Assembly (NCBI GenBank): GCA_023128935.1
Contig: JAGMDA010000864.1
Coordinates: 1 to 39,644 of the forward strand
Reading direction: 5' to 3'
Length of the DNA stretch: 39,644 nucleotides
Source: Candidatus Eiseniibacteriota bacterium
GTDB taxonomy: Bacteria; Eisenbacteria; RBG-16-71-46; CAIMUX01; WJJG01
This document shows positions 1 through 39,644 of this stretch, in pieces (position 1 is the stretch's first letter; the number at the start of each line of letters is the position of its first letter). Under the pieces are notes generated by a model. It saw only the letters and a program-made list of their open reading frames with translations. It did not search any database and was not told the DNA's origin. A program made the translations under genes and the position numbers.

Positions 1-10
1 CGCCGGCCAT
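1..10 (-). CDS. Start of a further minus-strand gene, cut by the window edge
   Basis: Only ATG plus two codons (Met-Ala-Gly) are visible, 9 bases downstream of the SSB stop on the same strand. The tight spacing fits continuation of the minus-strand operon. No good ribosome binding site is seen and nothing can be said about the product. Confidence 0.3.
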
Positions 11-19
11 AAACGTTAC

Positions 20-1201
20 TCAAAAGGGAAGGTCCGTGTCGCTGGGTTCGCTGTTGTCGTCAGCGTCCTTGTCGTACTCCTGGACATGCCGTCGGGTGTC
101 GTCCTCATCATAAGGGTTCTTGATCCCCATGGCGTCCGCCTGGTACTTCAGGCTGTCGGCCGCAAACACACGATGCAGGATGTTGCGGTTGTCGTCCGGG
201 AGGAGCTCGGCCGCGTCCTCTGGGATGTCGGCGTACTCGAACTCGTGGACCACCACAACACTTTGAGTGCCCTCTCCCTGACGGCTGACCTCGAGATTGA
301 CATCCCAGATCTGGAGCGGGTTGGGATCGCGGCAGTCGCTGCACTCCAAGATCGGCCGCATCAGATCTTCATGGCCGCACTTGCATTTGTACGGCTTGGC
401 CAACATCGCTGTGATTTCCTTCTTCGTCATGTCTAGGTTCTGCCGACCTTCGGGCGTGAGATCCAAGATCTCGGCGTCGCAGCCACGGCACTCCCACATG
501 ATCTCGGCGATCCTCCCACCGCACCGGCAGCTCTTACGAATGTCTATCATGCGGGCGGAGAGTGCCAGCAGGTGGTTGGTTCCCAAGCTCCAGTGCATGA
601 GCTTGCCAAATACACGCTCGTGCCCCTCGCGCTCGATCGCACGGCGGCCGATGTTATCGATCGCCTGCTCCTCATGGACCCGATTCATGATCGGGTCACC
701 CTTCTTGTGGTACCTGCTGTCGTTCTCATACATCACGATATTGCCGTTGTTGTCCTCGGCCGGGATCAGATAGTACCAATCGAGGTGCAGCATGAGGAAC
801 GCCTGGAGGCGACGAGCACTGATCGCCTTGTTCCCGTCCTCCTTCTCCGCACACAGCAAGCACTTGCCGCTGGGGTGCAGTTCAAGATCTTCGTCCTCCC
901 GCCAGCTGCGGCTGCAGATGAAGCCCCTGCCCTTTCCACGCCTGCCGAGGCCGACGTAGAAGTGCTCGAAGTAGTCGTAGTACGGCGCCTTGTTCCCCGC
1001 GAAGTCCTCATGCTCCTCCGCGATAAGGCGAACTGTGGTGGAGCCATCGGAGGGCGGCTTGAACCTGTTTCTGTTTCGGAAGATCGACATCGGCCGGCCG
1101 CCTTTTTTCTGCTTTGCGGCGCGGTCGTGGAGCTTCTTTCTGAATATTTGTGGATCGAAGTCTCTCTGCCCGTGCTCTCTTGGATCGTACTTGTCGCTCA
1201 T
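20..1201 (-). CDS. Putative zinc-containing single-stranded DNA-binding protein with SSB-type acidic tip
   Basis: A 393-residue protein likely to coat single-stranded DNA at the phage replication fork. Seen: a basic N-terminal region (residues 1-50), a Cys cluster at C96, C114 and C117 in an arrangement reminiscent of T4 gp32-type proteins, two further Cys clusters (C225/C227/C238/C241 and C273/C275/C287/C290) that look like zinc ribbons, then an acidic tail ending DTDLPF. That tail matches the known C-terminal tip of bacterial SSBs (DDDIPF), which docks replication and repair partners. It follows the primase and DnaB genes in the same operon, which supports the role. Start: the ATG at 1201 has a GGAG 8 bases upstream; an ATG at 1228 lies before that GGAG. 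With the chosen start the gene overlaps the primase 3' end by 194 bases. The extra ribbons are unusual for an SSB; function is inferred from tail, zinc sites and context. Confidence 0.6.
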   Translation of the reverse strand: MSDKYDPREHGQRDFDPQIFRKKLHDRAAKQKKGGRPMSIFRNRNRFKPPSDGSTTVRLIAEEHEDFAGNKAPYYDYFEHFYVGLGRRGKGRGFICSRSWREDEDLELHPSGKCLLCAEKEDGNKAISARRLQAFLMLHLDWYYLIPAEDNNGNIVMYENDSRYHKKGDPIMNRVHEEQAIDNIGRRAIEREGHERVFGKLMHWSLGTNHLLALSARMIDIRKSCRCGGRIAEIMWECRGCDAEILDLTPEGRQNLDMTKKEITAMLAKPYKCKCGHEDLMRPILECSDCRDPNPLQIWDVNLEVSRQGEGTQSVVVVHEFEYADIPEDAAELLPDDNRNILHRVFAADSLKYQADAMGIKNPYDEDDTRRHVQEYDKDADDNSEPSDTDLPF

Positions 1202-2192
1202 ACTGTGTTCTCCACTGTTGAAATGCAATTGGGTTACGCAAAGTGGTTATCAGTTCTTCTTCAACAAGATCATCTGGCTGATCTCCATCTTCTGCCTCGC
1301 TCGGATACGCGCCCACCAGTACACTGTGACTGGAGCGCAATCGCATCCCCGCTTGATACGTTCCCTCCTTTCCAGAGCTGTTGTGATCCAACAACAGGAT
1401 GATGTCTACTCCAAGCCGTTGAAGTAGTCGTTGCTGCATGGCCGACAAGTAGGTCCCCATGAGGGCCACCGTGTTCCATGCGCCGTGCTGTATCAACCAC
1501 AACGCCGCTTTGAACCCCTCGACCACGAATATGTGATCGAGATCTTCGTGGAATGCCGCGTGGTAGACGTTGTGCGAGTTCCAAAGGAAGTTCTTTTTCT
1601 CAATGTCGTAGCTGCTGTAGTCGGCGGAGAATGCTTTCAAATCTTTTGCCTTGTACAGCTTGTAGCGGGGGCCGCCGGAGTAGTCGACGTCCCGCCCACT
1701 GATCCCCATGAGTACGCCCAAGTGGTTGCGGATCGGGAACGTGATCCGCATGTGCTTCTTGTCGAATCCTACCTCGTACTCTTCCAAGATCTTCGGGTCG
1801 AACCCGGCCGATACCAAAGCCGTTGGGCAGAAGCTGAAGATCCCAAGCAAACTCTCTTTCAACGGCATGTGCTTCTTGAACGGATCCTTCTGGAATTGGA
1901 ACCGGTCGTGAGAGGCGACTCGCCTGCATAGCTCGTCGCCCACTTGATCCATGATGCTGCGCCGATAACCCGGGGACGCCCCGACCTCTTTCAGGAACGT
2001 CAAGAGCGAGCCCTTGGCTAAACATGCGTGGCAAATGAAGACGCCGGACTCTGTACTCATGTAGAACGCGCCTTCGGACGTCTCATGATGGAATGGACAG
2101 GCGCCATTGATGTTCTTGCCGTCCGACGTCGGCTTCCACCACTTCAAATACTGATCTCCTAGCTGCTCGACCACACGTCGGACGTCACTCAC
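1008..2192 (-). CDS. DNA primase, CHC2 zinc finger plus Toprim
   Basis: DnaG-like primase that makes RNA primers for phage replication. Seen: an N-terminal CHC2 zinc-binding motif (C32, H35, C54, C57), a central primase-core segment containing ISGRDVDYSGGPRYKLY around residue 164-180, then a Toprim domain with the EG pair at E225-G226 and a metal-binding DHN at 269-271. A basic tail from about residue 330 lacks recognisable similarity. There is no fused helicase domain; the separate DnaB-like gene lies immediately upstream and overlaps it. Start: a GTG at 2192 has GGGAG 6 bases upstream and overlaps the helicase stop by 8 bases; a GTG at 2207 is in frame but has no ribosome binding site. The 3' end runs 194 bases into the SSB gene in another frame, so the C-terminal tail could be partly non-essential. 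Confidence 0.85.
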   Translation of the reverse strand: MSDVRRVVEQLGDQYLKWWKPTSDGKNINGACPFHHETSEGAFYMSTESGVFICHACLAKGSLLTFLKEVGASPGYRRSIMDQVGDELCRRVASHDRFQFQKDPFKKHMPLKESLLGIFSFCPTALVSAGFDPKILEEYEVGFDKKHMRITFPIRNHLGVLMGISGRDVDYSGGPRYKLYKAKDLKAFSADYSSYDIEKKNFLWNSHNVYHAAFHEDLDHIFVVEGFKAALWLIQHGAWNTVALMGTYLSAMQQRLLQRLGVDIILLLDHNSSGKEGTYQAGMRLRSSHSVLVGAYPSEAEDGDQPDDLVEEELITTLRNPIAFQQWRTQYERQVRSKRARAERLRSTNIQKEAPRPRRKAEKRRPADVDLPKQKQVQAALRWLHHSSPYRGGA

Positions 2193-4794
2193 ACCCGTCT
2201 CCCGCACTAGGATCTGGCCGGTCGAAATCCAGTTGTCGTCGAGTATCCTCTCGCGTCACCTGCTTCGCCGCCCTCTCCTCTTCGATCGCTATCATCTGCG
2301 CCTCAGCTTTGAACACTGCCATGATCTGACGTTGGCTTTCATAGACCTGGGCGAGCCGGAACTTCGAGGCCGGAGCGGCCTCCAGTTCGAACCCGGCCAT
2401 CTTGATCTCGCGGGCACCAGCTATCACCATCGATAACAGGACCCCGCCATCCTCGTCCTCCCTCTTGATTATGCGAATAGCCAGGTCGCAGGCTTGCGCG
2501 AATGCATCGCCATAAGCGATCTCTGACATGGTCGAACCCTTGGTCTCCTCGCCCTTACGATTCGCCTGGGTTGTCGCGACGATCGGTATGCCGTTGTAGC
2601 TGCACATCTTCTTCAAACCGTAGGCCAGCTTCAAAATCGTCTGCCAGACAGCTTGGTTCGATGTTACGTCATCATCAAGTAAGTACGCTGCGTCCAGGAA
2701 GCAGATGTCTGGTTCGAACTCCTCGATCTTCTGCTGGACACTGGCCAATCCCGTGAACCAGCTGCCCTCCTCCCAGCCGCTGGTGATGAGCATCCCGCGG
2801 TTGATCCCCTGCTCGCGGAACCTCATCTCTTCGTCCTTCAAGTTCATGACCGTGTCATAAAACTCTTCCTCTTGCTCATCTGATAGCTGCCCCTGGGTGT
2901 ACAGCTTGTAATCCAGGCCGAGCATTCGCGCGACGATGCGCTTGCGCAGCTGCTCCGGTGGCATTTCTTTACTGAAGACGAGCGTCCTGTAGTTGTAGTG
3001 GAAGTAACACTCGTTGATCATGTCAACCAACACCCACGTCTTCATGCTGTTATGTGTTACAAAGTTTTCTACCAAGAAGACGGGATTTTGTGGATCGCGC
3101 ATGGTGATGTCTTGGCATTTTTGCCTTCCAATATCCTCGATAGTTTCTATGGGCTCCCATCTAATATCAGAGTCTGCCCACTCCAGTAGTTCTGGGGCAT
3201 CTAAATGATCTGCTAACTTCCTAAGCAGATGCCTGCTGATGCGGCCCGTCCTACGGAATAGCTTGCCGATGGAAAAACCGGACCACAGATGTTTCCAGGG
3301 CTTGTCTCCTTTGGCTTCTAAGATCGTCCTCATCAAAAGATTGGAGTAGGGGATCCCATCATCATGTCGCCTGGCCTTAATTTTCTTAGTTGCAAGTCTC
3401 CTCAACCGTTCAGCCTTATGTTTACTGGACAAAGAAAGAACTGCATCGAGGATTCTATGCTGCTCTTGCGAGTACACGCTAAGATACCAAGCACCCATAC
3501 CGAAATTCGTGGGGACCTGTCGGAGAAGGGCGGTTACTCCGAATCGGAGTAGAAGATGCTTAACGCCGATGGCCAGTTCTCGACTAACCGTAGACCAAGA
3601 AATTAGGCTGTTTGAAACAATGCTATTTGTGTCTGTATAGCCGGATAGGAACTTGGCCACCACATCGTTCGAGCAGCTGTAAATGATCTCAGGCACCTTC
3701 CTCGAGAGTTGGCCGTGACAGCCCACATCTTGGAGTAGGTTTAGTATTTCATCGCCCGATCCATTTCCTATAGTCCCGCATTCAATTCTTCTCTTCTCGT
3801 TCTGATCAAGGTGTGCGTTCCCGGCACCAACAAGCATGCCTAATCGTAGTGCAGTGCCTTCCTCGAACTCTACGGGTTCCTCCGGTTCTGGAATGCGACG
3901 GGCTACCCCGACGTAGTCCCCTATTTGTAGTTTGCCGGCTTCTACAAACTCCGTACTTGGGACCATCATCGGATGATCTTCTCCTACAGAAACTTCGTGC
4001 CCGCTACGTGTTGTTATTCGAATGCAGTTCCTCTCTCCGGAAAATGAATTCCCACATTCGGCCCAGCCTATGTAGTGCCCGTTCAAGCCAGCTATCTTAC
4101 CGCATGCTTCTTGAATAGCGATCCTGTTTCCTGTAGATGATAGGACTCGCTCTCCCTGCACTATGCATTTCGGTCTGCCATAAAGGAGAATCAAATCCTC
4201 GCTCTGGATCCCCTGGGTCTGGTCGTTCAAAGGATGCTCTTGCCTGCCCGTTTTCTTCAAGATCTTGGGCTTGCCGTTCTCGTCGTGGCGGCCCCAACCC
4301 ATGGGGAATGGAATGCCCGTGACTCCCTTCGCGCTCTTGACCCGCTGGTACTCCTCCCAGGCGTCAGCGGCTGAATCAGCGTAGTCCAGGTCCTTGCTCT
4401 TGTGCGCGGTCACCTGCAATAGTTTGCAGTCCTGAATCAGCCTGTCTACAGCCCCCCCTGGGTCCTGCTTGTACAAATCGAAGGCACTGGTCGCCGCCAT
4501 CTCAAGCTTTCGCCTGATCCAATCATTGCGGACCTCCCCACACAAGGACTCCAACGTGGTTCGATCGCTTACTCTTGGGAGCTCAAGCGTTGGCATGAAA
4601 TCCAACAGCTTGTCCATCGACGGTACTAGATTACGTGTGTCTCTCTCTTGATAGTAGCCGACGATGAAATCGAATGCGGCTCTGGTCTCGGGTATCCCGA
4701 ACTTGCTGGGGTCGATCTTCTCTCGCAAGACCGTCTTCAGATTGCCATCCTCGACGATCTTTGCCAGTAGCTGATATTCGACGTGTGCCGGCAT
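2185..4794 (-). CDS. DnaB-like replicative helicase, interrupted by an intein
   Basis: Replicative 5'-3' helicase of the RecA-like DnaB family, 869 residues before and about 496 after intein removal. Seen: a helical N-terminal domain (about 1-150) resembling the DnaB primase-interaction region; Walker A GRPK at 206-209, split by the intein and completed after splicing by SMKT; downstream VFSKEMPPEQLRKR (DnaB motif like FSLEMP), Walker B-like PDICFLDAAYLL, and VATTQANRKG corresponding to the DnaB TQLNR motif. The spliced P-loop GRPKSMKT departs from the textbook GxxxxGKT by Met in place of the last Gly. A GTAGGAGACC leader precedes the ATG. It lies between the LSm-like gene and the primase, with which it overlaps, so helicase and primase are probably translationally coupled. 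Confidence 0.85.
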   Translation of the reverse strand: MPAHVEYQLLAKIVEDGNLKTVLREKIDPSKFGIPETRAAFDFIVGYYQERDTRNLVPSMDKLLDFMPTLELPRVSDRTTLESLCGEVRNDWIRRKLEMAATSAFDLYKQDPGGAVDRLIQDCKLLQVTAHKSKDLDYADSAADAWEEYQRVKSAKGVTGIPFPMGWGRHDENGKPKILKKTGRQEHPLNDQTQGIQSEDLILLYGRPKCIVQGERVLSSTGNRIAIQEACGKIAGLNGHYIGWAECGNSFSGERNCIRITTRSGHEVSVGEDHPMMVPSTEFVEAGKLQIGDYVGVARRIPEPEEPVEFEEGTALRLGMLVGAGNAHLDQNEKRRIECGTIGNGSGDEILNLLQDVGCHGQLSRKVPEIIYSCSNDVVAKFLSGYTDTNSIVSNSLISWSTVSRELAIGVKHLLLRFGVTALLRQVPTNFGMGAWYLSVYSQEQHRILDAVLSLSSKHKAERLRRLATKKIKARRHDDGIPYSNLLMRTILEAKGDKPWKHLWSGFSIGKLFRRTGRISRHLLRKLADHLDAPELLEWADSDIRWEPIETIEDIGRQKCQDITMRDPQNPVFLVENFVTHNSMKTWVLVDMINECYFHYNYRTLVFSKEMPPEQLRKRIVARMLGLDYKLYTQGQLSDEQEEEFYDTVMNLKDEEMRFREQGINRGMLITSGWEEGSWFTGLASVQQKIEEFEPDICFLDAAYLLDDDVTSNQAVWQTILKLAYGLKKMCSYNGIPIVATTQANRKGEETKGSTMSEIAYGDAFAQACDLAIRIIKREDEDGGVLLSMVIAGAREIKMAGFELEAAPASKFRLAQVYESQRQIMAVFKAEAQMIAIEEERAAKQVTREDTRRQLDFDRPDPSAGDGCE
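3049..4167 (-). mobile_element. Intein in the DnaB P-loop, LAGLIDADG domain apparently decayed
   Basis: A 373-residue intein beginning with Cys (CIVQGERVLSSTGN) and ending FVTHN, followed by Ser. Removing it joins GRPK to SMKTW and restores the helicase Walker A. Block B contains GEDHP, with the conserved His. The two LAGLIDADG helices are recognisable (LGMLVGAGN and FLSGYTDTNS), but the residues that normally carry the catalytic acids are Gly and Asn. Splicing residues look intact while homing activity is probably lost. Boundaries come from aligning the flanks to the DnaB P-loop. Confidence 0.88.
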
Positions 4795-4800
4795 GGTCTC

Positions 4801-5118
4801 CTACAATGCCAGTTGTATGTATTCGACCTTGCCCTTATTGTACAGGCGGGCGGTCCCACCAACTTCGATCCCCATGGTATAGCGATCAGAGTATAGCAGT
4901 ATCCCTTGAATCGGGTCCTGGTCGCTCTCTGTGACGAGCAGGACCTTCTTACCGATCATGGTGGCGATCCGCTTGTGCCAGCTGTCGGTGGTGTTCAGCA
5001 TCTCCTTCAACTTGGAGACCGTGATCGCCAATGACTCGACCTTGTTCTTCATCGCGTGCAGATCATTCCAGATCTGCTTTACGTCGGGGATTCTGGGTCC
5101 CCTCTTCTTGTCTTCCAT
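4801..5118 (-). CDS. Small protein with coiled coil and possible LSm/Hfq-like C-terminal domain
   Basis: A 105-residue protein, not assigned to a family with certainty. Residues about 10-45 form a heptad-like amphipathic helix (Leu, Met, Val and Ile spacing), suggesting a coiled coil. Residues about 54-105 read as a short five-stranded barrel: GKKVLLVTE, then QGILLYSDRYTM, then ARLYNKGKVEYIQL. The spacing of the Gly before a hydrophobic strand, the Asp in SDRY and the final LYxKxxVxxI recalls the Sm1/Sm2 motifs of Hfq and LSm proteins. AAGGAG lies upstream of the ATG. It sits 6 bases before the DnaB gene, so it is co-expressed with replication. If the fold is right it could bind RNA or assemble as a ring; this is inference. 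A generic SH3-like barrel is the alternative. Confidence 0.65.
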   Translation of the reverse strand: MEDKKRGPRIPDVKQIWNDLHAMKNKVESLAITVSKLKEMLNTTDSWHKRIATMIGKKVLLVTESDQDPIQGILLYSDRYTMGIEVGGTARLYNKGKVEYIQLAL

Positions 5119-5127
5119 TGTGTCTCC

Positions 5128-6264
5128 TTAGTTCGTCTGCACCAAGTAACGGCCGCCAAATTCTTCCAACTCTTGACGCTTCTCCATGTCGCTCTCGATT
5201 TGAGCGGCCCGCGTTATCGCCGCCCAGATACCATAAGCATTGCCCAGGGGCTCTTCCCTGTACGCCGCTTGCACCTGCTTGATGAAGCCCTTGCCAGCCT
5301 TGGCCTTCTCGAGAAACCCCTTGATCTCGGTATCGGGCTCGGTGATAACAACGTCGTGTAGAGCTTCCATGTTGCGCTTGTTGTGCTCCCAGGCTGTAGG
5401 CATCTTGCGGAAGGCCCCGTCCAAAAGCACGTCGATGTCGGCGTCGCTGATGTTCCTGTGCTGGCGGTAAAGCAGCCGGCCGTCCTTCACCGAGATGATG
5501 CAGCCGTTCAGGCATACCAGCCTGAATGTCGTCGAGTCGATGGTGATGGCGGTGTAGCCGACCTCGGAGTTGCGTATGTGGTAGCCCTGGTAGATCCAGT
5601 CGGCGTCTGGCAGCTCTCCTTCACGCTCCGCGATGTCGTAGATGTCACGTACACGTTTGTTCGCGTGCTTCCGATTGATTGGCCCCAAATTGATCGGTTC
5701 GCTCACCACTGTGAAGTGAGAGGCCCGATCGTTGTAGTAGTCGGTTCCCAGGTGGTCCTTTATGAACCGAATACCCTCCATCTGTGCGCCGAACTGCTTC
5801 TTCAGCCTGGAGAAGATCCGGATGTCGTCGATTGGGCTGTAGCTCGACCCGAGGAACGCCCTGGCGAAACCGTCGCAGTACTTGGTCGCGGGTGATCCCT
5901 TCGGGTGCTTGCGGGCGCGCACCTTGCAAGAGATGTCCCGCCGGTTGAATCGAGTCTGCAGCTCCTGCTGCACCTCCTCCGGCTTCATGATTTTCGGGTC
6001 GAACCATTTGTCGAAATGGCAGCCGAGGATGCTCCCGAGCTGGCGCTCGCTGTGCTTGGTCAAGCTCAACATACCCATGTTGGGTACATCAAACAGGAGC
6101 CCCGGATTCTTCTTATTGCCATCCTGACGGATCTTTACACCGTCCATGTCGACTACACGGTCAGGCAGATTGAGGTCGTGGAGCTCGATGATCTGCTCGT
6201 AGACCTGGTCAAAGCTGTTGATCGTTTTCTGTGTCGTCAGCAAGTCCTGCGGGTTCTGATTCAT
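5128..6264 (-). CDS. DUF932-like phage/plasmid protein
   Basis: A 378-residue protein resembling the DUF932 family found on phages and plasmids, whose biochemical role is not settled. Seen: ARAFLGSSYSPIDDIRIF at about residues 130-150, corresponding to the family's AFLSDRYRPIDN-like segment, and a later segment with STTFRLVCLNGCIISVK that matches the family's FRLVCSNGL-type core. The C-terminus is helical. Start: the ATG at 6264 follows GGAGGGCATTC, a strong ribosome binding site; an ATG at 6315 further upstream has none. The 5' end overlaps the upstream gene by 56 bases. Placement within the replication arm suggests a role in DNA replication or recombination, as proposed for the family from context elsewhere. 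Confidence 0.7.
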   Translation of the reverse strand: MNQNPQDLLTTQKTINSFDQVYEQIIELHDLNLPDRVVDMDGVKIRQDGNKKNPGLLFDVPNMGMLSLTKHSERQLGSILGCHFDKWFDPKIMKPEEVQQELQTRFNRRDISCKVRARKHPKGSPATKYCDGFARAFLGSSYSPIDDIRIFSRLKKQFGAQMEGIRFIKDHLGTDYYNDRASHFTVVSEPINLGPINRKHANKRVRDIYDIAEREGELPDADWIYQGYHIRNSEVGYTAITIDSTTFRLVCLNGCIISVKDGRLLYRQHRNISDADIDVLLDGAFRKMPTAWEHNKRNMEALHDVVITEPDTEIKGFLEKAKAGKGFIKQVQAAYREEPLGNAYGIWAAITRAAQIESDMEKRQELEEFGGRYLVQTN

Positions 6265-6541
6265 GAATGCCCTCCTTTCTCTCCTCTGATTCGTGAAACA
6301 ATGCGATGGCTGCATCTTTCTCCAGCGACTTCGATAACTCAGTCACCAATTTTCTCGTGCGCTCACTAAATAAGTCGGGGTGCTGCAAGTCGGCGTACGC
6401 ATATGTCCTCTTGGTCTTCTTGTTGGCAAGTGCGAACTTGGCATCCAATGCCGCGACACCCCCCACAGCTTTCATCCAACTGATCTTCAACTCCCCCAAC
6501 ACCACCGCGTCAAAGCGGGGATCAGCGTCTACGGTCTTCAT
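6209..6541 (-). CDS. Small protein of unknown function
   Basis: A 110-residue protein that I do not recognise. The N-terminal half contains hydrophobic stretches typical of a small globular fold (FDAVVLGELKISWM), the middle is basic and helical, and the C-terminus is acidic (DDTENDQQL). It overlaps the next upstream gene by 20 bases and the DUF932-like gene by 56 bases, so all three are in one transcript. The last 18 codons share DNA with the start of the DUF932-like gene in another frame. Confidence 0.6.
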   Translation of the reverse strand: MKTVDADPRFDAVVLGELKISWMKAVGGVAALDAKFALANKKTKRTYAYADLQHPDLFSERTRKLVTELSKSLEKDAAIALFHESEERKEGIHESEPAGLADDTENDQQL

Positions 6542-6899
6542 CCTTGAACCTCTTGACCATTTCTCGAGCTCTGTGGAGATTGCGCTCCAAGAACATTATG
6601 GCCAGGTCGGATACCACGTCATTGGCCAACGACATAGCTTCAAACCCTTGCATGCAGGAGATCTCGACGTTGACCGCGCAGCCAGCTGTGAGACCACCAG
6701 TGTCCTCGGACGCCCAAAGCTTCAGGTCGTGGCCGACCGATACCCGCGCCTCTCCCGGCTCGATGCTGTCAACCGAAATGACCTCCACGTGCTCTTCCTC
6801 ATGTACCACCGGTCCTCTGGCTCCCCGGCTAATGCGTGTGCTGTGCGTGACGTTTGGCCTTTGAGTGCGCTTGGGTGGCCTTCTGGGCGGCTTCCTCAT
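6522..6899 (-). CDS. Small basic-start protein of unknown function
   Basis: A 125-residue protein with no family that I recognise. The first 30 residues are very rich in Arg, Pro and Lys (MRKPPRRPPKRTQRP) and probably disordered or nucleic-acid binding. Residues about 35-75 alternate hydrophobic and polar residues as in beta strands, and the C-terminal 45 residues are helical and charged. It starts in an ATGA overlap with the preceding gene, which implies translational coupling in the replication operon. Confidence 0.6.
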   Translation of the reverse strand: MRKPPRRPPKRTQRPNVTHSTRISRGARGPVVHEEEHVEVISVDSIEPGEARVSVGHDLKLWASEDTGGLTAGCAVNVEISCMQGFEAMSLANDVVSDLAIMFLERNLHRAREMVKRFKDEDRRR

Positions 6900-7348
6900 A
6901 TCGTCCCCATCTCTTTCGGGCAGCCCGGTACCATCGCGATGGTCGGGGGGACCTCATGGAATGCTTTGAACACCTCGTCACGATCAACCTCGCCCTGCCG
7001 GATGAGCTGCTCGAGCTTGTTGACGTCCACCTTGTACGTGACGATCTCCGTTAGGAACAAGTCGGATTGCCCCGCGGGTACCAGCGCCGCGAGATCTGTG
7101 CCGTCCCAGAAGTCTTTCTTCTTTTTCATCGCACCGAACTGGCCGAACTGAAGCCGCTTGCGGTCACTGTTCTTTAACTCGCCTTTGAGGGCGGTCACAG
7201 CTCGCTTGACCGCAGCGTTGTAGTTCTCAACCAGTCGCCTGACCTCGGTCACGAACTCGTCGTTGTCTTGTACGAACTCGCGCAACTCCATCTGTGCCCC
7301 ATCAAACTGTTCCGCAGCTTGCTCGGCCGCTGTCCTCTCCTCACTCAT
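6896..7348 (-). CDS. Helical protein of unknown function
   Basis: A 150-residue protein with a long, charged, probably coiled-coil N-terminal half (residues 1-70) followed by a compact C-terminal region containing FLTEIVTYKVDVNKLEQLIR and ending PGCPKEMGTI. The architecture loosely recalls Mu Gam-like host-nuclease inhibitors (coiled coil then small domain), but I cannot show this from sequence alone. It overlaps its neighbours on both sides by 4 bases (ATGA), directly after the uracil-DNA glycosylase gene. A DNA-protection or repair accessory role would fit the context but is a guess. Confidence 0.65.
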   Translation of the reverse strand: MSEERTAAEQAAEQFDGAQMELREFVQDNDEFVTEVRRLVENYNAAVKRAVTALKGELKNSDRKRLQFGQFGAMKKKKDFWDGTDLAALVPAGQSDLFLTEIVTYKVDVNKLEQLIRQGEVDRDEVFKAFHEVPPTIAMVPGCPKEMGTI

Positions 7349-8100
7349 TTGGCTACTCCTCCTTGTATTAGAAACATGTTGCTCCTCTTGTATCCTCGAT
7401 CGGGGATGGGCGTCCCTCGATACCTATTTCGTAGGATATCCAGGTAGTAGGCTGTACGGCGCCAGGCAATCTCTGCCCGATGCCAAGGACCTCCCCTGAA
7501 CGTGTTGCCCGACCTCGCCAGGAACGCCGGGTGATACATCATCATGATCGGGTACACCACATCTATGGCCCGGCCCGGGATCTTGCAAGTACCGATCGTA
7601 CCGTTTGCCTCGCCCATTGTTATCGAGCGTCTTCCAGTTACTTCCAACACCGCCGGCTTGCCCATGACAACCACCAGCAGTGGGTCTACGAGATACAGTA
7701 GCTCCTGCCACATGGGTCTGCAGGCTACCCGCTCAGTCATCGTTGGATCACGATTCTCCTCTCTCATCTTCTTGAACACCTCGTCGTATATCCTGCTGTA
7801 TGGTCTGCAGGCCACGATGTTCATCGTGAAGATCGTCCGCCGGTCAATGCCCACTTTCGCCAAGTAGTCATTGAGGATCTCCCCAGAAGGTCCAATCCAT
7901 GGGATCCCCTGCGCGTCCTCTTCTTCACCAGGTCCGATCCCTATAATCACCAGGTCCGCCTGTGGGTTACCGTCGGGGAATACGATCTTGCCCGCTCTTC
8001 CCTTGGAAGACTTCTTCTTGTTCTCACGTAGCTCGGCTAGCTCGCACTTTTTACAGTTGTTCCACGCCTTGAAGGTCGCGTAGATATCTTGCACGCTCAT
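7345..8100 (-). CDS. Uracil-DNA glycosylase, family 4-like with Fe-S cluster ligands
   Basis: A 251-residue uracil-DNA glycosylase that would remove uracil from DNA as the first step of base excision repair. Seen: four Cys in the family-4 arrangement that binds a 4Fe-4S cluster (C16, C19, C98 in NIVACRP, C127 in RVACRP); motif 1 GPGEEEDAQGIPWIGPSG at 56-73, close to the family signature GEAPGxxEDxxGxPFVGxxG; and motif 2 YHPAF with H190. Length is slightly above the usual 190-230 residues because of a C-terminal extension. The start codon overlaps the helicase stop (ATGA). Presence in the replication operon suggests protection of phage DNA from deamination, or handling of uracil-containing host or phage DNA. 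Confidence 0.88.
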   Translation of the reverse strand: MSVQDIYATFKAWNNCKKCELAELRENKKKSSKGRAGKIVFPDGNPQADLVIIGIGPGEEEDAQGIPWIGPSGEILNDYLAKVGIDRRTIFTMNIVACRPYSRIYDEVFKKMREENRDPTMTERVACRPMWQELLYLVDPLLVVVMGKPAVLEVTGRRSITMGEANGTIGTCKIPGRAIDVVYPIMMMYHPAFLARSGNTFRGGPWHRAEIAWRRTAYYLDILRNRYRGTPIPDRGYKRSNMFLIQGGVAK

Positions 8101-9983
8101 GGGACAGCCTTGGCGTTGGCTTTGAGGTTCGTGAACTCGTATGGACCTCCTTCATCTGCTGGCCATCGCCTAAACTGTTTGCGCAAGACGTTGCACATGC
8201 GGTGGAAGTGGCGGATGTAGAGATCATCAAAGATCAGAACCATGGGCTTCTTCATCCCCTCGTGATAGCGATACCCTTGAATGCGGCCCATCCCTTGTTG
8301 CATTGCGTTCTTGCCGCCCTCTGGATGCTGTGATCCAAAAGGTGTCATCCAGACCATGGTGTCGAGCGTGTCCTCGTCGATCGCTTCTTTCACCAAATCA
8401 TGCATGCCGAGGATCAGTTGCTTGGTGCGCAACGCCTTCCATCTGGCCGCCACCTTCTGTTTGCCGGTACAGACACCGACGTCGACGCCAGCGGCCTTGA
8501 ACCTCTCGTACATCGCATCTATGTGGACGTGCGTGTGTCCGAGCGCCAACACTTTCCTACCGGCCTCCAGCGCTTTCATGACGTCCTTCTGGAGGTAAGC
8601 GTTTCGATCTTCCATCCCACCGACGTATGAACGGAGCTTCGAAATGTTGGGGTTACCTCGCTTGTCCAGGATGTCGTTCCAGTCGTCGATAGGGATCGTA
8701 AAAGGGGTCTCACGAAAGTAGATCGAGGGCTGGACCTCCTGCATCAGGTTCTTGTGGAACACTTCGCCCAGGTGGTAGAGGAACACAACCTCTGTCCCGT
8801 CTTCCCTATTGACTGTGGCGGTCAGGCCGTAGCGCTTCCCCGGGAACATCGGAGCGGTAATGCAGAAGTAGGGCGCACTCAAGTGATGACAATTGTGGAC
8901 GACTATGTTCTTGGAGCTTACACGATAGGTGGGCGTTCCGCGGACTTGGAGATTGTAGACAAGACCATCTGGACAGCGTCCTCCAAATGTTTTATCGCGC
9001 GTAGGTTCGAGGATCTCAATACGGCTCAGCCTTTCCCACGTAGGGACGGGTCCTTCCTTTTGTTCATAAGCGCGGCAAAGTAGCATGCTGTGGCGTGTCA
9101 AAGCAAAGGCCGGGACCCATCCTCTTGTTGTCCAAAACGGGTGCCAGGCCGTGCAAACAATTTCCACGTCTCCTACATGAATGGAGACCAGAGTCCTGGG
9201 CGCAGACACAAAGATCTTTTGAATCGTTTGTAGCTGAAACGATCCAGTATCTTCGTTGTATGACCAGATCAAGTCTCCTACTTTGCGCTTCTCTATGGGT
9301 ACCCCGTCAACAAGTGTTCCGGCGACGAAGCATTCATCCCAGAAGATCATGCCGAACCAGCGACGCATCTCTGGGGTCACAGCATCTGGGTTCCGAGCAA
9401 GTGTTTGCAAGGTCGCCATTGTGATGGGATGCTTCCAATCCCATTTGTTTGGGCCGCCTTGAATCAGCCCGATGCCGCCGTCGTACGTCAGGAACTGTTG
9501 TATGGCCTTCTCCCACTGATCAAGGATCGTCTTTTGGTTGACGATGACCAGCGTGTTCAACCCGGTGCGCGCTACTTTCTCCAGCGCTAAAGTGGTTTTG
9601 CCCATTCCGCAGCTCAGGTTCAACAGACCCCCATCTGCTTGATCGAATGCAGCGTACGCCCTCTTCTGCGTGTCGTCCTTCGATTTCAGCTTGTCCAACA
9701 CGACCTTGCTCTGGAACACCGTGCGTGGGAACTCCTTTGGGGTCATGTCGATGATCGGAAATGTCAGGGTCTCGTAGTCCTTGCGCAAGATGAATTCGCG
9801 GGGGACCGCGAGATGGTGGACAGTGTCTTCCCAGAGGTACAAGTACTCGCGTCCGTTGCTACCAAAAACCTCGAACTCTAGACTGGCCTTGATTGCATGC
9901 GTGTTGATGTGGGTCTTTGGCAACCAAAGTTGGGTGCCAAGATAAGCTCGATCTGGGTGCTTGATCACAAAATCGATGTCCAT
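8097..9983 (-). CDS. SF2 DNA helicase (UvsW/XPB-like), interrupted by a mini-intein in the DEAH box
   Basis: Superfamily 2 helicase, 628 residues before and about 481 after intein removal, of the group that includes T4 UvsW and XPB-like proteins, likely acting on branched or recombination intermediates. Seen: Walker A CGMGKTT (G126-T130), the DQWEKA segment after motif Ia, motif II WDE split from CHH by the intein (spliced DECHH), motif III GLTATV, and motif VI QGMGRIQGYR in the C-terminal RecA lobe. It is preceded by CGGAGG 5 bases before the ATG and by a candidate promoter region. As the second gene of the left arm it is likely expressed early. UvsW-like proteins also help switch from origin-dependent to recombination-dependent replication in T4; that role here is inference. 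Confidence 0.85.
   Translation of the reverse strand: MDIDFVIKHPDRAYLGTQLWLPKTHINTHAIKASLEFEVFGSNGREYLYLWEDTVHHLAVPREFILRKDYETLTFPIIDMTPKEFPRTVFQSKVVLDKLKSKDDTQKRAYAAFDQADGGLLNLSCGMGKTTLALEKVARTGLNTLVIVNQKTILDQWEKAIQQFLTYDGGIGLIQGGPNKWDWKHPITMATLQTLARNPDAVTPEMRRWFGMIFWDECFVAGTLVDGVPIEKRKVGDLIWSYNEDTGSFQLQTIQKIFVSAPRTLVSIHVGDVEIVCTAWHPFWTTRGWVPAFALTRHSMLLCRAYEQKEGPVPTWERLSRIEILEPTRDKTFGGRCPDGLVYNLQVRGTPTYRVSSKNIVVHNCHHLSAPYFCITAPMFPGKRYGLTATVNREDGTEVVFLYHLGEVFHKNLMQEVQPSIYFRETPFTIPIDDWNDILDKRGNPNISKLRSYVGGMEDRNAYLQKDVMKALEAGRKVLALGHTHVHIDAMYERFKAAGVDVGVCTGKQKVAARWKALRTKQLILGMHDLVKEAIDEDTLDTMVWMTPFGSQHPEGGKNAMQQGMGRIQGYRYHEGMKKPMVLIFDDLYIRHFHRMCNVLRKQFRRWPADEGGPYEFTNLKANAKAVP
8892..9332 (-). 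other. Mini-intein of the pretoxin-HINT type in the helicase DEAH box
   Basis: A 147-residue intein without endonuclease, from CFVAGTLVDGVPIEKRKVGD to NIVVHN, followed by Cys. Seen: Cys1, block B CTAWHPFW with the TxxH pattern, block F VYNLQVRGTPTYRV and block G VVHN. Removing it rejoins WDE to CHHLSA and restores the helicase motif II. The sequence style (CFVAGT, WHPFW, GWVPA, VYNLQV) is closer to HINT domains of bacterial polymorphic toxins and bacterial intein-like domains than to the other eight inteins here. Confidence 0.9.
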
Positions 9984-10097
9984 CCGGCCTCCGAAATGGC
10001 CTTATCCAGAGCCTGAGAAGGTCTCCAGATCTGGAGAAGGTTTTATACGTACGTTGTACGTCCGCGGGCTGTCAACCCTCGGCGCACAACGTGTTGA
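9984..10097 (-). promoter_or_regulatory. Regulatory gap upstream of the helicase gene: possible promoter and two inverted repeats
   Basis: On the minus strand a consensus -35 TTGACA (10075-10070) and a TATAAA (10047-10042) flank a 22-base spacer, longer than the 17 expected for sigma-70. The spacer contains the inverted repeat ACGTAC-n3-GTACGT (10047-10061). Further downstream lies a perfect 16-base palindrome (10022-10037). The pattern suggests a regulated promoter with operator sites, but this rests on pattern matching only. Confidence 0.4.
10022..10037. repeat. Perfect 16-base palindrome TCTCCAGATCTGGAGA
   Basis: The sequence equals its own reverse complement and lies between the candidate promoter and the start of the SF2 helicase gene, in the 5' leader. 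It could be a dimeric repressor operator or an RNA hairpin in the leader. There is no T-run after it, so it is not a typical terminator. Confidence 0.6.
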
Positions 10098-10454
10098 TTA
10101 GAAACGGAATCTCACGAAGAACTGGTATCCTTCCCACATTGCACCTCTGCAAGCGCCTGTGGCGCAGTCCTTCGCGAACCGCTCGAACCCGCTCTCCTCC
10201 TCTTCGATCGCCCCCGCGGGGGTGTCACTCTCTTCTACCCCCCGGCCTTCTGGTTGGCGTTTGCGCACACCGCTACTAACACCGCTGTTCCTCACTGGAA
10301 TCGAGCGACTGCGGTTGTTCACGGCGTCCCCGCACTCCTCAAAAAAGTCACAACGCTGGCAATCGTGATCCCCCGACGAGTAGTAGGCTGATCTGCCGAA
10401 GCATTCCAGCCGTGCGCCTCGATCCGGGAAACGATCGCCATACCTCAATGTCAT
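10098..10454 (-). CDS. Small Cys-cluster protein of unknown function
   Basis: A 118-residue protein, first gene of the minus-strand arm. Seen: an N-terminal cluster C18, C32, C35, C41 (CFGRSAYYSSGDHDCQRC then DFFEEC) that could bind zinc or an iron-sulfur cluster; I have a general impression that similar C-x(n)-C-x2-C-x5-C segments recur in small phage proteins of unknown role. The middle is low-complexity and charged, and the C-terminus ends in aromatic and basic residues (GYQFFVRFRF). A strong ribosome binding site, GGAGGAGAAAAT, precedes the ATG. Its leading position in the left arm would suit a regulator, but no DNA-binding fold is visible. Confidence 0.65.
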   Translation of the reverse strand: MTLRYGDRFPDRGARLECFGRSAYYSSGDHDCQRCDFFEECGDAVNNRSRSIPVRNSGVSSGVRKRQPEGRGVEESDTPAGAIEEEESGFERFAKDCATGACRGAMWEGYQFFVRFRF

Positions 10455-10515
10455 ATTTTCTCCTCCTGCTAATGCCCTAGGTTCTAGTCGAAGGACTTAT
10501 ACCTACAGATCTCCC

Positions 10516-10558
10516 GTTTTTGATTAGCTTGACCACGGCGATCTGGAGCGAGTAGGAT
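10516..10558 (+). promoter_or_regulatory. Candidate promoter for the late/virion arm
   Basis: TTGACC (10529-10534) and TAGGAT (10553-10558) are spaced 18 bases apart, a fair sigma-70-like pair 33 bases before the first plus-strand ATG. Just upstream is GTTTTTGATT (10516-10525), a 10-mer that recurs at 18810-18819 ahead of the RNA polymerase gene. Either element could direct transcription; the repeated 10-mer might be read by the phage polymerase or a phage factor. Confidence 0.4.
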
Positions 10559-10590
10559 TGACGCAAAGCCGGCCAGTTAGGAGTTTCCAA

Positions 10591-11826
10591 ATGATTCATG
10601 AGGCCCTCGATTTCTACGATGATCCATCCGCGAACGTCTTGAAAAACAAGATCCCCAACATCAATACGGTGCCTGACTTCATCAAGACCGCCGAGAGACT
10701 ATCGCCCGATGAGATGAACAAGCTCCCTGATGACGTTTTCGCGCTGGTCGCGTGGGACGGCATGGAGAAGATGCGTAAGTTCGCGTGTGTTGATCAAGGC
10801 AATACCGCGCTGTCTGTGATCTACTTCCTCCAGAACAAGGATTTGCTGCCTGACGAGGCGCAGAAGACAGCGGCTGCCAACCTCGTGACGGCCTGCGGCT
10901 GGTACGACATGGCGGTACCTGACGAGCTGGAGAAGGTAGCTCTTCTTGGAGCTACCATGGGCGCGCTCACAATGGGATCTGCGCTACATGAGGGCCACGG
11001 CAAGTTCAAGCGCCAGAAGCAGCTGATGGCTCAGGGGGTCCCGGCGAGTCAGGTGGTCAAGATGAATGATCTCACGGGATCTAACCCGATGCCGCGGGGG
11101 AGCGACCCGGAGAAGACCGCATGCCTCCATCCCTATGTCGACATCACCGGGCAGTCAGCTCCGATCAAGATCGTGAAGGAGAGTGCTGAGCGCTACTGTA
11201 TGGTGAAGGAAGGCTCCGCCCGTTATCCGATCGACACCATGGGTCAAGTGCAGCGGGCGATCGAGTACTTCGAGGAGCACGGCACGGAGTTCGAGCCTTT
11301 CGAGCGTCACAACTACTGCACCAAGTTGGCCTCGCGCGCCTCCGACCTGGGGCTGGTACCGCCGGAGATCGTCGAGAGGTATGGCAGCACCAAGATGGCG
11401 CAGGACTTCCACATTGGGGTCTTCACGCGCAAGCGCATGTTCCGTGAGGGCACCAGCGAGCACAGCTTGCTCGATGAGATGCAGAAGACCGCCTCGGCCT
11501 ACAAGCCGGAGATCATGGCCACCGCGCTCGAGAGTTTCGATCGGGAACATGGGCTGGACCACCTCTGGGACTCCCAGATCCCCGATCCCTACTACACGTT
11601 CTTTGGTCCGGAAAAGCGGGCCGAGTGGAGTTACTCTGACGGCAACGACATGATCACAGCCGAGCGGCTGAAACGGTGCGCTGCTCAAGAGAAGGTGGCG
11701 ATCTCCAGGCTGTTTGACGACGACATGGCGGCCGAGTTCTCCAAAAACCCCCAGCAGATTTTTGATTCCCTTCCCCGCGACTCTAAGCGTATTATCATGC
11801 GCGTGAGCCAATCAGTTGAAGAGTAG
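10591..11826 (+). CDS. Unknown protein, first gene of the virion arm
   Basis: A 411-residue protein that I do not recognise. It is largely helical, with repeated short segments ending in Lys-hydrophobic/Thr-Ala (AQKTAA, ELEKVA, DPEKTA, MQKTAS, QEKVAI), a pattern shared with other unknown genes in this arm. A Gly/Ala/Met stretch LLGATMGALTMGSAL near residue 120 is moderately hydrophobic but too short and mixed for a confident membrane segment. Start: the ATG at 10591 has TTAGGAG 7 bases upstream; an in-frame TTG at 10558 overlaps the candidate -10 box and lacks a ribosome binding site. By position it is probably a virion or morphogenesis protein. Confidence 0.75.
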   Translation: MIHEALDFYDDPSANVLKNKIPNINTVPDFIKTAERLSPDEMNKLPDDVFALVAWDGMEKMRKFACVDQGNTALSVIYFLQNKDLLPDEAQKTAAANLVTACGWYDMAVPDELEKVALLGATMGALTMGSALHEGHGKFKRQKQLMAQGVPASQVVKMNDLTGSNPMPRGSDPEKTACLHPYVDITGQSAPIKIVKESAERYCMVKEGSARYPIDTMGQVQRAIEYFEEHGTEFEPFERHNYCTKLASRASDLGLVPPEIVERYGSTKMAQDFHIGVFTRKRMFREGTSEHSLLDEMQKTASAYKPEIMATALESFDREHGLDHLWDSQIPDPYYTFFGPEKRAEWSYSDGNDMITAERLKRCAAQEKVAISRLFDDDMAAEFSKNPQQIFDSLPRDSKRIIMRVSQSVEE

Positions 11827-11856
11827 GATGGGAAACATCCGAACAGGAGAAAATAA

Positions 11857-13197
11857 ATGAGTACGACACCGAGCAAGTCTTTTGGGACCCAACGGGCGCA
11901 GAAGGCCCATCTCCTGCGTGGTAGCGGTGGGCTCCAGGCAGAGGTCCAGGATGTAAGGAACGATACGGAGGACGGATTCCAGGCGTTGGAGGCCCGTACG
12001 GGTTTTCCAGAGCTGGATGCCGTTGATGGTGCTGGACCATCCGCAGCGGGTGGGGACATGGTTCTATTGGGGCGTGCGCTTCTGCAGGGCCAGACCTTTG
12101 ACAAGCTGGTTCTCTGGTTGACCACCAGTGCGGTGACCATCACCTGCTTGACGCCCGGCAAGTCCAGATTCACCATCCAGATCACAGATGGTGCCACCGC
12201 TGGCTCTGAGGTCGTCACAAAGACTGGCAACGCCTTTGTGATCCAGATCGAGGCGACTGTCTCTACAGCGAATCAGATTGCCACAGCCATCAACGCGAAT
12301 GCCGCCGACTCTGATGGCTACCTGCGGGCGACTTCTGGCGGGGCTGACGCGGTGAACGCCATTGCCGTGGTAACTGCCATGGCTGGTGGCGCAGGTGACT
12401 TCGCCAACAACAAGATCATGGCTGGCGGCCTCGAGTGCTTGCCCGCCAATACAACCGGCGCTACTGGTGTGGCAGCCTGGTCCAATACGGCAGTCACCGT
12501 GACCGTCCCGGCGCTGACTGGTCTTGTCGCGACCGACAAGGTTCAAATCACGTTGCAGTCGAACGGTGTTCGAGCCGATGCCATGTCAGCCTCAGCGTTG
12601 ACGGGCACCCCCGAGTTGGACTTCCATGATGTGACGGGTGGTGCAGTCGCTTCAGGAGGTGGGGACATCACGTTGATTGGGAGGGCCTTGCTCCAGGGCC
12701 AGACCTTCGACGAGCTCCAGCGCACAGAGGGTGCGGCAGATCTCACGGTCTACGCACTCAAGCCTGGCGCCAGCCCTCTATCTGTGGAGATCACAGTTGG
12801 TGGTGGCGTTCTATCGGCTGTCATCGCCGCCAACGTTTTGACCATCGAGTTGCAGGCTGCTGGTGATACCGATGACGCCATCGCGACCGCCATCAACGTA
12901 TCGGCGACTTGTGACGGCGTAGTTCGTGCTACGTCAGCGGCCGGAGGCAGCATCACTTTGGCTCAGGCTGAGGCAGATCTTGCTGGAGGCGTTGGCGATT
13001 ACGCCAATAACAAGGTCATGGTTGGTGGTCTGGAGGCACTGCCTCAAAACGAGACCGGCACCACCACGACCGCCAAGTGGTCCGACACCTCAATCTTGGC
13101 CACCGTCCCCGCCGTAGGCGGTACTGGGGATCATGCCCAGATCACGGTGGAGTCGAATGGTGTCCGGACACAGGCACTCTCGGCAGTTCTCACATAG
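11857..13197 (+). CDS. Tandemly duplicated beta-rich virion protein
   Basis: A 446-residue protein made of a 50-residue leader and two copies of a roughly 200-residue unit. Each unit opens with a Pro-Glu-Leu-Asp segment, contains GRALLQGQTFD, an Ala/Thr/Gly-rich beta region with TAIN, a GD(F/Y)ANNK(I/V)M block, and ends with a (V/I)T(L/V)(Q/E)SNGVR strand. Composition (Thr, Ala, Gly, Val, almost no Lys or Arg after the leader) is typical of secreted or surface-exposed phage beta-sandwich proteins such as capsid decoration or tail proteins. AGGAG lies 7 bases before the ATG. The exact virion role is not readable. Confidence 0.75.
   Translation: MSTTPSKSFGTQRAQKAHLLRGSGGLQAEVQDVRNDTEDGFQALEARTGFPELDAVDGAGPSAAGGDMVLLGRALLQGQTFDKLVLWLTTSAVTITCLTPGKSRFTIQITDGATAGSEVVTKTGNAFVIQIEATVSTANQIATAINANAADSDGYLRATSGGADAVNAIAVVTAMAGGAGDFANNKIMAGGLECLPANTTGATGVAAWSNTAVTVTVPALTGLVATDKVQITLQSNGVRADAMSASALTGTPELDFHDVTGGAVASGGGDITLIGRALLQGQTFDELQRTEGAADLTVYALKPGASPLSVEITVGGGVLSAVIAANVLTIELQAAGDTDDAIATAINVSATCDGVVRATSAAGGSITLAQAEADLAGGVGDYANNKVMVGGLEALPQNETGTTTTAKWSDTSILATVPAVGGTGDHAQITVESNGVRTQALSAVLT
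12007..12609 (+). repeat. Repeat unit 1 of the duplicated virion protein
   Basis: Codes for residues 51-251, beginning PELDAVDGAG and containing LLGRALLQGQTFDKL. It aligns along its whole length with the next unit at an offset of 201 codons. Confidence 0.75.
12610..13194 (+). repeat. Repeat unit 2 of the duplicated virion protein
   Basis: Codes for residues 252-446, beginning PELDFHDVTGG and containing LIGRALLQGQTFDEL. The copies have diverged in much of the interior but keep shared anchor segments, so the duplication is old rather than recent. Confidence 0.75.
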
Positions 13198-13206
13198 TGG
13201 TTATGC

Positions 13207-14013
13207 GTGGGCCGGGATTACGAAGCTGAGCTTCGGGCGGTCCTGGAAAAGACGGGCGAGGAAGCGGGCATCATTGACAGTACTGATGCCTCTTCCGAGC
13301 ACGTCGAGACCATCGCCCCTGAGAGCGAGCGGCCAGAAGTAGCTGAAGGGAGAGCCGCGCCCTTCTCTTCGTCCAAGCTTTTTGTCCACCACGACACCCA
13401 TCCGGTGGTCCTGGACATCAAGCTGATCGACCAGTATGGGACCGACTGGTTCGAGTGGGAGCCCGAGACCTTGTGGCGGGAGATCATGGATGACTTCCGT
13501 ACTCCCTCTATCAGCGATCACGTGAAGAGCAAGATCCAGGCGATGAAGACCATCCACATCACCGACTGGGCCTTTTCCAAGTGGGAGGTCTTCTGCCCGA
13601 TCATTCAAGCGCTGAACAACAACATCCCTGACTTCGAGGTGCTTCGCCGGCCCACGGTATCTCAGCTCTTTGTTGGGGTCGATATGATGACGATGGTGCG
13701 TGCTGACGTCCCATTCAGCCCGGAGGTCCAGAAGTTTTGTGCTGCCTCCTTATTGGACGCTGGTGTCATCTGCGCGCCCCAACCGATCAGCTTCTGTCAA
13801 GATGAGATCGTAGATTTTCAGAACGAGCGGGGGATCCCGGTTGACCCCGAGCCGGTGAGGGACAAGTATAGAAGAATGATGTCTGTTCCTGCCGAAGAGG
13901 TTGTGTTGGAGGAGACTCCGATAGATATCCAGATCGCCAAGCTGATCGTGGCCAGAGACTATCTCCAGATCCGGAGGGATCAGATGAAGCATCAATTAAG
14001 GCTGCTCCGATGA
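13207..14013 (+). CDS. Unknown protein upstream of the portal module
   Basis: A 268-residue soluble protein without a recognised family. Residues 1-55 are acidic and probably flexible; the remainder contains mixed alpha/beta segments with a Trp-rich region (TDWFEWEPETLWREI) and a helical basic end (RDYLQIRRDQMKHQLRLLR). The start is a GTG at 13207, 9 bases after the preceding stop, with no evident ribosome binding site; translation may depend on re-initiation. It ends in an ATGA overlap with the next gene and thus belongs to the portal operon. A head-completion or tail-connector role would fit the location but is not shown. Confidence 0.7.
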   Translation: MGRDYEAELRAVLEKTGEEAGIIDSTDASSEHVETIAPESERPEVAEGRAAPFSSSKLFVHHDTHPVVLDIKLIDQYGTDWFEWEPETLWREIMDDFRTPSISDHVKSKIQAMKTIHITDWAFSKWEVFCPIIQALNNNIPDFEVLRRPTVSQLFVGVDMMTMVRADVPFSPEVQKFCAASLLDAGVICAPQPISFCQDEIVDFQNERGIPVDPEPVRDKYRRMMSVPAEEVVLEETPIDIQIAKLIVARDYLQIRRDQMKHQLRLLR

Positions 14014-14858
14014 ATGCACTGGTCGCCGAGGCATTCGCAGACGAGCTGGAGAAGATCTCGGCCGTCCCGCTATCCTTGATGGGGCGTGTGGGTAGGGCCG
14101 TTTGGAATCGAGGTGCTGGCCGGGTGGCTGTCGGGGCTGCTCCTGGGGCTGCCGTCGGATACGCCGCGGCTCCAGAAGATCAGCGTGTTCAAGGAGCTAT
14201 ACTTGGTGGGGCCGTCGGCGCGGCGGGGGGATTTGCTTCACCGCTTGCCACGCGCGCTGGGCGCAAGGCGTTCGGGGAGTGGGGGCGGCGCGCTGTCCAA
14301 TCTCAGAAGCACCAGCTCCTTGGTAAGGGCAACATGCCTATCAAGCCGGGTGCTTCTGCCGAGGAGATCGCCAAGGTTACTGCGGCTCAAAAGGCCGGCC
14401 TCACCAGCATCCCAGGTCTCGCAAAGGGTATGTATAGGAGGCCGGGGGGGACGCTGCGTGAAGCTTGGCGTCATGCGGGCAAGATGGGTAAGGTCATGGC
14501 AGTTGGTGATGTGGCTCTGGGCGCCCGGGCCGTAGCAGATCCAACGACGGAGGCTGGCATCGGCGAGAAGGCTTTGGGTACCGTTGGTACCGCCGGTGGT
14601 TATCTACTTGCTAGCCGACTAGGATTTGTCCCATCGATGCTGGTGGGCGGCGGTCTTGGTAAGCTCACCGGCATGGCTGGTCGTGGCGTCGACGTGCTAA
14701 CTGGCGAACGCGGGCGGAAGCTCAAGCGCAAGACCAAGAAAAAAACGGAGGAAGCGATCGGGTTAGCCAGGCGCCCCTCAACCCAGTACTTGACTGAGCA
14801 CGCGCTGCGAGCGATTCCTGAGCAGGCCCGACAGGTAGTACCTGGAGGGGTCACATGA
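14010..14858 (+). CDS. Gly/Ala-rich protein with an N-terminal ELEKxxA motif
   Basis: A 282-residue protein of unknown family. Seen: an N-terminal helix EAFADELEKISAV, then alternating Gly/Ala-rich hydrophobic stretches (VAVGAAPGAAVGYAAA; GAILGGAVGAAGG; TVGTAGGYLLASRLGF) between basic, hydrophilic segments, and a very basic stretch near residue 235 (KLKRKTKKKTEE). The hydrophobic parts could insert in membranes, as in some internal or ejected virion proteins, but are Gly-rich and uncertain. A shorter protein at 30125 shares the N-terminal motif and composition and may be a paralogue. It overlaps its neighbours by 4 bases on both sides (ATGA), directly before the portal gene. Confidence 0.75.
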   Translation: MNALVAEAFADELEKISAVPLSLMGRVGRAVWNRGAGRVAVGAAPGAAVGYAAAPEDQRVQGAILGGAVGAAGGFASPLATRAGRKAFGEWGRRAVQSQKHQLLGKGNMPIKPGASAEEIAKVTAAQKAGLTSIPGLAKGMYRRPGGTLREAWRHAGKMGKVMAVGDVALGARAVADPTTEAGIGEKALGTVGTAGGYLLASRLGFVPSMLVGGGLGKLTGMAGRGVDVLTGERGRKLKRKTKKKTEEAIGLARRPSTQYLTEHALRAIPEQARQVVPGGVT

Positions 14859-17800
14859 CGATGGATTTCAGTCCCACCGGAGCGGCCCGTTTCGCACGTA
14901 CCAAAGGGCGTGTGGGGGGATCGGGTGAGCGCGGGATCAGCTATCCGTCTCCCTTCTTTGACATAGGCCACACGTACCTGCCGACCACTGTCAAACAAAT
15001 GTTCCGGTGGTGCCGCTATTACTTCATGGTCCACCCCCTGATCAACTCCGTGGTCTTCAAGATGAGCCAGTATCCGATCACAGATCTGGTCTACAATACG
15101 AAGGACGAGCATCAGAAGACCTTGTGGAAGGGGTTCATGGAGGACCACCTCCGCTACCGCTCGTTCATGCTGGACGGCGGGCTCGACTACCACGCTTATG
15201 GTAACCTCTTGGTGTCGATCTTCTTCCCGTTCAAGAAGATGTTGTCCTGCACGGCCTGCAATTATAGTCAGCCAGTCAAGGACAGCCGCTACTACTTCCG
15301 CAACTTCGAGTTCTATTGGGAGTGCCCGAAGTGCGGGCATCATGCCCCGGCGAAAGTCAGCGATCAATACATCAAGTCGGCCAGGGGCATCCGGCTCCTC
15401 CGTTGGAACCCCGAGGATGTGGACATCCGCTACAACGATCTGAATGGTGAGTACGCCTACTACTACGAAATTCCTGTCCAGCTCAAGAACGACATCATCA
15501 TGGGCAAGAAACATGTTGTGGAGGACGTGCCGCAGGTCTTCATAGATGCCCTGCGTAAACGCAAGGCCGTGGTGTTTTCGAAAGACAACATCTTCCATTT
15601 CAAGCGCCCGACACTCGCTGGCAAGGACCGTGGGTGGGGCATGCCGTTGCTGCTGCCGGTGCTGAAAGACGCATTCTATCTTCAGATTCTAAAAAAGAGC
15701 CAAGAAGCCATTGCGCTCGGTAATATCGTCCCACTACGTATTCTGTTCCCACAAAGTGGGTCAGCGACCTCAGATCCATACTGCCTATCATTTCGCACAC
15801 TTACGGAAGCCAACCTTGGTTACACGGAGGCGGGCAAGGTAAAAGTTGGTGATCTTGTCAAGACCTTTAGTGGTCGCTACCAACCAGTTACAGTGATCAA
15901 TCGTAGGCGTGTGCGACCGGATGAAAAGGTCTACCGGATCAATATTTGTGGGATGTCGGCAGCTCCAATAGAGCCTTCGGAAGATCATCCCCTTTTTGCC
16001 GTCCGGACTGATGGGCAGAGAAAGGGCTTGATCAAGGATTGGACACCCGATTGGATCGCCGTGAGAGATCTACAAGTTGGGGACTACGTTGCCTACCCCC
16101 TGACGCGGGAGGTCAAAAGTGATCTCCGGGTGGACATCTCTCATTATCGGCGGGGCCATCGAACTTCCCAGATCCCTCGATACCTATCCTGGTCCAAGCA
16201 TCTTGCTACGATCGTCGGATATTATCTTGCAGAGGGTAGTGGAGGGGATCACATTACCTTTTCGTTGAATCGTAGTGGGGGGTGGATCTGTGATGAGTTG
16301 GATGCGGCGTTCATGGCAGTGTTGGGCAAAAAAGGGCATAGAAGGCCCAGAGGTGAGAATGGACTCCAATATGAGATCAACGATTCGATCTTTGGTGAGT
16401 TCCTCCAAAGCTTCTTAGGTCTAGCTCCCAACAAACGGCTACCGAAGGAGGTAGTTTACCTCCCCGAGGAAATCCTCCTGGAGTTGGTGCGTTGTTTGAT
16501 CAATGGAGATGGTGGGGGCGAGCAGTGCTACCGGGATAACGGCACCGGTTGTCCATGTAGGACTTCTGGCATCACGCTCACCAGTACATCTAGAGATTTA
16601 GCATTCAAGTTGCGCGAGCTATTGTTGTACTTGCGCATTATTGGTCGCATACATACCGTCCCAGGTACTGAAGACAGGCTCCCGATTTACCGTGTGAAGA
16701 TCGATGGGGCTGACGCAGTAGAATTGTGGGGCCGCTTTGGGTGGGATGTCCCTGCTCCTCCAATAAAGCAGGACACAACTCGATCTTTCATCCGCGGAGA
16801 CTACGCCTTCTTTCGCGTACAGAAGAAAGTGGAGATCCACGACGTCGACTTCGTCTATGGTTTCCAGGTGGATGGAGATAAGAGCTTCTGTGTTCCCGCA
16901 TGCGCGACCCACAACACTTCGATCAATCTTGGCGAATGGAAGGACGACATCCAGGAGCAGATCGCTCGTTGGAGAAGCGACCAAAATTATATTCCGATCT
17001 TGCCGCTCCCCGTCGGCAACCAGACCATCGGTGGCGACGGCCGAGCCCTACTCTTGGGTCAGGAGATCCGAATTTGGAGTGAGCACATTGTCACCGGCAT
17101 GGGTGTCCCGCAAGAGCTCATTTTCGGTGGGGTTTCTTTCAGCGGTTCAAATGTTTCGCTACGCATGCTCGAGAACATCTTCCTCGGCTACATGACCGAT
17201 CACGGGCTCCTCATGAACTGGGTGGTCCAACGGGTTGCTTCCTACATGGATTGGGAGCCGATGTCGATCAAGTACAAGCCGTTCAAGATGGCGGACGATC
17301 TGCAGCGGAAGGCCTATAACTTCCAGCTCAATCAGGCCGGCAAGATCTCGGACGGCACGCTGCTCGAGGACGCCGACTTCGATCCGGATAAGGAGGACAA
17401 GAAGATTTTGGGTGAGACCGACAAGCGCGCGGAAGCCCAAACCAAAGCCCAGCTCGCCCAGGCCGAGATTCAAGGCAAGGCCCAGATGGTGATGATGCGC
17501 TACCAGATCAAGTCCCAGAAAGAGCAGCAACAGATGCTGGGTGCGGCCCCAATGCCCGGTGAGCCCGGGGCTGAGGCCGGGGGTATTCAACCAGGGCAAG
17601 CGCAGGCACAGCCGATGGAAGCACAGGCTCAGCAACAGCAACCGCCATTGCCGCAACAACAGCAACCCCCCATGATGGCAACCCAGCCGCCCCAGCAGGC
17701 CCAGCCAGAGCTTCCACCAGCCATGGGGGCCATGAGATCCCCGCTCAACCAAACCCAGCAGACCCCGGAGGGCGCAGCCAATGTTGACCTGCTCTATCAG

Positions 17801-18010
17801 GCTCAGCAAGTGGCCCAACAGCTGGTCCAAATGGATGAGAATAGTCGGCTGATGGCGCTCATGAATCTGCGGCAGCAGAGTCCGGAGTTCTATCAGGTGG
17901 TCCTCGGTATATTGCAGCAGCTAATAAGTGGTGGTGGCCCAGAGCCCGCTGCAGAGCCGTTGCCTGAGCAACGACCGCCGCAGCGGGCCGCCGGGTCCTC
18001 CTTGATTTAA
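14855..18010 (+). CDS. Portal protein with zinc ribbon, interrupted by an intein
   Basis: Probable portal vertex protein, which forms the dodecameric DNA channel and docks terminase; 1051 residues before and about 673 after intein removal. Seen: N-terminal region with WCRYYFMVHPLINSVV; a four-Cys zinc ribbon at C132, C135, C157 and C160, not usual in portals; KKSQEAIALGNIVPLRIL, then after the intein GMGVPQELIFGG and NVSLRMLENIFLGY, which match the portal wing/stem pattern of a 'G(V/M)P' loop followed by a long helix; a helical Gln/Ala/Lys segment; and a long Pro/Gln-rich tail (about residues 890-970). It begins in an ATGA overlap with the previous gene and its stop shares bases with the convergent gene at 18007. 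The assignment is by pattern and context, not by a catalytic motif. Confidence 0.7.
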   Translation: MTMDFSPTGAARFARTKGRVGGSGERGISYPSPFFDIGHTYLPTTVKQMFRWCRYYFMVHPLINSVVFKMSQYPITDLVYNTKDEHQKTLWKGFMEDHLRYRSFMLDGGLDYHAYGNLLVSIFFPFKKMLSCTACNYSQPVKDSRYYFRNFEFYWECPKCGHHAPAKVSDQYIKSARGIRLLRWNPEDVDIRYNDLNGEYAYYYEIPVQLKNDIIMGKKHVVEDVPQVFIDALRKRKAVVFSKDNIFHFKRPTLAGKDRGWGMPLLLPVLKDAFYLQILKKSQEAIALGNIVPLRILFPQSGSATSDPYCLSFRTLTEANLGYTEAGKVKVGDLVKTFSGRYQPVTVINRRRVRPDEKVYRINICGMSAAPIEPSEDHPLFAVRTDGQRKGLIKDWTPDWIAVRDLQVGDYVAYPLTREVKSDLRVDISHYRRGHRTSQIPRYLSWSKHLATIVGYYLAEGSGGDHITFSLNRSGGWICDELDAAFMAVLGKKGHRRPRGENGLQYEINDSIFGEFLQSFLGLAPNKRLPKEVVYLPEEILLELVRCLINGDGGGEQCYRDNGTGCPCRTSGITLTSTSRDLAFKLRELLLYLRIIGRIHTVPGTEDRLPIYRVKIDGADAVELWGRFGWDVPAPPIKQDTTRSFIRGDYAFFRVQKKVEIHDVDFVYGFQVDGDKSFCVPACATHNTSINLGEWKDDIQEQIARWRSDQNYIPILPLPVGNQTIGGDGRALLLGQEIRIWSEHIVTGMGVPQELIFGGVSFSGSNVSLRMLENIFLGYMTDHGLLMNWVVQRVASYMDWEPMSIKYKPFKMADDLQRKAYNFQLNQAGKISDGTLLEDADFDPDKEDKKILGETDKRAEAQTKAQLAQAEIQGKAQMVMMRYQIKSQKEQQQMLGAAPMPGEPGAEAGGIQPGQAQAQPMEAQAQQQQPPLPQQQQPPMMATQPPQQAQPELPPAMGAMRSPLNQTQQTPEGAANVDLLYQAQQVAQQLVQMDENSRLMALMNLRQQSPEFYQVVLGILQQLISGGGPEPAAEPLPEQRPPQRAAGSSLI
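15782..16915 (+). mobile_element. Intein with LAGLIDADG endonuclease in the portal gene
   Basis: A 378-residue intein from CLSFRTLTEANLGY to CATHN, followed by Thr. Seen: Cys1, a GKVKVGDLVKTF segment typical of the intein N-terminal domain, block B PSEDHPLF, LAGLIDADG helices VGYYLAEGS and CLINGDGGG with both acidic residues present, and block G ATHN. The endonuclease may be active. Flanks rejoin as SDPY-TSINLGEWKDD. The exact C1 boundary relies on the intein pattern because portal sequences are poorly conserved here. Confidence 0.88.
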
Positions 18011-18558
18011 CTCACTCCCTGAGCATAAGTCTTTCGTGGTACCCGTCTGATGGGTCTCCTCTTCATGATCTCCGGCACATCCTTCTCCTCGATCCAATCA
18101 CGTTGATCGGGCAAAGGTGGTAAGCCAACACGCTTCCTGAATGTGTGGATGTTGCCCTCTCCCAATATGTGTTCCATACACTCCCAGCAACACCAGAGCC
18201 GTGCAGCCCGCCCCCCCTGTCCATGCATGCGCCAGCGTCTGATCTTCCCAATGAACTCCCCTAGCTCCAGCTCCCAGCAGCGCTCTTCTCCTACCAGATC
18301 TTCCGGGCAAAACGCACAGTCGTCTGGTCCGTCCTGCTTCTCGGCGTCTGCGAAATCAAAACCAATCGTCATCATGCAGTGGAAGCAGAACAGCCTGACG
18401 ATCTTGCCATTGTAGATCTTCGGGTGGAAGTAGAAGCCGCCATGCTTTTCGCTCTTCCTGATTTGCCCGGCCCGAAGAACAATGATGTCGCGGTCGTCTT
18501 CTAACTCCACACCGCAGATCTCACAACGATAAATCTTATCTCCGTCCACATCGGTCAT
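18007..18558 (-). CDS. Cys-rich putative zinc-binding protein, antisense to the late arm
   Basis: A 183-residue protein of unknown function with at least four CxxC-type pairs: CEIC near residue 12, CFHC near 58, CAFC near 81, and a CCWEC cluster near 118. The spacing suggests two zinc ribbons or HNH/FYVE-like zinc knuckles, but no catalytic motif is visible. The C-terminus is basic (MKRRPIRRVPRK). It is one of only two minus-strand genes in the right arm, and its stop codon overlaps the portal stop on the opposite strand by two bases. A ribosome binding site, AGAGGGG, precedes the ATG. A regulator of the adjacent polymerase gene is possible, without direct evidence. Confidence 0.75.
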   Translation of the reverse strand: MTDVDGDKIYRCEICGVELEDDRDIIVLRAGQIRKSEKHGGFYFHPKIYNGKIVRLFCFHCMMTIGFDFADAEKQDGPDDCAFCPEDLVGEERCWELELGEFIGKIRRWRMHGQGGRAARLWCCWECMEHILGEGNIHTFRKRVGLPPLPDQRDWIEEKDVPEIMKRRPIRRVPRKTYAQGVS

Positions 18559-18644
18559 TAGCCCCTCTTAACCTCTTTACAGCAAACCTCCCGTGCTCCA
18601 ATACCCCCTCCAATAATTGCCATAGGAAGAACCAGCGGAAGATC

Positions 18645-18788
18645 TCAAGCACTGTCATCCTTTTCGGTATCCTCCTCCTTCTTCTCATCATCCCCTTCAT
18701 CTTCTTGCTGATCATCCTCGCTGTTAGGATCAAGGGTATCCTGCAGCCAGTCCTCAGCGTCCTGTAAATTGGAGCGTGATTCACACAT
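18645..18788 (-). CDS. Very acidic 47-residue peptide
   Basis: A short ORF starting MCESRSNLQDAEDWLQ and ending EKDDSA. Twenty-one of 47 residues are Asp or Glu against four Lys/Arg. A good ribosome binding site, GGAGG, lies 5 bases before the ATG. It is in one orientation with the zinc-type gene 86 bases downstream and sits head to head with the RNA polymerase gene. Small acidic phage proteins are often DNA mimics or polymerase-binding inhibitors; that role is speculation here. Another reading frame is open across the same region, but it lacks a ribosome binding site and has an improbable composition. Confidence 0.5.
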   Translation of the reverse strand: MCESRSNLQDAEDWLQDTLDPNSEDDQQEDEGDDEKKEEDTEKDDSA

Positions 18789-18809
18789 AGGAGCCTCCAG
18801 CGTCTTAGG

Positions 18810-18841
18810 GTTTTTGATTGCCTTATCACCACTCTTATATC
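18810..18841 (+). promoter_or_regulatory. Candidate promoter upstream of the RNA polymerase gene
   Basis: GTTTTTGATT (18810-18819) repeats exactly the 10-mer found at 10516. It contains TTGATT, followed 16 bases later by TATATC (18836-18841), a weak sigma-70-like pair. It lies in the 165-base gap between the head-to-head start of the acidic peptide and the polymerase ATG. It could serve either direction or be bound by a phage factor. Confidence 0.35.
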
Positions 18842-18953
18842 AACGATCTCCACAATTTTGTGGGTGCCTTCTTACGTATTGAATGGCGAAGAACCTATTT
18901 TGACTCCGCCTTACAAGCTCTGGTACGCTACGCCCAAACATAGGAGCCCAATA

Positions 18954-21900
18954 ATGGCACGACTGGCACCCGAAGAAGGCTTCGCCGCCGTGAAGTCTAG
19001 GGTGACAGAGGCTGTGCAAGAGCTTTTCCCGATCAAGGGCAATAAGCACACCCTCCGTCTAGATGATATAGAAGTCAAAGACAACAAGGATATCGAGGAC
19101 CTCCGCTCGCAGAAGAAGGCCAAGCTGGAGGGCCGCACGTGGGCTGTGCCAGTGAACGCCAACCTGGCGTTGGTCGATAACACCACAGGCAAAGTGATCG
19201 ACCGCAAGAAGAAGCGGATCATGAGCCTGCCGAAAGTGACCAATAGGCACTCCTACATCGTCGATGGCGACGAGTACCAGATGGACAACCAGTGGCAGCT
19301 CAAGCCCGGTGTCTACAGTAGGCGGAATGATCAGGGCGAACTCGAATCGATGTTCAATCTCAAGGGCCGCTCTGCCTTCAAGGTGCAGTTCGATCCGAAG
19401 ACCCAAAAGTTCGCGATGAAAAAGGACAGCTCCCACATCCCGTTGTACCCGATCATGCGGGAGATGGGGGTGAGCGATGAGGAGCTTAAGAAGTCCTGGG
19501 GCTCCCAGATCTTTGAGGCCAACAAGATCAAGAGCGAGGCCGCGATCTCCAGGTTCCACCGGGCTGTGACCAAGGAGAAAGGGGCGGACCCGGAGGCCGC
19601 CAAGGAGTTCCTGCACCGTTTTATGGACGGCGCCAAGATGGACCCGGATGTTGCTCGTCTGACTCTGGGGGACGCGCACGATACGGTCGGCGGTAAAACC
19701 ATGAGGCTGGCCAGCGAGAAGCTCCTGGGTATCAGTCGCGGGGACGTCAAGGCTGATGCTCGAGACAGCCTGATGTTCAAGAACTTCCGATCGGTTGAGG
19801 ACTTCGCGGCCGAGAGTATCAAGGACCGGAGCAAGGAGATCTTCCGGCGCATTGGCAACAACCTGGACCGTAAGAGTGACCTGCATGAAATTGTGAGCGC
19901 CGACATTCTCAACCGGCCAATCCATACGATGATCTCCAAGGCCACCTTGAGTAACCGGCCGAGCCAAACGAACCCGTTGGAGATGCTCTCGGGTGCAATG
20001 AAGACCACGATCATGGGGGAGGGCGGGATCAAAAGTGAGCACAAGATCACGGAGGACGCCAAGCTCATCGATCCCAGCCACCTGGGCTTCCTGGACCCTA
20101 TACACAGCCCAGAAGGGCCGAAAACAGGTGTCACACTGCATCTGCCGTTGGGAGCAACGAAGAAAGGTAACAAGGTCATGGTGAAGATGTGGAACACCAA
20201 GACCAAGAAGATGGAAGATGTTGATCCGGAGAAAGCGTACAACTCCAACATCGTGTTGCCAGATCAGGTGAAGTGGAAAGACGGGAAGCCTGTTCCTTTG
20301 CACGCGAAGCTCAAGATGAGCGGGTCCGAGAATGATGTGGTGGAGGGTGATCTGAAGCAGGCTGATTATGTCATGGCGTCGTCAGCACAGTTGTTCTCGG
20401 TCGCCTCCAACATGATCCCGTTTATGCAGAACGACAGTGGCAATCGCTCCACCATGGCCGGCCGACACATGGAGCAGGCGATTCCCTTGAAGCACAGGGA
20501 AGCCCCACTTGTTCAGACTGTTATCCAACAGGGACAACGCAGCAGCTCCCTCAACGACTTCATGGGGCGGGTCAACAGTCATCACGCCCCCGTAACAGGA
20601 GAGGTTGTCCAGATCAAGAAGGATGGGATTGTGGTCAAGGGCGCGGACGGAAAGAAGAAGGAAGTCCAGACCTATGATCACTTCCCGCTCAACGACGACA
20701 AAGGTTTCATCCACAGTACCCCGATCGTCAAGGTTGGGGACAAGGTGAAGAAGGGCCAGACCGTCTCCGATACAAATTTTACGAAGGGCGGTAAGCTGGC
20801 CCTCGGGGTCAACCTGCGATCGGCTTATGTTCCGTTTCACGGTTACAATTTTGAAGACGGAACTGTGATCAGTGAGACCGGTGCTAAAAAATTGACGTCG
20901 GAACATATGCACCGTAAGGGACTCGACACCAGTCGAGAGCATACGTTGAACAAGGAGAAGTTCCTGGCGTACGAGGCGGCAAACATTACGAAGGAGCAGG
21001 CGGAGAAACTGGATGACGGCGCCGTGATCAAGAAAGGGCAGAAGGTCAAGCCCGGGGACATCCTGGTGGGTGCGTTGAGAAAGCGGGAGGAGACGGACGA
21101 GGCGAAGATCAAGGCGCGCATGCACAAGGTGCTGGTCAAGCCGTACGACAACGTCTCTGTCACGTGGGGGGCCGATCACCCGGGGGTTGTGGCGAACGTG
21201 GTCAAGCGAGGTCGTCGAACAGAGGTGCACGTTCGCACGGAAGAGCCGGCGGAGGTCGGGGACAAGCTTTGTTTCACTGAGGACACAGAGGTATTGACCA
21301 AGGACGGCTGGAAATGTGTCGCCGACATCACGCTCAACGACGTATGCTATACGATTAAAGGTGATCTAATTGAGCTTCAAGAAGTAGCAGAGACGCACCA
21401 CTACCCGGTTGCTGGAGAGCTGTATGAACTAGCTTCTCAGCAAGTTGATCTGAGAGTGAGCTCCAATCACAGCCTGTACGTGAAGCTCAGAGATCGTAAT
21501 GAGTTTGCGCTTGTCGTTGCGCGAGATGTGATCGGCAAACGGGTACGTCATAGGAAGAATGGTGTGTGGTTGGCAGACACGCCCACCGAATTTATTCTTC
21601 CTCGCGTAGAAGCCAAGGAGTATGGGAAGGGCGCGCATAAACAACAGAGCGCGGCATCCAGATTCTCTTCAATACCGATCAGACCCTGGTTGACTTTCCT
21701 GGGTATTTATTTAGCCAACGGCTATTACACGATCCGGGAAAGAAAAGATCGCCCGGGGTCTATTGAGTACCGTACGATCATTTGCACCGTAGAGGGGCAG
21801 CAGCATTCTGTATCTAGAGATCGGTACAGTTGGATTTGCGGTGTTCTGGATGAGTGTGGTTTTCACTACATAAGGAGAGACGACGGGCTGATCATAAGTT

Positions 21901-24900
21901 CCAAGCAATTGGCCATATACGTTTCTCAATTCGGCCATGCCAAAGACAAGTTCATCCCTCGCGAATGCTTTACCTGGGGGAACAACGCGGCACGTTGGCT
22001 TTTGGAGGGTCTTACGGGCTGCGACGGTTCCGAGTTTTCCAGTCTATCTTACACAACGATTTCACATCAACTTGCTGACGACGTGCAACAGCTGGCTCTG
22101 CATCGTGGGTGGGCCGCGAACATCAAACAGCGGCAACCCAGCAACCCAAAATGGTCGCTGCGTTACGACGTCAGAATGGTCCGATCAAAATGTGAGCCGC
22201 AGATCAATCATGGTCACGCCGGCACACAGCATGCACAGAGTGAGCGATTGTATCACTCTGATGAGCCTGTGATCGGGATTACCGTGCCGAACGGCACACT
22301 ATACGTTCGAGTGAATGGTAAGACAGTTTGGACGGGTAACTCAGGTCGCCACGGCAACAAGGCGATCATTGTCAAGGTCGTTCCAGATCATGAGATGCCT
22401 CAGACCAAGGATGGCAAGCCCACCGAGATCTTGTTGAACCCCCTAGGAATCGGGGGTCGCTTGAACCTTGGCCAGGTGTTAGAGACCTCGGCGGCCAAGA
22501 TCGCGGAGAAAACGGGTAAGACTTACAACACTCAGAACTTCGACGGAACCGAGGACGTAACGGCGAAGGTGATGAAAGAGTTGAAGGCCGCGGGTATAGA
22601 GGACAAGGAAGAGCTGATCGATTCGAAGACCGGGAAGTCCATGGGGAAAGCGTTGGTGGGGCCGCAATACGTGCACAAGCTTGAGCACCAGGTCAGCAAG
22701 AAGCTGGTGGCTCGTGCTGGTGGCCCCGGGTATGCCTACGACGCCAATCGAATCCCCAAGGGTGGCGGACCTCATGGTGCCCAGGCGCTCGACGCTCTCG
22801 GCGTGTATGCCCTTCTCGCACATGGAAGCAAGGCCAACTTGCGAGATATGCAGACTTATAAGAGCGACGCCGGCAACAACGACACGCTCTGGGCCGCGAT
22901 CCAAAGTGGGAGTCCGCTTCCTCCTCCCAGGCCGACGTTTGCGTACGAGAAGTTCAGCGGGATGATGCGCACTATGGGCGTGAACATGACGAAGCAGGGC
23001 AACAGCTTGAACCTCTTGCCCCTGACCGACAAGCAAACGCGCGACATGAGCAACGGCGCGCTCAAGGACGCGGGCAAGATGGTGTTGGGCAAGAACTTGA
23101 AGGAGGAGAAAGGGGGGATCTTCGATAAGCAGGTGACGGGTGGACTCAACGGGACCAAGTGGGGCCATATTGAGCTGCCCGAGAGCATGCCGAATCCGGT
23201 GTTTGAGAAGAGCATTGTTGCGCTCACGGGTATGAAGAAGAAGGACTTCTCGGAGTTGATGGCCGGGACCAAAGCGATCGATCCAAAGACCGGCAAGTGG
23301 GTAGATCCAGAGAATGGGATCTCCTGTGGTAAGGCCGTGTCGCATCTGCTGAAAAAGATCGACGTGAAGAAGGAGCTGGCGTCCTCGTTGAAGGAGCTTG
23401 AGAAGCCCAGTCTCAAGGGTGCGCGGTTGGACGGCGTGAACAAGAAGGTCAAGTATCTGCAGTCGCTGGACAAGCTTGGTATGAGTCCGACTGAGGCGTA
23501 CATGCAGAAGACCATTGCTGTGATGCCGCCGTCCATGAGACCACTGGCAGTTCGCCCCAGCGGCGATCTGATCAGCGATGATCTCAACGGCATGTACAAG
23601 GGTATAGGCACAGCCGTGCTGAAGCTCAAGAACGCCAACCCATTGCTGCCGGACGACATGCTCAACAATCGGCGGGAGGCCTTGTACGACGGGATGAAAA
23701 GCCTGGCGGGGCTTGGCGGCCATCTCAACCGGGAGTACCGGGGGGTCCTTGACATCATTCACGGGAAGTCGTTGATCAAAGACACCAAGGGAGAGAAGGG
23801 TGGGAGCCCGCGCGAAGGGTTCTTCCAATCGAAGTTGATCAAGCGCAAGCAAGACTTGAGCATGCGTTCAACTATTATCCCGGAGCCAGAGCTTGGGCTG
23901 GACGAGGTGGGGATCCCAAAGAAGGCGGCGATGGAGATCTACAAGCCGTTTATTGTCAAGGAGCTGCGCGGCATGACCGGGATGACCCCATTGGCTGCGC
24001 GAAAGGCTGTAGAGGGAGGCGACGCCCTGGCCGGCCGTGCGCTCGAACGTGTGATAGATCAACGTCCTGTTCTCCTGAAGCGTGATCCGGTTCTCCACAA
24101 GTATGGGATACAGGCGTTCAAGCCCCAGATCGTTAGTGGCAAGACCGTGAAGATCCATCCGTTGGTGACATCAGGATTCGGAGCTGACTTCGACGGGGAT
24201 GATCAAATAAATACAGTGGTTACATGTATTCCTTGTGAGCTATACAACTCTGATATAAGGTGGGAATATCGGAGGTGTGAAATGAGCGCAAGGTTCAAAG
24301 AGGCGATAGGGTATGTCCGGGAAGACTCTGGGGGCGTTTTTGTAATCTGTAACCTGGAGGACTTCCCGCGCGAAAAGAAGATCAAGACCAAGGGCCACAT
24401 CGATTTCTGGTCCGTCCCTGCCGGCGTGAAAGTCGTAGCGCTGGATGAAAAGACGAACATGCCTGTGCTGGCCGACGTTTCGTGCTGGTCTCTGCACAGG
24501 GCGCGGAAGGTAGAGATCATAGAGTTGGGGAGCGGGAGACAGATCGTCACGGATGATGATGAGCGTGCGGTTTATGGTGTGGACGCCTCTTCGCTTCAGT
24601 GGTGTCGTCGTCGTCCGTCGGAAGCCGCCAATCAGTTCGTACCCGTTCTCGACGAGGCCCCCCAGTTCGAGCCGATTAAGAATGATCTCTCACTGCCGAG
24701 CGATCCCCGTCTTCTTGACAAAGCCGTATTGGACGAGAGGTTCGGCTACTTCCTGGGTGCGTTGGTAGGAGATGGGTGGGCGGCGCATGCCTACGGTGAC
24801 CCCAAGTCCATCAACTTTTCCTCAAGCTATGATGAGGTGTGTGATGCGTGGTCCCAATCCTTGTTGTCCATGTTCAAGGAGATGCCTACGATCACAGATA

Positions 24901-27900
24901 CGTGGCTGGAGAAGGATAAGCTAGAAGGGTCTGGTGGATCTGGGCGGCTCACCGTTGCCTGTACAGCAGCTGCCGAGTTCCTTGTTCCGATCATCGGTCA
25001 TGGGGCTCAGAACAAGCACCTGCCTCCCTTTTTTGTTTCCGCCCCTCTTCCTTTTCTGAAAGGTTTGATGGCCGGCCTGATCGACACTGACGGCTCTATG
25101 TCCTGGTCTTCCGGTAAGGACAAACCACAGTTCATGTGCGGCTATCAGTCTTCCAGTCTCCGGCTCCTTCAAGAGATCCAACATGCCTTGCGCATGATCG
25201 ATATTTCAGCCAGCATCACTCCATCCAAGACACCCAAGGGAAAGCCGTTCTGGGCACTGACTATTTCAACGGTCGATCTCTTCAAATTCGGTGGGTTCCC
25301 GGTTCATCACGCGAAGAAGAAGGCTTTGCAGCAAAAGTTTCTTACGGGTCCTGCGCCCAACAATCGTATGGCCTACAGTCGTTATAGGTTAATTCCGCTT
25401 CCCTCAGCTCTTGCAAAAGAACTCCGAACTATTATTGGATTCAAAGAGCATCGGGGCTTGTACAGCACGGTGTCTTATGCTGTTAGTCGCCAATACGTTT
25501 CTAAGGAAACGGCAAAGATCGCAGTCAAGATGGTGGGAGAGCGCTGCACACACCCGCTATATCAGAGATGGAAAGATCTTGTCTTGGAAGAGAGCTTTCA
25601 CTTCGAGCGTGTAAAAGACTTTACCACCACTGAGATTGAGGAGGATGGTTACGATCTTACGGTGCCGGGCTACGAGACGTTCATGTCGTTGGATGGAGTG
25701 ATCTTGTCTAACACCATGAGCGCGTTCGTCCCCTTGTCGACCGAGGCGGTGGAAGAGGCGAAGAAGATGTATCCCAGCCGTAATCTTTTTAGCCCGGCGT
25801 CCGGCAAGATCATGTACGCGCCGACACATGAGAGCCAGCTTGGCATCCACATGTTGACCCAGAAGGGCAAGGACGTGAACAAGGCGTTCAAGACCCAGGC
25901 GGACGCGGCGAAAGCTGCGGAGGCCGGCAAGATCGGTATGACCGACGTGGTGAAAATAGGCGATCGCCGCACCACCATGGGTAGGACACTGGTGGCGCAG
26001 GCGTTACCGGAGAAGATGCGGGCGGACGTGTTGTCAGGCAAGAGCGACCTGGATGGTAATGGTCAGCAAGAGATGTTGTCGAGGTTGGCGAAAGATCACA
26101 AGAACGATTATGGTGACTCAGTCAACAGGATCAAAGACTTGGGCAACACGTTCGTCACAAGCGCCGGTGTCTCCATCGGGCTGGAAGATCTGAAGGTGGA
26201 CAAGACTGCTCGTACTCGTATCTTGAAGGCGGCTGACGCCAAGGCCGCACTAATCATGAAGGGCGGCGGCACGAAAGAGGAGAAGCAGAAGAAGACGGTG
26301 CAGATCTACGACAAGGCCACGTCCTCCATGATCGGCGCTATTGAGAGGACTCATGGTGTCAAGGGCAAGATGCTGCACAAGATGATGAAGGCCGGGGTCA
26401 AGCCGGGCATGGCGGCCTATCGGCAGATCACGATGGCGCCGATGCTGATGATGAACGCCAAGGGTGAAGTCATCCCGACCCCGGTCAGGAAGTCTTACTC
26501 TGAGGGGTTGGATGTAGGAGACTACTGGACGTCCATGTCCGGCGCGCGCAAGGGCGTGATCCAGAAGGTTCAGTCGGTGCAGGAGCCGGGTTATCTGACG
26601 AAGCAGGTGATGAACTCGACGATGAACAACTCGATCGGCGCGCCTGATTGTGGCACGGCCAAGGGCATTAGCTTGCCGATCGATGAAAGGGACATCCTCG
26701 ATCGGTATTTGGCTTCCGACATCAAATCCGGTCGCAAGGTGTTCAAGGCCGGGACTCTCATCACCCCGGGTGTCAGGGACAGCCTCCGGAACAACCGGGT
26801 GGGTAAGGCCGTGGTGAGATCTCCTCTACGTTGCGAGCATGAAACAGGCATCTGCTCGAAATCCATGTATTCGGCAACAAGCGTGGAAGTAAGAAACCCC
26901 TCGGGCGTTGAGTATCATACCCGATTATCGGATCTCTTTGATGTAATTGATAAAGAGACTGAACTGAGAGAAGGGGTAGAGATTAAACATTGCTCTGGAT
27001 GGGGTATTCGAGACGACGTAGGTTGGACTAATTTGGAACATGTGTTGCGTCACCCTCGAGAATATTTTAAAAGGCTCCTTGAAATACAAACCACTTTTGG
27101 GACTTCACAAATTGTGACTGAGGATCATACGGTTATAGTAGAACGGCCAACTATGTGTGACTGTGGGTGTCTGCGCATTTTTGTAGATAGTCGAAGTCCA
27201 GAAGATAGATGTTATTTGAAATGCCGGTCGTGTAATAAGCGTTGGACTATTAATCGAGTTGATTGGGAGCTCGGAGAGGAATTGGAAGTTCAAGCGCAAG
27301 AGGTTCTGCCTGGCGATAGGATTAAAGTTCCTTGTGTTTTGGTGCGGTCGGGAGCAGACTCAGACATCGATCCCTACTTCTTAGGAATTTATTTAGCTGA
27401 GGGCTCTACAGACCGTACGTCTGGTAACCCTCGTAAGGTGTTTATAGCACAGCTTGATAATCGGTGGAGGTCGAAGATGATATCTCATTGTCATCGAGTA
27501 ACCTTAAATAAAGTGAGTGTTGTAAAAACCGGAATATCAATAAGTGATACTTTTCTCGTACAGGAACTTGTTAATGTATTAGGTTCTCTTAGCACAGCTG
27601 CTGATAAAAAATTGGGACGGTGCTGGTGCGGGTATTCTAATGCTTATATGGCGTCTATTTTATCTGGTTTAATTGATGGGGATGGCCACATTCGTGAACG
27701 CGATAATGGTTCAAATGAGGCGTCCGTGGGCTCTACTTCTTACATATTGCTCGTGCAAATGCAAACTTGGTTACGGAAAATAGGGACTAGGGCAGCATTA
27801 CTTTGTCGTACACAAAAGCCGTCAGGGGTTATAAAAAGCAGAAAGGACTTCTTTCACCTTACATTCTCAATTGGTGAAGAGCTTAGTAAACTTCTTAAGG

Positions 27901-30113
27901 ACTGTCAAAAAGCTCAAGGGATACGGCCAATACAGGGAGGGGGAAAGTATGACCTCAAAAAGAACTATGCGGTGGTCTTGAAAATCAGAGATGTATCAGA
28001 TAAGATTCAATCAGAATGGGTCTACGATACCAGAACTTTCTCACGCCGTTTCTTAGCCAATGGAATGCTTACACATAATTGTTTCGGGTTAGATGAAGAT
28101 GGGCAGAACCCGCCAGTTGGACGGAACGTGGGGGTTATCAGTGCTCAAGCTATTGGGGAGCGCGCTACTCAACTTGCCATGCAATCCTTTCATTGTTTAC
28201 ATGAACATTCCATCGTGTTGATCAAGAAGGGTAATGAGATTCTGCACACGACTCTAGGAAGAATTTACCAAGACGGAAAGTTGGATGGAGCCCAGGTATG
28301 GGATATTGGCGGATGGACTGACGTGGAGTCTGTTGATCGCCACATCCAACACCCTGGTACTGCCATGGTCATGGTTAGATCTCGTAGCGGCTTCAGTTCC
28401 GTTAGCCAAGACAACCATCCTCATATGCTGAGGGAGAATGAGGCTTACTGCCCCGACTGTTCTACGATTCCCAAAAAGATGAAGGGTGGCTATCACTGTA
28501 GGAAATGTGGGCGTCCTTGGAAAGGGGAGATCGTGGATGACGCTCCAACGATGATGGTTTCTCCTCAAGAAATAGATCATCTTTCTCATCGAGCGACGTT
28601 GGATTTGGGTCCCGCATCGACTGTTCAGCGGCCAATATTACAGGATGGTTGGCTGGCCGGGATCTACTGTGCGGAGGGTTATGGTTGTGTCGCTGTCCGA
28701 GATCAAAATGGGGGACCCTACGTGACGGGGATAGGGATCAGTCAAAAACAGGGCGAGATCTATGAGAAGATCGCCACCGCTCTAGAGCGCGAGGTTGGAA
28801 AATGTGCACGGGGACTGCGCGGCCCTCGCGTTTATTCTAAGGAGATGGGCAACAAATTTATGTCCTGTTTTGGGCGTTACTCTTCGAACGTCGGCCTCCC
28901 TCCTGGGTGGAGTGGGTACCCAAGAGAGTGGCTATTGGATTTTGTTGCGGCTTTTATTGATGGGGATGTAACCACTAGAGCGCGTAAGGAGAGCCGCTGG
29001 TGCTCAGTTTGTATAGACACGACGAGTTATTTAGCAGCTCAGCAAATACATTGGATCTTACGGCGCGAGGGGATTCAAGCGCATGTGCTGCTTTCATCGT
29101 GGCGTGAAGCCAGTCTCCATCAAGGGATTCAAGTTACTGCTACGATCACCGAGGAGTTGAAAGAGCTATTACCTGGCGTGAAAAAACTTGATGTCCCTGG
29201 AAAACCGTCTTATTCGGCCGAAGGGTTCTCTGACGTTGTAAGTTACATCAAACCATTTAGGTTCAGTTCCCCTCCCTATGTATATGATGTCAAGACACGA
29301 TCGGGCACGTTTTTCGTAGACGGGCTACTGACTCATAATTCTGGAGGGGTTGCGCCGGTTGGCCGTGTCGGTAGGCAGAAGGCGGTGATCACCGACGAGT
29401 TCAACCGGGTACAACAGCTGGTACAGATGTACGCGAAGATCCCGGGGAGTGCCACGCTATCAACTGTTGGAGGTAAGATCTCGAAGGTGCAGAAAGATCC
29501 GGCGGGTGGGCACAACGTGTTTGTTGGAAGCACTCGTCACTACGTGCCCCAAAACAGGGGGGAGCCGTTGGTTTCGATCGGCAACAAGACCAAGAAGTTG
29601 AAAGCTGGTATGCAGATTCAACGGGGCACGCCGTTGTCAGCGGGGCCGATCAACCCGAACGAGTTGTTACCACTCGCCGGCATCAACAAGGTTCAGGGGT
29701 ATCTCACGGGCGAGCTCTATGGGTTGTACAAGGGGCAGGGAATCCGCCGCCGCAATATTGAGACGGTGGTCAAGAGCATGACCAACCTGACGAAGGTCAG
29801 CGACCCAGGAGATCACTCGGAGTTCATTCGGGGAGACTTCGCCCCGACATCCAAGGTCCAGGCGCTGAACAAGAGGTTGGTGGCCAAGAAAAGGAAACCG
29901 ATCAGCCATCGACCGGTTCTCAAGGGTGTCAAGACCTTACCTCTCGACATCCAGACCGATTGGGTGGCAAGATTAAATCACGAGAAACTTGGTGCTACCA
30001 TCATCGACGCGGCGAACCAGGGGTGGTCCTCTGACATCCACGCGGTGCATCCGATCCCCGCCCTTGTCTATGGAGCTGAGTTTGGTAAGGGTAAAAAGCC
30101 GGGGAAATATTAA
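18954..30113 (+). CDS. Fused beta-beta' RNA polymerase, interrupted by four inteins
   Basis: A 3719-residue precursor, about 2070 residues after removal of 1649 intein residues, combining the two catalytic subunits of a bacterial-type RNA polymerase in one chain. Beta signatures: HLGFLDPIHSPEGPKTG (near 20080-20130), PFMQNDSGNRSTMAGR, HGYNFEDGTVISE (about 20840-20875), GDKL+SGRHGNK, and GGPHGAQALDALGVYALLAHG at the beta C-terminus. Beta' signatures: GGIFDK and GHIELPE, DFDGD metal loop (24186-24200), TMSAFVPLSTEA, DCGT plus CEHETGICSKCFG zinc site, and NVGVISAQAIGE with QLAMQSFH of the trigger loop. The first beta' zinc finger seems absent, and the chain is shorter than host beta plus beta' (about 2750). 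Start: ATG 18954 with TAGGAG 7 bases upstream; in-frame TTG 18858 lacks one. No alpha, omega or sigma gene is in the window. It is encoded among virion genes. Confidence 0.93.
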   Translation: MARLAPEEGFAAVKSRVTEAVQELFPIKGNKHTLRLDDIEVKDNKDIEDLRSQKKAKLEGRTWAVPVNANLALVDNTTGKVIDRKKKRIMSLPKVTNRHSYIVDGDEYQMDNQWQLKPGVYSRRNDQGELESMFNLKGRSAFKVQFDPKTQKFAMKKDSSHIPLYPIMREMGVSDEELKKSWGSQIFEANKIKSEAAISRFHRAVTKEKGADPEAAKEFLHRFMDGAKMDPDVARLTLGDAHDTVGGKTMRLASEKLLGISRGDVKADARDSLMFKNFRSVEDFAAESIKDRSKEIFRRIGNNLDRKSDLHEIVSADILNRPIHTMISKATLSNRPSQTNPLEMLSGAMKTTIMGEGGIKSEHKITEDAKLIDPSHLGFLDPIHSPEGPKTGVTLHLPLGATKKGNKVMVKMWNTKTKKMEDVDPEKAYNSNIVLPDQVKWKDGKPVPLHAKLKMSGSENDVVEGDLKQADYVMASSAQLFSVASNMIPFMQNDSGNRSTMAGRHMEQAIPLKHREAPLVQTVIQQGQRSSSLNDFMGRVNSHHAPVTGEVVQIKKDGIVVKGADGKKKEVQTYDHFPLNDDKGFIHSTPIVKVGDKVKKGQTVSDTNFTKGGKLALGVNLRSAYVPFHGYNFEDGTVISETGAKKLTSEHMHRKGLDTSREHTLNKEKFLAYEAANITKEQAEKLDDGAVIKKGQKVKPGDILVGALRKREETDEAKIKARMHKVLVKPYDNVSVTWGADHPGVVANVVKRGRRTEVHVRTEEPAEVGDKLCFTEDTEVLTKDGWKCVADITLNDVCYTIKGDLIELQEVAETHHYPVAGELYELASQQVDLRVSSNHSLYVKLRDRNEFALVVARDVIGKRVRHRKNGVWLADTPTEFILPRVEAKEYGKGAHKQQSAASRFSSIPIRPWLTFLGIYLANGYYTIRERKDRPGSIEYRTIICTVEGQQHSVSRDRYSWICGVLDECGFHYIRRDDGLIISSKQLAIYVSQFGHAKDKFIPRECFTWGNNAARWLLEGLTGCDGSEFSSLSYTTISHQLADDVQQLALHRGWAANIKQRQPSNPKWSLRYDVRMVRSKCEPQINHGHAGTQHAQSERLYHSDEPVIGITVPNGTLYVRVNGKTVWTGNSGRHGNKAIIVKVVPDHEMPQTKDGKPTEILLNPLGIGGRLNLGQVLETSAAKIAEKTGKTYNTQNFDGTEDVTAKVMKELKAAGIEDKEELIDSKTGKSMGKALVGPQYVHKLEHQVSKKLVARAGGPGYAYDANRIPKGGGPHGAQALDALGVYALLAHGSKANLRDMQTYKSDAGNNDTLWAAIQSGSPLPPPRPTFAYEKFSGMMRTMGVNMTKQGNSLNLLPLTDKQTRDMSNGALKDAGKMVLGKNLKEEKGGIFDKQVTGGLNGTKWGHIELPESMPNPVFEKSIVALTGMKKKDFSELMAGTKAIDPKTGKWVDPENGISCGKAVSHLLKKIDVKKELASSLKELEKPSLKGARLDGVNKKVKYLQSLDKLGMSPTEAYMQKTIAVMPPSMRPLAVRPSGDLISDDLNGMYKGIGTAVLKLKNANPLLPDDMLNNRREALYDGMKSLAGLGGHLNREYRGVLDIIHGKSLIKDTKGEKGGSPREGFFQSKLIKRKQDLSMRSTIIPEPELGLDEVGIPKKAAMEIYKPFIVKELRGMTGMTPLAARKAVEGGDALAGRALERVIDQRPVLLKRDPVLHKYGIQAFKPQIVSGKTVKIHPLVTSGFGADFDGDDQINTVVTCIPCELYNSDIRWEYRRCEMSARFKEAIGYVREDSGGVFVICNLEDFPREKKIKTKGHIDFWSVPAGVKVVALDEKTNMPVLADVSCWSLHRARKVEIIELGSGRQIVTDDDERAVYGVDASSLQWCRRRPSEAANQFVPVLDEAPQFEPIKNDLSLPSDPRLLDKAVLDERFGYFLGALVGDGWAAHAYGDPKSINFSSSYDEVCDAWSQSLLSMFKEMPTITDTWLEKDKLEGSGGSGRLTVACTAAAEFLVPIIGHGAQNKHLPPFFVSAPLPFLKGLMAGLIDTDGSMSWSSGKDKPQFMCGYQSSSLRLLQEIQHALRMIDISASITPSKTPKGKPFWALTISTVDLFKFGGFPVHHAKKKALQQKFLTGPAPNNRMAYSRYRLIPLPSALAKELRTIIGFKEHRGLYSTVSYAVSRQYVSKETAKIAVKMVGERCTHPLYQRWKDLVLEESFHFERVKDFTTTEIEEDGYDLTVPGYETFMSLDGVILSNTMSAFVPLSTEAVEEAKKMYPSRNLFSPASGKIMYAPTHESQLGIHMLTQKGKDVNKAFKTQADAAKAAEAGKIGMTDVVKIGDRRTTMGRTLVAQALPEKMRADVLSGKSDLDGNGQQEMLSRLAKDHKNDYGDSVNRIKDLGNTFVTSAGVSIGLEDLKVDKTARTRILKAADAKAALIMKGGGTKEEKQKKTVQIYDKATSSMIGAIERTHGVKGKMLHKMMKAGVKPGMAAYRQITMAPMLMMNAKGEVIPTPVRKSYSEGLDVGDYWTSMSGARKGVIQKVQSVQEPGYLTKQVMNSTMNNSIGAPDCGTAKGISLPIDERDILDRYLASDIKSGRKVFKAGTLITPGVRDSLRNNRVGKAVVRSPLRCEHETGICSKSMYSATSVEVRNPSGVEYHTRLSDLFDVIDKETELREGVEIKHCSGWGIRDDVGWTNLEHVLRHPREYFKRLLEIQTTFGTSQIVTEDHTVIVERPTMCDCGCLRIFVDSRSPEDRCYLKCRSCNKRWTINRVDWELGEELEVQAQEVLPGDRIKVPCVLVRSGADSDIDPYFLGIYLAEGSTDRTSGNPRKVFIAQLDNRWRSKMISHCHRVTLNKVSVVKTGISISDTFLVQELVNVLGSLSTAADKKLGRCWCGYSNAYMASILSGLIDGDGHIRERDNGSNEASVGSTSYILLVQMQTWLRKIGTRAALLCRTQKPSGVIKSRKDFFHLTFSIGEELSKLLKDCQKAQGIRPIQGGGKYDLKKNYAVVLKIRDVSDKIQSEWVYDTRTFSRRFLANGMLTHNCFGLDEDGQNPPVGRNVGVISAQAIGERATQLAMQSFHCLHEHSIVLIKKGNEILHTTLGRIYQDGKLDGAQVWDIGGWTDVESVDRHIQHPGTAMVMVRSRSGFSSVSQDNHPHMLRENEAYCPDCSTIPKKMKGGYHCRKCGRPWKGEIVDDAPTMMVSPQEIDHLSHRATLDLGPASTVQRPILQDGWLAGIYCAEGYGCVAVRDQNGGPYVTGIGISQKQGEIYEKIATALEREVGKCARGLRGPRVYSKEMGNKFMSCFGRYSSNVGLPPGWSGYPREWLLDFVAAFIDGDVTTRARKESRWCSVCIDTTSYLAAQQIHWILRREGIQAHVLLSSWREASLHQGIQVTATITEELKELLPGVKKLDVPGKPSYSAEGFSDVVSYIKPFRFSSPPYVYDVKTRSGTFFVDGLLTHNSGGVAPVGRVGRQKAVITDEFNRVQQLVQMYAKIPGSATLSTVGGKISKVQKDPAGGHNVFVGSTRHYVPQNRGEPLVSIGNKTKKLKAGMQIQRGTPLSAGPINPNELLPLAGINKVQGYLTGELYGLYKGQGIRRRNIETVVKSMTNLTKVSDPGDHSEFIRGDFAPTSKVQALNKRLVAKKRKPISHRPVLKGVKTLPLDIQTDWVARLNHEKLGATIIDAANQGWSSDIHAVHPIPALVYGAEFGKGKKPGKY
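21270..22340 (+). mobile_element. RNA polymerase intein 1, between the beta active-site lysines
   Basis: A 357-residue intein from CFTEDTEVLTKDGWK to TVWTGN, followed by Ser. It separates GDKL from SGRHGNK, the beta segment whose two lysines (E. coli K1065 and K1073) contact the incoming nucleotide. Block B is SSNHS with Ser at the usual Thr position; the penultimate residue is Gly rather than His. LAGLIDADG helices are LGIYLANGYY and LEGLTGCDGS; the first carries Asn where an acid is expected, so homing activity is doubtful. Confidence 0.92.
24201..25712 (+). mobile_element. RNA polymerase intein 2, directly after the DFDGD metal loop, atypical N-terminus
   Basis: A 504-residue insertion ending VPGYETFMSLDGVILSN before Thr. 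Aligning the flanks (GADFDGD and TMSAFVPL) to bacterial beta' NADFDGDQMAVHVPL puts the first inserted residue at Asp (DQINTVVTCIPC), not the usual Cys, Ser or Ala. The candidate block B is IVTDDDERAV, lacking the usual His. The C-terminal half is standard (YDLTVPG, SN, +1 Thr). LAGLIDADG helices LGALVGDGW and MAGLIDTDGS keep both acids, so the endonuclease looks intact. The first 60 residues resemble no intein N-terminus I know. Confidence 0.85.
26862..28079 (+). mobile_element. RNA polymerase intein 3, inside the second beta' zinc site
   Basis: A 406-residue intein from SMYSATSVEVRNPSG to MLTHN, followed by Cys. Removal gives CEHETGICSK-CFGLDEDG, matching the bacterial beta' zinc site 2, so the +1 Cys is also a zinc ligand. 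Block B TEDHTV, block F WVYDTRT and both LAGLIDADG helices (LGIYLAEGS, LSGLIDGDGH) are intact. An extra Cys cluster, resembling a zinc ribbon, occupies 27156-27233. The DNA is visibly richer in A and T than the surrounding polymerase gene, suggesting recent arrival. Confidence 0.93.
28194..29339 (+). mobile_element. RNA polymerase intein 4, directly after the trigger-loop histidine
   Basis: A 382-residue intein from CLHEHSIVLIKKG to GLLTHN, followed by Ser. The flanks rejoin as AMQSFH-SGGVAP, equivalent to bacterial TMRTFHxGG, where the His (E. coli beta' H936) is the trigger-loop residue next to the nucleotide. Block B is QDNHPHM, block F is YVYDVKTRSG. LAGLIDADG helices LAGIYCAEGY and VAAFIDGDV keep their acids. 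A CxxC...CxxC ribbon lies at 28449-28508. Confidence 0.93.
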
Positions 30114-30124
30114 AGGGAGACACA

Positions 30125-30457
30125 ATGGATCAAGCGTATATGACCAAGGTTGGTGAGGCATTCTTGAACGAGCTGACCGAGATCGAGAAGACCGCGTTTG
30201 TGGGGACGTTGGCCAAGGGGTTCGGTGTGTTGGGAAGACTGGGAGCCAAGGGCGCGAAGAAGGTGAGCCTCAAGGGCTTGGCCCGTGGAGGCCGCACGGC
30301 GTACAGGCGTGGAGCAGCAAACAAGGGCGGCATGTGGGGCGGTATCAAGGGCCTCGCTAAATCCCCCGCGGGCGCTGCAGCAGGAGCTGTCGGAACTCTA
30401 GGACTCGCTGGTTACGGCGGGGTCAAGGCGCTCTCGTCAGACCGGCCACGACGATAG
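30125..30457 (+). CDS. Small Gly/Ala-rich basic protein with ELTEIEKTA motif
   Basis: A 110-residue protein, family unknown. The N-terminal helix GEAFLNELTEIEKTAF matches the start of the protein at 14010 (EAFADELEKISA). The rest is basic and rich in Gly, Ala and Lys/Arg, with a hydrophobic Gly/Ala stretch near the end (AGAAAGAVGTLGLAGYGGV) that could be a membrane segment. AGGGAG precedes the ATG, 11 bases after the polymerase stop. A short internal virion or ejection protein is a reasonable guess from composition and location. Confidence 0.7.
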   Translation: MDQAYMTKVGEAFLNELTEIEKTAFVGTLAKGFGVLGRLGAKGAKKVSLKGLARGGRTAYRRGAANKGGMWGGIKGLAKSPAGAAAGAVGTLGLAGYGGVKALSSDRPRR

Positions 30458-30460
30458 CTC

Positions 30461-31708
30461 GTGGCGATCGAAGAGATCTCATCTACGTCGAACTCGCCGA
30501 TGACGGCGAGCTTCGGTCCTGCCTGGATCGAGAAGGGCACAATCTCGAGCGTAGATCTGAAGAACTACACGGTTGATGTGGTCTCGGAGTACACGTCCAA
30601 GTCTCTTCCACAGGTGCAGGTCATGCACCCGTATTTCCACACGGCCGGAGGCGAGGGCATCTTCTTCATGCCGGAGGTCGGCGCGATCGTATGGGTGTGT
30701 CACCCGAGCGATGACGACCCGCCGTTCGTTCTTGGTTTCATGGGGAGCTTCGAGCTGGAGGGCGCGAAGAAAGCCAATCTGGAGGACCGGGCGGGTGAGG
30801 CGAAGAACGAGACGGAGGAGCTACTGGACGCTTTCAAGAAGTCCATTTCCTCCGCCGGCAGCACGACCTCCAGCGGGTCGGCGACCAAGAAGAGCAACGC
30901 CGCGTCCGCCAGGGCCGGCAGGCCATTCTTGAACCCGGGTGACATCATGATGCAAACACGAGATCGCAACTTCATGATCTTGCGTCGCGGCGGCGTCATC
31001 CAGATCGGAGCGACCCCAACTTGCCAGAGCATCTATATCCCGGTGAAGAACTACTTGCGTCAGTTCGCCGAGAACATCGACTGGACGACGCCGGCCGGCC
31101 TCGTGACCTGGACGGTCAAGCGGGCGGAAGATGATGCCGGTGGCAATGCCCCCTGCCTCTATCGCATGGCCCTGCGAGACAAGGCCCAGAACGACAAGGC
31201 CGACGTCCAGATCCAGGTTGGTCACGTTGACAGCACCACACGTTACAAGATCCAGATCGCTCCCACCGGTATCAACGTGGAGGACGGTAGCGTCTCCGGC
31301 ATCCCGGTGTTTGAGATGGACATCGACAGCACCGGCAACCAGACGTTCGACGTCAAGGGCAAGCTCGAGTACTCGATCAAGGGCGGGCGAGACGTCTCGA
31401 TCGTGGGGACAGACAAACTGAATGTCGTGGGCAAGCGCGAAGTCGTTGTCAGCGGCGTCTATGATGAGAGCGTGGTGGGCGTGGTCACGAAGAAGGCGGC
31501 TGCCATCACCGAGACATACAGCGGCTTCCGTGTCGTCAACGCCTTGATGCACACGCTCGGTCCTCCACCAGTAGAACCCGTTGTTTTAGGCGCCAAGCTT
31601 GTGCTCTGGTTGGTCAACCACGTGGGGCTCGATCAGTCGGGCAAGAAGAAGGAGCAGATCAGCAACTTGCAGAATATCTTGTCCAAGAAGATGGTGGTGC
31701 CAATGTGA
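30461..31708 (+). CDS. Baseplate spike protein, gp5/VgrG-like
   Basis: A 415-residue probable baseplate hub/spike protein that helps pierce the cell envelope. Seen: an N-terminal OB-fold-like region (about 20-95) with GTISSVDLKNYTVDVVS, then FMPEVGAIVWV and PFVLGFMG, which matches the gp5/VgrG OB pattern of a strand pair around a Pro-x-x-Gly-x-x-V loop; a charged helical, Ser-rich linker (105-155); and a C-terminal portion with repeated short beta strands (FDVKGKLEYSIKGGRDVSIV, KLNVVGKREVVVSG), like the trimeric beta-helix of spikes. No lysozyme domain is present. The start is a GTG at 30461, 3 bases after the preceding stop, without a clear ribosome binding site. It overlaps the next gene by 4 bases (GTGA). 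Confidence 0.7.
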   Translation: MAIEEISSTSNSPMTASFGPAWIEKGTISSVDLKNYTVDVVSEYTSKSLPQVQVMHPYFHTAGGEGIFFMPEVGAIVWVCHPSDDDPPFVLGFMGSFELEGAKKANLEDRAGEAKNETEELLDAFKKSISSAGSTTSSGSATKKSNAASARAGRPFLNPGDIMMQTRDRNFMILRRGGVIQIGATPTCQSIYIPVKNYLRQFAENIDWTTPAGLVTWTVKRAEDDAGGNAPCLYRMALRDKAQNDKADVQIQVGHVDSTTRYKIQIAPTGINVEDGSVSGIPVFEMDIDSTGNQTFDVKGKLEYSIKGGRDVSIVGTDKLNVVGKREVVVSGVYDESVVGVVTKKAAAITETYSGFRVVNALMHTLGPPPVEPVVLGAKLVLWLVNHVGLDQSGKKKEQISNLQNILSKKMVVPM

Positions 31709-32592
31709 CTGTCACCAAGCTCGCACTGCAGAAGCTGCTCTACAACTACTTGCTCAAGCTCGAGCCGGTTCAGAAAGATATTCCCGTCGACGCGAAAGTG
31801 ACGCAGAAGACCGACTCCAAGGGTCGGGTGACAGTGGATGTCAAGACAACCGATGGTGACGTCTACATGCCGAAGCAGTGGGCGTTGTCGATCGCGAAGT
31901 CAGTAGCGCGTGCACTCCAGCCTCAGTTGGCCCAAGAGAGCGAGTTCGATCCCTGGTTCAAATGGAACGCCACAGACCTTTCTCAGTTTGGAGCAAAAGT
32001 GGATGGGTCCAAGGTGAGTTCTAGCTCCTGGACAACACTGGACCTCGGTGGAGTCAAATGGGTCTGTGGGGCTGTCACGAGCGACGGGACGACTGGGCAC
32101 AACGGGGCAAACACCTGCTCGGCACTACCAATACTTTTGCCACCTACGCAAAACAATCTGATCATGGCGGACTTCATCATGTGGTCTAACGGGGGGAGCG
32201 TCGTCGGGTCCATGGTCTTCCCCAGATTCACAAGCACTTCCGATGCGGTGTGGGTCGGGTTCGGGATAAACGGGGCCGCAAGCCCACACGAACATGGGAA
32301 ATTTCATGGGGCGGAGGCCGTAACAGTCCTGGGGACGAGTCAGACAGATCCAGCAACGTTGATAGTGCGAAAGAACGGGATTCGACTTGGCCTGGGGGCG
32401 GAAAAGGATATGGTCCTCACAGGTTTGCAGGGAGAGCGCCAGCTGATAGTGGACACCAGTGGGGACGTAACAGAGGCAGGCGCCCCAGCTATTGGTATGC
32501 GAGTCGGGAACACCGCGAACTCGATGAACGTCTGCTACTTCCGCAACATCCGCTGCTACACCATCCCAGCTACAGGAGTGTGTGGCCTATGA
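31705..32592 (+). CDS. Probable tail-tip or fibre protein with C-terminal beta domain
   Basis: A 295-residue protein. Residues 1-85 are mixed and helical, resembling an attachment segment; from about residue 95 onward the sequence is beta-rich with many Gly, Ser, Thr, Trp and few charges (SSWTTLDLGGVKWVCGAV, FIMWSNGGSVVGSMVF, VWVGFGINGAASPH), as expected for a jelly-roll receptor-binding or fibre-tip domain. It begins at a GTG overlapping the baseplate gene stop, so the two are translationally coupled. No enzymatic motif is seen. The receptor-binding role is inferred. Confidence 0.65.
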   Translation: MTVTKLALQKLLYNYLLKLEPVQKDIPVDAKVTQKTDSKGRVTVDVKTTDGDVYMPKQWALSIAKSVARALQPQLAQESEFDPWFKWNATDLSQFGAKVDGSKVSSSSWTTLDLGGVKWVCGAVTSDGTTGHNGANTCSALPILLPPTQNNLIMADFIMWSNGGSVVGSMVFPRFTSTSDAVWVGFGINGAASPHEHGKFHGAEAVTVLGTSQTDPATLIVRKNGIRLGLGAEKDMVLTGLQGERQLIVDTSGDVTEAGAPAIGMRVGNTANSMNVCYFRNIRCYTIPATGVCGL

Positions 32593-32598
32593 CTTGAT

Positions 32599-32614
32599 CT
32601 ACGGAGTTCCGTAG
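32599..32614 (+). promoter_or_regulatory. Short hairpin between tail-tip gene and the next gene
   Basis: CTACGG-AGTT-CCGTAG forms a 6-base-pair stem with a 4-base loop, 7 bases after a stop codon and 28 bases before the next ATG. There is no T-run, so a rho-independent terminator is unlikely; it may be an RNA processing or stability element. Confidence 0.35.
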
Positions 32615-32642
32615 GTGTAGACTCCGCAGTAGGAGATGAGAA

Positions 32643-34631
32643 ATGGATCTTTTCCTCGATGATGCACAAGGAATCGCCAAGTTCGCGCAGGCTTACACGC
32701 GGTTGTCAGAGAACCCCGACGATTGGCAGGCGGAGGTCATCAACGAGCTCTACCGTCAGGCTCCGTACGTCGGGGACTTCGAGCCGAAGCTCGTGATGAA
32801 CGAGTTGGACCCCGAGCGCCGGTACGCCATGGGAAGTATTGAGCTGTCCAGTCGCACCAGTACGAACCCAAGGGACGACACGACAAAGGCCGCGGTCCAG
32901 GGTGTCAAACACGTGATGATCCCAGTGATTGTAAAGGACGGTAAGATGTCCCCGCTGGATATCTTCATCTCCGAGGGCAAGGCCCAACCACTGACCCAAC
33001 AGCGGCTCAACCGCGCAATGTTTCGGCCACAGCTCTTCGAGGCCACCGCCAAACGGCCAGGTGACCAGGACATGATGAACGTGTTGTACCCACCCTCTCG
33101 CTCTGGTGGTTCCGGTGGAAACTCTCGGGTCGGCCAGCACGAGACGGCGAAGACCGGCTCTGCCAGGATGCTGATCGCAGACATCCACCAGACGATCAAG
33201 ACCGCAGATCTCCAACGGATGGAAGACGCGCTGAATGATGATCCAACTCTCCGCGCCGCGATCATGGGCAACCCCGCGTGCCTGCCGTTCTTGCAAAAGC
33301 TGGCAGAGCCGGTGAAGAGCGTCTCGGCCAACAACATGTGGAAGCAGGCGTTCGCGGCGATCCCCCCGAAGGTCGTGCAGATCCAGAAGACTGAGGGCGG
33401 CTTCCTGATCAAGACCGCAAATCCAAAGGCGTTGGCGCCGGAGGAGAACAAGGTTGATCGGCCGACAGCTCAAGATACCGTGGGTGAAGATCTCGTCCGC
33501 CAGGTCGAACGGGATGGGACCGTGACTGTCAGCACCGAGCCGACTGTCCGAGCGTCATTGGCTGATGCCCGGATCGAGATCGCCAAGGAGTTCGGTGAGT
33601 ACAAGGTCAAAACCAAGGACGGCAACGAGGCCCTCGGCTGGGTGTTCCCCAGTTGCACCGACCTCGATGGGACAAACCTGGCGATCTCGCTCTTCAGCAA
33701 CGGCAGTCAGTCAGGTTTCCAAGAGAACATCGCAGGCAGCCTCGTTGGTAAGGGCACGAATCTGATCGATGAGAAGCCTACAGGCCACGGTTGCTTCTAC
33801 CTCGCGCGTCAAGGTGGCGCCGTTGCGATCGTACCGATGGACATCAAGGGCGAGGCCCAGGACACCCAGGGCGAGCGTACGTTCATGGTCAAGACGATCA
33901 TGGGGCAGGAGGCGAAGATCAGGATGGTGCCCGGGCTTTCCAAGATCGCAGATATGGGCAACAGCACCTACGGGCTTCCCAGTGACTGCGGCTGGATACC
34001 GATGAAGAACTCGATCTCACTAGCGGAGTCCGCCGATGAGTACGTCAAGACCGCCGAAGCCCTGGAGATCTCGGGTCAGGTCGAGCTGATGTGTGATGGC
34101 ACCTCCTATAGTATGCGTGGACTGGGTTTGCAGAAGATGGCATCGGTGCTGCCCACCGAGTTCATCGACGCCGATCAAGCAGTCTACAACCTGGCGATCT
34201 TGGGTGTTGCGCCATCGGCGGCCCTGGAGAAGCTGGCGGAGGCCGGGAAATCCAGCAGGTGGTACGCGATCGACGGAGTGCGGCCGGTCGTTCTTGCTGT
34301 TGAACGCATGCACAAGGCAAAGACCGCCGCCATCACGTTCATCCAGGAGATCCCCGCGGTTAAGACACTGATGCTGAAGGAGGCCGCGGCTTTGGATGAT
34401 CCAATGTCGGTGGACAGGGTGTTGTCGATAGGGTTCTTGAACCCCGAGAACATAGGCACCTTCGTCTCGTATCTTCCGGAATTCGAAGACACGTTGAAGA
34501 AGCTGTCTGAGTTGTTGGTGGCGGCCCGTTTGGGGGCACCGGTGGATTCCGGTGCACTCGAGCGTGTGGTCAAGCATTTGGACAAGGCGATCAGCGGGCT
34601 CCGAGAGCTGTCACAGCATCCACAAGCTTGA
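32643..34631 (+). CDS. Large unknown protein with repeated Lys-x-Ala helices, probable virion component
   Basis: A 662-residue protein of unknown family. Helical segments at both ends flank a central beta-rich part (about 290-450, for example GWVFPSCTDLDGTNLAISLF and GAVAIVPMDIKG). It is strikingly rich in short motifs of the form K(T/L/I/M)A: IKTADL, LQKLAE, LIKTAN, LSKIAD, YVKTAE, LQKMAS, LEKLAE, AKTAAI. The same pattern occurs in the genes at 10591, 14010 and 30125. GTAGGAG lies 8 bases before the ATG. Its place between tail and terminase genes suggests a structural or assembly protein. Confidence 0.75.
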   Translation: MDLFLDDAQGIAKFAQAYTRLSENPDDWQAEVINELYRQAPYVGDFEPKLVMNELDPERRYAMGSIELSSRTSTNPRDDTTKAAVQGVKHVMIPVIVKDGKMSPLDIFISEGKAQPLTQQRLNRAMFRPQLFEATAKRPGDQDMMNVLYPPSRSGGSGGNSRVGQHETAKTGSARMLIADIHQTIKTADLQRMEDALNDDPTLRAAIMGNPACLPFLQKLAEPVKSVSANNMWKQAFAAIPPKVVQIQKTEGGFLIKTANPKALAPEENKVDRPTAQDTVGEDLVRQVERDGTVTVSTEPTVRASLADARIEIAKEFGEYKVKTKDGNEALGWVFPSCTDLDGTNLAISLFSNGSQSGFQENIAGSLVGKGTNLIDEKPTGHGCFYLARQGGAVAIVPMDIKGEAQDTQGERTFMVKTIMGQEAKIRMVPGLSKIADMGNSTYGLPSDCGWIPMKNSISLAESADEYVKTAEALEISGQVELMCDGTSYSMRGLGLQKMASVLPTEFIDADQAVYNLAILGVAPSAALEKLAEAGKSSRWYAIDGVRPVVLAVERMHKAKTAAITFIQEIPAVKTLMLKEAAALDDPMSVDRVLSIGFLNPENIGTFVSYLPEFEDTLKKLSELLVAARLGAPVDSGALERVVKHLDKAISGLRELSQHPQA

Positions 34632-34691
34632 TCTTCATTACTGGGCCGGCGGTGATGAAGGTATCCCACATATCTGATCTAAGAGCGCGCG

Positions 34692-35573
34692 ATGCTTAGT
34701 ATCCCGCGCTCGCCAAGCGAATACTATATTCGATATCTGATCTCACGGGTCGCCCCGAGCGACATTGTTCCCGACGAGATCATGCAGTCCCTGGAAGCCC
34801 TGGGGTTGGATGGCCTTGGTTTACAATACATCCGGCGGCTTGCCGAAGAGATGGAGGACCGACCAGAACCCTACTGCCCGGACGACTCGAGAGATATTGA
34901 CACCCGTAAGTTCTTGAGGACGTACAAGATCTTCGACATGTGGCACCCGACGTCTGAGGTCAGGGAGGCCCGACTGATCTTGCTAGATCAGTTCTTGCGC
35001 GAGAAGCTCGAGCCCATGTTGTTGTCCACTCTCAAGCCCCAGGCGTTGGCGCGGAAGCTTCGGAAGTACACCTCGATTGCGTTGACGGCCAAGGGGATCA
35101 TAGCCTATGGCCATTACTTCTGGAACCGCGGCCTCCTTAGTCAACACCAGTGGATGGAATACCTGGACGAGCGGCACACCAACCCCTATCGCCAGAGCCT
35201 ATTGATCTCACCAGATGTCGCGGCCAAACACCTGCCGTGGGTCATGGGAATCGCAGGGCCGGACCCCACCTTCAACTCGATGGATGCGGCCGTCCGAATA
35301 GGGCAGATCGCTTTCAAGCATGCGCTGGAGCTCGAGCATAAGTCAGCCACGTTAGAAACCACATCTGCCCTCAGCAACTGCATGCGGACGATCGAGAAGG
35401 CCGATGCGATCTTGCGCCGTTCAGATGTCGCACTCCACGAGGTACTGGCCCAATTCCAGAAGTTCCGCATGAGAACAGACCCCGCACAGGTTGCTGAGGT
35501 GCAACAGCTTACGGATGGGAACTTCAGCAAGAGTGGAGAAGGCACGGACGTGTTGGGCGAAGACGAATTCTGA
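34692..35573 (+). CDS. Unknown helical protein upstream of terminase
   Basis: A 293-residue, largely helical protein, not recognised. It has hydrophobic/aromatic helices such as ALTAKGIIAYGHYFWN and QHQWMEYLDERHTNPYR and an acidic C-terminal end (GTDVLGEDEF). It begins with an ATG preceded by only a weak AAGAG. The gene lies two positions before terminase large subunit, where a small terminase subunit is often encoded, but I see no clear helix-turn-helix, so that assignment is not made. Confidence 0.7.
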   Translation: MLSIPRSPSEYYIRYLISRVAPSDIVPDEIMQSLEALGLDGLGLQYIRRLAEEMEDRPEPYCPDDSRDIDTRKFLRTYKIFDMWHPTSEVREARLILLDQFLREKLEPMLLSTLKPQALARKLRKYTSIALTAKGIIAYGHYFWNRGLLSQHQWMEYLDERHTNPYRQSLLISPDVAAKHLPWVMGIAGPDPTFNSMDAAVRIGQIAFKHALELEHKSATLETTSALSNCMRTIEKADAILRRSDVALHEVLAQFQKFRMRTDPAQVAEVQQLTDGNFSKSGEGTDVLGEDEF

Positions 35574-35586
35574 TAAGGAGACCCAA

Positions 35587-36096
35587 ATGGATGGTTTGCC
35601 AAAGGCATTCGGTACAGAGGAAGAGCGGAAAGAGGGGCACAAGGCGATCGAGCAGGCTGGCGATACCACAACCGGGAATGTGGAAGCCGCGATCCCCCTG
35701 GGTGAACTACTGTGCGACACCGACCTCGCATATGTCCGCTACATGCGGAAGGACGAGGACCTGCTCTACCACGTCTTCCGTGGAGCGGCTGTGCCGCAGA
35801 AGTTTTGGGGCACGGGTCAATATGGTTTGGTGGTCTTGACTGCGGCTGAGGCAGCCTGGCCAATTGATACACCTCACGTCGAATTCAACGCCGAGTCCGT
35901 ACGACACGAGGCGGTCGAGGACGATCCGAAGAAGCCTTCGGAGTACCCACCTTCTTACTACAGCGCGTACCTGGTTGCGATAAAAGACGTGGACGCCCGG
36001 CCTCTCCCTCCGGATGAGGAGCGCATCAGCAGGTTTGCTGAGGTACTGGGTGATATGTTGGCCGAGGCAATCGCGAAGTGGTCGAACGGAAGTTAA
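35587..36096 (+). CDS. Unknown protein directly upstream of terminase
   Basis: A 169-residue acidic protein without a recognised family. The middle contains beta segments with many aromatics (DLAYVRYMRKDEDLLYHVF, FWGTGQYGLVVL) and a Pro/Tyr-rich stretch (SEYPPSYYSAY); the end is a helix. Start: ATG 35587 with AAGGAG 8 bases upstream, 13 bases after the preceding stop; an in-frame ATG at 35491 would overlap the previous gene and lacks a ribosome binding site. It is either a packaging partner or a structural protein by position. Confidence 0.7.
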   Translation: MDGLPKAFGTEEERKEGHKAIEQAGDTTTGNVEAAIPLGELLCDTDLAYVRYMRKDEDLLYHVFRGAAVPQKFWGTGQYGLVVLTAAEAAWPIDTPHVEFNAESVRHEAVEDDPKKPSEYPPSYYSAYLVAIKDVDARPLPPDEERISRFAEVLGDMLAEAIAKWSNGS

Positions 36097-36127
36097 AGAC
36101 GATCACGGTTAGGCTCCTGGTGTTCGA

Positions 36128-39100
36128 GTGTTGATCAACCTTGCGAAAGCTCGGGCAGCCCAGGCTGAACGCCGTGTCAAGATCTCGTATGCCGGCCAGG
36201 AGGTCGACGGCAAGGTCCGCGAACCCATTTATGACAGGGATGACCTGGGGAACCTCCGGGACTACGGCTTCGACATCGAGCCCAGAGATCCGACCGATGA
36301 GGAGTTCGCAGCGAGCCCCGACTACTGCTACAATGTCAGCCCCTCGGAGTTCGCAGAGACCGCAATTCTAATCGCGGACAAGGGGGACACCCGCAAATTC
36401 ACGTTCGCTGAGCGACCATACCTCAAACGCATCTACGACACCGGTGCTCGTCAGACACTATTGAAGGCAGCCAGGCAAGTTGAAAAATCGGTAACAATAT
36501 CAACAATTTGTAGAACAAAGAGTGGATCTCCTGTTGCAGCAGGAGATGTTGCGGTTGGTGATGAGCTGGCTACTATGTCTGTAGACGGCTGCACAATGAC
36601 ATCTGGGAGGGTGTCATGGGTTTCCAAGAGATATTCCAAGCCGTGCGTCAGGCTTACTTCTAGGCAAGGACATCAAACGATTGTGGCCCTCACGCACCCC
36701 ATGCGTGTGTGGAGTGCGTGGCTTGCTGCTGGAGATCTGTCATTGAGTGATCGCTTGGCAGTCGTGCGGCAATGCGGTGAATTCGTCGGTACCCTCTCTC
36801 TTCCTTATGAAAGAGTGATCTTAACCGCATACTTGATCGGAGACGGGCATATAGGAAGATCGATTAGCTTAACAGGCTTGCCCGGTCCTGTGGTCAACGA
36901 GTTCATCGAGATATCAGAGTCGTTGGGTTTTGGAATCAAGGAGTATCCAAAAAGGGATACCAAGGCGATCGATGTAAGACTTAACAACTGCTCTCAGTTG
37001 CGTAACTGGTTGAGAGAGGACGGGCTTTTAGGAACTAGATCACGAACAAAGTTCTTGCCCTCTTGGGTTTATGATCTTGATAAAAGTACCACGTCTTTGT
37101 TCTTGAATAGGTTGTGGGCTACGGATGGGCACGTCAAGCAATGCAATAGATCTTTGTACTCATTGGAATACTGCTCGACTTCAAAAAGACTGATCGCAGA
37201 GGTTCAGGCTTTACTATGGAAGTTTGGGATTCCATCGAGGATCCGAAGGAATTGGCCGAGCTACTGGAAGAAACAGGGGATTAAAAAATACGCTTGGATC
37301 TTACGTATCGAAACTCAAGAGGGCGTGAAGATCTTCCTGGCTGAGATAGCAAGTCTTGGAAAAAGTGAGGACGTTGACCCCCCGGACTCTGATTCAAGAA
37401 ACAATAGGGATACGTTTCCTATAGAGGTTAATGATTTGATCAGAGATATCGTTTCCTCTAGAGGAAACAAGGGCCGTTTTGGAAGAGGCGCAGACAAATC
37501 TAAGAGCCTTCGCACATTCGGCTTGAGGGAGACCCTTTTATACCCACCCACTTTTGAAAAAGTCCAATGCTACGTAGATTTCTTTAGATCCGATTATCGA
37601 TACGATCAATCTTTGGTAGACGAGCTTGATAAGCACCTGATCACAGATCTTTATTGGGACCGGCTAGTTGGTATAGAAGACGTGGGGGAACAAGAGTGCG
37701 TAGACTTTGCTGTAGAAGGCACCGAAAACTTTGTGGGTGATGGTTTCATCACACACAACTCCACAACCCTCGGCAACAAGATGATTGCCTACTCCTGCTT
37801 GAACAACCACTTTCGTTCATTGTTCGTTGCGCCCTCAGCCGAACAGGCGAAGGTGTTCTCGAACGACCGGGTGGCAGACGTCATCAACATGAGTCCATTG
37901 GTCGGGGCTTACACCAACACAGTCTTGACCAACGCGGTGTTCCACAAGAAGTTCATCAACTACTCGCAGATACGATTGCGTTACGCCTATCTCACAGCCG
38001 ATAGAGTTAGAGGCATCGCAGCGGATTTGCTTTGCGTGGATGAGATTCAAGATATCTTGGTTGACAATCTACCAGTCATCGAGGAGTGCGCGAGTCATAG
38101 CAACTGGAAGCTCTTTATCTACTCCGGGACTCCCAAGAGCCTGGACAATACGATCGAGCATTACTGGGCGAACTTTTCAACCCAAAACGAATGGGTCGTT
38201 CCTTGCGAGCACCATGGGACACCCAAGTCCCCCAACAGTTGGCACTGGAATATCCTGGACGAAGACAACATTGGGAAAACTGGGTTGGTCTGTGACGCCT
38301 GCGGCAAACCAATAAACCCCTACCACCCACAGGCACAGTGGGCGTCCTTGCAACCGCAGACCAGGAAGAACCAGGACAAGGTAGTGTTCGAGGGCTACCG
38401 CATCCCACAGTTGATGGTTCCTTGGATCTTAAATGATCCAGAGGGTTGGGCCGGGATCTTGCAAAAGCAGGAGCGCTATGGTCGTCAGAAGTTCTACAAC
38501 GAGGTACTGGGAATCTCGTACGACAGCGGCACCCGACCGATTACTCGCGGCCAGCTCAAAGCCTGTTGCAAGGAGAACGTCCGCCTCGCGGACTACGAGC
38601 AGTACAAACGGTATGCCGAGACCACCGATATCTTCGCCGGGATAGATTGGGGTTGTCATGATGATCAAACACGTATCCTTACTCAGGATGGGTGGAAGCA
38701 CTTCCAAGACTTGACAGATGATGATCAGGTTGCCCAGTGGGACCCCGAGACCAGGGTGATGTCCCTAGTCCTGCCGGAGGTCCGAACAGTTCGTGAGTGG
38801 GATGGCCCTCTACATCACTTCGAGACCAGGGGTGGGTTAGACATGATGCTCACTGGTACCCACCGTATGCGAGTAAAGGGGCGGGATGCTAGATGGGCGA
38901 CTGAATGTGCAGACCAAACAGTTCAACGAAAGGGAGGTGTTCAGTTTGTGGGGTATGTTGATTGGGAGGGGGAGGAGCTAGAGACCTTTACGCTTCCAGG
39001 ACTACCAAAAAGTCCTGGGTATCCTGGGTGTGATCCCCGCACATACAGAATGGATGACTGGCTTGAGTTCTTGGGCTACGTGTTAACAGAGGGTGGTGTT

Positions 39101-39644
39101 TGCTTAACACCACGCAAGTCCACTCCGGGAGGCTTTAGGCCCACCTGCATAAAGATGTCACAAAGAGAGTCTGTGAACCCAAAGCAGGCGGCTAAAATAA
39201 AGTTTTGTATGGATCGAATGGAGATACCGTACTCTGAGTTTCCTAATCACAAGACGGGTGACCTCAATTGGACTATCTGCGGAAAACAATTCTGGCATTG
39301 GTTTGATGTGAATGTGGGGCGGCTGGGTGCTCAAAAAAGGGTCCCTAGAGAATTTTTATCTCTTTCTAAAAGGCAGCTACGGATTCTATTTGATGCCATG
39401 GTACTTGGGGACGGCTCCATAGATCGACGTGCGAATTGTACAGGTGGCTCCTACTCCTCTACCTCAAAGGGTCTGTGTGAAGACTTCCAGGAGCTCTGTA
39501 TACGACTTGGGTTACGCGGTGTTGTGAGACTATTTGCACCGGCGGAGGGCAATCGCAAGGCCCGGTGGAGAGTAAATTGGTCTCGAGGACGAGATTTTTA
39601 TTACAATACGCCCAAGCAACGTATAGAAACATGCCCTTACAACG
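36128..39644 (+). CDS. Terminase large subunit with two inteins, truncated by the window edge
   Basis: ATP-driven DNA packaging motor and nuclease. The reading frame is open from 36128 to the window end. Seen: ARQVEK at 36470-36487, completed after splicing by STTLGNK to form the RQxxK(S/T) Walker A of phage terminases; FVAPSAEQAKVF; Walker B LLCVDE at about 38026-38043; coupling motif YSGTPKS; a Cys/His pair cluster CEHH...CDAC (about 38203-38302), not usual in T4 gp17; and the first nuclease-domain motif GIDWG at 38639-38653, where the second intein begins. The rest of the nuclease lies outside the window. The start is GTG 36128 (TTG 36131 also possible); an upstream stop at 36110 limits the choice and no strong ribosome binding site is present. 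Confidence 0.88.
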   Translation, partial: MLINLAKARAAQAERRVKISYAGQEVDGKVREPIYDRDDLGNLRDYGFDIEPRDPTDEEFAASPDYCYNVSPSEFAETAILIADKGDTRKFTFAERPYLKRIYDTGARQTLLKAARQVEKSVTISTICRTKSGSPVAAGDVAVGDELATMSVDGCTMTSGRVSWVSKRYSKPCVRLTSRQGHQTIVALTHPMRVWSAWLAAGDLSLSDRLAVVRQCGEFVGTLSLPYERVILTAYLIGDGHIGRSISLTGLPGPVVNEFIEISESLGFGIKEYPKRDTKAIDVRLNNCSQLRNWLREDGLLGTRSRTKFLPSWVYDLDKSTTSLFLNRLWATDGHVKQCNRSLYSLEYCSTSKRLIAEVQALLWKFGIPSRIRRNWPSYWKKQGIKKYAWILRIETQEGVKIFLAEIASLGKSEDVDPPDSDSRNNRDTFPIEVNDLIRDIVSSRGNKGRFGRGADKSKSLRTFGLRETLLYPPTFEKVQCYVDFFRSDYRYDQSLVDELDKHLITDLYWDRLVGIEDVGEQECVDFAVEGTENFVGDGFITHNSTTLGNKMIAYSCLNNHFRSLFVAPSAEQAKVFSNDRVADVINMSPLVGAYTNTVLTNAVFHKKFINYSQIRLRYAYLTADRVRGIAADLLCVDEIQDILVDNLPVIEECASHSNWKLFIYSGTPKSLDNTIEHYWANFSTQNEWVVPCEHHGTPKSPNSWHWNILDEDNIGKTGLVCDACGKPINPYHPQAQWASLQPQTRKNQDKVVFEGYRIPQLMVPWILNDPEGWAGILQKQERYGRQKFYNEVLGISYDSGTRPITRGQLKACCKENVRLADYEQYKRYAETTDIFAGIDWGCHDDQTRILTQDGWKHFQDLTDDDQVAQWDPETRVMSLVLPEVRTVREWDGPLHHFETRGGLDMMLTGTHRMRVKGRDARWATECADQTVQRKGGVQFVGYVDWEGEELETFTLPGLPKSPGYPGCDPRTYRMDDWLEFLGYVLTEGGVCLTPRKSTPGGFRPTCIKMSQRESVNPKQAAKIKFCMDRMEIPYSEFPNHKTGDLNWTICGKQFWHWFDVNVGRLGAQKRVPREFLSLSKRQLRILFDAMVLGDGSIDRRANCTGGSYSSTSKGLCEDFQELCIRLGLRGVVRLFAPAEGNRKARWRVNWSRGRDFYYNTPKQRIETCPYN
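36488..37759 (+). mobile_element. Terminase intein 1, inside the Walker A P-loop
   Basis: A 424-residue intein starting with Ser (SVTISTICRTKSGS) and ending GFITHN, followed by Ser. Removal gives ARQVEK-STTLG. Block B is ALTHPMRVW, with His but a shifted Thr; block F is CVDFAVEGTENF. LAGLIDADG helices LTAYLIGDGH and LNRLWATDGH keep both acids, so homing may be active. A/T-rich codons contrast with the flanking terminase sequence. Confidence 0.92.
38654..39644 (+). mobile_element. Terminase intein 2, at the nuclease active site, partial
   Basis: At least 330 residues of an intein starting CHDDQTRILTQDGWK immediately after GIDWG, whose Asp is the expected first metal ligand of the terminase nuclease. 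Block B TGTHRMRV and LAGLIDADG helices LGYVLTEGG and FDAMVLGDGS are present with their acids. Its C-terminal splice junction is beyond the window. Confidence 0.9.

Follow-up and report, generated by a model that had tools for sequence, protein, structure and literature searches.

Our study identified, in a 39,644 nt stretch of tailed-phage DNA (referred to here as the window), a gene for an RNA polymerase whose beta and beta' subunits are fused in one chain. This chain seems to have been invaded independently by four homing inteins at essential motifs, so that four splicing events would be needed to complete it, with intein 2 leaving by a Thr+1 attack. We place the probability of this reading at roughly three in four. 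The gene represents an extreme natural intein load, as each of the four inserts sits within an essential motif of a single enzyme chain.

A fused RNA polymerase chain interrupted at its active centre

The open reading frame extends from 18858 to 30113 without any stop, with a TTG start at its outer end. The ATG at 18954 is the likely start codon, being preceded closely by AGGAG and coinciding with the conserved start region of related chains (MARLxPEEGF). The precursor matched RpoB, RpoC and natural bacterial beta-beta' fusion models, together with LAGLIDADG and intein models, which confirms an earlier claim, made from the sequence alone, of four inteins in one RNA polymerase chain. Excision of the four inserts (357, 504, 406 and 382 aa) leaves a single fused beta-beta' chain of 2070 aa from the ATG, or 2102 aa from the TTG, and fused chains in this family typically measure ~2020-2250 aa. 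The gene is laid out as follows, with a slash marking the position of each splice junction here and below.

18954..30113, + strand: fused beta-beta' RNA polymerase precursor gene, 3719 aa from the ATG
18954..21269, + strand: extein 1, beta, ending at GDKL
21270..22340, + strand: intein 1, 357 aa, C1 ... GN/S, SSNH in block B; beta M1066/A1067
22341..24200, + strand: extein 2, remaining beta, the fusion joint and beta' as far as GADFDGD
24201..25712, + strand: intein 2, 504 aa, D1, TDDDERAVYG replacing TxxH, YDLTV in block F, SN/T; beta' D464/Q465
25713..26861, + strand: extein 3, beta' from TMSAF to GICSK
26862..28079, + strand: intein 3, 406 aa, S1, TEDH, THN/C; beta' H897/C898
28080..28193, + strand: extein 4, just 38 aa, from zinc Cys C898 to trigger-loop His H936
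28194..29339, + strand: intein 4, 382 aa, C1, QDNH, THN/S; beta' H936/I937
29340..30113, + strand: extein 5, remaining beta'

Alignment of the exteins to RpoB and RpoC of E. coli MG1655 and to 56 intein-free phage relatives placed all four insertion points exactly, to the residue, where the original prediction had put them. Junction 1 lies between K1065 and K1073 of beta, junction 2 immediately past the last Asp of NADFDGD in beta', junction 3 directly before C898, which is the +1 residue, and junction 4 directly after H936. The intein-free phage homologues, which share 40-75% identity in beta, align without gaps over all four junctions. We take beta K1065 and K1073 to be nucleotide contacts in bacterial RNA polymerase, beta' D460, D462 and D464 to bind the catalytic magnesium, C898 to be among the four residues that coordinate the zinc of site 2, and H936 to be the trigger-loop His. 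C898 has two roles on this assignment, as a zinc ligand and as the +1 nucleophile position of intein 3, and only 38 extein residues separate inteins 3 and 4.

Since the four inteins occupy nucleotide-contacting, metal-binding, zinc-binding and trigger-loop sites, polymerase activity is not expected of the unspliced chain. These positions support the earlier suggestion that the polymerase is inactive until splicing, which we regard as very probable, and an active centre would exist only after four splicing events. The same expectation was already voiced for RNA polymerase inteins in 2006 (PMC1635734).

Intein occupancy across the polymerase family

Searches of viral contigs yielded 75 non-identical full-length fused chains including that of the window. 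In the window, the spliced chain joins both subunits in one frame with the catalytic motifs, and xADFDGD was found as the first match in 55 of 56 intein-free homologues. These 56 intein-free chains out of 75 include the close window relatives L005, L009 and L015; in searches that did not select for inteins, RNA polymerase inteins were present in 8 of 64 non-identical full-length relatives. The family as a whole displays at least eight insertion points (after DPIHTPE(G), GDKL, GRHGNKGIVT, LREMQTLK, NADFDGD and GICxK, near QLAMK, and at FH), each occupied independently of the others. On the extein tree, which is undated, occupancy shifts between close neighbours: L039 has no intein, and next to it stand L100 with inteins at sites 3 and 4, and L012 with four, three of them at window sites and one elsewhere. 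The window's sister, L003/L004, harbours an intein at site 2 alone, and this belongs to a different clade from the window's own. The same tree shows inteins in L085, L087 and L191 and none in L098 and L101. The +1 residue is Cys, Ser or Thr in every intein-bearing copy examined; at sites 1 and 2, intein-free copies frequently show Ala or Val instead.

Inteins 1, 3 and 4 start with C, S and C, respectively, carry the block-B His (SSNH, TEDH and QDNH, the Thr of TxxH being Ser or Gln in two of them) and end in a C-terminal Asn followed by a Cys or Ser at +1 (GN/S, HN/C and HN/S). They thus carry the features expected of class 1 (Cys or Ser at residue 1, block-B His, C-terminal Asn and Cys, Ser or Thr at +1), and their splicing is predicted on this basis. 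LAGLIDADG motifs are present in all four inteins, with matches to Pfam LAGLIDADG_3, and look intact in three of the four. This arrangement, a Hint fold with an inserted LAGLIDADG endonuclease, is that of homing inteins, and cutting of the intein-free allele by the endonucleases is likewise predicted. The first motif of intein 1 reads LGIYLANG, and because Asn replaces the acid there this endonuclease may be inactive. Inteins 3 (CxC...CxxC) and 4 (CxxC...CxxC) have a Cys-rich insert resembling a zinc ribbon, placed between block B and the endonuclease, as do their alleles in L012, L100 and L076.

Calculated for the inteins alone, with no extein value as a control, dN/dS between allelic inteins was 0.04 at sites 3 and 4 (L012 and L100) and 0.12 in clade i of site 2. 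Strong coding constraint, LAGLIDADG motifs and patchy occupancy, taken together, point most readily to homing elements with conserved target sites. In addition, the shifts in occupancy between sisters and the presence of different clades at one site are the signature of mobile elements and not of a conserved switch. The pattern suggests that homing elements have repeatedly invaded the best-conserved sites. Four homing inteins would have entered one polymerase chain independently, at its most conserved and essential motifs, and we infer, as for splicing itself, that homing, more than any role as a switch, is what maintains them.

The original prediction had gone further and proposed that the order and timing of splicing could gate transcription. 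Under such a model, slow or conditional splicing, responding to redox state, zinc or temperature, would time the onset of phage transcription. All four intein positions are essential, inteins 3 and 4 bear the zinc-ribbon-like inserts described above, and two inteins of a single DnaB, whose rates are very different, have been reported to splice conditionally (PMC6195587). However, the sites are patchily and independently occupied, occupancy varies even among closely related polymerases, most full-length relatives (close ones among them) have no intein, and the LAGLIDADG motifs are accompanied by five further inteins within 39.6 kb. The gate is accordingly quite unlikely and this part of the prediction found no support.

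Eukaryotic RNA polymerase inteins show the same preference for highly conserved sites, and splicing before enzyme assembly has been argued for them (Goodwin et al., PMC1635734). The inteins of archaeal (rPol A' and A'') and eukaryotic (RPA2, RPB2 and RPC2) polymerases covered by that study resemble those of the window in lying at conserved sites round the active centre, but are one per gene, whereas the window has four in one phage chain, among them those at a zinc Cys and at the trigger-loop His. Essential genes with several homing inteins also include those for the four-site haloarchaeal MCM (PMC10643990) and, as cited in PMC1635734, for the four-intein ribonucleotide reductase of Trichodesmium; these are other host proteins, whereas the window sites span both large RNA polymerase subunits.

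Among isolated phages, Salmonella phage Arash and Vibrio phages D69, D148 and D181 have a related fused RNA polymerase chain (28-35% identity), although theirs stops within beta' and has no inteins at the sites covered. In D69 and D181 (L023 and L024) beta' is split, its C-terminal part forming a separate 610-aa gene, and in D181 a free-standing homing endonuclease gene splits the beta region. A deep-branching polymerase of multi-subunit type is also carried by tailed phages of the mReC group (Weinheimer and Aylward 2020, PMC7481178), likened here by description; in the window, by contrast, beta and beta' form one chain, and PMC7481178 makes no mention of inteins.

A non-canonical intein at the catalytic aspartates

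The N terminus of intein 2 is non-canonical, with Asp directly after GADFDGD in place of the Cys or Ser of class 1. A Cys at precursor residue 1790 (TTG numbering) was rejected as an alternative start, as it is not conserved and would add eight residues to the catalytic loop. The predicted structure (pLDDT 79.6) has a Hint plus LAGLIDADG fold and matches the TliVMA intein with its endonuclease (E 6e-20), and also I-DmoI. A PDB sequence search with intein 2 gave no meaningful match, and tblastn against annotated phages gave one weak match, to an uncultured 485-kb phage.

Intein 2 belongs to a group of ~19 phage inteins at site 2 (clade iii), in which residue 1 is D, Q, A, E, L, F, K or Y, and once Cys. 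Here the near-universal block-B His is replaced within the motif TDDDERA or TDDDPRA, block F reads GYDLTVP with Asp at F:4, and all 13 closed members end LSN/T, with Thr always at +1. A homology search returned L184, L185, L186, L190 and L198, and the others came from a TDDD pattern; as 12 of the 18 aligned members derive from this TDDD-containing pattern alone, the invariance of TDDD is partly by construction, and the motif is independent of the search pattern in the window and the five homology-found members. Because homology-found and pattern-found relatives form a clade sharing its odd features, these are not a local defect of intein 2.

The tree of site-2 inteins splits into three clades, with support of 1.0 for the core of clade i, 1.0 for clade ii and 0.78 for clade iii; L187 and L199 branch outside the core. 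Clade i has an ordinary N terminus (Ser or Cys at residue 1, SxDH) and a C-terminal Asp (VWD/T or VWD/C). Clade ii (NADFDGN/C ... VWD/T), like clade iii, has no block-B His. Splicing-competent inteins with a C-terminal Asp are known, according to work cited in PMC4031507. In clade ii (L004/L041, L082 and L206), whose inteins end in Asp, the third catalytic Asp is Asn; normal splicing would put Asn at the position of Asp464, where intein-free relatives have Asp. The occurrence of inteins with and without an N-terminal nucleophile and block-B His at one extein position makes a change of class in evolution testable in this family.

Intein 2 was further compared with the known splicing classes. 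A class 3 mechanism was rejected, since every closed member carries Asp at F:4 (GYDLTV) and not the Cys of the WCT motif, and so was a hidden internal nucleophile, as no Ser or Cys is conserved within the first 60 residues. The class 2 (KlbA-type) inteins (PMC4031507) come closest, sharing with the intein 2 clade the absence of a residue-1 nucleophile (D1 in the window), Ser at G:6 (LSN/T), Asp at F:4 and Thr at B:7. However, the intein 2 clade has Thr rather than Cys at +1 in every closed member and Asp rather than His at B:10, lies outside KlbA, and varies at residue 1 (D, Q, A, E and others), which is not always Ala.

We consider that intein 2 probably uses a class-2-like direct attack by Thr+1. 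In this mechanism, Thr+1 would attack the bond between the catalytic Asp464 and residue 1 directly, assisted by Thr B:7, Asp B:10 and Asp F:4, after which the Ser-Asn end of the intein would cyclise, giving the spliced junction GADFDGD-TMSAF (peptide GADFDGDTMSAF). Neither the N-terminal nucleophile nor the block-B His, each of which had been held nearly indispensable, has been retained in this clade. No known class 2 intein has Thr at +1 and none lacks His B:10 (PMC4031507), so that intein 2 might splice poorly or be limited to cleavage.

In the extreme case the N terminus of intein 2 would be splicing-dead and only C-terminal cleavage would occur, leaving the polymerase as two polypeptides or non-functional. 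Intein 2 does have neither a residue-1 nucleophile nor a His at B:10, and split chains do occur, as D69 and D181 divide beta' at another point. Yet cleavage there would sever the catalytic barrel right after Asp464, and the ~19 divergent members of clade iii have kept an open frame, with SN/T wherever the end is seen and Thr following the intein in all closed members. Moreover, in the clade iii pair L190 and L228 dN/dS, again of the inteins alone, was 0.145 across the whole intein and 0.124 in the N-terminal splicing part, low values which argue against decay and for retained splicing of intein 2. A splicing-dead N terminus is therefore unlikely.

Direct attack by Thr+1 thus remains our preferred mechanism for intein 2. 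The wider proposal is that this clade is a new splicing variant, with no N-terminal or block-F nucleophile and no block-B His, but with a directly attacking Thr+1 and Asp at B:10, which arose in phages among otherwise class 1 site-2 inteins; we hold the case for it to be evenly balanced. Titles and abstracts yielded no class 2 inteins other than those of KlbA, and no paper joining inteins with NADFDGD was found in the literature, although with most subscription journals outside both searches this is weak evidence of absence. Clade iii may provide inteins that need no N-terminal Cys or Ser.

The phage contig and its further inteins

The window is a tailed-phage contig with genes for primase, DnaB helicase, a further helicase, portal, baseplate and large terminase. 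It was binned in a fragmented draft bacterial genome, as contig 850 of 872. The RpoB Rpb2_6 domain had no further match in the draft bin, which implies that the bin's own bacterial rpoB is missing and that the phage contig may be misbinned. Beyond the polymerase gene, the window contains five further inteins, as follows.

3049-4167, - strand: DnaB intein
8892-9332, - strand: mini-intein of an SF2-type helicase, without endonuclease, at the DE/CHH motif
15782-16915, + strand: portal intein
36488-37759, + strand: terminase (TerL) intein
38654-39643, + strand: second terminase (TerL) intein, partial, truncated where the contig ends

Several of these likewise lie inside ATPase or nuclease motifs. 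The total of eight complete inteins and one partial intein within 39.6 kb greatly exceeds the three that are given as the per-genome maximum for the intein-rich crAss-like phages (PMC7886860).

Given a draft bin in 872 fragments, and with all four polymerase inteins found together in no sister contig, the inserts could be assembly artefacts or the pseudogene remnants of a dead phage. This is scarcely credible, however, as the 11.2-kb frame stays open and stop-free and every one of the four sites holds a homologous intein in independently assembled contigs. The polymerase gene adjoins the portal gene both in the window (14855-30113) and in phage Arash (L022), as if co-expressed with virion genes. 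Judged by gene content and order, it is possible that the polymerase is carried in the virion.
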